From: a virus
Strand: one strand, 5' to 3'
DNA length: 48,566 bases
IMG/VR virus record: IMGVR_UViG_3300045999_007906
Coordinates: 1-48,566 of that record
In this document: one piece after another, positions 1 to 48,566 of the stretch
Position numbering within the stretch: the stretch's first letter is position 1
Layout of the letters: each line of letters begins with the position of its first letter
Position numbers and translations under genes: made by a program
Notes under the pieces: generated by a model
What the model was told of the DNA's origin: nothing
What the model saw: the letters and a program-made list of their open reading frames with translations, nothing else
Databases searched by the model: none

Positions 1-963
1 GTTATCTATTATATAAGATCAAATGGTACTTCTGGAAATAATTGTAAAATATTTACATCAAATAATCCATATTTTACCATAACTACAAATACAAATTCTT
101 CTGGCGGTTTAAATCAAGTTGATATTGAATATTTAAGGGATGTATCTCCTCTTATTTTTGGATTGAACCCAACAAATAAAAGAATAATAACAGTAAATGA
201 TCTTAAGGGATTCATTGCAACTCATTCTACTTATGATACTACAAAAGATATAGACACAAATATATCCGTATGGAATGGAGCAAACACTAATCTAAAAGAG
301 TCTGGTACTTCTTATTTTTCAATCATAGACTCAACTAGTATAACTGGAAATCAAATAATTTCTGATTTATCGGAATATAAGGCTGGTAATATTACGATTA
401 AATACGCTGCTCCAAAAACAGTTTCGCTTGCAGTCACAATTGCTGCAAAATATCTACCAAAAACAAAACAATCAGCAGCGCAATTAAAGTCTGGAATAGA
501 TTCAGCACTTACTGTTTATGATGTAAATGAATTTTTTAATAGTGTAAATTCGGAAGATTTACTTACGATTATGAGAACTGTGGATTCTGCGCTTTCTACT
601 AATCAGACTACTATTTCAATGACTGCTTCATATACTCATAGTCTATCTGATGGTATAAATTTTGGATTTGAAAATGAAATAATTAGTTTTAATACAAATG
701 TTTTTTCATCTAAATATGGCTCAATTAAACTTACAAGTTCAACTGTTGCAGATATAACTGGATTCTATAAAATTCAAATGAAAACATCATCTGATGTTTT
801 CCTAGATTATGTTGGTAGATTCAATCCGAAGACTGGGGTGATTTCGCTTAAGAACTCATTAAATGCTACAAGCATAGTGTTTAATATTGTAGTGAAAGAT
901 ATGGAAGCTGTTAAGAACTTTGTTGTCGATCCTACATTTACAGTAACTGCAGAAATACTATGA
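1..963 (+). CDS. 6: Baseplate wedge protein gp6, C-terminal part (5' end outside window)
   Basis: The frame is open from base 1 without a start, so the gene begins upstream; the TTG at 163 is only an internal codon. About 320 C-terminal residues are visible. They have the layout of the T4 gp6 C-terminus: a segment in which the protein is treated as a wedge J-like fold, then a beta-rich tail in which a 'GRFNPKTGVISL' type strand precedes the final 'FTVTAEIL'. In T4 gp6 is about 660 residues and forms the dimeric ring of wedge subunits around the baseplate hub. The stop overlaps the next start (ATGA at 960-963), so the two are translationally coupled. The family call rests on recalled similarity plus position before gp13/gp14; the first half cannot be judged. 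Confidence 0.7.
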   Translation, partial: VIYYIRSNGTSGNNCKIFTSNNPYFTITTNTNSSGGLNQVDIEYLRDVSPLIFGLNPTNKRIITVNDLKGFIATHSTYDTTKDIDTNISVWNGANTNLKESGTSYFSIIDSTSITGNQIISDLSEYKAGNITIKYAAPKTVSLAVTIAAKYLPKTKQSAAQLKSGIDSALTVYDVNEFFNSVNSEDLLTIMRTVDSALSTNQTTISMTASYTHSLSDGINFGFENEIISFNTNVFSSKYGSIKLTSSTVADITGFYKIQMKTSSDVFLDYVGRFNPKTGVISLKNSLNATSIVFNIVVKDMEAVKNFVVDPTFTVTAEIL

Positions 964-1643
964 TTTTATTTTTCAATCCAGAAACACAAGGTTTAACAGT
1001 GTCTCTTGACACTAGTTATTACATTGCTGAACTGGAAAACTATATCGCAACAACATTCAGGAGCACTACTCCACCAACAAATAAAATATTTGTAGAAGAA
1101 TATTTTCCTCAGTGGATACGAGAACAACATAATAAAAATCCTGTAAGATTTGTGACTTTTTTACAAAATTATTATGACTGGCTTTTTACAGTTGTTTCTG
1201 GCGGTGGCTTTGGTGCTGACTATGAACTTGAAAAGTTACTTGAACTTAGAGATTGTCCATTTGATTCTATTGACGAATTAATCTATCTTTATGCCAATGA
1301 ATTCCATGGAATATCATATACCTCTGCTCAGGTTGAGAATTTTAGACCATTCATAGAAAATATTAAAAATAAATATTTGGCAGTAAAAGGCACAGATGCC
1401 TCTTATGAATATTTTATAAAGCAAATTTATGGATTTACGGCTGGAGTGACTGCTAACTATTCAAATAACACATTCATATTAAATTCCACTACTATAGGGC
1501 CGACAAACAATATTCAAGACAAGAATTCTGAAAATACATATACTGTGAAAATTGATGTTAGCTCGACGGCAGCTACAAGTGCAGATAAGAAAACCATAGA
1601 AGAATCATTCAATATTTTAGGATACAAGACATTGGTAACATAA
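960..1643 (+). CDS. Baseplate wedge protein, gp7-like N-terminal type
   Basis: A 227-residue protein that starts in the last codon of gp6. Residues about 45-160 carry a pattern I associate with the wedge protein next to gp6 in marine T4-like phages: a helix with 'FLQNYYDWLF', then 'LLELRD', then a segment ending 'NKYLAVKGTDASYEYFIKQIYG', where K-G-T marks the conserved core. T4 gp7 itself is over 1000 residues, so this would be a much shortened form or only its N-terminal module. Position directly after gp6 fits gp7. A different small wedge subunit such as gp53 is the main alternative. The role as a structural baseplate component is more secure than the exact gene number. Confidence 0.5.
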   Translation: MILFFNPETQGLTVSLDTSYYIAELENYIATTFRSTTPPTNKIFVEEYFPQWIREQHNKNPVRFVTFLQNYYDWLFTVVSGGGFGADYELEKLLELRDCPFDSIDELIYLYANEFHGISYTSAQVENFRPFIENIKNKYLAVKGTDASYEYFIKQIYGFTAGVTANYSNNTFILNSTTIGPTNNIQDKNSENTYTVKIDVSSTAATSADKKTIEESFNILGYKTLVT

Positions 1644-1644
1644 C

Positions 1645-2373
1645 ATGGCAAACACCCCATTCAATTCAAATGATTTTCCGTTAAAACAATCGCCATATTA
1701 TAGCAGAACATATGATTCTGACGTTGGTTCTACCTTTGGTTTTTCAAACAATCAATTAGTTGCTTTCCAACCGGGTAATCCACTACAAGCATCTGAATTG
1801 AACGAGTTACAGGAAAAAAGATTACTAGACAACACTCTAAATTTTGAAATGCTTGGTGCTTGGGCAAAAGAATGCTTTAGTAACAACCTAGACTTTCCTA
1901 AGTGGGATGGAGCCATTCCTCTATATCCAAAGACAGATACTATAGGAAGTGACACAAAACTAGTAGGTTTAACACAAACAGCAACAAATACCATTCAAGT
2001 TCAATTTAGAACAGGATGGTACTTGGTAAAGACAGATGCAGGATTACGGACATGGGTTCATTATGATAATCCTGGATCTGCAAGCACGTTCTTTTCATTA
2101 GCTCCAGCCACAAACTATTATGTCGGTCTTTCAAAGACTGAAGGATATAGTGGAGCTACTTCAAGTAATGATTTGGGAGATAATTCGGATGGGACATCTG
2201 ATCCAAGCATTCCCGGGGCTGATAGATACATTGTGTCATTGAGTTCCACCATGTATAGTACAGTTTCTGGTTTTACAGGAAATTTCGAACCAATCTTTAG
2301 TTTCTATAATAGTGGAATTACGGGTCTTACAAACAGTGCTACATATCTAAACGGATTGACATTTTATCCATAA
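1645..2373 (+). CDS. Putative baseplate or tail-associated structural protein
   Basis: A 242-residue protein. Near the N-terminus it has 'FQPGNPLQASELNELQEKRLL' (about residues 40-60), which resembles the 'RPGxxVQARELNxLQ' segment seen at the start of several baseplate or short-fibre proteins of T4-like phages. The rest is rich in Gly, Ser, Thr and aromatic residues and predicted to be mostly beta. There are no signal peptide or membrane segments. It lies between the gp7-like gene and the cysteine-rich gene, in the slot where T4 has gp8-gp12. It could be a gp8 equivalent or a fibre-attachment protein; I cannot decide. The start ATG follows the previous stop by one base. Confidence 0.4.
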   Translation: MANTPFNSNDFPLKQSPYYSRTYDSDVGSTFGFSNNQLVAFQPGNPLQASELNELQEKRLLDNTLNFEMLGAWAKECFSNNLDFPKWDGAIPLYPKTDTIGSDTKLVGLTQTATNTIQVQFRTGWYLVKTDAGLRTWVHYDNPGSASTFFSLAPATNYYVGLSKTEGYSGATSSNDLGDNSDGTSDPSIPGADRYIVSLSSTMYSTVSGFTGNFEPIFSFYNSGITGLTNSATYLNGLTFYP

Positions 2374-2385
2374 TGGAGGTGAATC

Positions 2386-2964
2386 GTGAGCTGTGGTTGT
2401 AATAAAGGTAAAGATAGTAATGGAAATAAAGTAAGAATTTTTAGAGATATTTCGTCTGGAAAAACAGATGTAAAAAAACTTTATACTATGATTCAAGGCT
2501 TTGCATTAGCATATGCTTCTAGAGGTTTATCCAAAGAAAAAGCCCCAAAAGAAATAAAGCAGCTAAGAGTTTTGAGTTGTTTTGGAAACGAATCAACTGG
2601 TGGAGAACTTCCTCCTTGCCAGCATTTAAAGAAATCTTCAACTGAAGGAAAGTTTTATTGCGGTGGTTGTGGCTGTGGCGATAAAAAGGCCACATGGCTA
2701 AATGGTACGGCTGAAGAATATTCCAAGCTAGACTTTCCGCATCTAGTTTGTCCTCTTGCAATGCCCGGATTCTCTAACTATAAACAAAGCAATCCAGATG
2801 AAGCAAATGACCCCATAACAAGAAAATATTACATCGAAAACATGGATTTTAACGATGTACAATCAATTGCAGTTACACAGCACGAATTTAATCCGGCTGC
2901 TCTTGGTTTGTCAAAACAAGTATCACAAGAAGAGCTAAAAGACATATTTAAGAAATCTGAGTAA
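2386..2964 (+). CDS. Cysteine-rich protein of unknown function
   Basis: A 192-residue protein starting with GTG, chosen because a strong GGAGG lies just upstream (about 2374-2378). It opens with 'MSCGCNKG', has a second cluster around residues 63-103 ('LSCFG', 'PPCQHLK', 'YCGGCGCGDKKATWL'), and a final 'HLVCPLAMPGFSNY' near residue 122. That is about ten cysteines plus a histidine, which suggests a bound metal (zinc or an iron-sulphur cluster); no disulphide export signal is present. Its place between baseplate genes and gp13 suggests a virion role, perhaps a metal-stabilised tail part, but this is inference. I do not recognise a named family. Confidence 0.55.
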   Translation: MSCGCNKGKDSNGNKVRIFRDISSGKTDVKKLYTMIQGFALAYASRGLSKEKAPKEIKQLRVLSCFGNESTGGELPPCQHLKKSSTEGKFYCGGCGCGDKKATWLNGTAEEYSKLDFPHLVCPLAMPGFSNYKQSNPDEANDPITRKYYIENMDFNDVQSIAVTQHEFNPAALGLSKQVSQEELKDIFKKSE

Positions 2965-2977
2965 GGAATTTAGTGCA

Positions 2978-2995
2978 GCATACATAATAGTATGC
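2978..2995 (+). promoter_or_regulatory. Hairpin over the gp13 start codon
   Basis: GCATAC (2978-2983), loop ATAATA, GTATGC (2990-2995) form a perfect 6-bp stem whose right arm contains the ATG at 2992-2994. The only Shine-Dalgarno-like sequence (AAGGA, 2963-2967) is 24 bases from the start. A TAG at 2971 excludes an upstream in-frame start. The structure may lower or time gp13 translation; this is inference. Confidence 0.35.
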
Positions 2996-3798
2996 CAGCA
3001 CCAAACTCAAGAGAATCTTTAATAGACTACGCTTTTAGGTCTCTAGGATCGCCTGTAATCGAAATAAATGTAGATATGCAGCAAGCCTACGATAGGCTTG
3101 ACGATGCACTCCAGTTTTTTGCCGAAAGGCATTTTGACGGGGTGGATCGTTGCTATTTTGATTATGTAATTACACAGCAAGATATAGACCGTAAATATGT
3201 TAATACTAATGCATTTGGTCCCATGGTTGGAGCAGATCCTTCTGGTAGACCGGATGGCCGTGATATTTTATCAATAATTAGAATTTTTCCATTCGGTACA
3301 CATAGCTCAAATAACTTTTTTGATATTCGATATCAATTGGCATTGAATGACTTCTTTGGTATTAATACCAATTTAAATACAAGTGGCTCAACTCCAGTTG
3401 CCACATATGATATCGCAAAAAGATACATCAGAATGATTGAGATGATGTTTGATCCAGAAAGATCAATTCGCTTCTCAAAAGTTACAAATAAACTTCAGAT
3501 AGAAACTGACTGGTCAGACATGCAGCCCGGAACACATTTGGCTGTAGAGGCTTATGTAATTCTAGATCCTGAGAGATATCCAGAAATTTATAACGATATT
3601 CTTCTTAAGAAGTATGTCACAGCTCTTATAAAGAGACAATGGGGAGCAAACTTATCAAAATTTGATGGGGTTCAGTTACCCGGTGGTATCGTGACAAGAG
3701 GTTCTTCTATATTTTCAGAAGCAATACAAGAAATAGCAATTCTTGAGGAACAAGTAAGATCTGCATATGAATATCCACCTGACTTCATGACAGGATAA
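2992..3798 (+). CDS. 13: Neck protein gp13 (head completion)
   Basis: A 268-residue protein, close to T4 gp13 (309). It begins 'NSRESLIDYAFRSLGSPVIEINVD', followed by 'QAYDRLDDALQFFAERH', and ends with 'VQLPGGIVTRG' and an 'EEQVRSAYEYPPDFM' helix. These are hallmarks of gp13 in T4-like phages. gp13 and gp14 assemble at the portal vertex after DNA packaging, seal the head and form the docking site for the tail. The gp14 gene follows two bases after the stop, the standard order. The start codon is the first possible one after an in-frame stop and lies in a small hairpin. Confidence 0.92.
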   Translation: MPAPNSRESLIDYAFRSLGSPVIEINVDMQQAYDRLDDALQFFAERHFDGVDRCYFDYVITQQDIDRKYVNTNAFGPMVGADPSGRPDGRDILSIIRIFPFGTHSSNNFFDIRYQLALNDFFGINTNLNTSGSTPVATYDIAKRYIRMIEMMFDPERSIRFSKVTNKLQIETDWSDMQPGTHLAVEAYVILDPERYPEIYNDILLKKYVTALIKRQWGANLSKFDGVQLPGGIVTRGSSIFSEAIQEIAILEEQVRSAYEYPPDFMTG

Positions 3799-3800
3799 AA

Positions 3801-4718
3801 ATGGCAACCAATCCTTATTTTAGAGATAACTATTCTGGCGAACAAAATGTAACCGAATCCATCGTTATTGAAACGATCAAAATGATGGGTAAGAACTGTT
3901 TTTACATTCCAAGAGAATATAATAATATTTCTGTTTTATATGGAGAAGATCCATTATCGTCTTTTAGTAATAAAATAGAAATAGAGATGTATCCTGCTAC
4001 AGTAAATGGATTTGGTGGCGCAGGGGATTTGGCTTCCAGATTTGGAATTGAAGTAAAGGACGATGTTACTTTAGTTGTTTCGAAAAAGAGATTCACCAAA
4101 GAAATAACTGAAAGATTTACTAATATAACCCGTCCAAGAGAAGGTGATTTAATTTACTTTCCTTTGTCAAAAACTTTTTTTGAAATCAACTTTGTTGAGC
4201 ATGAAACTCCGTTTTATCAACTAGGTAAATTATATACTTACACTCTATTCTGTGAAACTTTTGTCTTCTCACACGAAGAATTCAATACAGATTCTCCGTT
4301 GGACACGATTATGGATCGTTCAAAAGAAACATATTCGTTGTTTGTCAATGAGGCTGGTGGTACTTTCATGAACGAATTTACCATAGGAGATAAACTATAT
4401 CAGAACGGATATACATTCGGCTCATCGCCAAAGACAGCAGCAATTGTCAATTACAGTACAAGTGTCAAGCAACTTACACTATCTCCGATCAAGGGAACCT
4501 TTGTGTCTGGAGATGTTGTTGTGTCGAACGAATTTGGTATAACCGCATCTATGACTGGTGCTACATCATCTAATGTTGTCACCTACTACAATACTGAGAC
4601 CGATAACATTTCAGATATTGATAATCCATTTGATCTATTAGTAAGTGATTACTACACAGGAGTTACGCCAAGCCTAATTGATTATAGTGAGGATAATCCG
4701 TTTTCAGAGGGTATTTAA
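3801..4718 (+). CDS. 14: Neck protein gp14
   Basis: A 305-residue protein, somewhat longer than T4 gp14 (256). The N-terminus 'NPYFRDNYSGEQNVTESIVIETIKMMG' and the segments 'CFYIPREYNN', 'RPREGDLIYFPLSKTFFEINFVEHETPFYQLGK' (about residues 110-143) and 'LFCETFVFSHEEFNT' match the gp14 family. It joins gp13 as the neck connector between portal and tail. The C-terminal 90 residues are beta-rich and less typical, accounting for the extra length. It ends immediately before the gp16 start, so head-closure and packaging genes are co-transcribed. Confidence 0.92.
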   Translation: MATNPYFRDNYSGEQNVTESIVIETIKMMGKNCFYIPREYNNISVLYGEDPLSSFSNKIEIEMYPATVNGFGGAGDLASRFGIEVKDDVTLVVSKKRFTKEITERFTNITRPREGDLIYFPLSKTFFEINFVEHETPFYQLGKLYTYTLFCETFVFSHEEFNTDSPLDTIMDRSKETYSLFVNEAGGTFMNEFTIGDKLYQNGYTFGSSPKTAAIVNYSTSVKQLTLSPIKGTFVSGDVVVSNEFGITASMTGATSSNVVTYYNTETDNISDIDNPFDLLVSDYYTGVTPSLIDYSEDNPFSEGI

Positions 4719-5135
4719 ATGGCAGATATAACGAACAAAGAAAAACTTAATACTTTTTTAGAAATTTCAACTCCAGCTACAATGAAGAAAGAATCTTCCA
4801 TTGTAAAAAAGAATGTAGATGATGACTATGAATATGCTAGAGATAATATAAGAGAAATACTCGAAAAAGGTAAATTAGCTTTAGATGGCATTCTTCAGGT
4901 AGCCCAAGACGGAGACTCGCCTAGGGCATATGAAGTGGCTACAAATATGCTTAAAGCTCTCTCAGAGATCAATAAAGATCTTATGGATGTTCATGTTAAA
5001 GTAAGTGAAAGTGAAAAAACCACAATTAAACAAACAAACAATGCAATATTTGTGGGTTCAACTTTGGATCTTCAAGACATGATAAATAAAGAAAGAAGTT
5101 CAAAGAAAGCTATAATACAGGATAACAATGTTTGA
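4719..5135 (+). CDS. 16: Terminase small subunit gp16
   Basis: A 138-residue protein (T4 gp16 is 164). The central stretch 'DDYEYARDNIREILEKGKLALDGILQVAQ' (about residues 34-62), then 'SPRAYEVATNMLKALSEINKDLMDVH', is the helical coiled core of T4-type small terminases. It recognises DNA for packaging and stimulates the gp17 ATPase. The gene starts directly after gp14 and overlaps the next gene by 8 bases. In T4, gene 15 lies between 14 and 16; here gp16 comes before the gp15-like gene, a local order swap. Confidence 0.88.
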   Translation: MADITNKEKLNTFLEISTPATMKKESSIVKKNVDDDYEYARDNIREILEKGKLALDGILQVAQDGDSPRAYEVATNMLKALSEINKDLMDVHVKVSESEKTTIKQTNNAIFVGSTLDLQDMINKERSSKKAIIQDNNV

Positions 5136-8100
5136 TTCATTTTATAACGATTGCATTAAAAAGAACACGATAGCATTTGCTTCGCTATTTAATAACATTT
5201 ATGTCAATAGAGAGGATGATTCCGATTCTAAAAAAATCAAAGTTCCTCTTGTTTATGGCGGTAAAGAAAAGTACATTAGCCGCTTACAAAATCCATCAAG
5301 TATTTCTGAAAAAGATAAGCTTCAAATAACTCTTCCTATGATGAGTTTTGATATGTCTAATCTGCAATATGATACGCAGAGACATAGAAATAAACTTGAG
5401 TTTAATAAATTATTTTATCAGGAAGATGGAGAAACAAAAGCAAAGATAAAAATTGGTGAATATCCTTGCTTGATGCAATTCAATCTTACAATCTATACTA
5501 GAAATATTGAAGAAAATTTCCAGATTATAGAACAAATTGCTCCATATTTTACTCCAGAATATATTCTGACAATGGACTTTGATAAGACTCTTACAAGAGG
5601 AATCGATGTTCCAATCAATTTGGTTGCTTCAAAGATTGGAAACGATTATGAAGGCGGATTCGGAAATCGTAGAACTGTAGTTAGCACTTTGCAGTTTGTC
5701 ATGCGTTCTTATTTGTTCGGTCCAGAACGAGAAGCTACTCCAATTCTAACAACTGATTTCAATCTCAATACACAAGATAGCTTCTTGCAATTCATCACAG
5801 ATGTTCAAACTAATGATGATTTATATCTGAACAATCAATCGATAACAGTTACTTGGAGACAGGGAGGGATCTTCCCAAGAAATCCCACAATTCTGCTCAC
5901 CAATCTAACCACATACAATCAAGAAATAACATACGATCCTGAAGCATTTGATGTTGGGGATGGAACTAATAGTGTTACATTTACAATACCCGCAAATGCT
6001 CCGTTGCTACAACAACTTTATGTAAGAGTATTTTTTGGAACAGTATCAGACAGTTCTCCTGCAATTGAAATACGCTCCGCTAGCGGAAATATTTCTTTAT
6101 TGCGACAAGCTAATTTTGCTGGAACTTCTTTTAATGATTTGATGTCTTCCAATCATTATTATTTTACGCAGAGTGGTATTACTCAATTTGCTAGAAGTAA
6201 TAATCTTGTTTTAGCCTATAATTATGGTTCATATAATGATTTAAATATTAAAACCCCTGGACTACTTGAATATTATTATGCATATGGTTTGACATTCAGA
6301 GCAGATACTATAGCCAATCCTCAAATTCCTTTTGGTAGTGTTATACACAATGGATTATGGGCTGGAATAAGCTATGATCAGAACAGAGTGTTACCTGCAT
6401 TGGCTATCTATATGCGACCGGGAGCAAATGTAAATTTATATGCGAATCAAGGTGAAGGAGTATTTGGTACTACTCAAGGAACACTAGCAAATAGAAGAAC
6501 CAGCGAAGATATGTTTCAAGCAACATATGGTTCTAATTCTTATTATATCAATGGATTTTGGGGATGGAATGGTACTACCAGTACTATAAGTATAGGTTTA
6601 TATCCGAGTGCTGGTATAACAATAGAACCAGGATTCAGTGGATTTATTTTCGATAGAAACAATCAAAACAGATATCCAGATAGCGGAAAATATTCAACTG
6701 GAGTAACCCATTCTCAGGCTAGTCCATCTTTTAGAACTTTATTTGATCCAACATTTACACAAAAACTATATCCTTCTAGAGGAGCTACTGGATTAAGAGC
6801 TTGGCAAATAACTGCTTTTGGTACTAATAATCCAGCTACTATGTTATTTGATTCTGGTATTTTTTCTGGATCTACATTACCAAATTATCCTCCATACAGT
6901 AACTTAGATTATCTTGATACTTTTGATAAGATGAGATTACAGACTTATATGGATTGTTACAACATATTCCACAACGGAAATACTTATGTGATACCATCTC
7001 CATTTACTCCTAATTTGGTAACAGATATGTTAGGATATACTGCATATTCTGCTACCGGATTTACAGGCAGAGAAAATTTTGCAGGAAAATTTGGAACAAC
7101 TTATGTTGGTGGTTGGAACAAATTATTCGATTTTGTCTATGATGGAATAACCATTAATGGTAATCGTTATGTTCCACCATCTCCTTGTGTTGATATAATA
7201 TTTAATGATCATGAATTGCGATGGGGTCTAGGAGTAGGAGCAGATTCAAATATATTATGGAGATTAATGTCGTTAGTAAGCGGTTTAACAACTGCATGGA
7301 TTAATAAAGTTAAACAAGATCAATTTTGGCCACAACTAGAAGCCAAATATGCAGAATATCCTGGATTATCATTTGATCGTATATTTGAGTTTAAAAATGC
7401 ATTCCTTTTATATACTTCTGGACCTTTAAGTAAAAAAGGAATTCATGGCGGAATTCAATTTCCATTAGATGCGCTTCCACTACAAGAATTTTATGATAAC
7501 GAAGTTAAAAAATATTGGGGTGGTCTACAACAAGTTTCTGAACTAAGAAGTCCTGGATGTAAATTTGCTCCTGTGCATGTTAATAGACTTCCTAGATTAA
7601 AATCTCATGGTAGATTCCATGATACAACTAGTCAAAGTTTTTCTTTAGGAGTTACTTTACCATATGAGCTTATATACCACTATCCTTATGGTCAACCAAA
7701 TCAACCAGTTATAATTCAAGGTAGATATAGAAAAACAGGATATGCTCCTACTCCGGTTGATGCAATTACATTTGGTTTTGATGAATATTCAGCAATATCT
7801 CGTGATGTTAGTTCTGGATTAAATCAAGACCAGATAATTAATGCTTCTGATAAGTTGGTCCCTTGGTTTACAACCGACAATATTGGTCAAACAGGAACTG
7901 GTTTTGATGTAGGAATTTCATATAATACGCAATATTTTGAATCTAATGGTATACCAGAAATTGGTAATGGTGTGTTTGTATCGTTTTTTGGAGAATATGA
8001 TGAAGAAAATTTGAGATCTCTTGCAGGAACAAGATTATCTGAAAAATATGAACCGTTTTTTGCGATGAAAGACGAGTCTAGATTTGTTCGTGGAATAATA

Positions 8101-9177
8101 GAAGAGAACATGAGCCATGGTGTTTCGGGTATATTTATTTACAATAATATTCAATTTAATAGATCAGGTTATTTTATTCCTCATGGATATGAAAATTCTT
8201 GGTTTATGGATTTTATTCCGTCTTCTAGAAATGGTAATGCTAGGGGATTTACTTATACAGATCCTGCCATATTCTCAAAAACAAACTTTACAACAGATCC
8301 TAGAGTAAATGACAATTTTCAACCAATTAATTTTTATCACTCTTATAATGAAAATATTTTCATATCAAAATTATTAACTACTTTACCTCTTAACATTCTT
8401 AATCAATCAGTAATTTTTCAAGGACCAATTACTAATTTAGAAGATCCTTTTTATGGATTACATACAAAGTCATTTAATAATTTTAAATATAATGATGAAA
8501 TATTATTAAATCATATTTTGTGGGATATTGAAGTAGCAACTCATGGAAGAACATACGAATATCTTTCCAGTTCAGATGATATTACCACTGGAGAAGCACT
8601 TCGATATGAGGTCGGTGGCTTTAATAATAGTAAATTAAATTCTCCTCTTTTGAGTAAGGTGCGGTTATTAGCTACAGATTCTTCAGATCAAAATTTAATT
8701 TTACATAGAATCACGCTTCCAATACCTTATATTTTAACAACTGATTATGCAAAACCCGAACAAGATTCGTATTATGATAATTGGTATAATAATCATTTTG
8801 CGAATAATGTTTTAGCATCTAGTTATGATTCTACACGCGGAATAACTCTTGATAATATTAATCTCATTACTACAGGTAATAGAGATTTAGACTTTTATAC
8901 TAAATCAGTAGTTTCAGAGACTGATGGAACTTATTCGTGGAGAACTTTAAGAACAAATCCAGCAATTAGAAGATTTAGTGTAAATGTTTATGCTAATAAT
9001 TTATTGGTAGGAAATTTAACTCCAAGTAAATATCATCCTATGGGAGTTTGGTTAATAACAGATGAAGTATCAATTCTGCCGGATGGAACAACATTTAACA
9101 ATTATAATTTGAGGTTTGAATATAATGACGATGGTCCAATTACAGATGGAATTACAACTGCACCGTATAGAACATGA
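5128..9177 (+). CDS. 15: Giant fusion: gp15 tail-completion domain plus about 1100-residue extension
   Basis: A single uninterrupted 1349-residue frame. Residues 1 to about 205 are a good gp15: 'IAFASLFNNIYVNR', 'KVPLVYGGKEKYISRLQ', 'ITLPMMSFDMSNLQYD' and 'IIEQIAPYFTPEYILTM'. T4 gp15 is 272 residues; it caps the tail tube and sheath and joins tail to neck. The rest (about 230-1349) has no counterpart in gp15. It is rich in Asn, Gly, Ser, Thr, Tyr and Phe, with no signal peptide, coiled coil or membrane segment, and looks like a chain of beta-sandwich domains; one candidate is 'TNSVTFTIPANAPLLQQLYVRV' near residue 287. The codons become more AT-rich soon after the gp15 part ends. It lies between gp16 and gp17 with overlaps on both sides (ATGA at its end). 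The extension probably projects from the tail-neck junction as collar or adhesin; that is inference. Confidence 0.8.
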   Translation: MFDSFYNDCIKKNTIAFASLFNNIYVNREDDSDSKKIKVPLVYGGKEKYISRLQNPSSISEKDKLQITLPMMSFDMSNLQYDTQRHRNKLEFNKLFYQEDGETKAKIKIGEYPCLMQFNLTIYTRNIEENFQIIEQIAPYFTPEYILTMDFDKTLTRGIDVPINLVASKIGNDYEGGFGNRRTVVSTLQFVMRSYLFGPEREATPILTTDFNLNTQDSFLQFITDVQTNDDLYLNNQSITVTWRQGGIFPRNPTILLTNLTTYNQEITYDPEAFDVGDGTNSVTFTIPANAPLLQQLYVRVFFGTVSDSSPAIEIRSASGNISLLRQANFAGTSFNDLMSSNHYYFTQSGITQFARSNNLVLAYNYGSYNDLNIKTPGLLEYYYAYGLTFRADTIANPQIPFGSVIHNGLWAGISYDQNRVLPALAIYMRPGANVNLYANQGEGVFGTTQGTLANRRTSEDMFQATYGSNSYYINGFWGWNGTTSTISIGLYPSAGITIEPGFSGFIFDRNNQNRYPDSGKYSTGVTHSQASPSFRTLFDPTFTQKLYPSRGATGLRAWQITAFGTNNPATMLFDSGIFSGSTLPNYPPYSNLDYLDTFDKMRLQTYMDCYNIFHNGNTYVIPSPFTPNLVTDMLGYTAYSATGFTGRENFAGKFGTTYVGGWNKLFDFVYDGITINGNRYVPPSPCVDIIFNDHELRWGLGVGADSNILWRLMSLVSGLTTAWINKVKQDQFWPQLEAKYAEYPGLSFDRIFEFKNAFLLYTSGPLSKKGIHGGIQFPLDALPLQEFYDNEVKKYWGGLQQVSELRSPGCKFAPVHVNRLPRLKSHGRFHDTTSQSFSLGVTLPYELIYHYPYGQPNQPVIIQGRYRKTGYAPTPVDAITFGFDEYSAISRDVSSGLNQDQIINASDKLVPWFTTDNIGQTGTGFDVGISYNTQYFESNGIPEIGNGVFVSFFGEYDEENLRSLAGTRLSEKYEPFFAMKDESRFVRGIIEENMSHGVSGIFIYNNIQFNRSGYFIPHGYENSWFMDFIPSSRNGNARGFTYTDPAIFSKTNFTTDPRVNDNFQPINFYHSYNENIFISKLLTTLPLNILNQSVIFQGPITNLEDPFYGLHTKSFNNFKYNDEILLNHILWDIEVATHGRTYEYLSSSDDITTGEALRYEVGGFNNSKLNSPLLSKVRLLATDSSDQNLILHRITLPIPYILTTDYAKPEQDSYYDNWYNNHFANNVLASSYDSTRGITLDNINLITTGNRDLDFYTKSVVSETDGTYSWRTLRTNPAIRRFSVNVYANNLLVGNLTPSKYHPMGVWLITDEVSILPDGTTFNNYNLRFEYNDDGPITDGITTAPYRT

Positions 9178-10811
9178 GTAAAAAACATAAAGGTTATTTG
9201 GGAAATTCCAACTTAAAAGAAGCTGGAATTAAAATAGACTATACTCCAGAACAGGTTAAAGAGTATATTCGATGTGCCAAAGACCCAATTTATTTTATTA
9301 AAAATTACATTAAGATTGTATCTTTGGACAAAGGTTTAGTTCCTTTTGATTTATATGATTATCAAGAAGACATAGTACAAAAGATACACGATAATAGATT
9401 TATCATAGCAAAACTGCCTCGTCAGTCTGGTAAATCGACAACCATGGTATCATATATTCTGCATTATATTTTGTTTAATCAGAGTATGAATGTAGCTATT
9501 CTGGCAAACAAGGGTTCTACTGCTAGAGAAATTTTAAGCCGACTTCAGCTTGCATATGAATATCTTCCAAAATGGTTACAACAAGGCGTTGTTGAATGGA
9601 ATAAAGGTTCTTTGAAGCTGGAGAATGGGTCTAAGATCATAGCCTCTACCACTTCAGCATCTGCTGTTCGTGGTGGTTCGTTCAATATGATTTTCTTGGA
9701 CGAATTTGCTCACGTTCCTAACAATGTCGCTGAAGAATTTTTCAGTTCAGTATTCCCTACCGTTACCTCGGGCCAGACAACAAAGGTTTTAATGGTAAGT
9801 ACACCAAACGGTATGAACATGTTTTACCATTTCTGGAAAAATGCCATCAAAAAAGATGGAGAGCCGGGTAAAAACGAATATGTTCCGATAGAAGTAAATT
9901 GGAGACAGATTCCTTTGTATCCCGGTGGTCCAATGCGTGGACCTGAGTGGAGACAGCAAATGATTGATCAAACTAGCGAATTGCAGTTTGAAAGCGAATT
10001 TGAATGTTCGTTCTTAGGTTCTTCAAATACTCTCATATCAACATATAAGTTAAATACACTTGTCTACAATCAGCCTATAGAAAGGCGACCAAACGGTCTA
10101 AGCATCTATAAGCAACCAGATGAGGATGGAACGTACTTCTGTGTGGTAGATACTTCAAGAGGGCAGGGAAAGGATTATAGCGCATTTATAATTATAAACG
10201 GAAATACAAAGCCCTATGAGGTAGTTGCAGTTTATAGAAATAATGTCATTTCTCCATTTGATTTCCCCGGAGAAATTTACAATGCTCTCGTAGAGTATGG
10301 AAATGCTCATTGTTTGGTAGAAGTAAATGATGTAGGATCTCAAGTTACAGAAATTCTGCATAGGGATTTTGAGTATGAAAACATGATTTCTACTCAATAT
10401 ATGGGTCGAGCAGGCCAAAAAATATCTTTAGGGTTCGGCAGAGGCCAAAAACAAATAGGCGTAAGAACAAGTACAGCATTGAAAAAGATTGGCTGCGCTG
10501 CCCTTAAAAATTTAGTAGAGTGCGATAAAATAATATTCTGGGACCAAGACATGGTTTCAGAATTTTACACCTTTATTTCAAAAGCAAATAGCTTTAGTGC
10601 TGATGATGGATATAACGACGATTTAGTCATGTGCATGGTTTTATTTGGCTGGCTGACTAGACAAAACTATTTTGAGGATCTTTTGGATTTAAAGAGTAAA
10701 AAAAACATAAATACAGCAGAGGATAATCAGGAAAACCACATTTTCGTGATAGAGGACGATGAAACACAAAATATGAAGATGGGTGGAGACCTGTGGTTTG
10801 AGGTAAATTAA
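9174..10811 (+). CDS. 17: Terminase large subunit gp17
   Basis: A 545-residue packaging motor (T4 gp17 is 610). The N-terminal ATPase has Walker A 'PRQSGKST' (residues 82-89), Walker B 'MIFLDE' (172-177, catalytic E177) and coupling motif 'STP' (209-211). The C-terminal RNase H-like nuclease has the expected acidic residues: D326 in 'FCVVDTSRG', E383 in 'LVEVNDVG', and the late Asp in 'GYNDDLVMCMV'. It pumps DNA through the portal and cuts the concatemer. Its ATG overlaps the stop of the gp15 fusion, so the motor is translationally coupled to a giant structural gene. Confidence 0.96.
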   Translation: MSKKHKGYLGNSNLKEAGIKIDYTPEQVKEYIRCAKDPIYFIKNYIKIVSLDKGLVPFDLYDYQEDIVQKIHDNRFIIAKLPRQSGKSTTMVSYILHYILFNQSMNVAILANKGSTAREILSRLQLAYEYLPKWLQQGVVEWNKGSLKLENGSKIIASTTSASAVRGGSFNMIFLDEFAHVPNNVAEEFFSSVFPTVTSGQTTKVLMVSTPNGMNMFYHFWKNAIKKDGEPGKNEYVPIEVNWRQIPLYPGGPMRGPEWRQQMIDQTSELQFESEFECSFLGSSNTLISTYKLNTLVYNQPIERRPNGLSIYKQPDEDGTYFCVVDTSRGQGKDYSAFIIINGNTKPYEVVAVYRNNVISPFDFPGEIYNALVEYGNAHCLVEVNDVGSQVTEILHRDFEYENMISTQYMGRAGQKISLGFGRGQKQIGVRTSTALKKIGCAALKNLVECDKIIFWDQDMVSEFYTFISKANSFSADDGYNDDLVMCMVLFGWLTRQNYFEDLLDLKSKKNINTAEDNQENHIFVIEDDETQNMKMGGDLWFEVN

Positions 10812-13800
10812 ATGGCTGAACTAACACACTCACATAATATTAGCGGAACTTTAATCGGATTAACCCCAGGAAGTAACCCTTTAACAGTCGGATTGACGTT
10901 TTCTGTTGATGGTGTGTCTTTTTCCTCTGTAATTTTTGATATACTCGTTGCTTTAAATTCTTTTGAATATGAAGGAACATATACCGATATCAATGCCCTC
11001 AGAGCTGCGTTTGGTAGTTCTGAGATTATAGTAGCAGATAACACAAACGGCCTTGTTGTAAGCAATGTAGGATCTACATGGAATCATTATATTGGAGTTA
11101 CTTTATATTCTCCTAATAATAATATTTTTAACCCTGGATTAGCTGAAGAAATATATGATAGCGATTTACATTATCGAACAAGACCAAATTCTTTCAGCGT
11201 AAAATATGGAGCATTTGGTCAAACTGGTCCGAGTCAAATAGCAGAAGTTGCCTCTTCAACAAGAGGAGAGACTATTTCGTTTATACCGTTTAACATTGTT
11301 TCAGCGACTAACGGAAATGCTGGATCAACGCTAGGCTTAACGCTAAATTCTGCAAATATTCAAAGATTTTATGTTGGTATTGGTACAGGTGCAACTTTTT
11401 TTGGTATAGTATCATTACTCGGTTGTACTAATGCAATAACTTTAAATTCTTTAAACTTAACTTCTACTCAAATAAATGAAATAAATGCGGATTATTTAGA
11501 TCCTAATATTTCTGGTTCTGATTCAAAATTCAATACGCTTAGAAGAATTGTTGATACGTCGGGAACAACATATTTTAATACTTCCTACACTGAATTTGTA
11601 ATACCGAGACATATTCCAGCAGGAAATTATTACTTAATGGCTATTCCAAATTCGTTTTTTGGACTTGGAGCGTTTTCAACTACTGAATCCTTTTTAGCAG
11701 CAAATCTTAATTTACCTACTACCAATATTAATATTACAAGTAATATAACTCCTGGTCTTACTGCTATTTATAGTTTTTCTCCAGGAACAACCTTTTTTAC
11801 AACACCAATTTCTTCTAGAGTATCTAATCTTTCAAATGCTTTTTCATATGTTGATTATGCAGATACTACCTTTTCTGTTTTTGATCCAATCACTTTTAAT
11901 TTAGCAACATCCCCATTTGGAATCACAAATAATTTACTTGGAAATACATTTCATAAAATGGATTATGGAATAAATGGTAGAGGCACTACAAATTATGGCG
12001 GTGCTTATGCTAATAACCCAATATCATTTGTTTCTCCGTTATTTGGATTTATTCCGATTGGTTTGACTTCTGGTAATACTTTAACCGTATTATTAGATGG
12101 TATTACATTTTATGAAAAAATTTATAATCCTTATAATGTAAATTTTAATAATAGTAATTTTTCTCATTTTTATACAGTTAGTTCAAATGTTGGTAATAAT
12201 GCAAGATTTACACGACTAATAAATGAAGCTAATAATTTATCAGGTAAAAGAAATTTAAATCATATTAATAGAGCATATTATAGAGTAGATTTTAACAATC
12301 ATGCCAATCCTTGGGGTTTTACTGGATTTACATTTGGACAAGGGTCTACACAAAGTGAATTAAAAGTAATTTATGGAAATCCTGTAAACGGTGTGTCGTT
12401 CACTTTACCAATTAATACCGGATCTCCTTCTGATTTTTATGCATTAACAGGAACAGGCGTATATATCCCCATTCAAGGTGATAATAATGGAGTTACATTA
12501 ATTCCTGGTTCTTCTATTGAAGTTCACTATTCTAACAGACCATTAGGATATATTGAAAAATTAAATTTATACAATGGATCTGGTAATTTTGCTTTAGGTA
12601 TAACTATTGCTGATAATACAACTTTTTCCCCAAGAAATACTACTGAACTTGGATTTATTAGAAAAACATATGATCCATCAAATGTTGAAACTATTACTAT
12701 TCCAAATTTAAATGCAGTTGGAACTACGGGAACTGCAAGAATTTCATTTATACGAGCTGATGGTGTAAGTTACGAATTTGGTTCTACTCCAGTTACAACA
12801 CCATTTAGAACATATTCACCTGTTCATACACTTGGAGATATTTCTGGTTTGACCATAATTGAAACTTCTGGGAGAAATATTGCTCCAGCAGTAGATTTGA
12901 TGAGAATTACTGTAAACCATGGATTGACTAATATTGAAGCTGGAGTAGTAGGAAGAAATAATATTTACAGCAGATATTATATGGCTTCAAATGTTGATAA
13001 TATTAATACTTCTGGTAATTTTACCCCATTTTATTTTAGTTTTATATTAGATTCTATTGGTCCTGAACAGGTAGTTAATAATAGTATCACTGTTGCGAAT
13101 CGTAATTTACGCTCTTTTAGAGCAGCTGCTTTAGAGCGTGAACCTACCCTATTAGTAATATCTGGTACTGATATAACTATTCCGCTAAGAAATTATGTAC
13201 CAGTTGTTGGTTATACTGCCGCTAATGGTACTTTTATTCAATGGCCAGTTACCACTATCGAAGAAAATAGTTCATTAACCCAACTAATGGATTATTTTAA
13301 TGGTCCTGCACAAACAGAAGCAGAATTATTGGCACAATCTGAGGCATCTTATTATCAAAGTTATGATGCTGGTTATACATTAATGTTTGATAATGGTGAT
13401 AATCCTCAACCAGAATTTAATGGCGGTGAATGGTATCTTGCAAATCCAGGATCATTTTTAAGGTATTCAAGCGGAAGTACCTTTTATCCATCAACTGCAT
13501 TTACTTTCAATGGTTCTAATAGAAGTTATATAAATTATATCTTCTATGATTATAGAATTACAGGATTAACTTTATCATCAACATCATCAGTAGGTGTGCA
13601 AGATTCGTTAACAGCAACAATAATAGTAAATGATTTGCCACATGCATCTATTTTTGATGGTTTAAGATTACAGGTTCTTAATGGAAGTTCAGAACTGTTT
13701 GGTAAAAATATTCTATATTCAACTACAAACACTAATGAATATAGAATTCCTGGATATTCTACTATAGGAATAACTAATTTTGCTGCTTATTATACTGCAA

Positions 13801-15188
13801 CGCCAAGATCAATAACTAGTATCTTCGTTGGATCTGGTGTAACTTTAGGCGGAATTACTATTACTCCTCCTTCTGCTGGATGGCCAGCTAGTACTGACCT
13901 AACTGTTAGAGTATCACCAATATTTAAATTGTTTGTAAATCTTGATGCTGATAGATACAATGATCCGGCTAACAGTTATTTTAGAAATACAATATTTAGA
14001 ACTAGTGGTGCACCAACTGGTGGTGGAGGAGGAGGTGGTTCATCTAGTGGATCTGTTAGTGTCTCGGAATCTGTTGTTACTGGAGTTGCCTTTACCACTA
14101 CAGAAAGCGATTTCTATGCTGGATTCCTATGTGGCACAACTGCATATAACATCATAACAAATAATAGTACTTCTTCATTTAGTGTTCTTACAAATAGCAG
14201 CAGTGCTTATGCAAATGCAAAGGCAGCATTTGATTCTGGTTCATTGACGATAAACACTACTACAGACTTTGAAATTCATTCGTTGTTGAATTACATGGAT
14301 TATGGTGGAAATATAATTATAAGCCCAACGATTGATGGTCTACTTGGAAGCAATTATGAATACGATGTTCTCTTCTGTGAAGACAATAAGAGATATGGTG
14401 AACTCATGCGTATCGGTTCAGAAAAGAACCATGCAATTGTTATTGTCGGCACATCACTTGAAGAAGATGCTTCTTCGTTCACAGCACCAGCATATACGAA
14501 TCTAAATTCTGCTGGTCTTGTTGATGGATTGACATTTATGACATCAACCTCCGTCAATAAGGGAGAGTATGTATTCTCTGTGCTTGGATACAAGAATAGA
14601 ACCAGATTCTATGGTTCTGGAACTGACACTGTTCGTCTATATCTTTCATCTGATGTAGCAGGTTCTTACGCTCGTTCTTATGTCGAGAACAAGTATCACT
14701 TGTCAAGCTCGGGATCAGCTAGAGGTAGCATTAAGACATATTCTTCGATTACCCCAACCATCGTTGATCGTGATCTTGCAGGTTATTATTCACGCGGAAT
14801 AAACCCAATTTACATTCCAAGCGGAACAAATAAAGCTGCAATTTGGGGTGATGCTACAGGTATAACTACAGGAAATGATGCATATAGAAAATCAGCTTCT
14901 GTAGCAAAAAATACCAGCACTATTAAGCGAGAATTCAAAAAGATCTTTGAAGATTTCCAATTTGAGCAAAATAATGCTGGTACAAGAGCGCAATTTGTTT
15001 CAAGAGCAACAACAGTATTGGATAAACTGCAATCTGTCGGTGGTTTATCATCTTATACTTTAACATGCAACGAAACAAACAACACACCAGCAGTTGTTGC
15101 TCAGAAACGATTGGTTGTAGATTTAGTTATTGTTCCAAATAATTCGATTGAATCTATAGTACTAAATTTTGTTCTTAATCAAATATAA
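10812..15188 (+). CDS. 18: Tail sheath gp18 paralogue 1 with about 1070-residue N-terminal extension
   Basis: A 1458-residue protein. Only the last 370 or so residues (about 1090-1458) are sheath: 'DFYAGFLCGTTAYNI', 'FEIHSLLNYMDYGGNIIIS', 'RGINPIYIPSGTNKAAIWGD', 'FEDFQFEQNNAGTRAQF' and 'LTCNETNNTPAVVAQKRLVVDLVIVP' match the conserved C-terminal half of T4 gp18. Before this is a seven-glycine hinge (residues 1070-1076, bases 14019-14039), then Ser-rich linker. Residues 1-1069 are Gly/Ser/Thr/Asn-rich, likely all beta, and contain a repeated 'IGLTxGxxLTV' segment (15-37 and 414-431). Codon use is AT-rich in the extension and clearly less so in the sheath part, which resembles the capsid gene. 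There is no in-frame start near the hinge, so the sheath part cannot easily be made alone. The extension likely decorates the outside of the tail; inference. Confidence 0.8.
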   Translation: MAELTHSHNISGTLIGLTPGSNPLTVGLTFSVDGVSFSSVIFDILVALNSFEYEGTYTDINALRAAFGSSEIIVADNTNGLVVSNVGSTWNHYIGVTLYSPNNNIFNPGLAEEIYDSDLHYRTRPNSFSVKYGAFGQTGPSQIAEVASSTRGETISFIPFNIVSATNGNAGSTLGLTLNSANIQRFYVGIGTGATFFGIVSLLGCTNAITLNSLNLTSTQINEINADYLDPNISGSDSKFNTLRRIVDTSGTTYFNTSYTEFVIPRHIPAGNYYLMAIPNSFFGLGAFSTTESFLAANLNLPTTNINITSNITPGLTAIYSFSPGTTFFTTPISSRVSNLSNAFSYVDYADTTFSVFDPITFNLATSPFGITNNLLGNTFHKMDYGINGRGTTNYGGAYANNPISFVSPLFGFIPIGLTSGNTLTVLLDGITFYEKIYNPYNVNFNNSNFSHFYTVSSNVGNNARFTRLINEANNLSGKRNLNHINRAYYRVDFNNHANPWGFTGFTFGQGSTQSELKVIYGNPVNGVSFTLPINTGSPSDFYALTGTGVYIPIQGDNNGVTLIPGSSIEVHYSNRPLGYIEKLNLYNGSGNFALGITIADNTTFSPRNTTELGFIRKTYDPSNVETITIPNLNAVGTTGTARISFIRADGVSYEFGSTPVTTPFRTYSPVHTLGDISGLTIIETSGRNIAPAVDLMRITVNHGLTNIEAGVVGRNNIYSRYYMASNVDNINTSGNFTPFYFSFILDSIGPEQVVNNSITVANRNLRSFRAAALEREPTLLVISGTDITIPLRNYVPVVGYTAANGTFIQWPVTTIEENSSLTQLMDYFNGPAQTEAELLAQSEASYYQSYDAGYTLMFDNGDNPQPEFNGGEWYLANPGSFLRYSSGSTFYPSTAFTFNGSNRSYINYIFYDYRITGLTLSSTSSVGVQDSLTATIIVNDLPHASIFDGLRLQVLNGSSELFGKNILYSTTNTNEYRIPGYSTIGITNFAAYYTATPRSITSIFVGSGVTLGGITITPPSAGWPASTDLTVRVSPIFKLFVNLDADRYNDPANSYFRNTIFRTSGAPTGGGGGGGSSSGSVSVSESVVTGVAFTTTESDFYAGFLCGTTAYNIITNNSTSSFSVLTNSSSAYANAKAAFDSGSLTINTTTDFEIHSLLNYMDYGGNIIISPTIDGLLGSNYEYDVLFCEDNKRYGELMRIGSEKNHAIVIVGTSLEEDASSFTAPAYTNLNSAGLVDGLTFMTSTSVNKGEYVFSVLGYKNRTRFYGSGTDTVRLYLSSDVAGSYARSYVENKYHLSSSGSARGSIKTYSSITPTIVDRDLAGYYSRGINPIYIPSGTNKAAIWGDATGITTGNDAYRKSASVAKNTSTIKREFKKIFEDFQFEQNNAGTRAQFVSRATTVLDKLQSVGGLSSYTLTCNETNNTPAVVAQKRLVVDLVIVPNNSIESIVLNFVLNQI

Positions 15189-15194
15189 TAAATA
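15187..15194 (+). promoter_or_regulatory. Possible late promoter before sheath paralogue 2
   Basis: AATAAATA fits the T4-type late core (NATAAATA) and lies just before the ATG at 15199, where no Shine-Dalgarno sequence is seen. In this AT-rich DNA a chance match is likely. Confidence 0.22.
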
Positions 15195-15198
15195 ATAT

Positions 15199-16332
15199 AT
15201 GCCGATTACAACTACTACTCAATCAAATACATTTAATATATCTCCTGTATCTCCTACAGATCATTATACAGGATTTTTATGTTCAACTACAACATATAAT
15301 TTGCTGGGCGCAACTGCAGATGTATTTACAAATCTTGAAACAATTTCTGAATCTATTTCTACATTATCTTCAAGAACTACATATACGAATATAACCACTA
15401 ATAGTTTAACTGACAAAGAAATTCATTCAATTTTTAATTGTATGGAATACGGTGGTAAAATTGTACTTTCGGGCACAACTGGCGGATTGGCTTTATCATC
15501 TGCAAAAATTTCTGAAGTAATTTCGGAAGATGCATCTAGATACAATGAAGTTTTAAGCGTAGCAAAAGCTAGATTAAATTGCATTGCTATAATTGGTTCA
15601 GATAGAGATGTTAGCGGAAATTATACAAATCCAGATCAAGCTAATATTATTTCACAAGTAGATACTCAACTTGGAACTACTGGAACAACTGCAATATCAT
15701 ATCTTGCATGTACTGTTATAGGTCATAAAGACAGACCTAGATTTTATACTGGTTCTTCTTCGACAACGACCGGAATTACAGTATTTCTTGTTTCGGATGC
15801 AGCAGGAGCAAATGCAAGAGCATCTTCTCAGTCAAAACCATACTTAACATCTGCTGGTGTTTATAGAGGAGAGCTTTTAAATTACACAAATGTAACTCCA
15901 AAACTATCTTTTACTTCATCGACTACTTTAGCTACTAGAGGTATTAATTATTTTAATTATCTTCAGTCAAAAGGCAAATATTACTTGTGGGGAGATGAAA
16001 CTGGATTTAGAGATAGCACAAGCGCAAAAAGCTCATATGGATTTGCCAAAGCGTTTGTCTATATTAATAGAGAAACCACTTCTATTTTGGATGATTATGT
16101 ATTTGAATTCAATGATGCAACTACAAGATCAGCAATTAAATCAAAAATTCAAAATCTTTTAGATCCAATGGTTTCCAATGGAGCATTGGTTAGTTACGTT
16201 TTAATCTGCGATGAAACAAACAACCCACAATCAGTAATTAATCAGAGACAACTAAAAGTAGATCTAACAATAGTACCAAATCTACCAGTAAAGAGTATTA
16301 CACTCACATTTAGCATTTCTCTGCTATCATGA
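15199..16332 (+). CDS. Tail sheath gp18 paralogue 2 (compact)
   Basis: A 377-residue protein that aligns by eye over nearly its whole length with the C-terminal sheath domain of the preceding gene: 'DHYTGFLCSTTTYNLLG', 'DKEIHSIFNCMEYGGKIVLSG', 'ATRGINYFNYLQSKGKYYLWGDETG', 'LDDYVFEFNDATTRSAIKSK' and 'LICDETNNPQSVINQRQLKVDLTIVP'. The D/NETNN segment is a sheath signature. At this length it has only the inner sheath core that polymerises and contracts, lacking outer domains of T4 gp18 (659 residues). It uses more AT-rich codons than paralogue 1's sheath part. It may form a minor sheath ring or mixed sheath, or be the ordinary building block; the sequence does not decide. It overlaps the next gene by 4 bases. 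Confidence 0.8.
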   Translation: MPITTTTQSNTFNISPVSPTDHYTGFLCSTTTYNLLGATADVFTNLETISESISTLSSRTTYTNITTNSLTDKEIHSIFNCMEYGGKIVLSGTTGGLALSSAKISEVISEDASRYNEVLSVAKARLNCIAIIGSDRDVSGNYTNPDQANIISQVDTQLGTTGTTAISYLACTVIGHKDRPRFYTGSSSTTTGITVFLVSDAAGANARASSQSKPYLTSAGVYRGELLNYTNVTPKLSFTSSTTLATRGINYFNYLQSKGKYYLWGDETGFRDSTSAKSSYGFAKAFVYINRETTSILDDYVFEFNDATTRSAIKSKIQNLLDPMVSNGALVSYVLICDETNNPQSVINQRQLKVDLTIVPNLPVKSITLTFSISLLS

Positions 16333-17750
16333 ATATAGTTAATTACGGTCAAGTAGCAACACCAAGCGGTTTTAAAATACTTGCTTTTGTTACTCCATTG
16401 ACTCAAAGTGTTTTATCTGGAATTACAGTAAGTCAATTAAACCAAGATCAACTAACATATGTTGAATCACTAACAGATTTTGTTGATACTTTATTTGGAT
16501 ATACTGCAATAACATTTCAATCTGGTCCAGACACGGATGTTATTAAAAAAACAGATGTAGAATTGCACGGTATAATGACGATGCTTGAATATGGAGCATC
16601 TGTTTATGTCATGAATACATTAGGCTTAACGCTTTCAGGCGCATATACAACCAAAAATATTCAAAGCGTCATAAATTCTACAGGCGCAGAATGTATCGTA
16701 AATAATGTATTTGACGGTCTTACTGCTACTGGATTTACTGGAATTCAAGAAACTCCATTTATAATTCAAAATACAGAGTTTGAAAAAGATTTACTTGAAT
16801 ATTTTATTTCTGCGATAAATGATACAACTAGTACTGGAAGTACAGCCGGAACTCCATTTGTTTATAATGATCAAATTGGAGAAATTTATCCTAATTTTGA
16901 AGATGATATTGCACCTAATGAGTCATTTACAGAGGAATTTCCAACTTTAGGAATATTCTCATATGATACTTTTCCATCATCAGCATACGGATTAACAGAT
17001 TATCAAAATTATTCAGTATCAAATGGAAAATTAATTGATCAAAATTTTATTGAGTTGTTGGGTGTTAAGATACGAAATAGATGCATAAATCCTGAAAATG
17101 ATCCAGAAACTGTAAATGAACTATGGACTAAATCAGCAATTCCAATGATATATGATTTGGCTGGTCAATTTTCAAGATTAAAATTGGCTGGAATTCCTTG
17201 GGGTAGTACCTCAAATTTTCAAATAGGTCCTCTTTTGAATATAGTTCAGGAAGATGGAGAATATGTTCTTCCGTTTTTAAACAGTAATTCCGTAGCTGAA
17301 TATCGCAATACGATAATTGGACTTATAAACAATAAAATAAATTATGTCACTTTTTATAGTTTTGACGGTATATTTGGGTGTTATTTTTTAAGTGATCTAA
17401 CGTGCGAATCACAAACAGATAATTCTGCTCCATTTACACTAGCTCTTAGTGAAAAAAGTGTGTTTTTTGTTAACATAACCAAATATATCAAAAATAAAAT
17501 ATCAACAATATCCGAAAATTATGTTTTTGAATTAAATAATGATACGACTAGATTGTTATTGATATCTGAAATTTTGACTTTTATGAATAATTTGCTTTCA
17601 AGCGGAGCAATAAATAACTTCAATGTAGTGTCAGATGAAACAAATAATACCTTTGAAGATAGACTAAATAGGCGATTAAGGGTAGATATCGCCTACACGA
17701 CCAATCCAACAAATGATTTTGTGGAACAATCAATAATTATAATACCTTAA
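16329..17750 (+). CDS. Tail sheath gp18 paralogue 3 (divergent)
   Basis: A 473-residue protein, third in a row of sheath-like genes. Shared features: 'KILAFVTPLTQSVL' at the N-terminus, 'VELHGIMTMLEYGASVYVM' (about residues 77-95), 'ISENYVFELNNDTTRLLLISE' and 'NVVSDETNNTFEDRLNRRLRVDI' at the C-terminus. A central acidic and aromatic insertion of about 90 residues (roughly 170-260) is missing from the other two. It is the most diverged copy. A specialised end ring at the baseplate or neck is one possible role. The start overlaps the previous stop (ATGA). Confidence 0.7.
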   Translation: MNIVNYGQVATPSGFKILAFVTPLTQSVLSGITVSQLNQDQLTYVESLTDFVDTLFGYTAITFQSGPDTDVIKKTDVELHGIMTMLEYGASVYVMNTLGLTLSGAYTTKNIQSVINSTGAECIVNNVFDGLTATGFTGIQETPFIIQNTEFEKDLLEYFISAINDTTSTGSTAGTPFVYNDQIGEIYPNFEDDIAPNESFTEEFPTLGIFSYDTFPSSAYGLTDYQNYSVSNGKLIDQNFIELLGVKIRNRCINPENDPETVNELWTKSAIPMIYDLAGQFSRLKLAGIPWGSTSNFQIGPLLNIVQEDGEYVLPFLNSNSVAEYRNTIIGLINNKINYVTFYSFDGIFGCYFLSDLTCESQTDNSAPFTLALSEKSVFFVNITKYIKNKISTISENYVFELNNDTTRLLLISEILTFMNNLLSSGAINNFNVVSDETNNTFEDRLNRRLRVDIAYTTNPTNDFVEQSIIIIP

Positions 17751-17777
17751 AATACATAGATAATAGGGTAGAAAAAA

Positions 17778-18314
17778 ATGAGTAACGCAAATTCACTAAG
17801 TTATTTTAAACAAAAATTCAACGGTGGTACACGACAGAACCGCTTTGAGGTAGAAGGTAATTGGCCAAGCATAATTACTGAAAACCCCGAAACATGCTTT
17901 CATATAGTGTCTGCCAGCATGCCTCAATCCGATGTTGGAATTATTCAAATTCCATATAGAGGAAGAGTTCTAAACTTGGCTGGCGATAGAGAATATGAAG
18001 CATGGAATATAGTTGTTTATGATGACACAGGAACTAATTCTCTATGGAAAGCTTTTACTAGCTGGTCCAATAGAATCAATAAAATTCTTGGAAATGTTAC
18101 TGATTCAAACAATTTAAATTTTACTCGCACAAAAACAAATTGGAAAGTTAGACAGTTAAATACCACAAATAACGGAACACTTCGTGAACTGGAGCTACTT
18201 GGTTGTTGGCCTGCCTCTGTTGGTGCTTTGAATTTCAATGCTTCAAATGTTAATCCTGTTGTTTTTACTGTAACGATGAATTACGATCAATATAGGATAA
18301 CAAAATACTCATGA
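17778..18314 (+). CDS. 19: Tail tube protein gp19, copy 1
   Basis: A 178-residue protein (T4 gp19 is 163). It has the tube-subunit pattern 'SYFKQKFNGGTRQNRFEVEGNWP', 'FHIVSASMPQSDVGIIQIPYRGRVLNLAGDREYEAWNIVVYDD' and 'LWKAFTSWSNRIN'. Hexamer rings of this protein stack inside the sheath and form the DNA channel. The gene follows the sheath block after a 27-base gap and overlaps the second tube copy by 4 bases. It is the more canonical of the two and probably the main tube subunit. Confidence 0.92.
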   Translation: MSNANSLSYFKQKFNGGTRQNRFEVEGNWPSIITENPETCFHIVSASMPQSDVGIIQIPYRGRVLNLAGDREYEAWNIVVYDDTGTNSLWKAFTSWSNRINKILGNVTDSNNLNFTRTKTNWKVRQLNTTNNGTLRELELLGCWPASVGALNFNASNVNPVVFTVTMNYDQYRITKYS

Positions 18315-18883
18315 GCTGCGATAGCAAAATTTCAACTTTTAGAGATGCATTTGCATCATTTCCAAGAGGAAATAGATTTTCAATCTCCGGTCAAATCCCA
18401 AACTCTAATAATGGATGGGGTAACGATAATACTGGTGGCTTTCATATTCATGTCTTAGCCTTAAATTTACCTCCAGCGAACTTAACAACACTTAGATACA
18501 ACTACAGAGGAAGAACTCTTAAGAATCCAGGAGATAGACTATTTCCTTTCTGGAATGTAACCATTCTTGATGATACGGGTACAGATACTGTATGGGAGGC
18601 ATTCCATAAGTGGAGTCATAGCATCAATGATCATGATACAAATTTGAGAACGTCTGGTACAAACTATGATTCTTATAAACAAAACGGATGGATCGTTAAG
18701 CAACTTGGCCTTAACGGAGATACCATTAAGAGCGTAACGCTTGAAGGTTGTTTTCCTTACATTGTAGGACCAATAGAACTTGACATGAACCAGAGAAATA
18801 CTGTGTGTCAATTTAGCATGGTAATAGCATACGACAGCGTTGTCGATGTATTTACGAGAGATGGCACTATAAACATTACTTGA
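18311..18883 (+). CDS. Tail tube protein gp19 paralogue, copy 2
   Basis: A 190-residue protein with the same layout as the preceding gene: 'FRDAFASFPRGNRFSISGQIP', 'FHIHVLALNLPPANLTTLRYNYRGRTLKNPGDRLFPFWNVTILDD' and 'VWEAFHKWSHSIN'. It has a loop insertion near residue 33 ('NNGWGNDNTGG'). A second tube-fold gene could be a minor ring that starts or ends the tube (as gp48, gp54 or gp3 do in T4) or an alternative tube subunit. The GA-rich start region and ATGA overlap with copy 1 show coupled translation. Confidence 0.82.
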   Translation: MSCDSKISTFRDAFASFPRGNRFSISGQIPNSNNGWGNDNTGGFHIHVLALNLPPANLTTLRYNYRGRTLKNPGDRLFPFWNVTILDDTGTDTVWEAFHKWSHSINDHDTNLRTSGTNYDSYKQNGWIVKQLGLNGDTIKSVTLEGCFPYIVGPIELDMNQRNTVCQFSMVIAYDSVVDVFTRDGTINIT

Positions 18884-18894
18884 CAGGATATATT

Positions 18895-20436
18895 ATGGCA
18901 TTATCTGATATTTTAGGTTTTAGTTTCGGTAAGAATAAGAATAAACAAGCGGTCAGCGATCAGTCGATTGCCTCTCCATTGCCACCAGAAGATTATGATG
19001 GAAGTTATCTAGTAGAAACTGGTGGTGTTTATGGGACATATATCGATTTTACTGGAAATGCGAGAGATGATTCCGCTTTCATTACTCAGTATAGAAATAT
19101 GTCCCTCTATCCAGAGGTAGATACAGCAATTGATGAAATCGTAAATGAAACAATTGTACTTGGAAATGATAAAAAACCAATAAAATTACAATTAGATAAA
19201 CTCAATCTTTCAGATACAATTAAAACTAAGATTCATAGAGAGTTTGATAACATCTTAAAGATTTTAGATTTTAAAGGTAAGTGCTATGAAATTTTTCGTA
19301 GATGGTATATCGACGGAAAACTGTTTTACTATGTCGAAATAGATACTGAAAATCCTCAACTAGGAATTAAGAAATTGATTCCGCTTGATCCAATCAAGAT
19401 TAAAAAAATCAAGAATCTTAAGAAGAGCCAAAAAAGAATAGGTTCTGCTGTTGTTCCTCTAATCCAAGAAGTAGAGGAATATTATCTCTATACAGATACC
19501 AATAAAGATTCTCTGATTTCTACAGGTCCTACTGGTTTGCGTTTGTCAACAGACTCGATTTGCTATGCACATTCCGGTCTTGTGGATATGAATACCAAAC
19601 GAGTAATAGGATATCTACAAAAAGCTATTCGTACAATGAACATGTTGCGTCAACTTGAAGATGCAATAGTTGTGTATAGAATTTCTCGCGCACCAGAACG
19701 ACGCATATTCTATGTGGATGTTGGTAATCTACCAAAGCAAAAAGCTGAACAATATGTTCGTGAACTTATGAATCGTTATAGAAATAGAATGATTTATAAT
19801 CAAACTACTGGTGAAATCAAAGATGACCGTAATCACATGGCCATGCTTGAGGACTACTGGATGCCAAGAAGAGAAGGTGGTAGAGGTACTGAAATCTCTA
19901 CACTTGATGGCGGTCAAAATCTAGGCGAGTTAACAGATGTTGAGTATTTCAAGCGCAAATTATATCAGTCATTGAATATTCCTGCGTCAAGACTGGCTGG
20001 AGATAGCCAATTTAATCTAGGAAGATCAGCTGAAATTACAAGAGATGAAGTAAAGTTCTTCAAATTCATTGAAAGAGTTCGTCTACGTTTCTCTGTGCTA
20101 TTCTTGAATCTATTGAAGGTTCAACTTGTTCTTAAGGGTATCATCACAGTCGATGATTGGGATGACATGTATTCTGATATAGAATTCCAATTCAACACAG
20201 ATTCTTATTTCAACGATATCAAAGACGCAGAAGTTCTTGCTAGTAGACTTGATCTGGCTGCTAATGCAGAGCAATATATTGGCAAATATTTCTCTACCGA
20301 TTATATCCGTAAAAATATCTTGAAGCAAACCGATGAAGAAATTGAACTGATAAATACTCAGATGCAGTTTGATATTCTTAAGATGCAACAAGCTGCTGCA
20401 GCTCAACAGCAACAAGCCCAACAGGAGCAACAATGA
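18895..20436 (+). CDS. 20: Portal protein gp20
   Basis: A 513-residue protein (T4 gp20 is 524) that forms the dodecameric portal at the DNA-packaging vertex. Typical segments are 'FITQYRNMSLYPEVDTAIDEIVNE', 'DGKLFYYVEID', 'IPLDPIKIKKIKN', 'IVVYRISRAPERRIFYVDVGNLPKQKAEQYV', 'EDYWMPRREGGRGTEISTLDGGQNLG' and 'LNIPASRL'. The frame opens upstream with a TTG at 18880, but the ATG at 18895 is preferred because AGGA (18885-18888) sits six bases before it. The C-terminus is a Gln/Ala-rich tail. It overlaps the next gene by 4 bases. Confidence 0.96.
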   Translation: MALSDILGFSFGKNKNKQAVSDQSIASPLPPEDYDGSYLVETGGVYGTYIDFTGNARDDSAFITQYRNMSLYPEVDTAIDEIVNETIVLGNDKKPIKLQLDKLNLSDTIKTKIHREFDNILKILDFKGKCYEIFRRWYIDGKLFYYVEIDTENPQLGIKKLIPLDPIKIKKIKNLKKSQKRIGSAVVPLIQEVEEYYLYTDTNKDSLISTGPTGLRLSTDSICYAHSGLVDMNTKRVIGYLQKAIRTMNMLRQLEDAIVVYRISRAPERRIFYVDVGNLPKQKAEQYVRELMNRYRNRMIYNQTTGEIKDDRNHMAMLEDYWMPRREGGRGTEISTLDGGQNLGELTDVEYFKRKLYQSLNIPASRLAGDSQFNLGRSAEITRDEVKFFKFIERVRLRFSVLFLNLLKVQLVLKGIITVDDWDDMYSDIEFQFNTDSYFNDIKDAEVLASRLDLAANAEQYIGKYFSTDYIRKNILKQTDEEIELINTQMQFDILKMQQAAAAQQQQAQQEQQ

Positions 20437-20834
20437 AACATAGACTAAAAAAGATTGTTTTTGAGTCATTAGATAAAAATAAATTGTATTTTAACATCAA
20501 AAATGAGCTTTCTTTCAGGGTAAGCCAAATGATAAACGAAAAAATGCTTTTTGAACAGAATAAAATGCTTCAAAAATGCACTCCAAAGGCAACAAATAAT
20601 GCTTTAGAAAGATTTGTTTCCGTAATAAAGGAATCTTTACAGTCAAAATACCCTATAGACATTAAATTAAACAACGGCGAAAATATAAGTATTAATAGCA
20701 AAGAAGGGCAAAGATTGGCAGTTTTGTTTGATAATCTAAATGAACATAATCGTGTCAAAATGACTTCTTCGCTTTTTGAGAATAGCACGAATTACAAACA
20801 AATTTTAGATTTCAGCAAAAAACTAAGGAAATAA
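20433..20834 (+). CDS. Small protein between portal and protease genes, possible prohead core component
   Basis: A 133-residue, lysine-rich, mostly helical protein with no recognised motif. Its slot between gp20 and gp21 is where T4-like phages keep gp67 and gp68, small proteins of the prohead core that shape the scaffold. Translation is coupled to the portal gene by the ATGA overlap. No membrane segment or signal peptide. The assignment is by position only. Confidence 0.45.
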   Translation: MKHRLKKIVFESLDKNKLYFNIKNELSFRVSQMINEKMLFEQNKMLQKCTPKATNNALERFVSVIKESLQSKYPIDIKLNNGENISINSKEGQRLAVLFDNLNEHNRVKMTSSLFENSTNYKQILDFSKKLRK

Positions 20835-20837
20835 CAC

Positions 20838-21128
20838 ATGTCATCAAAGAAAGTATTTAAACAAATTCTTGAAGAAAATGCGGTAGGAGCTAGAAACTCT
20901 GTCCGCGAATTGCTTTATTCTAAGCTAAAACATAAGCTAAACGAAAAATACATTGAAATTTCAAGAACATATTTCAATGAGGGCAAAATGGAAGATATTG
21001 ATGGCGATGGCCAAGTAGGCAATGACACAGAAGATGCTATTGCTAAAAAATTTATGAATATGGGTATGCCAAAAAATAAAGCAGTAGCAAAGGCTACAGG
21101 CATAACTGCAAAGAAGAAGAAAAAATGA
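20838..21128 (+). CDS. Small lysine-rich protein with EF-hand-like loop, possible prohead core component
   Basis: A 96-residue protein. Residues 53-65 read 'DIDGDGQVGNDTE': Asp at positions 1, 3 and 5, Gly at 6, a hydrophobic residue at 8 and acidic residues at the end, close to a calcium-binding EF-hand or dockerin loop, although position 12 is Thr with Glu next to it. The tail ends in six basic residues. By location it is a gp67/gp68-type core protein, usually cleaved by gp21. Binding of calcium is a hypothesis. It overlaps the protease gene by 4 bases. Confidence 0.45.
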   Translation: MSSKKVFKQILEENAVGARNSVRELLYSKLKHKLNEKYIEISRTYFNEGKMEDIDGDGQVGNDTEDAIAKKFMNMGMPKNKAVAKATGITAKKKKK

Positions 21129-21772
21129 AGTTAATAACCGAAACAATTGAAAATGTTCGTGTAATTACTGAAAGTGTTGACGGTAATAATAAGAACTATT
21201 TCATTGAAGGTATCTTCATGCAGGCTGATGCCAAGAATAGAAATGGTAGAGTTTATCCCAAGCCTATTCTCATGAATGAAGTTAGACGATACATCAATGA
21301 ACATGTAAATAACAAAAGAGCTTTTGGTGAACTAAATCACCCAACTGGCCCATCTGTTAATCTTGATCGTGTATCGCATTTAATTACTGAATTACACGAA
21401 CGCGGAAATGATGTTTATGGAAAAGCCAAAATACTTGACACCCCAACAGGAAAAATAGTCAAGAGTCTATTGGGCGAAGGCGTTCAGCTTGGAGTTTCTT
21501 CAAGAGGAATGGGATCTCTTAAGAAGACCAAAGAAGGTGTAAATCAAGTTCAGGAAGATTTCATGCTTGCTGCTGTTGATATAGTAGCTGACCCATCTGC
21601 TCCTCATGCATTTGTTAATGGCATCATGGAAGGAAAAGAGTGGGTTTGGAGTAATGGAGTTCTAAAAGAGAAAACAATTTCAAACTACAAAAAAGCAATA
21701 GAAAATACTCCAAAGAAAAATCTTTCCGAAAAAACAATAAAAATATTCAATCACTTTTTGAGGGGTCTATGA
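21125..21772 (+). CDS. 21: Prohead core protease gp21
   Basis: A 215-residue serine protease, nearly the same length as T4 gp21 (212). The fold is that of herpesvirus-type assemblins. Visible catalytic residues are His72 in 'FGELNHPTG' and Ser125/126 in 'GVSSRGMGS', followed by 'DIVADPSAPHAFV'. It digests the scaffold and trims the capsid protein after Leu/Ile-x-Glu, triggering prohead maturation. It is flanked by core-type genes and gp22, the normal assembly block. Starts and stops overlap on both sides. Confidence 0.95.
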   Translation: MKLITETIENVRVITESVDGNNKNYFIEGIFMQADAKNRNGRVYPKPILMNEVRRYINEHVNNKRAFGELNHPTGPSVNLDRVSHLITELHERGNDVYGKAKILDTPTGKIVKSLLGEGVQLGVSSRGMGSLKKTKEGVNQVQEDFMLAAVDIVADPSAPHAFVNGIMEGKEWVWSNGVLKEKTISNYKKAIENTPKKNLSEKTIKIFNHFLRGL

Positions 21773-22284
21773 ACTTTATAGAAAGTAAATACATAGAGCA
21801 AATTAATAATCTTCAGAAAGAATTAGCAATATTAAAATTGCAAGAATCTAAGATTTCAAAGGCTGTAAACTTAAAAGAATATTCAGATGGCTCATCAGGT
21901 ACACTTGAAGGTGCTGCTGAAACTGTTGCAGACACTAGCATTGATTTGCTAAAAGGTTATTTAACAGCAGCAGGAATTCAAAGAGCTTTATCTGGAGAAA
22001 AAGTAAAACCAGAAGAATTATCTTCATTGAGAGCAACACCAATTATTAAACATAACATACAAGACTTTATGTCTAACTTAGTTGCAGCTCCATTGATTGG
22101 TATTGGTTCTAAATTAGCAGCAGCAATAATCAATGCCGCTGGAAGAAATCCATTGGATTTTGCCAAGGCAGTTGAACTAACAAGATACAATCCGTATGCG
22201 ATTGCAAGCCCCGACGAAGAAAGAAGAAAAACAGTTGCGCCACAAAATCCGCAACAAACTCAACAGACTGGTCCAACACCATAA
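21769..22284 (+). CDS. Unknown protein between protease and scaffold genes
   Basis: A 171-residue protein. An N-terminal helix (residues 5-30) could form a coiled coil. The middle (about 95-130) is alanine-rich and fairly hydrophobic ('MSNLVAAPLIGIGSKLAAAIINAAG') but not a clear membrane segment. The last 25 residues are Pro/Gln/Thr-rich and probably disordered. T4 has nothing of this kind between genes 21 and 22. It might be an extra core or internal head protein. It overlaps the gp21 stop (ATGA). No family recognised. Confidence 0.4.
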   Translation: MNFIESKYIEQINNLQKELAILKLQESKISKAVNLKEYSDGSSGTLEGAAETVADTSIDLLKGYLTAAGIQRALSGEKVKPEELSSLRATPIIKHNIQDFMSNLVAAPLIGIGSKLAAAIINAAGRNPLDFAKAVELTRYNPYAIASPDEERRKTVAPQNPQQTQQTGPTP

Positions 22285-22287
22285 ATA
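22280..22287 (+). promoter_or_regulatory. Candidate late promoter before gp22
   Basis: CATAAATA agrees with the T4-type late core (TATAAATA, recognised by gp55 with gp45). It overlaps the stop of the upstream gene and lies 14 bases before the gp22 start, with an AGGAG between them. gp55 and gp45 are both encoded here, which supports the reading. Confidence 0.45.
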
Positions 22288-22301
22288 AATTAGGAGAATA
22301 T

Positions 22302-23354
22302 ATGAGAAATAGAAAAAAATATATCGAAGATGAAATTTTAAGCGAGGAAATGGAAGAAGAAACCGAGGAAGAAGAGATGGATGAAACTGAGGACGAACAA
22401 GATGAGTCCGAAGATGAAGACACCTCATCCGGTTCTGGACAAAAGGCTGCTGCTGGTTTCGTTGACTTTGATGTCAATGGAATGGGTAGCATGGATGCTA
22501 ATGGAGGAAGAGTCTTTATTCAGACAGATCCAAGAATGGATCCTAACATGCAAAAGCTCGCTCCATACAATCAAATGACAATTGCTACCCCAAAGGTATC
22601 ACCTGTTCAAATGAAAGAAGCATTCGAAGCCATTTTTGGTGATAGCGATTTATCAGAAGAAGCTGTAACAAAGCTTCAAACTGTCTTTGTCGCTGCTCTA
22701 AACGAGAAGGTTGAAGAGCATGCCAAGAATGCAAATAAGATTCTTGCTGAACAGTATGAGAAGAATCTCGAAATCATGGCTGGTACACTTGCTGAAAAGC
22801 TTGATGAGTACCTTGGCTATGTTGTCGAAGAATGGATGCAGGAGAACAAGGTTGAAGTTGAAAGAGGCATCAAGACTCAAGTCGCTGAAAACTTCATTCG
22901 TGGTCTCAAGAATCTATTCGAAGCTCACTACATTGATGTTCCAGAAGACAAGTACAATCTAGTTGACGAACTATTCGAACAGAATGACGAACTCACTAGA
23001 ACTGTAAACAAGGTCATCAACGAAAACATGGCTCTAAAGAGAGAGAATGTTTCCAGCAAGATTTCTGGCATTTTCCTAGAAGAATGCCACGGTTTAACAG
23101 ACACTCAAATTGAAAAATTAGGATCACTTGCCAAGGGTCTTGATTTTGATGGCGAGGATTCGTTCAGAAGTAAGCTTCAGTCGCTCAAAGAGGCTTATTT
23201 CTTCAGAAAACAAGAAGCTAGACCAACTCAAGTAGCTCCAGTGGCAAGCCCAGTAATGGATCTACATGAAATGGTTCAACCTTCAGCACAGATTATTGAA
23301 AATGAAACTGTCTCTCAGGTGGCTAGAGCAATGAGTAGACATATTAAGAAATGA
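22302..23354 (+). CDS. 22: Prohead scaffold core protein gp22
   Basis: A 350-residue protein (T4 gp22 is 269). The first 55 residues are extremely acidic (Glu/Asp blocks), followed by a short low-complexity linker and then long helices with coiled-coil character, for example 'FVAALNEKVEEHAKNANKILAEQYEKNLE' (about residues 128-156) and 'LFEQNDELTRTVNKVINENMALKREN'. It forms the internal scaffold on which gp23 assembles and is later degraded by gp21. AGGAG sits 6-7 bases before the ATG. The codons (ttc, aac, gac, ctc) are less AT-rich, as expected for a strongly expressed gene. Confidence 0.92.
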   Translation: MRNRKKYIEDEILSEEMEEETEEEEMDETEDEQDESEDEDTSSGSGQKAAAGFVDFDVNGMGSMDANGGRVFIQTDPRMDPNMQKLAPYNQMTIATPKVSPVQMKEAFEAIFGDSDLSEEAVTKLQTVFVAALNEKVEEHAKNANKILAEQYEKNLEIMAGTLAEKLDEYLGYVVEEWMQENKVEVERGIKTQVAENFIRGLKNLFEAHYIDVPEDKYNLVDELFEQNDELTRTVNKVINENMALKRENVSSKISGIFLEECHGLTDTQIEKLGSLAKGLDFDGEDSFRSKLQSLKEAYFFRKQEARPTQVAPVASPVMDLHEMVQPSAQIIENETVSQVARAMSRHIKK

Positions 23355-23391
23355 TAAGGATTTAACTAAATAACACAGGAGAATACACAAA

Positions 23392-24786
23392 ATGTTTGAA
23401 GACTCAACCCCATATGATATTTTAACTGAAAAGTGGAACCCCGTCCTAAATCACGACGCAGTTCCCGCTATTGAAGATGTTTATAAGAAGAAAGTTACCG
23501 CAGTCCTTCTTGAGAACCAAGAAGCTGCTATGCGTCAGCAGTATCTAACCGAAACCTCAGCCAATGGAATTGGTGGTGGATTCGGTCTAAACAGCAACGG
23601 ATCAGCAAATACCAACCTACAGGGCTATGATCCAATTCTCATCAGCCTTGTTCGTCGTGCAATGCCAAACCTAATGGCTTATGACATTGCAGGTGTTCAG
23701 CCCATGACTGCTCCTACTGGTCTCATTTTTGCAATGAGATCTAAGTACGACAGCCAGAGCGGTGATGAAGCCCTATTTGCCGAACCATTCGCTAAGTTCA
23801 GCGGTTCAGGTGCTACCTCAACAGGTGCATCGACTGATCCTCTAACTGGCGTTGCTCCTCTAGCTTTCAGCGGAAATACCGTCACCAAAGCATCAATCTT
23901 TGGTTCTGACTTCGTTGGTATTTCAACCAACAGAGCTGAAGATTTAGGTGGTTCTGGTAATCCATTCAAGGAAATGGCATTTGCTATCGACCGCGTTGCT
24001 GTTACTGCAAAGACCCGTGCTCTAAAGGCCGAATATACCACTGAGCTTGCTCAGGATCTTAAGGCTGTTCACGGTCTTGATGCCGAAACAGAACTCGCTA
24101 ACATTCTCAGCACTGAAATTCTTGCTGAAATGAACCGTGAAGTTATTCGCAACATCTACCATGTTGCAAAACTAGGTTGCCAGCAGGCAGATCTATTCTA
24201 CAAGGCAGCTACTCCAGGCACAGGTGGTGCATATGACCTAGCACTCGACTCAGACGGTCGTTGGTCAGCTGAACGCTTCCGTGGCCTCATGTTCCAGATT
24301 GAACGTGAAGCTAACGTAATTGCTAAGGATACTCGTCGTGGTAAGGGCAACTTCATCATCTGCTCGTCAGATGTTGCTTCAGCTCTAACCATGGGCGGAT
24401 TCCTACAGCTAACTCCAGCTCCTGCTACTCAGCTTGAAGTTGATGACACTGGCAATACCTTTGCTGGTATCCTAAACGGCAAGATGAGAGTCTACATCGA
24501 TCCATATAGCAGCTCAACCCAGAACTTTGTCTGTGTTGGCTATAGAGGCGCAAGCCCCTACGATGCTGGTATCTTCTACTGCCCATACGTTCCACTCCAG
24601 ATGGTTCGTGCAGTTGATCCTGATACCTTCCAGCCCAAGATTGGTTTCAAGACCCGCTACGGCATGGTCCAGAACCCATTCGTTCGTGATGGTGGTGTCG
24701 CTCTTGGATCAACCATGACCGAAGGTAAGAATCAGTACTACAGACTCTTTGCAGTCACTAACCTCCACGGTAACACTGGCAACTGA
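23392..24786 (+). CDS. 23: Major capsid protein gp23
   Basis: A 464-residue protein with HK97 fold (T4 gp23 is 521). Recognisable segments are 'DPILISLVRRAMPNLMAYDIAGVQPMTAPTGLIFAMRS' (about residues 79-116), 'RRGKGNFIICSSDVASAL', 'VYIDPY', 'GYRGASPYDAGIFYCPYVPLQMVRAVDP' and 'KTRYGM'. A gp21-type cleavage site is likely at 'YLTE' (L52-T53-E54), which would remove a 54-residue leader. AGGAG lies 9 bases before the ATG. The codon use is the most GC-rich of the window, in line with very high expression. A strong terminator follows. No separate gp24 vertex gene is seen nearby. Confidence 0.97.
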   Translation: MFEDSTPYDILTEKWNPVLNHDAVPAIEDVYKKKVTAVLLENQEAAMRQQYLTETSANGIGGGFGLNSNGSANTNLQGYDPILISLVRRAMPNLMAYDIAGVQPMTAPTGLIFAMRSKYDSQSGDEALFAEPFAKFSGSGATSTGASTDPLTGVAPLAFSGNTVTKASIFGSDFVGISTNRAEDLGGSGNPFKEMAFAIDRVAVTAKTRALKAEYTTELAQDLKAVHGLDAETELANILSTEILAEMNREVIRNIYHVAKLGCQQADLFYKAATPGTGGAYDLALDSDGRWSAERFRGLMFQIEREANVIAKDTRRGKGNFIICSSDVASALTMGGFLQLTPAPATQLEVDDTGNTFAGILNGKMRVYIDPYSSSTQNFVCVGYRGASPYDAGIFYCPYVPLQMVRAVDPDTFQPKIGFKTRYGMVQNPFVRDGGVALGSTMTEGKNQYYRLFAVTNLHGNTGN

Positions 24787-24810
24787 TAAGTAAGTACAGT
24801 CAGTAATGAG

Positions 24811-24839
24811 AAGGGAGAGGAGAAATCCTCTCCCTTTTT
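24811..24839 (+). terminator. Intrinsic terminator after the major capsid gene
   Basis: GGGAGAGGA (24813-24821), a GAAA tetraloop, then TCCTCTCCC (24826-24834) and five T. The stem is a perfect 9 bp and extends by two A-T pairs. It closes the capsid transcript 24 bases after the stop codon. Confidence 0.93.
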
Positions 24840-24842
24840 CAT

Positions 24843-24848
24843 TATACA
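24843..24848 (+). promoter_or_regulatory. Possible -10 element before the tube-like gene
   Basis: TATACA lies 6 bases before the ATG at 24855, the same spacing as at UvsY and gp55. No -35 element is seen. As the gene follows directly on a strong terminator it needs its own promoter or read-through, and it lacks a Shine-Dalgarno sequence. Confidence 0.28.
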
Positions 24849-24854
24849 TAGTTT

Positions 24855-25376
24855 ATGGCACAGGCAGATTATCCGGTAAATATTAGTCAACTTAATAAAA
24901 ATTTCTATACATTTAAGTTGTCTAGAATACCAACTGTTACATTCTTTCTTCAAAAAGTAACTTTACCAGGAATTTTATCTCCAAATTTTGATCAACCTAC
25001 CAATTTAGGCGTTCCAGTCAAAAGGCCATTAGGAACTTATAATTTTGCCAATCTAGATGTCGAATTCATCGTTGATGAAAACATGACCAACTGGTTGGAA
25101 ATTTATAGATGGATGAGGAATATTGGTAACTTAGATTCTGATTGTACTTTTAACATTCCAGAAAATAAATTTACATCTACAGGAACACTCATAGTCCAAA
25201 AAAGTTCTTATACTGCAAATATTACTGCAACATTCTTTGATATTTTTCCGATATCTTTAGGTGGAATAATGTTTGATACGACGCTTCCAGCATCTGAGCC
25301 AGCAAGAGTAAGTGCTAGCTTTGCTTATACCTATTATAGCTTCAGCCCAGATCCTGGAAATACGACTTTAGATTGA
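24855..25376 (+). CDS. Tail-tube-like structural protein (gp3/gp48/gp54-type candidate)
   Basis: A 173-residue protein: 'NFYTFKLSRIPTVTFFLQKVTLPGI', 'VPVKRPLGTYNFANLDVEFIVDENMTNWLEIYRWMRNIG' (about residues 56-95), then 'SYTANITATFFDIFPISLGGIMFDT'. This is the beta-barrel layout of tube-fold proteins, with the 'NWLEIYRWM' helix equivalent to 'LWKAFTSWS' in gp19. T4-like relatives often have a small tail-completion gene right after gp23. It may be the tube initiator, the baseplate-tube cap or the gp3 terminator; I cannot choose. It follows the capsid terminator by 15 bases and lacks a visible ribosome-binding site. Confidence 0.6.
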   Translation: MAQADYPVNISQLNKNFYTFKLSRIPTVTFFLQKVTLPGILSPNFDQPTNLGVPVKRPLGTYNFANLDVEFIVDENMTNWLEIYRWMRNIGNLDSDCTFNIPENKFTSTGTLIVQKSSYTANITATFFDIFPISLGGIMFDTTLPASEPARVSASFAYTYYSFSPDPGNTTLD

Positions 25377-25399
25377 TTTAATCTATATTTTGGTATACT
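25373..25399 (+). promoter_or_regulatory. Sigma-70-type promoter for uvsY (extended -10)
   Basis: TTGATT (25373-25378), 15-base spacer, and an extended -10 TGG-TATACT (TATACT at 25394-25399). The ATG at 25406 is six bases beyond the -10 box, about where transcription would begin, and no ribosome-binding site is present. Confidence 0.6.
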
Positions 25400-25405
25400 T
25401 ATATT

Positions 25406-25840
25406 ATGACTTTTGATGAATTAAAAGAACAGGTCGATCAAGACCTAAAAATTGATATTACTGAATTGGCTCAAGAATCTGTAAATACTCCTCAGATTCA
25501 TAATAAGTATTTGTTATTTTTTAAAAAATATAAAGAAGAACTTTCTTCAGATGAAAGAACAATGAAGGTTCTTAGAAAATACAAATGGCTATATTATATG
25601 GGTAAACTCAGCAGAGAAGAACTTGAAAAACTGAAATGGGAGCCATTTGAATTAAACATTCTAAAGACGGATGTTGATAAATTTATAGAAGCTGATGATG
25701 ATATCATAAATCTTGAAGGTAAGATTTCTGAGAAAAAAGAAATGGTCAATTATCTTGACGGCGTAATTAAAATTGTAAATGGCCGTCAATGGAATATAAG
25801 ATCGGCCATAGATTGGATTAAATTCACCAATGGGCAATAA
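25406..25840 (+). CDS. uvsY: Recombination mediator UvsY
   Basis: A 144-residue protein (T4 UvsY is 137). The pattern 'PQIHNKYLLFFKKYKEEL', 'KYKWLYYMGKLSREELEKLKWEPFEL', 'LEGKISEKKEMVNYLDGVIKIVNGRQWNIRSAIDWIKFTNG' matches UvsY of marine T4-like phages, including the C-terminal helix that drives hexamer formation. It loads the UvsX recombinase on gp32-coated single-stranded DNA. It has its own sigma-70-type promoter and probably a leaderless mRNA. It overlaps uvsW by 11 bases. Confidence 0.88.
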   Translation: MTFDELKEQVDQDLKIDITELAQESVNTPQIHNKYLLFFKKYKEELSSDERTMKVLRKYKWLYYMGKLSREELEKLKWEPFELNILKTDVDKFIEADDDIINLEGKISEKKEMVNYLDGVIKIVNGRQWNIRSAIDWIKFTNGQ

Positions 25841-27320
25841 TATTACAATAGAGCCAGTTGATGATGCTTATATTAAGGTGCGATGTCCAAAGGATATTGC
25901 AAAAGAACTGAATTCATTTTTTACATTTACAGTACCAAATCACAAATATAATCCATCATTCAGAAAAAAAATATGGGATGGTAAGATACGATTGTATAGT
26001 CTTCTTACTCAAAAAATTTATAAAGGAATGCTTCCTTATGTTGAAAAATTTTTTGTAGATAGAAATTATCATTATAAAAATAATATAGTAACTGATAATT
26101 TTTACATAGAGGATGAAGCTGTAAAAAAATTTATGATTGAATTCTTGAGAGTATCAAGTAATGGAAAGCAAATTACACCCCATGATTATCAAATACAAGC
26201 AGTAACTCATGGAATAAAGAATAAAAGAGCACTATTGCTTTCTCCAACTGGATCTGGCAAATCACTTATAATTTATACTCTTATGAGATTTTTTGCGGAT
26301 TATATTCCAGCGGATAAAAGTATTCTTATAGTTGTACCAACAACAAGTTTGGTGGCGCAGCTATACAATGATTTTGAAGATTATTCACGATTGAATGGAT
26401 GGTCTGTTAAAAGCAATATTCAAAAGATATATGCTGGAGAAAATAAAGAAATAACTAAAAAAGTTGTAATATCAACATGGCAAAGTATCTTTAGAGAAAA
26501 CGATAAATTTTTTGATAATTTTTATACCGTTATTGGTGATGAATGTCATTTATTTAAAGCAAAATCATTATCAACAATAATGGAAAAGCTTAAAAATTGT
26601 CCTATTCGATTCGGATTGTCTGGTACTCTTGATAATACGAAAGTTCATAAATTTATAATCGAAGGATTGTTTGGTCCTCTTTATAGAGTTACTAGCACAA
26701 AAACTCTTATTGAAGATGATATCTTAAGTAAAATTGATATTAATTGTCTTATTTTAAAATATCCTGATAAAGAATGTAATAAAACAAAAAGAATGGAATA
26801 TAGAGATGAACTTGATTATATTTTTTCTAGTGAAAAACGATACACGATAATCAAGCAGCTGTGTAAATCTTTGAAAGGTAATACATTAGTACTTTTCAGC
26901 CATGTAGATACTCATGGAAAAAAATTATACGAAATGATGAAAGATTTTGATAAGCATGTATTTTTCATCGCAGGAGAAGTTCCTCTTGATCAAAGAGAAT
27001 TCATTCGTCAAAAAATTGATACTCTTCAAGATAGTATATTGATCGCTTCTTATGGAACATGTTCAACTGGTATTAATATAAAGAACATACATAACATCGT
27101 ATTTTCTTCTCCGTCAAAATCAGTTGTTAGAGTTTTGCAATCAATTGGTAGAGGATTGAGAAAATCAGATACAAAAACTCACATGTCTTTATATGATATC
27201 GTTGATGATCTGCGATATAAAGCATATAAGAACCACACATTTAATCATTTCATAGAAAGATTAAAAATTTATGAAAATGAAAAATTCCCATTTAAGTTGA
27301 TACATCTTAATCAAGATTGA
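25830..27320 (+). CDS. uvsW: DNA/RNA helicase UvsW
   Basis: A 496-residue superfamily 2 helicase, about the length of T4 UvsW. The N-terminal part (1-90) is the small substrate-binding domain. Motifs follow in order: Q-motif-like 'PHDYQIQAV' (117-125), Walker A 'SPTGSGKS' (138-145), 'DECH' box (237-240), 'GLSGT' motif III (262-266), and motif VI 'QSIGRGLR' (437-444). It unwinds R-loops and branched DNA, switching replication from origin- to recombination-dependent initiation. The pairing with uvsY and the 11-base overlap are as expected. Confidence 0.95.
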   Translation: MGNNITIEPVDDAYIKVRCPKDIAKELNSFFTFTVPNHKYNPSFRKKIWDGKIRLYSLLTQKIYKGMLPYVEKFFVDRNYHYKNNIVTDNFYIEDEAVKKFMIEFLRVSSNGKQITPHDYQIQAVTHGIKNKRALLLSPTGSGKSLIIYTLMRFFADYIPADKSILIVVPTTSLVAQLYNDFEDYSRLNGWSVKSNIQKIYAGENKEITKKVVISTWQSIFRENDKFFDNFYTVIGDECHLFKAKSLSTIMEKLKNCPIRFGLSGTLDNTKVHKFIIEGLFGPLYRVTSTKTLIEDDILSKIDINCLILKYPDKECNKTKRMEYRDELDYIFSSEKRYTIIKQLCKSLKGNTLVLFSHVDTHGKKLYEMMKDFDKHVFFIAGEVPLDQREFIRQKIDTLQDSILIASYGTCSTGINIKNIHNIVFSSPSKSVVRVLQSIGRGLRKSDTKTHMSLYDIVDDLRYKAYKNHTFNHFIERLKIYENEKFPFKLIHLNQD

Positions 27321-27326
27321 TAAATA
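27319..27326 (+). promoter_or_regulatory. Candidate late promoter
   Basis: GATAAATA matches the NATAAATA late core. It overlaps the uvsW stop codon and lies 15 bases before the ATG at 27342, with GGAGG (27332-27336) in between. Confidence 0.42.
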
Positions 27327-27341
27327 CTAATGGAGGTCATT

Positions 27342-28058
27342 ATGGATTTAGACTACAAGATCTTTAAGTTGAAAAGTGGTGAAGAGCTAATAGGAATGAT
27401 CGATAGTCAGGACGATATGACCATTAAAATAAGTCGCCCAATGATCGTAAAATCAGTTCTTATGGTTGATAACTCAGGTTATCCAAAAGAAGTTATGATC
27501 ATGCGTAATTGGCTTGAACTTACTGATGAACTGGATGTTCAATTGCCAAAAGATCATATTGCAACGACATTAAATCCTGCAAAGGAAACTGTTTTTCTTT
27601 ACGAAAAACAAAAAATGCGTGAAGATGAAGAATATCTTTTTAAGCAAATGGCATCTGATTTAACTCCAAAACTTCCTCCTGATTTAGGAATGAGTGGAAT
27701 AAATCCACATATGATGAATATGATCCAAAAGAAAATGGAAGAAGAGCTTCTTGGTAAGAAAGATTCAAAAGAAGAAGATACATCCACTCCCGAATCACCA
27801 GATAAAAAACCAAATATGGTTGGAATGTTTTTGTTTTTCCCATCTGATGTAATCGCAGACCTCATTGATACTGGTGTTTTGGATCCAGAAATGTTTGCAG
27901 AAATGATGGATGATGGGGATCTTCTTATTCCAGAGATGGAAAGAATGAGCGAAAAAGAACTTAAGGAGTTTGATCTGAGCGATTGGCCAGATGATCCAAC
28001 CAAACTTTTTCAAGATAATAACGAAGATAACTCTGAAGAAGACTCAGAGGGTACTTAA
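27342..28058 (+). CDS. Acidic protein with possible LSm/SH3-like N-terminal domain
   Basis: A 238-residue protein of unknown role. The start is ATG 27342, not the ATG at 27330, because the latter overlaps the Shine-Dalgarno sequence GGAGG (27332-27336), which lies at the right distance from 27342. Residues about 1-60 ('YKIFKLKSGEELIGMIDSQDD', 'IKISRPMIVK') look like a small beta-barrel of Sm-like type. The middle is charged and methionine-rich, and the C-terminal 40 residues are strongly acidic ('NNEDNSEEDSEGT'). Proteins of this kind occur near replication and late-transcription genes in marine T4-like phages. It stands between UvsW and gp55 and may be under late control. Confidence 0.5.
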   Translation: MDLDYKIFKLKSGEELIGMIDSQDDMTIKISRPMIVKSVLMVDNSGYPKEVMIMRNWLELTDELDVQLPKDHIATTLNPAKETVFLYEKQKMREDEEYLFKQMASDLTPKLPPDLGMSGINPHMMNMIQKKMEEELLGKKDSKEEDTSTPESPDKKPNMVGMFLFFPSDVIADLIDTGVLDPEMFAEMMDDGDLLIPEMERMSEKELKEFDLSDWPDDPTKLFQDNNEDNSEEDSEGT

Positions 28059-28149
28059 AGTACTTTATAGTATCTAATAAGTATATTTTTCCTTGTCCAT
28101 CGCGTACACGCTCATTGTAACACCAAATCTAATTCTGTCAATACCCCCC

Positions 28150-28177
28150 TTGCTCTTATATTATTTGGACGTATAAT
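28150..28177 (+). promoter_or_regulatory. Sigma-70-type promoter for gp55
   Basis: TTGCTC (28150-28155), 16-base spacer, TATAAT (28172-28177, perfect -10). The ATG of gp55 at 28184 begins six bases after the -10, so the transcript would start at or next to the start codon. The 125-base gap (28059-28183) holds nothing else recognisable apart from a short palindrome near its left end. Confidence 0.7.
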
Positions 28178-28183
28178 ATTATA

Positions 28184-28825
28184 ATGAAGAAAAAGAAACA
28201 AAATAAAAAAGAGTCAGAACAAGATGATGACGATTTAGGATTCGATGATTTTGCTATTTTGGAAGAAATAGAAAAACCAACAACCAAAGGTCATTATATC
28301 GACAATCCAAAATTTAATGCTGAAATGACCAAATGGATAAAAAAGGTAAGAACAGCAGAAAAAAATGGCAAGGACAGGCCACCAGTAACTGATTACATAG
28401 CCGAATGTTTTTTAAAGATTGCTGAACATCTGTCTTATAGACCAAATTTTATGAACTATCCGTATAGGGAAGAAATGGTGGGGGATGGAATCGAAAATTG
28501 TTTAATGTATGCCCACAATTTCAACCCAGATAAATCATCAAACCCCTTTTCTTATTTTACGCAGATTATATACTATGCTTTCTTGAGAAGAATAGAAAAA
28601 GAGAAGAAGCAGTCTTATGTAAAATTTAAGGTTATGGAAGAAAACGCCGACAGTAAATTTTACAAATGGTTTAAAGAAAATTACTTCGAAAAAGAAGGAA
28701 AGCCAGAATTATCAGAAGTATTTAATTTGACTGAGCGTGATGTAGAAAGATTTGAAGAAAAGGCCGGAACTGGCAAAAAGAAGCCAAGAAAAAAGAAAAA
28801 AAGTCCAAATAGGGGTTTAATGTGA
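28184..28825 (+). CDS. 55: Late-transcription sigma factor gp55
   Basis: A 213-residue protein (T4 gp55 is 185). The core 'DRPPVTDYIAECFLKIAEHLSYRPNFMNYPYREEMVGDGIENCLMYAHNFNP' (about residues 65-117) and 'NPFSYFTQIIYYAFLRRIEKEKKQSY' is diagnostic and equals sigma region 2. The N-terminus is acidic and lysine-rich; the C-terminus ends in a basic block. gp55 redirects host RNA polymerase to phage late promoters with gp45 as mobile activator; gp33 is not in this window. It has its own promoter, consistent with need before late genes can be read. It overlaps gp47. Confidence 0.93.
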   Translation: MKKKKQNKKESEQDDDDLGFDDFAILEEIEKPTTKGHYIDNPKFNAEMTKWIKKVRTAEKNGKDRPPVTDYIAECFLKIAEHLSYRPNFMNYPYREEMVGDGIENCLMYAHNFNPDKSSNPFSYFTQIIYYAFLRRIEKEKKQSYVKFKVMEENADSKFYKWFKENYFEKEGKPELSEVFNLTERDVERFEEKAGTGKKKPRKKKKSPNRGLM

Positions 28826-29871
28826 AAGTAGCAGTAATAAACGATACTCACTTCGGAATCAGAAATGATTCCGAATTGTTTTTAAACTATTTCATAGATT
28901 TTTTCAGAGATCAATTTTTTCCTTATCTTCAGGAAAATAATATTGATACAGTCTTACATCTCGGTGATTTCTTCGATAGAAGAAAATATGTAAATTTTAA
29001 TACTCTTAATCGTGTTACAAATGAAATCTTGATTCCAATGAAAAATATGGGTATCAATATCCATTGTCTAGTTGGGAATCATGATACCTATTTTAAGAAC
29101 ACAAATAGAGTAAATTCTGTTTGCCAGTTACTTTCTCAATATGACAATATCAAAACATATGGAGAATTTGATGTCATTAATATCGGAGGAACTGATATCG
29201 CAATGGTTCCTTGGATTAATGATTCGAATGAAAAGGATATTGTAAAGCAACTCAAAAAATGCAAAGCCGCTATTGCATGCGGCCACTTTGAATTGACGGG
29301 ATATGAAGTACTTCGTGGTGTAAAATTTGATGGTGGTATGTCGGATGAAGTTCTCAATAAATTTGAATTGGTTTTATCTGGCCATTTTCATTTGAAGTCA
29401 TCACACAAAAACATTTGCTATCTTGGAACTCAATATCAAATGTTGTTTTCCGATATTAATGAGGCAAAGGGTTTTCATGTATTTGATCTAGAAACTAGAG
29501 AACTAGATTACATTCAAAATAGAAATTGCATTTTTCATAGGATTTTTTATGATGACAGTGCAACTCCAAAGATAGACAAGATGGATTTTTCTCAGTATGA
29601 AAATAAGCTAGTAAAAATTATCGTACAAAGAAAAACAAATCCTGCCACATACGAAAAATTTATAGATGGCATCAATTCTGCTAATGCACATGAAATTTCT
29701 ATCGTAGATGAGACATTCGTACCAGATGATTCTACAGAGGTGGCGGATCTAAGTGTAGATACGCTTTCTTTCATAGAAAAAGAAATCGATCAGCTTATTG
29801 ATGTTAAGAACAAAGATGAATTAAAGAAGATGATTCATGACATTTATTTTGAGAGTCTAGATAATGATTAA
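28822..29871 (+). CDS. 47: Recombination nuclease subunit gp47 (Mre11/SbcD-like)
   Basis: A 349-residue metallophosphoesterase (T4 gp47 is 339). Metal-binding motifs: 'DTH' (D8, H10), 'GDFFDRR' (48-54), 'GNHD' (85-88), and the later 'CGHFE' and 'SGHFH'. It starts with GTG, four bases overlapping the gp55 stop (GTGA). With gp46 it resects DNA ends to expose single strands for UvsX/UvsY recombination. The two genes overlap by 8 bases, as partners in one complex. Confidence 0.96.
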   Translation: MKVAVINDTHFGIRNDSELFLNYFIDFFRDQFFPYLQENNIDTVLHLGDFFDRRKYVNFNTLNRVTNEILIPMKNMGINIHCLVGNHDTYFKNTNRVNSVCQLLSQYDNIKTYGEFDVINIGGTDIAMVPWINDSNEKDIVKQLKKCKAAIACGHFELTGYEVLRGVKFDGGMSDEVLNKFELVLSGHFHLKSSHKNICYLGTQYQMLFSDINEAKGFHVFDLETRELDYIQNRNCIFHRIFYDDSATPKIDKMDFSQYENKLVKIIVQRKTNPATYEKFIDGINSANAHEISIVDETFVPDDSTEVADLSVDTLSFIEKEIDQLIDVKNKDELKKMIHDIYFESLDND

Positions 29872-31573
29872 ATTTACTAAGTTAAGATTTAAAAATTTTG
29901 GTTCTTTCGGAAATAATTTTACTGAAATTGATTTTGGTAAAAAAGGAAATTATCTAGTCTCCGGTAAAAATGGAGATGGAAAATCTTTTGCCTTTCTTGA
30001 TGCTATTACTTTCGGTTTATTCGGTGTTCCTTTTAGGAATATCAATATTCCTCAGTTGGTAAATAGCATTAACAAGAAAAACTGTGTAGTTGAGGTTGAA
30101 TTTGATATTGGAATGACCAAGTATCTAGTCAGACGAGGCTTATCCCCAAAAATCTTTGAAATTCACAAGGATGGAAAGCTGATAGAACAAGCAGCAAAGA
30201 CTAAAGAATATCAAGAGTATCTTGAGAAGAGTATTCTTAAGATGGGATATAAGTCTTTTACGCAGGTTGTAATTCTGGGTAAATCTTCCTTTGTTCCGTT
30301 TATGCAACTCTCTGCTGCGGATAGAAGAGAAGTTATTGAAAATGTGCTAGATATTGGTATTTTTAGCTCTATGAATTTGGTTCTAAAGGGGAAAATTTCC
30401 CAGCAGAAAGAGTTTATTAAGCAAAAAAAGACCGATTTATCCACAATTCAAGGAAAAGTCGATGTTTTGGATAAAAATAAGCAAGATTTGGAAAAAAAGA
30501 AGCAAGATATAGAATCTAAACTCCAAAATAGGCTAAAAGAGATAGATTTGCTTATCTTGGAAAACAATACCATCACCGAGCAATTAGAGACAGAATTGGA
30601 GGCCAAGGAGGCCGTCCTAGCCACTTTTGCCGAGACTAAGCTGACCAGCCTACTGGAACTTAGATCAAGCCTAAAGGCCAATCTAGAGGCATTAACGGAA
30701 GATGTCGATTTTTACGAAAAAAATAAGGTATGTCCTGCATGTAAACAGGATATAACTGATGGCCATAGAACTGAAATTTGCTCCACAAAAAATGCAAAAA
30801 AGAACGAAATTGACTCTGCTATAGAAAAAATAAACACAATGGTTCAAGAGCAAAAAGCAATTGAAACCTCCAAAAGAAATGTCGAAAAAGAAATAACTAC
30901 TATTAAGAATGATCTTAGGCAACTAAAACAAACAATAACAAACCTTGAAGATCAAAAGAAGATTTATGAAAAAGAAGCAAAAATTGATCTTGTGGATACT
31001 ATCGAAAAAATTACAAACGATATTTCTTTGCTCAAGAAGGAAGCTAAGGCTTGCCAACGAAGCTTGGATACACTTTATATTGAGAACGAAGATTTAGAGA
31101 TTCTTTCTGGTCTTTTGAAAGATAGCGGAATCAAGACCAAGATTATTCGCCATTATCTGCCATTAATGAACCAGATCGTGAATAAGTATTTGTCGAATAT
31201 GAATTTCTTTGTTCACTTCTATCTGGATGATGAATTCAAGGAAACAATCAAAAGTAGGCACAGGGATGATTTCTCTTATATGAGTTTTAGCGAAGGCGAA
31301 AAACTGAGAATAGATCTGGCATTGCTCTTGGCATGGCGAGAAGTAGCAAAACAAAAGAACAGTGTTAGTTGCAATCTATTGATTTTGGATGAAGTATTTG
31401 ATTCTTCGTTGGATTCTGTCGGTACTGATGAATTGATGAAAATTCTAAATATATTAGGTAAGGAAACTAATGTGATTGTAATTAGTCACAAAACAGATCA
31501 ACTTACCGATAAGTTCAAGTACATTTACACGCTGGAGAAGAAAAATAACTTTAGCAAAATAAGTCTTACATAA
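29864..31573 (+). CDS. 46: Recombination nuclease subunit gp46 (Rad50/SbcC-like)
   Basis: A 569-residue ATPase (T4 gp46 is 560). Walker A 'GKNGDGKS' (34-41), a long coiled coil from about 175 to 400 with zinc hook 'CPAC' (290-293) at its tip, ABC signature 'FSEGEK' (474-479) and Walker B 'LLILDE' (504-509). It bridges DNA ends and powers gp47. Base composition rises locally in GC around 30600-30690 inside the coiled-coil part, probably without meaning. The stop is followed at once by the next start. Confidence 0.96.
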   Translation: MIKFTKLRFKNFGSFGNNFTEIDFGKKGNYLVSGKNGDGKSFAFLDAITFGLFGVPFRNINIPQLVNSINKKNCVVEVEFDIGMTKYLVRRGLSPKIFEIHKDGKLIEQAAKTKEYQEYLEKSILKMGYKSFTQVVILGKSSFVPFMQLSAADRREVIENVLDIGIFSSMNLVLKGKISQQKEFIKQKKTDLSTIQGKVDVLDKNKQDLEKKKQDIESKLQNRLKEIDLLILENNTITEQLETELEAKEAVLATFAETKLTSLLELRSSLKANLEALTEDVDFYEKNKVCPACKQDITDGHRTEICSTKNAKKNEIDSAIEKINTMVQEQKAIETSKRNVEKEITTIKNDLRQLKQTITNLEDQKKIYEKEAKIDLVDTIEKITNDISLLKKEAKACQRSLDTLYIENEDLEILSGLLKDSGIKTKIIRHYLPLMNQIVNKYLSNMNFFVHFYLDDEFKETIKSRHRDDFSYMSFSEGEKLRIDLALLLAWREVAKQKNSVSCNLLILDEVFDSSLDSVGTDELMKILNILGKETNVIVISHKTDQLTDKFKYIYTLEKKNNFSKISLT

Positions 31574-31876
31574 ATGTACAACTACCGAGGAAAATTTCGA
31601 ATATTACAGCCAGATGGTTCTATGACTGTCTATTCTCAATATGATGTTGTTGAGAAGGAAGGTAAGCACTATATGGCTGTGTTTGATACCTATGGCTTCT
31701 CTCCTGAGCATGGAGAGATTCGGGGTTGGAAAAAGATAAACGGAACAGTCCCTGTGACTAGCGCAGCAGTTCCTTCCAATCCTGATATTGGACAGCAATG
31801 GCTTGATACCACTACTGGAATTCTCTATGAGTACATAGATGATGGAGATTCCAAACAGTGGTTAGCCATTAGCTAG
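31574..31876 (+). CDS. Small protein with a fibre-type 'IGQQWLDTTTG' module
   Basis: A 100-residue protein. The last 35 residues ('NPDIGQQWLDTTTGILYEYIDDGDSKQWLAI') match a short beta module common in phage tail-fibre and appendage proteins ('GxxWxDTxTGxLYxY...W'). The first 60 residues are a small beta domain with 'VYSQYDVVEKEGKHYMAVF'. It lies between gp46 and gp45, where T4 has rpbA and 45.2, but it does not resemble RpbA. It might be a virion decoration or chaperone displaced into the replication block. No membrane segment. Confidence 0.45.
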   Translation: MYNYRGKFRILQPDGSMTVYSQYDVVEKEGKHYMAVFDTYGFSPEHGEIRGWKKINGTVPVTSAAVPSNPDIGQQWLDTTTGILYEYIDDGDSKQWLAIS

Positions 31877-31883
31877 GAGCTAT

Positions 31884-32069
31884 ATGGGATATTATTACGA
31901 TAAGAAGAAAAACAGTAGTTGGAGAAGAAAATTTTACAAAGAATTGGCAAAGAAAGAAAGACGATCTACTCGTCATAAGCTAAACAAGCTTGTTCAAGAT
32001 CTTTGCTCAGGCAGTATTGACATTGATGAATTGTTGGATATCATGCGTAAACGAGGTAATATATTATGA
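31884..32069 (+). CDS. Small basic protein, unknown
   Basis: A 61-residue protein with a good AGGAG before the ATG and a 4-base overlap with gp45. The N-terminal 35 residues are very rich in Lys and Arg; the C-terminal part ('DLCSGSIDIDELLDIMRKRGNIL') is a helix pair. The position next to the clamp gene equals that of the 62-residue T4 gene 45.2, but sequence similarity is not evident to me. It may bind nucleic acid or polymerase. Confidence 0.5.
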   Translation: MGYYYDKKKNSSWRRKFYKELAKKERRSTRHKLNKLVQDLCSGSIDIDELLDIMRKRGNIL

Positions 32070-32764
32070 ACACAAAAAATGCCGTAAAGCTAAGTAAAGA
32101 AACACTTCAGATCCTTAAGAATTTTGCTTCACTTAATTCCAACCTTCTAGTGAAGCCGGGTAATCGACTTGTTACCGTAACTCCATACAAGAATGTCATG
32201 GCAGAAGCTATGGTGCAGGAGGAGTTCGATACCGAATTTGCTATCTGGGATCTATCCAAGTTTCTTGGTATTGTATCGCTCTTTGATGATCCTGACTTTA
32301 TCTTTCACGACAAGTATGTTGAGATTGAAGGCAGCAATCACTCTAGCGTGAAGTACTTTTATTGTGATCCTAAACTGATCACTTCTTATCCCACGAAGAC
32401 TCTTGTCATGCCGCGTATTGTCCTTGAACTTGAGTTTTCTGAGCGTAAGCTTACCGAGCTTCAAAAGGCTGCATCAATTCTTCAGATTCAAGATCTTAAG
32501 ATTTTTTGTGATACTGGAAGCATTATGGGAGAAATGTTTGATGCCAAGGATAGCACCACAAACACTTATAGCGTAGAGTTCCCATACGATGGCGAACTGG
32601 AGACCGATGAGTTTGAGTTTCACTTTAAGATTGAAAATCTGAAGTTCATCCCAGGAACATATAAGGCACAGTTCTCAGAAAACATCGTGTCTAAGTTTAT
32701 CTCCAATACAACTCCAATTTCTTATTGGGTTGCAATGGAACCTTCGTCAAACTACGGAAAGTAA
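32066..32764 (+). CDS. 45: Sliding clamp gp45
   Basis: A 232-residue protein (T4 gp45 is 228). Segments 'LSKETLQILKNFASLNSNLLVKPGN', 'EFDTEFAIWDLSKFLGIVSLFDDPDF', 'VKYFYCDPKLITSYP' and the acidic 'YDGELETDEFEFHFKIENL' fit the trimeric clamp. It gives processivity to the polymerase and, with gp55, activates late transcription. Followed four bases later by the clamp loader gene, as in T4. Confidence 0.95.
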   Translation: MNTKNAVKLSKETLQILKNFASLNSNLLVKPGNRLVTVTPYKNVMAEAMVQEEFDTEFAIWDLSKFLGIVSLFDDPDFIFHDKYVEIEGSNHSSVKYFYCDPKLITSYPTKTLVMPRIVLELEFSERKLTELQKAASILQIQDLKIFCDTGSIMGEMFDAKDSTTNTYSVEFPYDGELETDEFEFHFKIENLKFIPGTYKAQFSENIVSKFISNTTPISYWVAMEPSSNYGK

Positions 32765-32768
32765 ATAA

Positions 32769-33710
32769 ATGAACATCGAACACTTCGTATGGGCGGAAAA
32801 ATACCGCCCATCATCTATTTCTGAGTGTATTCTTTCTAAGGAGAACGAGACTACATTCTTGAATATGGTGAAGCAGGGAGAACCACAGAATCTCTTGCTT
32901 TCAGGCCCAGCAGGATCTGGCAAGACTACTGTGGCAAAGGCTCTATGCAAAGATCTTGGTTGCGATTACATCCTTATCAATTGCTCAGAAGATGGTAATA
33001 TCGATACTCTTCGCACAAAGATTCGTGGATTTGCCAGTACTGTATCTCTCACAAGTGCCAAGAAAGTTGTTATTCTTGACGAGTTTGATTACAGTAATGC
33101 GAATAGTATCCAACCAGCACTACGCGGGGCGATTGAAGAGTTTTCCTCTAATTGCAGATTCATTATGACTTGCAATTGGCCTAGTAGGATCATTGAACCC
33201 CTACATTCACGCTGTACTCATATTTCTTTCAGCATTTCGCGTGAAGAAGCAAGTACTCTAGCATCAAAGATCTTCAAGCGAATCAAGTTTATTCTTGATA
33301 CAGAAAAGGTCGAGTATCAAGATGTGGCTGTGGCTCGGCTAATTGAAAAGCATTTTCCTGATTTTAGGAGAATGATCAATGAATTGCAAAGGTATTCTAC
33401 TTCAGGCAAAATCGATGTGGGTGTTCTTAGCGAATGCAAGGAAGTTGAACTAAAGAAGCTTGTGGGCTTTATGTCAACTAAAAACTTTGCTGAGGTAAGG
33501 AAGTGGGTTGTCAGCAATCTTGAAAATAACAATACAGATATTTTTCGAAAGATCTATGACAACTTAACTACCATGCTTAAGCCATCTAGCGTACCTCAAG
33601 CCGTTATGATCATTGCTGAATATCAGTATAAAGCCGCATTTGTAGCAGACCAAGAGATCAATATGACTGCACTATTGATTGAAATTATGATGCAATGTGA
33701 GTTCGCATGA
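32769..33710 (+). CDS. 44: Clamp loader large subunit gp44
   Basis: A 313-residue AAA+ ATPase (T4 gp44 is 319). 'WAEKYRPSSISECIL' N-terminus, Walker A 'GPAGSGKT' (46-53), Walker B 'ILDEFD' (102-107), and the 'SRC' sensor (147-149) in 'LHSRCTHISF'. Four copies with one gp62 open the clamp and place it on primer-template junctions. The stop overlaps gp62 (ATGA). Confidence 0.96.
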   Translation: MNIEHFVWAEKYRPSSISECILSKENETTFLNMVKQGEPQNLLLSGPAGSGKTTVAKALCKDLGCDYILINCSEDGNIDTLRTKIRGFASTVSLTSAKKVVILDEFDYSNANSIQPALRGAIEEFSSNCRFIMTCNWPSRIIEPLHSRCTHISFSISREEASTLASKIFKRIKFILDTEKVEYQDVAVARLIEKHFPDFRRMINELQRYSTSGKIDVGVLSECKEVELKKLVGFMSTKNFAEVRKWVVSNLENNNTDIFRKIYDNLTTMLKPSSVPQAVMIIAEYQYKAAFVADQEINMTALLIEIMMQCEFA

Positions 33711-34078
33711 ATCTTTCCAAAGTACTTGAGAGCATCAACTACACAAAGGAAGATGTCTTAGCAGGCAATGAGAAGGACTATGTACCATTTGTGGTAAATA
33801 GATCATTATCATACTTTATTGATACTGTTACCTATGCAAATCAGATGAATCAGTATCCGCATCTAAGTAATAAGATGCAGTATGATTACCTCAGACATAC
33901 CATTCGTAAGAAGAAGAGATTTAGTAAATGGGCAAAGAAACAGAATCTAGACTGCCTAGAGGCCGTCTGTTTCTATTATTCATGCTCTAAAAACAAAGCC
34001 ATTGAGATAATTGGCTTACTTTCTAAAGCACAGCAGCAACATATACAATCAGAATACGAAAAACTCCAAAAAACCTAA
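33707..34078 (+). CDS. 62: Clamp loader small subunit gp62
   Basis: A 123-residue protein, shorter than T4 gp62 (187) but typical in outline for distant T4-like phages. Helical; 'NRSLSYFIDTVTYANQMNQYPHLSNKMQYDYLRHTIRKKKRFSKWAK' (about residues 30-76) is the core pattern. It completes the clamp-loader ring with gp44. The order gp45-gp44-gp62-regA is that of T4. Confidence 0.9.
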   Translation: MNLSKVLESINYTKEDVLAGNEKDYVPFVVNRSLSYFIDTVTYANQMNQYPHLSNKMQYDYLRHTIRKKKRFSKWAKKQNLDCLEAVCFYYSCSKNKAIEIIGLLSKAQQQHIQSEYEKLQKT

Positions 34079-34083
34079 ATATT

Positions 34084-34092
34084 TGGTATTAT
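34084..34092 (+). promoter_or_regulatory. Extended -10 promoter for regA
   Basis: TGG-TATTAT (TATTAT at 34087-34092) resembles the extended -10 at uvsY. A GGAG (34093-34096) and five T follow before the ATG at 34102. The U-rich stretch at the start codon is the sort of site RegA binds, so self-repression is plausible. Confidence 0.4.
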
Positions 34093-34101
34093 GGAGTTTT
34101 T

Positions 34102-34506
34102 ATGGATAATAATGACATTTTTGATGGTTTAGGTGTTGAAATTAATTTAAAAGACAAAGACGCATTCTTAAAAGTGAGAGAAACACTCACTAGAATAGGC
34201 GTTTCTTCTAATCCAAACAAGAAATTATATCAATCTTGCCATATCTTGCATAAAAAAGGCAGATATGCTATAATGCATTTTAAAGAATTGTTTGTTTTAG
34301 ATGGTCTGGATAGTGATATGGACGAGACTGATTTGGCTAGAAGAAATACCATAGTGAAACTTCTAGTGGAATGGGGTCTAGTCGATCCTGTAGATGAGAA
34401 TAGATATAAGGAGCCTCAGTTACCGCTGAATAAGCTTAAAATAATTCCATTCAAGGAAAAAGGAGAATGGAATTTAGTTCCCAAGTACCATATTGGAAAG
34501 AAATAA
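34102..34506 (+). CDS. regA: Translational repressor RegA
   Basis: A 134-residue protein (T4 RegA is 122). 'VEINLKDKDAFLKVRETLTRIGVSS', 'YQSCHILHKKGRYAIMHFKELFVLDG' (about residues 48-73) and 'LARRNTIVKLLVEWGLVD' are the RegA signatures. It binds around start codons of early mRNAs and blocks translation. In T4 the next gene is DNA polymerase 43; here it is a small unknown gene and then the sugar cluster. The stop overlaps the next start as TAATG. Confidence 0.94.
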   Translation: MDNNDIFDGLGVEINLKDKDAFLKVRETLTRIGVSSNPNKKLYQSCHILHKKGRYAIMHFKELFVLDGLDSDMDETDLARRNTIVKLLVEWGLVDPVDENRYKEPQLPLNKLKIIPFKEKGEWNLVPKYHIGKK

Positions 34507-34793
34507 TGAATATTGTGAATGATTATGATTTGTATGATAAAGCTAGAAATATGCTTTATGAAAGCCTTGCAAAATACGATATTAAAAAGCCAATTTACAT
34601 CTATATTGACAATGAAATAGGTGATGCGATTTTTAACTCAAAGAGGAATAAAAATCAATTTGAGCTAGCAATTATTTTGAGCAAAGAAGCAGTTGATTTT
34701 GCTAAAGATAATTTAATTGAAATATTTAATAGATTTGATATGATTGTAGCGGAAGATCCGACTATAAAAGAATATTCTTATTGGGCTAAGTGA
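34506..34793 (+). CDS. Small unknown protein at the left border of the sugar cluster
   Basis: A 95-residue acidic protein, mostly helical with a short 'PIYIYIDNEIGDAI' strand-turn. The start is taken as ATG 34506, in the regA stop (TAATG), with GGAAAG upstream; the frame extends 13 codons further to 34467, but that would overlap RegA by 40 bases. No family recognised. It ends in a TGATG overlap with the first glycosyltransferase. Confidence 0.5.
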   Translation: MNIVNDYDLYDKARNMLYESLAKYDIKKPIYIYIDNEIGDAIFNSKRNKNQFELAIILSKEAVDFAKDNLIEIFNRFDMIVAEDPTIKEYSYWAK

Positions 34794-35458
34794 TGAATCG
34801 ATTATTGATAAAATTTCCAACAAGAAATAGACCAGAAAAATTTAAAACCGTATATCAAAAATATTACGATTATCTTTCTGGAAACAATGAAGTAAAATTT
34901 GTCATATCAATGGATGTTGATGATCCAACCATGAACAATGACAATATTAAAAAATGGTTAATAGACCATCCTTCAACTAAAAAATTTAATTACTCAGAAA
35001 ATAAATCAAAAATTCAAGCTGTAAATGCAGATCTAGATGGGGAAGATAGTGATGTTTTGTTATTAGCATCTGATGATATGATTCCTCAAATTAAAGGCTA
35101 TGATGATATCATATTCGATGAATATTTTAAAAATTTTCCATCCTTTGATGGAGCTATAAAGTTTAGTGATGGTTTGAGAAACGATGAATTGATGACTTTA
35201 TGTGTAATAGGATGGAAGAATTATAAAGATTTTGGTTACATATATCATCCAGAATATACTTCTTTATATGCAGATACCGAACAGACTTTAGTATTTAAGA
35301 AAAAAAATAAACTTGCCATCTCACCATTATGCATAATTAAACATGAATGGACAGGACATCCGTGGGATGCATTACATGCAAGAAATGAAAATTATGAAAT
35401 GTACGTCAAAGATAAGCTTATTTTTGATAAACATTTACCAGAAATACTATTAAAATGA
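34793..35458 (+). CDS. Putative GT-A fold glycosyltransferase
   Basis: A 221-residue protein. It opens 'RLLIKFPTRNRPEKFKTVYQKYYDYLSG', typical of GT2-like enzymes handling a nucleotide sugar, has 'FVISMDVDDPTM' (about residues 38-49), and a likely metal-binding 'LLLASDDMIP' (about 84-93) in place of DxD. A 'HPEYTSLYADTEQTLVFKK' segment follows. No membrane segment, so cytoplasmic. GTG 34790 is a possible earlier start; ATG 34793 in the TGATG overlap is preferred. Substrate unknown. Confidence 0.6.
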   Translation: MNRLLIKFPTRNRPEKFKTVYQKYYDYLSGNNEVKFVISMDVDDPTMNNDNIKKWLIDHPSTKKFNYSENKSKIQAVNADLDGEDSDVLLLASDDMIPQIKGYDDIIFDEYFKNFPSFDGAIKFSDGLRNDELMTLCVIGWKNYKDFGYIYHPEYTSLYADTEQTLVFKKKNKLAISPLCIIKHEWTGHPWDALHARNENYEMYVKDKLIFDKHLPEILLK

Positions 35459-36126
35459 AATATTTGACTTATTTAAATAGTGGATGCAAAGATATTTGCG
35501 ATAATATGTTAAAATCTGCAACTATTAATAATATATCTTTGCAAGATTTTATTATAGTTGCATTTGATCGACCTATATTTGATTATTATCAGAATAAAGG
35601 AATAGATGTTGAACTATTTTGTGACGTAGCAGAAGAGCCATATCATGAATGGACATGGGATGCTAATTCCAAATTTAGAGAACTAGTAAAAAATAAATGG
35701 ATATTGATTAAAAAATATTTTAACCAATACTCTTCTATTTGTTGGCTTGACACTGATGTTGTTTTTTTAAAAAATCCATCTGATGTTTTTAAAACTTTAT
35801 CAAAGCCAACTTTTCAAATAGATTATCCTGCTTTATGTGCATGTACGGGGTTGATGTATTTTCCTGACTGCGACTATTCACGATTTATAATAGAAAATCT
35901 TGGAAATCAAAATACTGAAGACGATCAACTTATCTGTAATAATCTATTACAATCTCATAGAGAAAAATATGATTTTTTTGATTTGAATTTATTTCCAAAT
36001 GGTGGGTATTTTTACGATAAAAAAGGAACCACAATTGAACAATCTATAATGCATCATTGCAATTATATTGTGGGATTAAATAATAAAATTAATAGATTAA
36101 AAAATAATAATATGTGGTTTATTTAA
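35455..36126 (+). CDS. Putative nucleotide-diphospho-sugar transferase (DxD type)
   Basis: A 223-residue protein with 'SSICWLDTDVVFLKNPSDVF' (about residues 91-110), where D-T-D is the metal- and sugar-nucleotide-binding motif, followed by 'CACTGLMYFP', 'NTEDDQLICNNLL' and a final 'MHHCNYIVGLNNKINRLKNNNMWF'. This is the order in the 'nucleotid_trans' family (GT77-like), known from plants, algae and protists as well as bacteria and viruses. Substrate unknown. ATGA overlap on the left, TAATG on the right. Confidence 0.65.
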   Translation: MKYLTYLNSGCKDICDNMLKSATINNISLQDFIIVAFDRPIFDYYQNKGIDVELFCDVAEEPYHEWTWDANSKFRELVKNKWILIKKYFNQYSSICWLDTDVVFLKNPSDVFKTLSKPTFQIDYPALCACTGLMYFPDCDYSRFIIENLGNQNTEDDQLICNNLLQSHREKYDFFDLNLFPNGGYFYDKKGTTIEQSIMHHCNYIVGLNNKINRLKNNNMWFI

Positions 36127-36857
36127 TGAAAAAAAGATTGATAACATATATTTGGGAATGCTCTATCGATGAGCGAGATAGAGAAATTTATGACACATTA
36201 GACAAAAATTATAATTCTAAATTATTTGATGAAATTTTTATTTTTAGTGAAAGCGATATTAGTGATAAATTAAAAATTTATAAAAATGTTAATATAATAA
36301 AAATAAATCATAGGCCCACTTTTCAGTTTATGTTTGAATATATTAATGTAATAAGTAACAATGAAGATATTAATATTTTAGCAAATAGCGATATATTTTT
36401 TGATGAAACACTTAAATTAATAGAAAATATAAACGAAGATGAATTTTATTGTGTAACTAGACACGAATTAGATGGAAATTTATTTTTTGAAAAATTTAAT
36501 CACGAAGTTTTAGGTAATTATAGTGTATCACAAGATGTTTGGATTTGGAGGGGACAGTTTAAAGCTTATGATTGTGATTTTTTTATTGGGTATCCTGGAT
36601 GTGATAATAAATTAGCTTATAGAATAGTAGTTGCTGGATACAAAATTAAAAATCCTTGTTTGAGTTTAAAATGTTATCATAATCATTCATCAAAAATAAG
36701 ACCTGGATCATCTAAAACAAATGGAGAGGGTTATAAAAATTCTCTAACTCCAAAAGTTATTATAACACCATCTACAATAACAGAAAACTCTAAATGGGCA
36801 ATATTGAGCGTTAAACCAGGTTTATGTGAAATTTTAACTACATTAGACAATTTATGA
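36126..36857 (+). CDS. Putative glycosyltransferase
   Basis: A 243-residue protein. The ATG at 36126 within TAATG is preferred over the in-frame GTG/ATG-type start at 36114. 'INILANSDIFFDETL' (about residues 81-95) resembles the donor-site acidic motif of GT-A enzymes; 'YCVTRHELDGNLFF' and 'SQDVWIWRGQF' follow, and 'IGYPGCDNKLAYRIVVAGYKIKNPCLSLKCYHNH' is the likely acceptor part. I have seen this layout among proteins of viral sugar clusters but cannot name a GT family with certainty. Confidence 0.55.
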   Translation: MKKRLITYIWECSIDERDREIYDTLDKNYNSKLFDEIFIFSESDISDKLKIYKNVNIIKINHRPTFQFMFEYINVISNNEDINILANSDIFFDETLKLIENINEDEFYCVTRHELDGNLFFEKFNHEVLGNYSVSQDVWIWRGQFKAYDCDFFIGYPGCDNKLAYRIVVAGYKIKNPCLSLKCYHNHSSKIRPGSSKTNGEGYKNSLTPKVIITPSTITENSKWAILSVKPGLCEILTTLDNL

Positions 36858-37699
36858 TTTTTACTAAAGAAGAATTTAGGCCAATACCATCATATCCGAC
36901 ATATCCGCCTTATCACACAGGCGATTACATTGAAGATTATTTTTACAATTGGTTTATAAAAAATAATATTCAGGTGAATCGTGATTATATTGCTATTAGT
37001 TGGACTACTTTATATTGTGAAAATAAAGATCAAACTATACAGCAATTTTTATCATCATTAGATCAAACTAAAAAATATTTTACAGTTTGTCAGCACGACG
37101 ATGCACCCAAACATATATTACCAAAAGATACTATGGTATTTTCTGCATCTAGATCAAGAATTACTGATCTGACCAAAGATCAAATTCCAATACCTCTTAT
37201 TTGCTCTTCTATACCAAAACAATCAAATGTAGAAAAAGATATTTTTGCATCTTTTGTTGGATCATTTACACATCCATTGAGAATAGCTCTTTATAATTTA
37301 TGTAAGTCGCAGCCAAATTATTATTTTTCAGGACAACCTTGGAACCCAAAGGTAAATGATAATAAACTCCAAGAATTTTTGCATATTACTAATAGAAGTA
37401 AATTTTGTCTATGTCCTAGAGGGTATGGTAATACTAGCTTCAGAATGTATGAAGCTATGCAGCTTGGATGTATTCCTGTCTATATAAGTGACGATTTTCA
37501 TATTCCTTGGAATGATGAAATAAATTGGAACGATATAGCAGTACTTATACCATCTGATGATATTTTGTATTTACCTGAAATATTAAAATCGATATCTGAA
37601 GAGAAACTTCAAACTATGCAAAATAATATTAAAAAATATTATAATCAGTATTTTACATTAGAGGGAATGTGTGAAAATATTATAAAGAGAATTATATGA
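36854..37699 (+). CDS. Exostosin-family glycosyltransferase (GT47-like)
   Basis: A 281-residue protein. Residues about 182-235 carry the exostosin signature: 'SKFCLCPRGYGNTSFRMYEAMQLGCIPVYISDDFHIPW'. The upstream half ('FTVCQHDDAPKHIL', 'FASFVGSFTHPLRIALYNLC') is the GT-B N-terminal domain. Eukaryotic exostosins extend heparan-type chains; bacterial and viral members act in surface polysaccharides. No signal or membrane anchor, unlike eukaryotic forms. 4-base overlaps with both neighbours. Confidence 0.8.
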   Translation: MIFTKEEFRPIPSYPTYPPYHTGDYIEDYFYNWFIKNNIQVNRDYIAISWTTLYCENKDQTIQQFLSSLDQTKKYFTVCQHDDAPKHILPKDTMVFSASRSRITDLTKDQIPIPLICSSIPKQSNVEKDIFASFVGSFTHPLRIALYNLCKSQPNYYFSGQPWNPKVNDNKLQEFLHITNRSKFCLCPRGYGNTSFRMYEAMQLGCIPVYISDDFHIPWNDEINWNDIAVLIPSDDILYLPEILKSISEEKLQTMQNNIKKYYNQYFTLEGMCENIIKRII

Positions 37700-38421
37700 A
37701 AAAACTTTTATTTGTTATTGCCAATTATAAAGATTCAAGACAACAATTTTTTGAAGAAAATTTTTCTCCAAGAAATCAGAGATATGCTGATATTCATGGG
37801 TATGAATATAAAGTAAGCAAGGGTGGGGAATTATTTCGCGGAAATCCTACTTGGTGGAAATTTACATTAGTAAATGATATGATTTTAAATGGAGAATTAA
37901 AAATCGGTGATGAAGTATTGCATATGGACGCAGATATGCGAATAGATAAGTTTGACATCGATTATCCATGCGAAAAGTCATTTTCTGTTGCGATAGATAA
38001 CGGAAATACTTTTTGTATGGGATCTTATAAATTAAAGGTCAATGAATGGACTATTCAATTAATCAAAAATATTTTAGATGAAACTTTATGGAATAAGAGA
38101 AAAAATGATCCTCATTGGCTTTCTTTTAGAGAACAAGCAGCATTTTATACTCTATGTGGAATAATTCCTCATAGTTGGATATCATTTTTATCTCTTCCAA
38201 ACTATGGATGGCATCAAAATAAATCAGAAGATACAAAATATTCCATAGAAGAACTTAATGATAATATTCAAATTTTAGGACCGGAATGGAATACTACTCT
38301 ATTGGACGAAGAATCACATTTAATAGGACCAGCATTGATGAAGTACAATATTGTAAAATCTAAAATAAATGATACAATAATTAGACACTTCGCTGGTGGT
38401 CAAGCATGGAGAATTGTATAA
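37696..38421 (+). CDS. GT34-like galactosyl/xylosyltransferase family protein
   Basis: A 241-residue protein with 'YADIHGYEYKV' near residue 30, 'PTWWKFTLVNDMI' near 51, and 'DEVLHMDADMRI' (about 73-84) with a DxD. It ends with 'IIRHFAGGQAWR', an end motif reminiscent of GT34 (galactomannan and xyloglucan type) enzymes. It lies immediately before UDP-galactopyranose mutase, so use of a galactose-type donor is possible but not shown. TAATG overlap with the mutase gene. Confidence 0.6.
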   Translation: MKKLLFVIANYKDSRQQFFEENFSPRNQRYADIHGYEYKVSKGGELFRGNPTWWKFTLVNDMILNGELKIGDEVLHMDADMRIDKFDIDYPCEKSFSVAIDNGNTFCMGSYKLKVNEWTIQLIKNILDETLWNKRKNDPHWLSFREQAAFYTLCGIIPHSWISFLSLPNYGWHQNKSEDTKYSIEELNDNIQILGPEWNTTLLDEESHLIGPALMKYNIVKSKINDTIIRHFAGGQAWRIV

Positions 38422-39533
38422 TGATTTATGATTATGTTATTGTTGGTGCTGGATTTTTCGGTTCAGTTTTTGCTAGACTCGCAACAGATGACGGAAAAAA
38501 GTGTTTAGTTATTGATAAAAGAAATCATATTGCTGGAAACTGTTATACTGAAACTATAGAGAATATAAATGTTCATGTTTATGGACCACATATTTTTCAC
38601 ACAAACGATAAAAATATTTGGAATTTTGTAAACAAATTTGCTGAATTTAATAATTTTATTTTATCTCCAAAATCAAAAAGTAAAAATAAAATGTATTCAT
38701 TACCATTTAATATGAATACATTTTATGAGATATGGCAAACAGAAACACCAGAAGAAGCTAAGAAAAAGATATCAGAACAAAAATATAATGGTATTCCGAC
38801 AAATTTAGAAGAACAAGCCCTTTCTTTAGTTGGAAAGGATGTTTATGAATTATTAATAAAAAATTATACCACAAAACAATGGGGAAAGTCCCCAAAAGAT
38901 TTACCATCATTTATAATTAGAAGATTACCATTAAGATTTACTTATGATAACAATTATTTTAATGACAGATATCAAGGAATTCCAATAGGTGGATACACAA
39001 AATTATTTGAAAATATGTTGAAAAATATTGAAATACATTTAAATGTTGATTATTTAAAAAATAAAGAGTACTATAATTCCATTGCTAAAAATATTGTTTA
39101 TACCGGTTGTATAGATGAATTTTTTAATTATGAATATGGTAAATTAGATTATCGTTCTTTAAATTTTAAAACAAAAATATTAGATGAAAAAAATTATCAA
39201 GGATGTGCTATAGTAAATTATAATGATTTAGAAATTCCTTGGACAAGAATAGTCGAACATAAGCATTTTGAGAATAGTGATTCAGAAAAAACAATAATAA
39301 CAAAAGAATATCCCCAAGAGTATAAAAAAGGATCTATTCCATATTATCCAATTAACGATGAAAAAAATAATAAAATTTATAAATCTTATAAAGAAAAAAC
39401 AAAAAACTACTCAAATATAATTTTTGGCGGTCGATTAGCTGAGTATAAATATTACGACATGCATATGGTTATTGCTTCAGCGATGACCAAATATAAAAAT
39501 CATATTAGTGGTAATATAGAAAAAGAAATATGA
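38421..39533 (+). CDS. glf: UDP-galactopyranose mutase
   Basis: A 370-residue flavoenzyme, the usual length. FAD site 'GAGFFGS' (9-15), 'RNHIAGNCY' (34-42), 'YGPHIFHT' (54-61), then 'NYTTKQWGKSPKDLP' and 'IPIGGYTKLFE', and the C-terminal 'FGGRLAEYKYYDMHMVI' with the FAD- and substrate-binding Arg. It converts UDP-galactopyranose to UDP-galactofuranose. The ATG at 38421 in the TAATG overlap is preferred over the frame's earlier start at 38406. Its presence implies that one of the transferases uses galactofuranose. Confidence 0.95.
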   Translation: MIYDYVIVGAGFFGSVFARLATDDGKKCLVIDKRNHIAGNCYTETIENINVHVYGPHIFHTNDKNIWNFVNKFAEFNNFILSPKSKSKNKMYSLPFNMNTFYEIWQTETPEEAKKKISEQKYNGIPTNLEEQALSLVGKDVYELLIKNYTTKQWGKSPKDLPSFIIRRLPLRFTYDNNYFNDRYQGIPIGGYTKLFENMLKNIEIHLNVDYLKNKEYYNSIAKNIVYTGCIDEFFNYEYGKLDYRSLNFKTKILDEKNYQGCAIVNYNDLEIPWTRIVEHKHFENSDSEKTIITKEYPQEYKKGSIPYYPINDEKNNKIYKSYKEKTKNYSNIIFGGRLAEYKYYDMHMVIASAMTKYKNHISGNIEKEI

Positions 39534-40453
39534 TAAAAAAAGAAACTTTAACAGTTGATTTTGTGGATTTTTGGCCAAATTTTATTAAAACTGATAATTA
39601 CTTTTATCATTTATTAAGTAAACAATATGAAGTAGTAATAACAGAAAATAAACCAGATTTACTATTTCATAGTGTAGATTATTTTAGACAACAAGGTCAT
39701 AAAAAATACGATAATAATCACACTAAAAAAATTTATTATACGGGTGAACCACCTCATATGCATCGTCCTAATTATAATGAAACACATTTTTCTTTTACTT
39801 TTGAAGATACATGTGATTCTAGAAATTATAGATTGCCATTATGGGCTTTATATTTAAATTGGTTTGATGTTTCTCATGATGATAATAGAGATCAGTCGTA
39901 TCTCCATCCTGTAAAATATTTTTTAAATAAAAAAGATCCAGAAAAAATATGGGATACTAAACCAAATTTTTGTTCATTCATCAACACCCAACCATTTGGT
40001 AAAAGAGTAGAATTTGTTCCAAAATTAAATAATAAAAAATTTGTCCATTGCGCGGGAAGACTTTTTAATAATGTCAATGGGATTATAATTGGTCGTGGCG
40101 ATCAACGATGGAAAATAGAATATTTACGACAATTTAAATTTAATATCAGTATGGAAAATTGTGATGATTATGGTTATGTTAGTGAAAAAATAATTCATGG
40201 AATGTTTTCAGATTGTTTACCAATTTATTGGGGATCTAATGCGGTAATATATGATTTTAATCCAAAAGCATTTATTAATTGGCATGATTATAACAATGAC
40301 AATGATGTGATTGATATAATTTTAGATATTCATGATAATAAGTATAAATACTGTGACATTATCTCACAGCCTTGGTTTAAAGATAATCAAATACCATCAC
40401 ATGTAGACCCAAATAATGTTTTAAAATTTATAAATGAAAAGATTTTACAATAA
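39530..40453 (+). CDS. GT10 fucosyltransferase-like protein
   Basis: A 307-residue protein whose residues 203-235 match the GT10 donor-binding motif: 'FKFNISMENCDDYGYVSEKI' followed by 'LPIYWGSN'. 'YYTGEPPHM' (69-77) is the equivalent of the family's acceptor-side segment. GT10 enzymes transfer fucose from GDP-fucose in alpha-1,3 or 1,4 linkage, for example to LPS. No GDP-fucose synthesis genes (gmd, fcl) are in the window, so the donor must come from host or from genes further right, or the enzyme uses another deoxy sugar. No membrane anchor. ATGA overlap with glf. Confidence 0.85.
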   Translation: MIKKETLTVDFVDFWPNFIKTDNYFYHLLSKQYEVVITENKPDLLFHSVDYFRQQGHKKYDNNHTKKIYYTGEPPHMHRPNYNETHFSFTFEDTCDSRNYRLPLWALYLNWFDVSHDDNRDQSYLHPVKYFLNKKDPEKIWDTKPNFCSFINTQPFGKRVEFVPKLNNKKFVHCAGRLFNNVNGIIIGRGDQRWKIEYLRQFKFNISMENCDDYGYVSEKIIHGMFSDCLPIYWGSNAVIYDFNPKAFINWHDYNNDNDVIDIILDIHDNKYKYCDIISQPWFKDNQIPSHVDPNNVLKFINEKILQ

Positions 40454-40566
40454 TGCCTCTTGATATAAACGAAATTCATTTAAAAAAGTATAAAACAGAT
40501 GGAAATATCAATTATGAACCATCATGTAATCATGAAGTTAAATGTTTGTTTTTGGTAATGGTATAA
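40453..40566 (+). CDS. 37-codon micro-ORF linking two sugar genes
   Basis: ATG at 40453 inside the GT10 gene's stop (TAATG); stop TAA at 40564-40566, two bases before the next ATG. Protein begins 'MPLDINEIHLKKYKTDG' and ends 'CLFLVMV'. It may be a remnant of a lost gene that keeps translation running across the gap. A TGG-TATAAT (TATAAT at 40562-40567) also touches the next start. Confidence 0.3.
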   Translation: MPLDINEIHLKKYKTDGNINYEPSCNHEVKCLFLVMV

Positions 40567-40567
40567 T

Positions 40568-41203
40568 ATGAACAATCAACTAATTATAGCGCGGTATAAT
40601 GAAGATTTACTTTGGCTGAATGAGTGGAAAGATAAATTTGATATTATTGTTTATAATAAAGGAAAAAAAGATTTACAAGAAAATTATACAATTATAGATC
40701 TTCCAAATATCGGAAGAGAAGCGCACACATATCTTTATCATATTGTAAATAATTATGATACTTTAGCTGAAAATAATATTTTTTTACAAGGAAGAATTAA
40801 AGATCTTGGACCAAATGTTTATCAAGATTTAAATCATTATATAAATGAAATAAAAGAAAAAGGATATTCTGCACCTATTGGATATGCGTTTGGTGATTAC
40901 TACAAAAATATAGATTTTCTTGCCGATCCTTTATATAAAGATCAAGTTTTATCTAAGTATTTTAGACTTTCTGATATTACTTTTAAGGATTATATAATAA
41001 AATATTTTAAAAATCTTCCACAGTATATGCCAGTTTCGATGAAAGGTTGTTTTGGTGTCAGTAAAAAAAATATACAAAGTAGACCAAAAGAATTTTATTT
41101 AAATTTGTTAAACTCTATACCCGAGTATCATACAGTCGAAGAAGCACATTTTTTAGAAAGATTATGGGCATTTATGTTTACTGAAAAGAAAAATTTACAA
41201 TGA
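40568..41203 (+). CDS. DUF3431 family protein
   Basis: A 211-residue protein with the DUF3431 pattern: 'LIIARYNEDLLWL' at the N-terminus, 'IIVYNKG' (about 26-32), 'LPNIGREAHTYLYHIVNNYDTLAENNIFLQG' (about 45-75). The family is found in fungi, bacteria and viral sugar clusters and is thought from its context to be glycosyltransferase-like; no reaction is established. The gap on the left holds a micro-ORF, breaking the regular overlaps. Confidence 0.75.
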   Translation: MNNQLIIARYNEDLLWLNEWKDKFDIIVYNKGKKDLQENYTIIDLPNIGREAHTYLYHIVNNYDTLAENNIFLQGRIKDLGPNVYQDLNHYINEIKEKGYSAPIGYAFGDYYKNIDFLADPLYKDQVLSKYFRLSDITFKDYIIKYFKNLPQYMPVSMKGCFGVSKKNIQSRPKEFYLNLLNSIPEYHTVEEAHFLERLWAFMFTEKKNLQ

Positions 41204-41215
41204 CATATTCATTAC

Positions 41216-41311
41216 ATGATAAATATGATAACATCATACATGAGCGATAAAAACTATGAAGTTCTCGAAAGATTATCTGGGAATGATTTTTTATTTAAAT
41301 TAAAAAAATGA
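41216..41311 (+). pseudogene. 31-codon fragment, possible gene remnant
   Basis: The frame ATG 41216 to TGA 41311 encodes 'MINMITSYMSDKNYEVLERL' and so on to 'FLFKLKK' and overlaps the next gene as ATGA, exactly like full genes here. An inner ATG at 41240 is an alternative start. The length suggests the C-terminal stub of a deleted sugar gene. A GATAAATA (41218-41225) in it fits the late promoter core but may be chance. Confidence 0.3.
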
Positions 41312-41991
41312 TTAATATTAAAACTTATATTTTACATTGTAAAAAATTTAAAGAACGAAAATTTTTTATAGAAAACCAAATAATTAAGCTATTTTCTAAT
41401 TATGAATTTTATGAGGATTATGATGCTGATGATCTCACACAAGATAGTATAAAAAAATATTATGATCCTTGTCCAGAAAAACAATTATTTAAATTTAAAT
41501 TATGGTTTGAACAAAATAGAGGAAATGCAACTGCAAGGCTATTAAATTCAGCAGAAATTTCTTTAACAATAAAACATTATGAAGTATTGCAAAAAATTGC
41601 AAATTCTTCTGATCCTTATGGAATTATCTTAGAAGATGATGTCATTTTTGATTCAAACTTTTTAAAATTATTTAAAAAATATTTAAACGAAACACCAAAA
41701 GATTTTGATTTTATATTTTTGGGTTCTGGTGCTAATTTAAAACCAGAAAATATATCCCCTGATAAAATCGTTTATCTAAAAAATCATCCAGCATCAAAGT
41801 GTACAGATTCATACGTTGTAACGCGAAAAGCAGCAAATGATATCATAAAAACATATTTACCATTCAATATTTGTGTTGATTATGAACTAGCGTACCAAAT
41901 GTATCTACACAATCATAAAGTGTATTGGTGGGAACCTAGTCTAATAAAACAAGGTTCAGAAGTCGGTTTATTCAAATCAAGTTTGAGATAA
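41308..41991 (+). CDS. GT25-family glycosyltransferase
   Basis: A 227-residue protein typical of the LPS glycosyltransferase family 25 (LgtB/LpsA type): 'IKTYILHCKKFKERKFFIENQI' at the start, 'NSAEISLTIKHYEVLQKI' (about 76-93), acidic metal motif 'YGIILEDDVIFD' (about 100-111), 'FIFLGSGA' and 'CTDSYVVTRKAAND' then 'VDYELAYQMYLHNHKVYWWEPSLIKQGS'. Such enzymes usually add galactose or glucose to LPS or glycoproteins. Cytoplasmic, no signal peptide. Confidence 0.85.
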   Translation: MINIKTYILHCKKFKERKFFIENQIIKLFSNYEFYEDYDADDLTQDSIKKYYDPCPEKQLFKFKLWFEQNRGNATARLLNSAEISLTIKHYEVLQKIANSSDPYGIILEDDVIFDSNFLKLFKKYLNETPKDFDFIFLGSGANLKPENISPDKIVYLKNHPASKCTDSYVVTRKAANDIIKTYLPFNICVDYELAYQMYLHNHKVYWWEPSLIKQGSEVGLFKSSLR

Positions 41992-41993
41992 TT

Positions 41994-43058
41994 ATGAAAA
42001 TTTCTTTTGTTAAATTTGCTGGTTGTGCAGCTGGCGGTACTGAAAAATATCTTCAAAGTATAGCTATACTTGTAAAAAAGGCTGGCCATGAAGTTGATTA
42101 TTATTATACTAATGCTGCGCCAATAACAAGTACTAGTTGGGTTCATCCTGATAATGATCCACTCTGCATTAAATTATTAGAAGACAATGGAATCAATCTA
42201 ATAAAAGTAAATGTTGGTTTTAGACACCATAATACATGGCATAATACTGATTTTTTTGAAAAATTTGATGAAAATGCCTATGATTATTTAATTACTGCTG
42301 GAAACGGAGGTTCCGAATATCCATACATCAATCTAAATAAAATTCCAATAATACACACCATTCATGGGCATCATGTTTTTAATAAAGCTAATATAAGCAA
42401 AAGTGTTATATTGTGTAATTGGCAAGCCAACAAATGGCTATTGAACGGAGGAGATTCTAATAAATTGGTTATTATACCTCCAATAGTTAATATACCGAAA
42501 GAATTTTCAAAATTAATAAAATCAAATTATGGTATACCAGATAGTGCTTTTATTTTTGGAATGCATCAAAGAAATGATTCAACTATTTTTTCCAATTTTT
42601 CTTTAGAATGTTTTAGAAAATTAGAACATGAAAATGCTTATATGTTTATTATGGGTGGAAGTGATAAACATAGAGACTATGTCAAAGACCATAATATAAA
42701 AAGAGTAGTATTTTTTGATTTTTCATCTAACATGAATGATATTCATAGTTTTTTGAATAGTCTTGATGTTTATGCTCATTGTAGAGCTGATGGAGAAGTA
42801 TGTTCAGCTTCAATTATTGAAGCAATGTCTCATGGTCTACCAGTTATTAGTTGTCCTGGAGTAAATAATGGGCATAAAGAGCAAATTGATGGCTGTGGAT
42901 TTTTTTGCTCAAGCATCGATGAATATACTCAATCAATGAAATTTTTAATGAATGATGAACAAGCATATTGCGAATATTCACGCAAAACTCTAGATAAATA
43001 CAATAGCGTTTATCATTATGATATAGTTAAAAATAAAATATTGGAATTATTAAAATGA
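41994..43058 (+). CDS. GT-B glycosyltransferase (GT4/GT1 type)
   Basis: A 354-residue protein. 'FVKFAGCAAGGTEKYLQSIAILVKKAGHEVDYY' is the N-terminal Rossmann start with the glycine-rich loop. 'LNKIPIIHTIHGHHVF' follows, and the C-terminal half has 'LDVYAHCRADGEVCSASIIEAMSHGLPVIS' (about residues 256-286), the E-x7-E-type nucleotide-sugar site. It retains donor configuration as a class. Acceptor unknown. Two bases separate it from the GT25 gene; ATGA overlap with the methyltransferase. Confidence 0.88.
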   Translation: MKISFVKFAGCAAGGTEKYLQSIAILVKKAGHEVDYYYTNAAPITSTSWVHPDNDPLCIKLLEDNGINLIKVNVGFRHHNTWHNTDFFEKFDENAYDYLITAGNGGSEYPYINLNKIPIIHTIHGHHVFNKANISKSVILCNWQANKWLLNGGDSNKLVIIPPIVNIPKEFSKLIKSNYGIPDSAFIFGMHQRNDSTIFSNFSLECFRKLEHENAYMFIMGGSDKHRDYVKDHNIKRVVFFDFSSNMNDIHSFLNSLDVYAHCRADGEVCSASIIEAMSHGLPVISCPGVNNGHKEQIDGCGFFCSSIDEYTQSMKFLMNDEQAYCEYSRKTLDKYNSVYHYDIVKNKILELLK

Positions 43059-43798
43059 TTAATAATGTAATTGAATTAGTTCTACAAAAATATCCAAAAA
43101 ATTTATTTGGATGTAGTTTCAACGATGGTGATCTTGGGGGGTGTAATGTTTATGGTGATCCCTTGACCGAAAATATAAAGGCATGGACATATTTAAAAGA
43201 AAAATACAATATAAAAACCGCAGTAGATATAGGGTGTGGTTTTGGATTTCATACGGCAACTTTAAGAGATGTTGTTGGTATATCAGAAGTAATAGGCATT
43301 GAAGGATCTAAAAAAGTAGTAGAATGTGCTTGTATATCCGAAGTTGTTCATAATGATTATTCTTTATCTTCATATGATCTTCCAAAGATTTTTGACTTTG
43401 CTTGGTCAACAGAATTTTTAGAGCATGTTGATTCTAGACATATTGAAAATATTATGAAAACGCTTCGTTCATGCAAATATGTTTTAATTACTCATGGAGT
43501 TCCAGGTCAACAAGGACACCACCATGTAAACTGTCAGCCAAAAGAATATTGGATAAATATTTTTAAAGAAAATGGATTTGAATATAATGAAGAAGAATCC
43601 ATAAAATGTAGAACTTTAGCACAAACCGATGTAGAAGATTTTCTAAACTGGTATTGTAATCAAAGTAATAATATTTTTGGTTATGCAGCAAAGGAACATG
43701 TAAAACATAAAGTTACAGATTATTGCAATGGCATGAATTACATGGCTTATGCATGGTTAAATAAAACTGGTTTATTTTTCAAAAATACTAAAATATGA
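43055..43798 (+). CDS. Class I SAM-dependent methyltransferase
   Basis: A 247-residue protein with SAM motif I 'AVDIGCGFGFHT' (56-67), 'GIEGSKKVVECA' as motif II region, and 'FAWSTEFLEHVD' as motif IV. 'THGVPGQQGHHHVNCQPKEYWINIFKENGF' follows, a pattern seen in sugar-cluster methyltransferases. It probably methylates a sugar hydroxyl, which blocks or caps glycans. Overlaps GT-B and HAD genes by 4 bases each. Confidence 0.85.
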   Translation: MINNVIELVLQKYPKNLFGCSFNDGDLGGCNVYGDPLTENIKAWTYLKEKYNIKTAVDIGCGFGFHTATLRDVVGISEVIGIEGSKKVVECACISEVVHNDYSLSSYDLPKIFDFAWSTEFLEHVDSRHIENIMKTLRSCKYVLITHGVPGQQGHHHVNCQPKEYWINIFKENGFEYNEEESIKCRTLAQTDVEDFLNWYCNQSNNIFGYAAKEHVKHKVTDYCNGMNYMAYAWLNKTGLFFKNTKI

Positions 43799-44505
43799 AA
43801 TATTGCTTTGATTTAGATGAAACTATTTGTGCTACTCCATCTTCAAGAAAATACCAAGAAGCTATTCCATACTATCCAGTTATTCGTAGGATAAATGAAT
43901 TATATGATGATGGACATCATATAACCATCTATACTGCCAGAGGTGGTACATCAAAAATAAATTATACAGAATTGACAACCAATCAACTTAAAGAATGGGG
44001 AGTTAAGTACCATAAACTTATAGATCAGGGAAAGCCAGACTGGGATATATTTATAGACGATAAAGCTATTAATTCAGTTGAGTGGAGAAAACGTGAGAAC
44101 ATAATAATAATTGGTTTTGTGGCTAGTTGTTTCGATTTATTACACTCGGGTCATTGTCTTTATTTGAAAGAAGCCAAATCTGTTTGCGATTATTTGATTG
44201 CAGGACTACAAACAGATCCAACAATAGATAGACCATTTAAAAATAAACCAATTCAATCTTTAGAAGAAAGACGAATACAATTAGAATCAAATAAATACAT
44301 TGACGAAATAATAATTTATGAAACAGAAAACGATTTATCCGAATTACTAAAAAAAATTAAACCTGATATTAGAATTTTAGGTTCGGATGCAAAAGAAAAA
44401 CCAATAGTCGGTCTTGATTTTTGTAAACAAATTAGATATCATGAAAGAAATCATGATTGGTCATCATCTAATCTGAGAAAGAAAATTTGTGATGCAATTA
44501 AATGA
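43795..44505 (+). CDS. Fusion of HAD phosphatase and cytidylyltransferase-fold nucleotidylyltransferase
   Basis: A 236-residue two-domain enzyme. Residues 1-100 are a HAD phosphatase of the capsule/LPS type: 'FDLDETIC' (D6, D8), 'YTARGG' (T47), 'GKPDWD' (K80) and 'IDDKAIN' (D88, D89). Residues 103-236 are a nucleotidylyltransferase of the TagD/HldE C-domain fold: 'ASCFDLLHSGHCLYLKEA' with HxGH (117-120), 'LEERRIQLESNKYIDEII', and 'SSSNLRKKI' at the end. In bacteria, heptose biosynthesis uses a phosphatase (GmhB) then a nucleotidylyltransferase (HldE or HddC) in that order, so a fusion of the two would do successive steps. With the SIS, kinase and epimerase genes nearby this is the best reading. 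Alternatives are glycerol-phosphate or other sugar activation. Confidence 0.8.
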   Translation: MKYCFDLDETICATPSSRKYQEAIPYYPVIRRINELYDDGHHITIYTARGGTSKINYTELTTNQLKEWGVKYHKLIDQGKPDWDIFIDDKAINSVEWRKRENIIIIGFVASCFDLLHSGHCLYLKEAKSVCDYLIAGLQTDPTIDRPFKNKPIQSLEERRIQLESNKYIDEIIIYETENDLSELLKKIKPDIRILGSDAKEKPIVGLDFCKQIRYHERNHDWSSSNLRKKICDAIK

Positions 44506-45169
44506 AATTATCTCTAACATAGAAACAAGAATTAGAAATTCAAGCGTTATATTACCACAACTTAGCGATCATCATAAGACATATTTTGATCGTGTAATTC
44601 CGTTGATTAAAAATGATGGTTTATGGTTAGAATTAGGTGTTTATAGAGGTAGAAGCATACAGACAATTAGTAGAAAAACAACAAATCAAGTATATGGATT
44701 TGATACTTTTACCGGACTGCCAGAACATTGGAATGCTGAAAATCCAAAAGGTTGCTATAGTGTTGGTGGCGGAATTCCTCCTGGAGCGATTATTGGATCT
44801 AATCAATCAATGTATGAAGCAACTCCTACGGTACATTATGAACCTTGGAATAGCAATGTAACCTTAATTAAAGGTCTTATTCAAGATACTCTTCCAGATT
44901 TTCTTAAAAATCATACAGAGAATGTAGCCTTTTTGCATATTGATACAGACATTTACAGTGCTTGCTCTTTTGCACTATCCACTTTAAAAGATAGAATAGT
45001 GGATGGAACTATTATCTGTTTTGATGAACTTTTAGATTATCCTGAATATAAGGAACACGAACTAAAAGCTTTCGCAGAATTTATTCAAGAAACCGGTTAT
45101 GACTTTGAAGCCTTAGTACAGCATGGCAATCACTATAGTCAAGCTTGCGTTAAGATTTTAACAAAATGA
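44492..45169 (+). CDS. TylF/MycF-type O-methyltransferase
   Basis: A 225-residue protein. 'DGLWLELGVYRGRSIQTIS' is the SAM-binding motif I; 'YGFDTFTGLPEHW' and 'FLHIDTDIYSACSFALSTLKDRIVDGTIICFDELLDYPEYKEHELKAF' are typical of macrocin-type O-methyltransferases, which act on sugar hydroxyls with the metal held by Asp residues such as those in 'HIDTDIY' and 'CFDELLD'. ATG 44492 is preferred, with GTG 44489 adjacent; the overlap with the previous gene is 14 bases, longer than usual here. It probably decorates the heptose or another sugar made in the cluster. Confidence 0.85.
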   Translation: MQLNEIISNIETRIRNSSVILPQLSDHHKTYFDRVIPLIKNDGLWLELGVYRGRSIQTISRKTTNQVYGFDTFTGLPEHWNAENPKGCYSVGGGIPPGAIIGSNQSMYEATPTVHYEPWNSNVTLIKGLIQDTLPDFLKNHTENVAFLHIDTDIYSACSFALSTLKDRIVDGTIICFDELLDYPEYKEHELKAFAEFIQETGYDFEALVQHGNHYSQACVKILTK

Positions 45170-45747
45170 AAAATTACATCAAAACGTATATTACAGAACT
45201 ATGTGAAATAGCTAATGATACCATAAATTCAAAATTGGATATTATTGTCGATATGACAAAAACTATTCAAAAAATTAAAAAAAATAATGGTAGACTTTTT
45301 TTTCTAGGTGTTGGTGGTAGTTCTGCTAACGCTTCTCACGCAGTAAATGATTTTAGAAAAATTGCTAAGATTGAATGTTATTCCATAACAGATAATGTGG
45401 CAGAATTAACTGCTCGTATAAATGATGATGGTTGGGATAGCTCTTTCTCAGAATGGTTAAAGATTTCTAACTTAAATTCAAATGATGGAATTTTTATATT
45501 TTCTGTTGGTGGTGGATCAAATAACACATCTCAAAATATAGTAAAAGCAATTGATCTGGCAAAAGAGAAAAATGCGACCATAATGTCAATAGTTTCTAGA
45601 GATGGTGGATATTCAAAAACAAATTCTGATATTTGTTATTTAATTCCATCCGTAAATAAAGATAGAATAACTCCACATGCAGAAGAATATCAGGGAGTTA
45701 TTTGGCATTTAATAGTAAATATACTAAAGGATTTTAATGATGAATGA
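45166..45747 (+). CDS. SIS-domain sugar phosphate isomerase, GmhA-like
   Basis: A 193-residue protein, about the length of GmhA (sedoheptulose-7-phosphate isomerase). It has 'LGVGGSSANASHAVNDFRKIAK' (47-68), 'FSVGGGSNNTSQNIVKAIDLAK' (112-133) and 'TPHAEEYQGVIWHLIVNIL' (169-187). The phosphate-binding glycine-serine loops are intact. Of the GmhA zinc/catalytic set, His58 is seen, Asp62 replaces the usual Glu, and the C-terminal Gln176/His181 are spaced differently, so it may be a GmhA variant or a related sugar isomerase. It is followed by a transaldolase, which could make its substrate. Confidence 0.8.
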   Translation: MKNYIKTYITELCEIANDTINSKLDIIVDMTKTIQKIKKNNGRLFFLGVGGSSANASHAVNDFRKIAKIECYSITDNVAELTARINDDGWDSSFSEWLKISNLNSNDGIFIFSVGGGSNNTSQNIVKAIDLAKEKNATIMSIVSRDGGYSKTNSDICYLIPSVNKDRITPHAEEYQGVIWHLIVNILKDFNDE

Positions 45748-46441
45748 TTTAAAAATAGATCTATATGCAGATGGTTCTGATATAGAAGAAATTAAAAGAC
45801 TGAATGCGAATCCTTTAATAAAAGGATTTACTACCAATCCTTCTTTAATGAGGAAATCGGGAATCACTAATTACATAGAGTTTGTAAATGATGTGATGAA
45901 TATAGTCAAGTATTCTCCAGTATCTTTTGAAGTTTTTTCAGACGATATAGATGAAATGGAAATACAAGCTAAAAAAATAGCAAAATATGGCGATAATATT
46001 TACATTAAAATACCAATAACCAATACTAAAGGAGTTTCTACAGCTAACTTAGTAAAATCTCTTATCAGCGAGGGTATTAAAGTAAATATTACCGCTATAT
46101 TCACCATTGAGCAATTGATTACTCTTTTACCGTTTATATCCTCTTCCACCCCAGTAATTCTTTCTATATTTGCAGGAAGAATTGCAGATACTGGAATAGA
46201 TCCAAAATCAATTGTTAAATGGGCAATTAATAATAAAACTCCAAATGCAAAAATTTTATGGGCTAGCCCAAGAGAAATTTATAATTTATATGAAGCAGAA
46301 TCAGTTGGTTGTGATATAATTACTATGACTCCATCATTAATTGATAAAATTAATATCAAAAATAAATGTCTTACTGAATATTCATTAGAAACTGTAAAAA
46401 TGTTTTACGATGATGCACTAAAAGCTGGATATACATTATGA
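45737..46441 (+). CDS. Transaldolase (small TalC/FSA type)
   Basis: A 234-residue TIM-barrel aldolase. 'GFTTNPSLMRKSGI' (30-43), 'SFEVFSDD' (63-70), the Schiff-base lysine in 'NIYIKIPITN' (K91), 'VNITAIFTIEQ', 'SIFAGRIADTGIDP' and 'ASPREIYNL'. Transaldolase exchanges a three-carbon unit and gives sedoheptulose 7-phosphate from fructose 6-phosphate and erythrose 4-phosphate. Cyanophages carry talC for pentose-phosphate flux; here it sits between the GmhA-like and heptose-kinase genes instead, suggesting supply of heptose. AAGGA precedes the ATG; ATG 45740 is also possible. Overlaps: 11 bases left, 4 right. Confidence 0.88.
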   Translation: MMNDLKIDLYADGSDIEEIKRLNANPLIKGFTTNPSLMRKSGITNYIEFVNDVMNIVKYSPVSFEVFSDDIDEMEIQAKKIAKYGDNIYIKIPITNTKGVSTANLVKSLISEGIKVNITAIFTIEQLITLLPFISSSTPVILSIFAGRIADTGIDPKSIVKWAINNKTPNAKILWASPREIYNLYEAESVGCDIITMTPSLIDKINIKNKCLTEYSLETVKMFYDDALKAGYTL

Positions 46442-47415
46442 TAATTTCTAGAACGCCATATAGAATTACTTTGGGAGGCGGTGGAACAGATTTGCCTTCT
46501 TTTTATGAGAAGCATGGTGGATATTGTATTACAATGGCTATTGATAATTACATGTATGTTTCTCTTAAACCAGATGAATTAGATAATATGTGCAAGATGA
46601 GATATTCTGAGATTGAAAATGTAAGTTCTCCTCAGTGTATTAAAAATTCTAGAGCCAGAGAAGTTTTATGTAAACATGATATTAGATCTGTAGAAATAAA
46701 TACGTCTGGAGATTTACCATCAAAGGCTGGAATGGGTTCTTCTGGTACTTTTTTAGTCGGTTTATTAAAAGTTATCAGAGAATATAAGCGCATAGATACA
46801 AGCCCAAGAATCATTGCTGAAGAAGCATGCGAAATTGAAATAACAAAATTACAAGAACCTGTCGGTAAACAGGATCAATATATTGCTTCATATGGCGGAA
46901 TTAGAATTCTTGATATAAATAAAGATGGATTTGTGGATGTTCAGACTTTAGATGTCTCTAAAAATGATTTTTCTGATTTTTTATCAAATATTCATGTATA
47001 TTCGATAGGAATACAAAGAAACGCTTCTGATATTCTAAAGGACCAATCTAAGTTAATTGGAAATACTGAATATTTATTAAAAACAATCAAAGATTATGGT
47101 TATAAAACAAAAGAAATATTAGAAAGTAAAAATTATGATGAATATGGAATTTTACTTGATGATTACTGGTCGATTAAAAAATTATTATCAAATAAAATAA
47201 GTGTTTCTCCTGTAGATAAAATTTACGAAGATATTAAACAGAATTTTTCTGTTTTAGGCGGTAAGATAATCGGAGCAGGTGGTGGTGGATTCTTTTTGGT
47301 TTATTGCAATAAAGATGTATCTAAATTGAATACTTACATGAGTCAACAGGGAATGAAAAAACTTAGATTCAATGTTGATTATTCTGGATCTAAAATATTA
47401 GGAAATTATTTATGA
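46438..47415 (+). CDS. hddA: GHMP kinase, D-glycero-D-manno-heptose 7-phosphate kinase (HddA)-like
   Basis: A 325-residue kinase. 'IISRTPYRITLGGGGTDLPSFY' (2-23) is the N-terminal pattern of HddA, 'DLPSKAGMGSSGTF' (92-105) is the GHMP ATP-binding motif, and 'IIGAGGGGFFLVY' (277-289) the third motif. HddA phosphorylates heptose 7-phosphate at C1, the step after GmhA in GDP-heptose synthesis. L-fucose kinase and related sugar-1-kinases share these motifs, so the sugar is inferred from the SIS and phosphatase neighbours. Overlaps both neighbours by 4 bases. Confidence 0.82.
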   Translation: MIISRTPYRITLGGGGTDLPSFYEKHGGYCITMAIDNYMYVSLKPDELDNMCKMRYSEIENVSSPQCIKNSRAREVLCKHDIRSVEINTSGDLPSKAGMGSSGTFLVGLLKVIREYKRIDTSPRIIAEEACEIEITKLQEPVGKQDQYIASYGGIRILDINKDGFVDVQTLDVSKNDFSDFLSNIHVYSIGIQRNASDILKDQSKLIGNTEYLLKTIKDYGYKTKEILESKNYDEYGILLDDYWSIKKLLSNKISVSPVDKIYEDIKQNFSVLGGKIIGAGGGGFFLVYCNKDVSKLNTYMSQQGMKKLRFNVDYSGSKILGNYL

Positions 47416-48323
47416 AATGTTTAGTCACAGGCGGTGCAGGGTTTATAGGATCAAATTTAGTAGATCGTCTTATAAAAGATGGTCATGAAGTAATTTGCAT
47501 AGATAACGAATCTGCAATCACAAGCGAACAATTTTATTGGAATAGTTCTGCAAAAAACTATAAGTTAGACATTAGAGATTCAGATTGTGATGATTTATAT
47601 AAAGATGTAGATTATGTTTTTCATCTCGCAGCAGAATCTAGAATACAGCCTGCAATAGAAAATCCAGAACATGCTATTAGTGTAAATTGTGTTGGCACAT
47701 GTAAGGTCATGCAATTTGCAAGAAAACACAAAGTAAAAAGAGTAATATATTCTTCCACTTCATCCGCATACGGATTAACAGACATATGTCCGCAAAAAGA
47801 AAATTTTCCAGAAGATTGTTTGAATCCATATTCAGTTTCAAAAATTGCTGGTGAAAAAATATGTAAGATGTATTGGGACTTATTTGGGGTTGAAACTATT
47901 AGTTTTAGATATTTTAATGTTTACGGCGAAAGATCTCCAGTTAATGGTCAATATGCCCCTGTCATTGGTATATTTTTAAATCAAATGAAGAACAATATAC
48001 CACTTACAGTTGTTGGATCTGGTGAAAACAGAAGAGATTTTGTCCATGTGCATGATGTAGTTGAAGCAAATATTTTAGCTATGGAAAAAAATATATCTAT
48101 ACAAAATATTGGACAGGTTTATAATGTTGGATTTGGAGAAAATTTTTCAATAAATGAAATAGCAAAAATGATCTCTAATAACATAATACATATCCCAGAA
48201 AGATTGGGAGAAGCAAAAACTACTTTGTGTGATTATACAAAAATAAAAAATACACTAGGATGGATTCCTAAGATTAAAGTGAATGAATGGATAAAACAAC
48301 AGATTATGGAGAATTTTATATGA
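47412..48323 (+). CDS. NAD-dependent epimerase/dehydratase (extended SDR)
   Basis: A 303-residue protein. NAD site 'VTGGAGFIGSNL' (5-16), catalytic 'SSTSSAYG' and 'YSVSK' (Y140, K144), then 'FRYFNVYGERS' and 'GSGENRRDFVHVHDV'. It is complete and typical of UDP-glucose 4-epimerase, GDP-sugar epimerase or heptose epimerase types; substrate cannot be read from motifs. In this setting it could convert the activated heptose (as HldD or a GDP-heptose epimerase would) or make UDP-galactose for the mutase. The ATGA overlap with the last gene shows the operon goes on. Confidence 0.85.
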   Translation: MKCLVTGGAGFIGSNLVDRLIKDGHEVICIDNESAITSEQFYWNSSAKNYKLDIRDSDCDDLYKDVDYVFHLAAESRIQPAIENPEHAISVNCVGTCKVMQFARKHKVKRVIYSSTSSAYGLTDICPQKENFPEDCLNPYSVSKIAGEKICKMYWDLFGVETISFRYFNVYGERSPVNGQYAPVIGIFLNQMKNNIPLTVVGSGENRRDFVHVHDVVEANILAMEKNISIQNIGQVYNVGFGENFSINEIAKMISNNIIHIPERLGEAKTTLCDYTKIKNTLGWIPKIKVNEWIKQQIMENFI

Positions 48324-48566
48324 AACCTACAATTACACTATGCATGATCGTAAAGAACGAAACCGCTGTAATAACGCAATGTCTAGAATCAATATGCAAG
48401 TATATTGATCGTTATGATATTACGGATACGGGATCTACAGATGGCACACAAGATTTAATCAAAAAGTTCTTTGCGGAGAAGGGTATTCCGGGAGAAGTTT
48501 ATCAGTCAGAATGGAAGGGATTCGGTGATCATGCAGGAAGAATTGGATCAAGAACCGAAGCCTTTC
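48320..48566 (+). CDS. GT2 family glycosyltransferase (3' end outside window)
   Basis: The first 82 residues of a GT2-family enzyme: 'ITLCMIVKNETAVITQCLESI' then 'DTGSTDGTQDLIKKFF', the nucleotide-binding start of the family. 'GIPGEVYQSEWKGFGDH' continues in the style of multi-domain GT2 proteins in cyanophage and giant-virus sugar clusters. Codons look less AT-rich than in the preceding sugar genes. The gene runs off the right edge; length and C-terminal domains cannot be judged. ATGA overlap with the epimerase. Confidence 0.85.
   Translation, partial: MKPTITLCMIVKNETAVITQCLESICKYIDRYDITDTGSTDGTQDLIKKFFAEKGIPGEVYQSEWKGFGDHAGRIGSRTEAF

Follow-up and report, generated by a model that had tools for sequence, protein, structure and literature searches.

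Descriptions of contractile tails generally regard the terminator ring as an internal joint. The T4 version is a gp15 hexamer, which completes the tail and is bound to gp3 and to the sheath's last ring (PMC3004832), and gp15 residues 203-245 are in contact with the C-terminal part of gp14 (PMC12270204). The T4 protein (PDB IDs: 4HUD, 4HUH, 9MKB) has 272 amino acids and carries no extension. What T4 does have at this place is the whiskers and collar of fibritin (Wac), a neck appendage that loops onto gp15 (PMC3004832) as a separate trimeric coiled-coil protein not fused to it. Neck appendages are also found in cyanophage A-1(L), where the gp82-gp81-gp80 fibers are separate trimeric proteins mounted on the pentadecameric neck ring and not on the terminator, and where the carbohydrate-binding module on the neck fiber did not bind the host (PMC10966104).

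The window analyzed here is a stretch of 48,566 nucleotides, positions 1 to 48,566 of the IMG/VR virus record IMGVR_UViG_3300045999_007906, and it encodes a gp15 of a very different size. The gene at 5128-9177 on the plus strand runs from ATG to stop without an internal stop, giving a fusion protein of 1349 residues, gp15 followed by a long C-terminal extension. Upstream on the same strand there are encoded gp13 (neck, head-tail adaptor, by PHROGs; 2992..3798), gp14 (neck, head closure; 3801..4718), which is the expected partner of the gp15 ring, and a gp16-like terminase small subunit (4719..5135) that shares 8 bases with the start of the fusion gene. Downstream is the large terminase gene, gp17, and then the tail sheath genes. 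The order gp13, gp14, gp16, fusion, gp17, sheath is the position in the neck-packaging block expected of the gp15 family, and T4 gp15 lies in the same block.

The gp15 part, a tail terminator or tail sheath stabilizer, comprises residues 1-236 (5128..5835, plus strand) and is recognized by profile, sequence, and fold. Pfam aligns residues 5-222 to T4-gp15_tss (PF16724) with E = 2.2e-51 and 174.8 bits, where the cutoff for membership is 25 bits, and PHROG 227, tail sheath stabilizer, matches at 2.4e-54. Phmmer against the sequences of the PDB finds T4 gp15 (4HUH/3J2M) at 4e-23. An AlphaFold2 (AF2) model of residues 1-345, for which 47 sequences were used, has a good gp15 core with many blocks at pLDDT 80-89, and superimposes on 4HUH with Z = 17.7 over 173 residues at an rmsd of 3.0 Å, the fold alignment having about 28% identity to the homologous T4 core. 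The first-pass annotation, made from the letters alone, had called the N-terminus gp15 and had proposed structure prediction of that part as a check, and the 4 kinds of evidence bear the assignment out. It had also drawn the boundary at residue 205; a gp15 followed by an added part is indeed what is found, but the added part begins near residue 237. The fold itself ends near residue 203 in the AF2 model, which has a folded core at about 1-203 and a poorly modeled, low-confidence linker at 204-236.

The frame is real. A scan of IMG/VR for the fusion protein finds 19 loci, of which 11 are complete over residues 1-1349 and several partial ones cross the junction. No fusion contig has an internal stop, and TGA directly follows the frame in all of the complete ones. 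With the gp15 part alone as query, only contigs of this clade are returned and no unfused member of the clade is seen. Base composition passes smoothly across the junction of gp15 and the extension, without a break. The whole frame is translated and under purifying selection, with dN below dS throughout. Hence the open frame of 1349 residues that had been read from the single sequence is confirmed in full-length relatives, the proposed search for the same fusion in related genomes came back positive, and a missed stop or an assembly join near 5800-5900, named in advance as what would overturn the claim, is excluded in practice by the continuous frame in many contigs. An artefact of assembly or frame has nothing that we found in its favor, the junction being identical in contigs from different samples and dN being well below dS along the whole frame, and we give that explanation a negligible probability.

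The extension, residues 237-1349 (1113 amino acids; 5836..9174, plus strand), is about 5 times the size of gp15, at about 125 kDa, and has no detectable relative outside the clade. Pfam and a sequence search of the PDB each gave no match even at E values up to 10. No relatives beyond the clade were found among GenBank phages or in alignment scans of IMG/VR, and a scan of 84,980 bacterial and archaeal species genomes gave no match. A hidden Markov model search of all open reading frames in about 80 related loci found nothing convincing (best E = 0.15), and the extension contains no tandem or internal repeats. AF2 on the whole extension with 10 sequences gave a useless model with a mean pLDDT of 28. 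Only for the first part, residues 237-330 (5836..6117, plus strand), does AF2 predict a fold, a low-confidence Ig/FN3-like sandwich with 7 strands in the roughly 90 residues of 238-327, at pLDDT about 43-63. Foldseek lists FN3 chains lower in its results with probability 0.87-0.91 but E about 0.08, for an aligned range that is not given, and VIA-align of the AF2 model has no FN3 or Ig chain in the best 50 matches listed, all of which are filled by the gp15 domain. An FN3-like nature of residues 238-327 is, on this modeling, a suggestion only. Likewise, the beta-rich character that had been read into the entire extension is upheld just for this sandwich and not for the whole. The extension is a new protein family.

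Comparison of the extension inside the clade gives a pattern. In blocks of 75 residues, identity is 93-100% over residues 1-225 and falls to 32% in 826-900. The neighboring gp13, gp14, gp16, and gp17 are about 88-100% identical where the extension falls to about 58%. By Nei-Gojobori counts against 6 relatives, the more distant contigs have dS of about 0.9-2.3 in core and extension alike, whereas dN rises from 0.024-0.036 in the core to 0.07-0.39 in most of the extension and reaches 0.26-0.62 in the hypervariable stretch at residues 821-975 (7588..8052, plus strand), which stands out by both block identity and dN. At similar synonymous divergence, the extension has 3-15 times the amino acid divergence of the core. 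Within the extension there are blocks of invariant polar and aromatic residues at 592-761 with variable stretches on both sides, and a conserved stretch at residues 717-760 (7276..7407, plus strand) reads GLTTAWIN-VKQDxFWPxLxAKY..YPGLSFDxIF. Raised amino acid divergence with dN still below dS is what a surface domain that varies under constraint would show, and, as far as sequence comparison can indicate, the variability fits a host-facing surface role.

To place the size of the fusion, we compared gp15 lengths in other phages. The complete gp15 frames of 79 IMG/VR relatives have 220-349 residues, and GenBank gp15s are similar (HTVC008M, 271; Melnitz-3, 273; P-SSM2, 280; S-WAM2, 265 residues), so 1349 residues is as unusual as the first-pass annotation had said, although a length near 270 is typical of the family and does not define it. 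Its further suggestion of a structure not known for this position has to be qualified, as extended gp15s do exist elsewhere. The gp15 of Pelagibacter phage Mosig EXVC030M (QOI69014.1; L030:11986-13584) has 532 residues, and a fold search against viral models (BFVD) returns a 532-residue entry at the top and also the gp15s of Vibrio phage V09 (434 residues) and Campylobacter phage CPt10 (456 residues). The latter two have a gp15-like core plus extra sequence, as here, but are far shorter than the fusion. Mosig gp15 is also T4-like and is extended at its C-terminus by about 280 residues, about a quarter of the addition described here, and the HMM search with the extension finds no similarity to it at the Mosig locus. 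A LamG-like domain was suspected by eye in the Mosig addition, and Pfam gave none. Extended gp15 is therefore a kind of protein already present in sequence databases, of which the 1113-residue addition is the extreme; a search of the literature found no paper on extended gp15s or on the role of the extra part. As an isolated phage with an uncharacterized gp15 addition, Mosig is a good laboratory model. Separately, gp14 has about 470 residues in P-SSM2 and a relative (L042:1574-2986, L044:6574-7986), and the one of these cyanophage proteins that was read is extended at the C-terminus by Gly-rich sequence, so that additions are not limited to a single neck ring.

The window has a second tail protein with a large addition. 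Three successive tail sheath-like genes occupy 10812-17750 and encode 1458, 377, and 473 residues. Sheath paralogue A (10812..15188, plus strand; 1458 residues) has a variable N-terminal extension of 1085 residues, a Gly/Ser linker, GGGGGGSSSGS, and a conserved sheath core, and paralogue B (15199..16332, plus strand; 377 residues) is core only. Nearly all of sheath B aligns with residues 1099-1449 of sheath A, which marks roughly the first 1085 residues of sheath A as added at the N-terminus. Compared between contigs, this added part has 26-92% identity, against 84-100% for the core. The same pattern of a variable extension on a conserved core supports a common outward role for the additions on gp15 and sheath A. 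Homology between the 2 was considered, and no sequence similarity was detected. The nearest outgroup loci (L045, L046, L048) have a single sheath gene of about 400 residues in the stretch covered, and an ordinary gp15. Extra domains on a tail shell protein are known from the type 3 multi-domain sheath proteins, where they are proposed to help adhesion (PMC9230969). Those extras are on the sheath and often Ig-like, whereas here the terminator is extended and the sheath A addition is N-terminal to a complete core. There are also 3 tail tube-like (gp19) genes in the window, at 17778-18314, 18311-18883, and 24855-25376.

The best reading of the locus, to which we assign a probability of roughly 0.55, is a T4-type terminator gp15 with 6 covalently joined, variable, adhesin-like neck appendages. 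The attachment of the extension to gp15 is well supported, and we infer how many copies there are, where they sit, that they point outward, and that they adhere. The gp15 part would assemble in the usual way, as a hexameric ring seated on gp3 and the final ring of the sheath and joined to gp14, and the flexible stretch at about 204-236 would lead to one outward appendage of about 125 kDa per subunit. The 6 per virion at the neck agree with the 6 copies at the top of the tail that had been proposed from the sequence, a number that draws its support from the T4 hexamer (PMC3004832). The appendages would emerge from the ring close to the gp14-contacting residues, with the Ig/FN3-like domain first. 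An outside position is expected for them, as the interior offers hardly any space for 125 kDa per subunit. Each is most likely an adhesin-like module in contact with the surface of the host, its glycans, or the surroundings, and varies under selection by the partner it meets. Since the T4 whisker protein loops onto gp15, the gp15 site already carries appendages in a known phage, and the A-1(L) neck fiber module indicates that neck appendages need not be receptor binders. We counted in favor of an appendage that other T4-like gp15s carry smaller additions, and in favor of an adhesin that surface adhesins likewise have variability peaking in one stretch. Counted against an adhesin are that the searches of the extension turned up no domain with a known role in binding, and that the sole part for which AF2 offered a fold is a low-confidence prediction, the modeling having failed on the rest. 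More tentatively, and in our opinion doubtfully, the 6 giant variable arms on the terminator ring might act together with variable arms on the sheath paralogue as a second, head-proximal host-contact apparatus, in which case contact with the cell or its glycans would involve the neck and the shaft of the tail as well as the baseplate.

Other functions for the same appendage have to be weighed; the first-pass annotation had itself named a collar, a whisker replacement, or a receptor-binding structure as possibilities. The extension could play a structural part, as a collar or clamp giving stability to the joint of neck and sheath, or be a covalent dock for folded-back tail fibers that replaces the T4 whiskers, its variability then reflecting co-evolution with the fibers or with the sheath A extension. 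The looping of fibritin onto gp15 (PMC3004832) is in line with that, as are the separate decoration proteins that the terminator ring of phage 812 bears and that are thought to reinforce it (PMC12886913), and the enlarged sheath A encoded nearby; but the extension is far more variable than the adjoining neck and terminase genes, and no sequence similarity was detected between the gp15 and sheath A extensions, and we consider this rather improbable. A search with the fibritin profile PF07921 gave no match in 4 records of the clade, and the controls were equally blank. An enzymatic role at the neck, for example in cutting surface glycans, seems to us quite unlikely. The large size of the extension and the invariant polar and aromatic blocks between variable stretches would suit an enzyme, as in some tailspikes, but neither Pfam nor the PDB sequences offer a match, and at the head-proximal end of the tail an enzyme would be far from the surface at first contact.

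One more alternative, to which we attach a low probability, is cleavage of the chain after translation into gp15 and a structural protein that works independently of it. This alternative draws on the sister group of contigs (L050, L051, L141-L149), in which the gene right after that for a 220-residue gp15 is a separate one, about 820 codons long and of no known family (L050:6663-9119, L051:2001-4469), at the same place as the extension of the fusion. This shows that a large gene at the site after gp15 is not confined to a single lineage. However, the frame is joined in all members of the clade, and the separate 823-residue protein, which was tried as a homolog of the extension, has no detected similarity to it.

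Under the reading as covalent neck appendages, a conserved, variable addition of 1113 residues would mean that uncultured T4-like phages can mount surface appendages on the terminator ring. Surprise attaches to the site and the size: gp15s with additions were previously in the databases, and it is the family of the extension that is new. The fusion is a clear protein for cryo-EM or proteomics to look for. The phage need not have it as the only adhesin, because ordinary fibers are present, a 113-kb contig of the clade (L018) encoding a collagen-like tail fiber and tail spike-like proteins. The same contig encodes a 1404-residue protein without a PHROG match (L125:11257-15468, minus strand). The window itself has a sugar gene cluster at 35455-48323, with glycosyltransferases (GT47, fucosyltransferase family 10, group 1), UDP-galactopyranose mutase, a GHMP kinase, an NDP-sugar epimerase, and a transaldolase, which could modify virion proteins or host surface sugars.

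Follow-up and report, generated by a model that had tools for sequence, protein, structure and literature searches.

A phage operon that pairs a transaldolase with sugar-activating enzymes resembles the octose branch of lincomycin biosynthesis

Gene content and genomic context

The virus record IMGVR_UViG_3300045999_007906 is a 48,566-bp fragment whose head, tail and replication genes are T4-like, and the whole of it is referred to here as the window. Within a larger glycan locus of this fragment, positions 43795–48323 hold an operon of six overlapping genes on the + strand, with mutual overlaps of 4–17 bp, encoding in order a HAD–nucleotidyltransferase fusion, a TylF-type methyltransferase, a SIS isomerase, a transaldolase, a GHMP kinase and an NAD epimerase (Table 1). 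All five enzyme types named in an earlier sequence-only reading are present in this one operon. Among the operon's enzymes, the transaldolase alone reached the curated cut-off of a profile model, so the specific heptose names given to the others are assignments by similarity.

Table 1. Genes of the operon and its immediate neighbours, with positions in the window.
Feature	Position	Strand	Evidence or remark
GT4-family glycosyltransferase	41994..43058	+	Relatives adjoin the module in L001, L002, L004 and L008
Class I methyltransferase, overlapping the operon start	43055..43798	+	Relatives within the module in loci L005 and L008
HAD phosphatase and cytidylyltransferase-like fusion (RfaE-domain-II/TagD class)	43795..44505	+	PF01467, 1.2e-13
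TylF-type O-methyltransferase	44489..45169	+	PF05711, 7e-11; proposed sugar decoration
SIS aldose/ketose phosphate isomerase (SIS-2), LmbN-like	45166..45747	+	Best curated model gmhA
Transaldolase	45737..46441	+	TIGR02134
GHMP sugar-1-kinase, HddA/LmbP-like	46438..47415	+	Best model HddA
NAD-dependent SDR epimerase, GalE-like	47412..48323	+	GalE best-scoring model
Family 2 glycosyltransferase, truncated by the record end	48317..48565	+	PF00535, 4.6e-7

Sequence and structural comparison of the operon enzymes

The transaldolase scores 285.5 bits against TIGR02134 (cut-off 281.95) and retains the Schiff-base lysine K91 together with the transaldolase-type residues E65 and F145. Enzymes of the TIGR02134 type are also present in Staphylococcus and Lactobacillus. 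The window enzyme forms a clade separate from TalC/FSA in both trees, and residue comparison likewise places it outside the LmbR clade, since it carries E65/F145/A146 where LmbR carries Q65/L145/W146. Given this difference, sequence does not settle its acceptor specificity. We propose it as the builder of either a C7 or a C8 ketose phosphate.

The isomerase reaches 52.7 bits against the curated gmhA model, below the cut-off of 209.45. Its AlphaFold model (pLDDT 92.8) adopts the GmhA fold with a TM-score of about 0.82, and H58 and H181 are the retained equivalents of GmhA H61 and H180; however, the catalytic residues E65 and Q172 of GmhA are replaced by D62 and E173, and the phosphate loop is enlarged to ten residues (S113–S122) from the six of GmhA (S119–S124). 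Loops of 10–15 residues characterize both the SIS-2 family and LmbN, which isomerizes octulose 8-phosphate in the lincomycin pathway. In the tree, LmbN joins SIS-2 with support of 96/91, while the alternative placement of LmbN with GmhA was not rejected (p = 0.32). Residues and phylogeny together suggest that the window isomerase groups with LmbN. Enlarged-loop isomerases are accompanied by transaldolases of several lineages.

For the kinase, the best model is HddA, with a score of 124 bits (cut-off 600); kinases of standard HddA loci score 240–465 bits on the same model and form a clade separate from the window kinase. A tree of kinases intended to distinguish heptose from octose enzymes did not favour LmbP over HddA. 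The epimerase scores higher with GalE (148 bits) and LegB (145 bits) than with ADP-heptose 6-epimerase, for which its 123.5 bits lie below the cut-off of 274.6 expected of an HldD-type enzyme. The family is too generic for finer placement, and the GalE-like enzyme is proposed to epimerize the NDP-sugar.

The fusion protein has the HAD motifs (DLDET, TAR and DD) and the nucleotidyltransferase motif (HSGH); the best curated model for the latter domain is rfaE domain II, below cut-off. The protein is proposed to remove the terminal phosphate and to transfer the nucleotide. Both domains belong to families other than those of LmbK and LmbO. In the bacterial forms of the module, LmbK groups with the module phosphatases, and its grouping with GmhB was rejected (p = 0.0014). 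LmbO groups with the module nucleotidyltransferases (96/90) in a tree that includes an outgroup, as three unrooted clades cannot show such a union; the alternative of LmbO with HddC was not rejected (p = 0.18).

Conserved linkage in viral and bacterial genomes

The same gene cluster is found repeatedly, in bacteria from many phyla as well as in dozens of viral contigs, and is therefore more than a chance assembly. Searched directly, the isomerase matched nothing among annotated phages, and as a single-sequence query it retrieved no confirmed viral contig; the viral relatives were found using an alignment query in its place. In viral loci where the SIS-2 gene is flanked on each side by 4 kb or more, transaldolase and kinase were each present in 51/51, and a transaldolase accompanied 44 of the 49 bacterial SIS-2 loci. 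The association of isomerase, transaldolase and kinase is not due to chance. The control set of standard HddA heptose loci (n = 17) contained canonical GmhA in 14 cases and a transaldolase in none, and transaldolase was found in 0/24 SIS-1 phage loci.

Genomes bearing the module often encode related functions elsewhere: another PF00923 match occurs in 13 of 32, an isomerase of the GmhA family scoring 160 bits or more in 11 genomes, and HldE/RfaE above cut-off in 9 of the 15 tested. The HAD–nucleotidyltransferase fusion is found in 15 viral loci, none of which has a stand-alone GmhB-like HAD protein, and short nucleotidyltransferases co-occur with GmhB in 15/19 viral loci. Some phages carry a complete set of nucleotidyltransferase, SIS isomerase, GmhB-like phosphatase, transaldolase and kinase.

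Comparison with described pathways

Of the pathways described so far, the octose pathway of lincomycin is the nearest that has this gene set. The functions of LmbR, LmbN, LmbP, LmbK, LmbO and LmbM have been tabulated (PMC4351081, Table 2), and LmbR uses fructose 6-phosphate or sedoheptulose 7-phosphate plus ribose 5-phosphate (PMC5854111). An lmb cluster was itself found by search, with homologues of all six enzymes clustered, and was recognized by its content (DegT aminotransferase, PmbA/TldD, MDMPI_N, 23S rRNA methylase and ABC protein). The octose branch of the lincosamides (lincomycin, celesticetin) matches the window one for one in its six clustered enzyme types, and shares an isomerase with an enlarged phosphate loop and the D/E active-site changes; the bacterial forms of the module add enzymes allied to LmbK and LmbO. 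The window differs from this branch in its TIGR02134 transaldolase devoid of the LmbR Q/L/W residues, in the HAD–cytidylyltransferase-like fusion that replaces LmbK and LmbO, and in its setting among phage glycan genes with no aminotransferase.

The pathway to GDP-D-glycero-D-manno-heptose (GmhA, HddA, GmhB, HddC) follows the same order of chemistry, from isomerase through C1 kinase and phosphatase to nucleotidyltransferase, and its kinase and isomerase are homologous to those of the window. Its standard loci differ in having no transaldolase, a GmhA with the six-residue loop and an HddC-type nucleotidyltransferase. In the ADP-heptose pathway (GmhA, HldE, GmhB, HldD), HldE domain II is distantly like the window nucleotidyltransferase domain, but the window has no PfkB-type kinase, its epimerase is not HldD-like, and its isomerase and nucleotidyltransferase score far below cut-off.

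Heptose-type genes are also carried by Caulobacter phage Cr30 and by cyanophages such as SynMITS9220M01, announced in PMC7378029, in the form of an HddA-like kinase and a short SIS isomerase. SynMITS9220M01 additionally has the same HAD–nucleotidyltransferase fusion and epimerase as the window. These clusters differ in having no transaldolase and a short-loop isomerase from another clade. Literature searches on phage heptose with transaldolase, on GDP-heptose phage clusters and on octose in lipopolysaccharide found no report of the module.

Proposed pathway and alternative explanations

Gene content, catalytic residues, conserved linkage and the kinship of the isomerase with LmbN, together with the kinship of the bacterial forms with LmbK and LmbO, were computed here. 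We give even odds to the operon being the phage variant of a higher-sugar pathway that is widespread, apparently undescribed and similar in operation to lincomycin's octose branch. In such a pathway, fructose 6-phosphate (or sedoheptulose 7-phosphate) would donate three carbons, which the transaldolase would pass to an aldose phosphate; with ribose 5-phosphate, the likeliest acceptor, this would yield octulose 8-phosphate, and the SIS-2 isomerase would convert that to the aldose 8-phosphate. The GHMP kinase would then phosphorylate C1, the HAD domain would remove the terminal phosphate, the fused nucleotidyltransferase would form the NDP-sugar and the GalE-like SDR would epimerize it, after which the neighbouring glycosyltransferases and O-methyltransferases may incorporate the sugar into a glycan carried by the virion or by the infected cell. 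We infer each substrate, the C8 length, the nucleotide, the epimerized carbon and the destination of the sugar; common descent with octose enzymes does not fix chain length.

The earlier reading had proposed a near-complete pathway to an activated heptose. Its broader part, an operon that draws on central metabolites to produce a nucleotide-activated higher sugar, is supported, with glycosyltransferases and methyltransferases adjoining, whereas the heptose specifics find partial support. An NDP-heptose pathway is the most serious competitor, though the less probable one: the transaldolase would use fructose 6-phosphate and erythrose 4-phosphate to make sedoheptulose 7-phosphate, SIS-2 would yield aldoheptose 7-phosphate, kinase, HAD domain and nucleotidyltransferase would produce the NDP-heptose, and the epimerase would alter its configuration. 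The aldoheptose 7-phosphate is perhaps gluco- rather than manno-configured, a possibility raised by the gluco sugar that the lincomycin pathway yields. This pathway is consistent with gmhA, HddA and rfaE domain II being the best curated models, with the GmhA fold of the predicted isomerase, with transaldolase residues that are ordinary for a transaldolase, with a kinase branch slightly closer to HddA (85/85) and with the phages that carry the complete set including a GmhB-like phosphatase. Against it, all three of those models fall below cut-off, standard heptose loci lack a transaldolase, canonical GmhA, HldE and transaldolase are often encoded at other sites in genomes that carry the module, and the isomerase allies with octose enzymes, as do phosphatase and nucleotidyltransferase in bacteria. 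The claim that the steps are those of GDP- or ADP-heptose synthesis finds no support in detail, given the replaced GmhA residues, the enlarged loop, the LmbN grouping and the GalE-like epimerase. The product is more likely an NDP-octose than an NDP-heptose.

It is improbable that the transaldolase takes some other acceptor and that the activated aldose differs from both in length or configuration. Transaldolases are acceptor-tolerant, and the non-orthologous lineages found beside the same isomerase family show no more than a need for some ketose product, but the two characterized precedents for these families involve C7 and C8 sugars. Still less credible is an auxiliary metabolic gene, of the kind suggested for TalC of cyanophages, whose transaldolase tunes the host pentose phosphate pathway and whose position next to sugar genes is accidental. 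Cyanophages commonly encode transaldolases, but the window enzyme belongs to a different subfamily from TalC and is linked to the isomerase in 51/51 viral and 44/49 bacterial loci, and we set this explanation aside on linkage and family grounds. A catabolic isomerase–transaldolase pair, as in sulfoquinovose breakdown, has a negligible probability and was set aside on the same grounds. A sulfofructose transaldolase is a distant match among structures, but the genes linked to the pair, for a kinase, a nucleotidyltransferase, an epimerase, glycosyltransferases and methyltransferases, are biosynthetic.

Implications

We know of no linear octoses in bacterial surface glycans, which counts against the octose interpretation. 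Extending the octose interpretation beyond the window, we give slightly less than even credence to the idea that phages and many bacteria of unrelated phyla make NDP-octoses through a dedicated transaldolase–isomerase pair for surface or virion glycans, and that the lincomycin sugar pathway is a specialized offshoot. Should the product instead be a heptose, the literature searched still appears to hold no description of an NDP-sugar operon, phage or bacterial, with a transaldolase of its own. If the octose interpretation is true, many genes would wrongly bear the labels phosphoheptose isomerase or heptose kinase, and bacteria and viruses would commonly supply their glycans with building blocks through an eight-carbon route so far known from the making of an antibiotic.

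Gene content and setting of the module

The 48,566-bp virus record carries T4-like head, tail, helicase, SbcCD and sliding-clamp genes, and its six-gene module lies within a glycan locus, the genes overlapping one another by 4–17 bp and retaining every catalytic motif checked. The five enzymes named by the sequence-only reading (transaldolase, GmhA-like SIS isomerase, HddA-like kinase, HAD–nucleotidylyltransferase fusion and NAD epimerase) are all encoded there, and a TylF-type methyltransferase sits within the run itself. Elsewhere in the record, a tail-sheath domain recurs in neighbouring genes; the sheath gene is usually single in T4-like phages.

Features of the virus record (window) and of a related locus
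Locus	Coordinates	Strand	Content
Window	5128-9177		1349-aa protein; tail sheath stabiliser family match confined to residues 2-220, ~1100 residues without match
Window	10812-17750		Tail-sheath C-terminal domain common to three consecutive genes (1458, 377, 473 aa)
Window	~34.8 kb to record end	+	Glycan gene run; record stops inside the locus
Window	36854-40453		Same glycan locus: GT47 exostosin-like protein with RXYLT1_C match, UDP-galactopyranose mutase, GT10 fucosyltransferase
Window	43795-48323	+	HAD + cytidylyltransferase-like fusion; TylF-type methyltransferase; SIS isomerase; transaldolase; GHMP kinase; NAD epimerase
L018 (relative locus)	9118-10008		Similar HAD domain fused to the SIS isomerase N-terminus, not to the nucleotidyltransferase

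The transaldolase alone exceeds the cut-off of a curated model (TIGR02134, 285.5 bits). By their scores, the isomerase (52.7 bits to the gmhA model, cut-off 209), kinase (124 bits to HddA, cut-off 600) and nucleotidyltransferase domain (80 bits to rfaE II, cut-off 181.5) are remote kin of the enzymes of heptose synthesis; the epimerase lies closer to the GalE than to the HldD model.

Phage loci that encode this type of nucleotidyltransferase take two forms. A short nucleotidyltransferase accompanies a separate GmhB-like HAD protein in 15 of 19 loci, the other four including two cut contigs and the window's own excerpt; the window's HAD–nucleotidyltransferase fusion occurs without a GmhB-like gene in all 15 loci that have it. 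Given this absence, and the fusion of HAD to the isomerase in L018, the HAD domain most likely does the job of GmhB. Judged by length only, the relative loci L200 and L205 have the same HAD–isomerase fusion.

Linkage in viruses and bacteria

The same genes co-occur in viral contigs whether retrieved by transaldolase, HAD fusion or isomerase alignment. Isomerase alone retrieved 80 viral loci, and both transaldolase and kinase were present in 51/51 of those with at least 4 kb on each side; among the best 80 of at least 565 confirmed bacterial isomerase matches, the 49 loci with enough flank held transaldolase in 44, kinase in 41, epimerase in 46 and GmhB-like phosphatase in 39, counts that are not independent trials because the loci, picked by similarity to the window, share descent. 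The isomerase–transaldolase–kinase linkage is real. Bacteria commonly carry this isomerase family. These best 80 matches came from Lachnospiraceae, Legionella, Pelagibacteraceae, Acidobacteria, Melainabacteria, Omnitrophota and others, and bacterial clusters also contain a PF00483 nucleotidyltransferase, in some fused to phosphatase. Plasmid 3 of Lawsonia intracellularis encodes in one stretch an isomerase of the window's enlarged-loop family (SIS-2), HAD-IIIA, transaldolase, a galactokinase-annotated kinase, nucleotidyltransferase and nucleotide-sugar dehydrogenase.

Comparison with heptose loci

Among 17 Bacteroidota control loci (kinases 240–465 bits to the HddA model), canonical GmhA lay nearby in 14, and neither transaldolase nor SIS-2 isomerase occurred in any. 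Transaldolase was likewise missing from a Vibrio plasmid with the canonical pair and from 24/24 loci of the cyanophage type, in which the same HAD fusion accompanies a short-loop isomerase. Genomes with the module often hold a second set: at least two PF00923 matches in 13/32, a GmhA-family isomerase scoring 160 bits or more in 11/32, and HldE/RfaE domain II above cut-off in 9 of the 15 tested. Ordinary heptose synthesis therefore does not require a linked transaldolase and leaves the second set unexplained; the proposed activated-heptose pathway is partly supported.

Relationship to the lincomycin octose enzymes

The lincomycin octose pathway uses six enzyme types identical to those of the module, namely LmbR transaldolase, LmbN isomerase, LmbP kinase, LmbK phosphatase, LmbO guanylyltransferase and LmbM epimerase (PMC4351081 Table 2), LmbR using fructose 6-phosphate or sedoheptulose 7-phosphate as donor of a C3 unit and ribose 5-phosphate as acceptor (PMC5854111), both secondary papers. 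Five matches to the window's transaldolase were found in 394 Streptomyces-like genomes, their genus judged from genome size and gene content; one, in a 10.3-Mb genome, lies among clustered homologues of all six enzymes, assigned as lmb from gene content (DegT aminotransferase, PmbA/TldD, MDMPI_N, glycosyltransferase, 23S rRNA methylase and ABC protein surround them). Four further Streptomyces clusters (L303, L304, L305, L306) hold LmbR/N/P homologues; L306, with no LmbK homologue in the stretch examined, may belong to another higher-sugar natural product.

In both SIS-2 and LmbN, D replaces GmhA's E65, E replaces Q172, and the phosphate loop runs to 10–15 residues, against six in GmhA and cyanophage isomerases. 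They cluster at 96/91 support, an LmbN + GmhA tree not being rejected (p 0.32). Two more actinobacterial enlarged-loop isomerases adjoin a transaldolase; none of the short-loop ones examined does. LmbK falls among module phosphatases of bacteria and of phages with a separate enzyme, LmbK + GmhB being rejected (p 0.0014), and bacterial-cluster nucleotidyltransferases join LmbO at 96/90, the alternative of LmbO with HddC not being rejected (p 0.18). HddA, LmbP and module kinases form three separate clades, the module leaning weakly to HddA. At the positions of E65, F145 and A146 in the window's transaldolase, LmbR carries Q, L and W. The module's main transaldolase type also takes in Staphylococcus-phage and Lactobacillus enzymes; TIGR02134 members from a Staphylococcus phage (L322) and a Lactobacillus plasmid (L323) lie inside its clade, adjoining Lachnospiraceae ones.

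Heptose-type genes have been noted in SynMITS9220M01 (PMC7378029), rfaE in pelagimyophages (PMC7029224), and gmhA employed as a phage marker (PMC9238414). Such phage genes are already known; the relevant passages of these papers mention neither the transaldolase–isomerase pair nor the octose parallel, and searches of open-licence literature found no earlier report, though earlier notice elsewhere is possible.

Proposed product

Genes, residues, linkage and kinship are observed directly, whereas all substrates of the module enzymes are inferred. The transaldolase would make a long ketose phosphate unavailable from ordinary metabolism, which SIS-2 would convert to an aldose; kinase, HAD and nucleotidyltransferase would activate this, and epimerase, methyltransferases and glycosyltransferases would finish and use the activated sugar. 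We place about one half of our confidence in an octose and about one third in a heptose. The lincomycin pathway yields a gluco sugar, whereas the product of GmhA is a manno-configured heptose, so a gluco-configured heptose is a middle possibility, which would likewise suit the GalE-like epimerase. Enlarged-loop isomerases are neighboured by several transaldolase lineages, which suggests that the product, rather than one ancestral transaldolase gene, has been kept.
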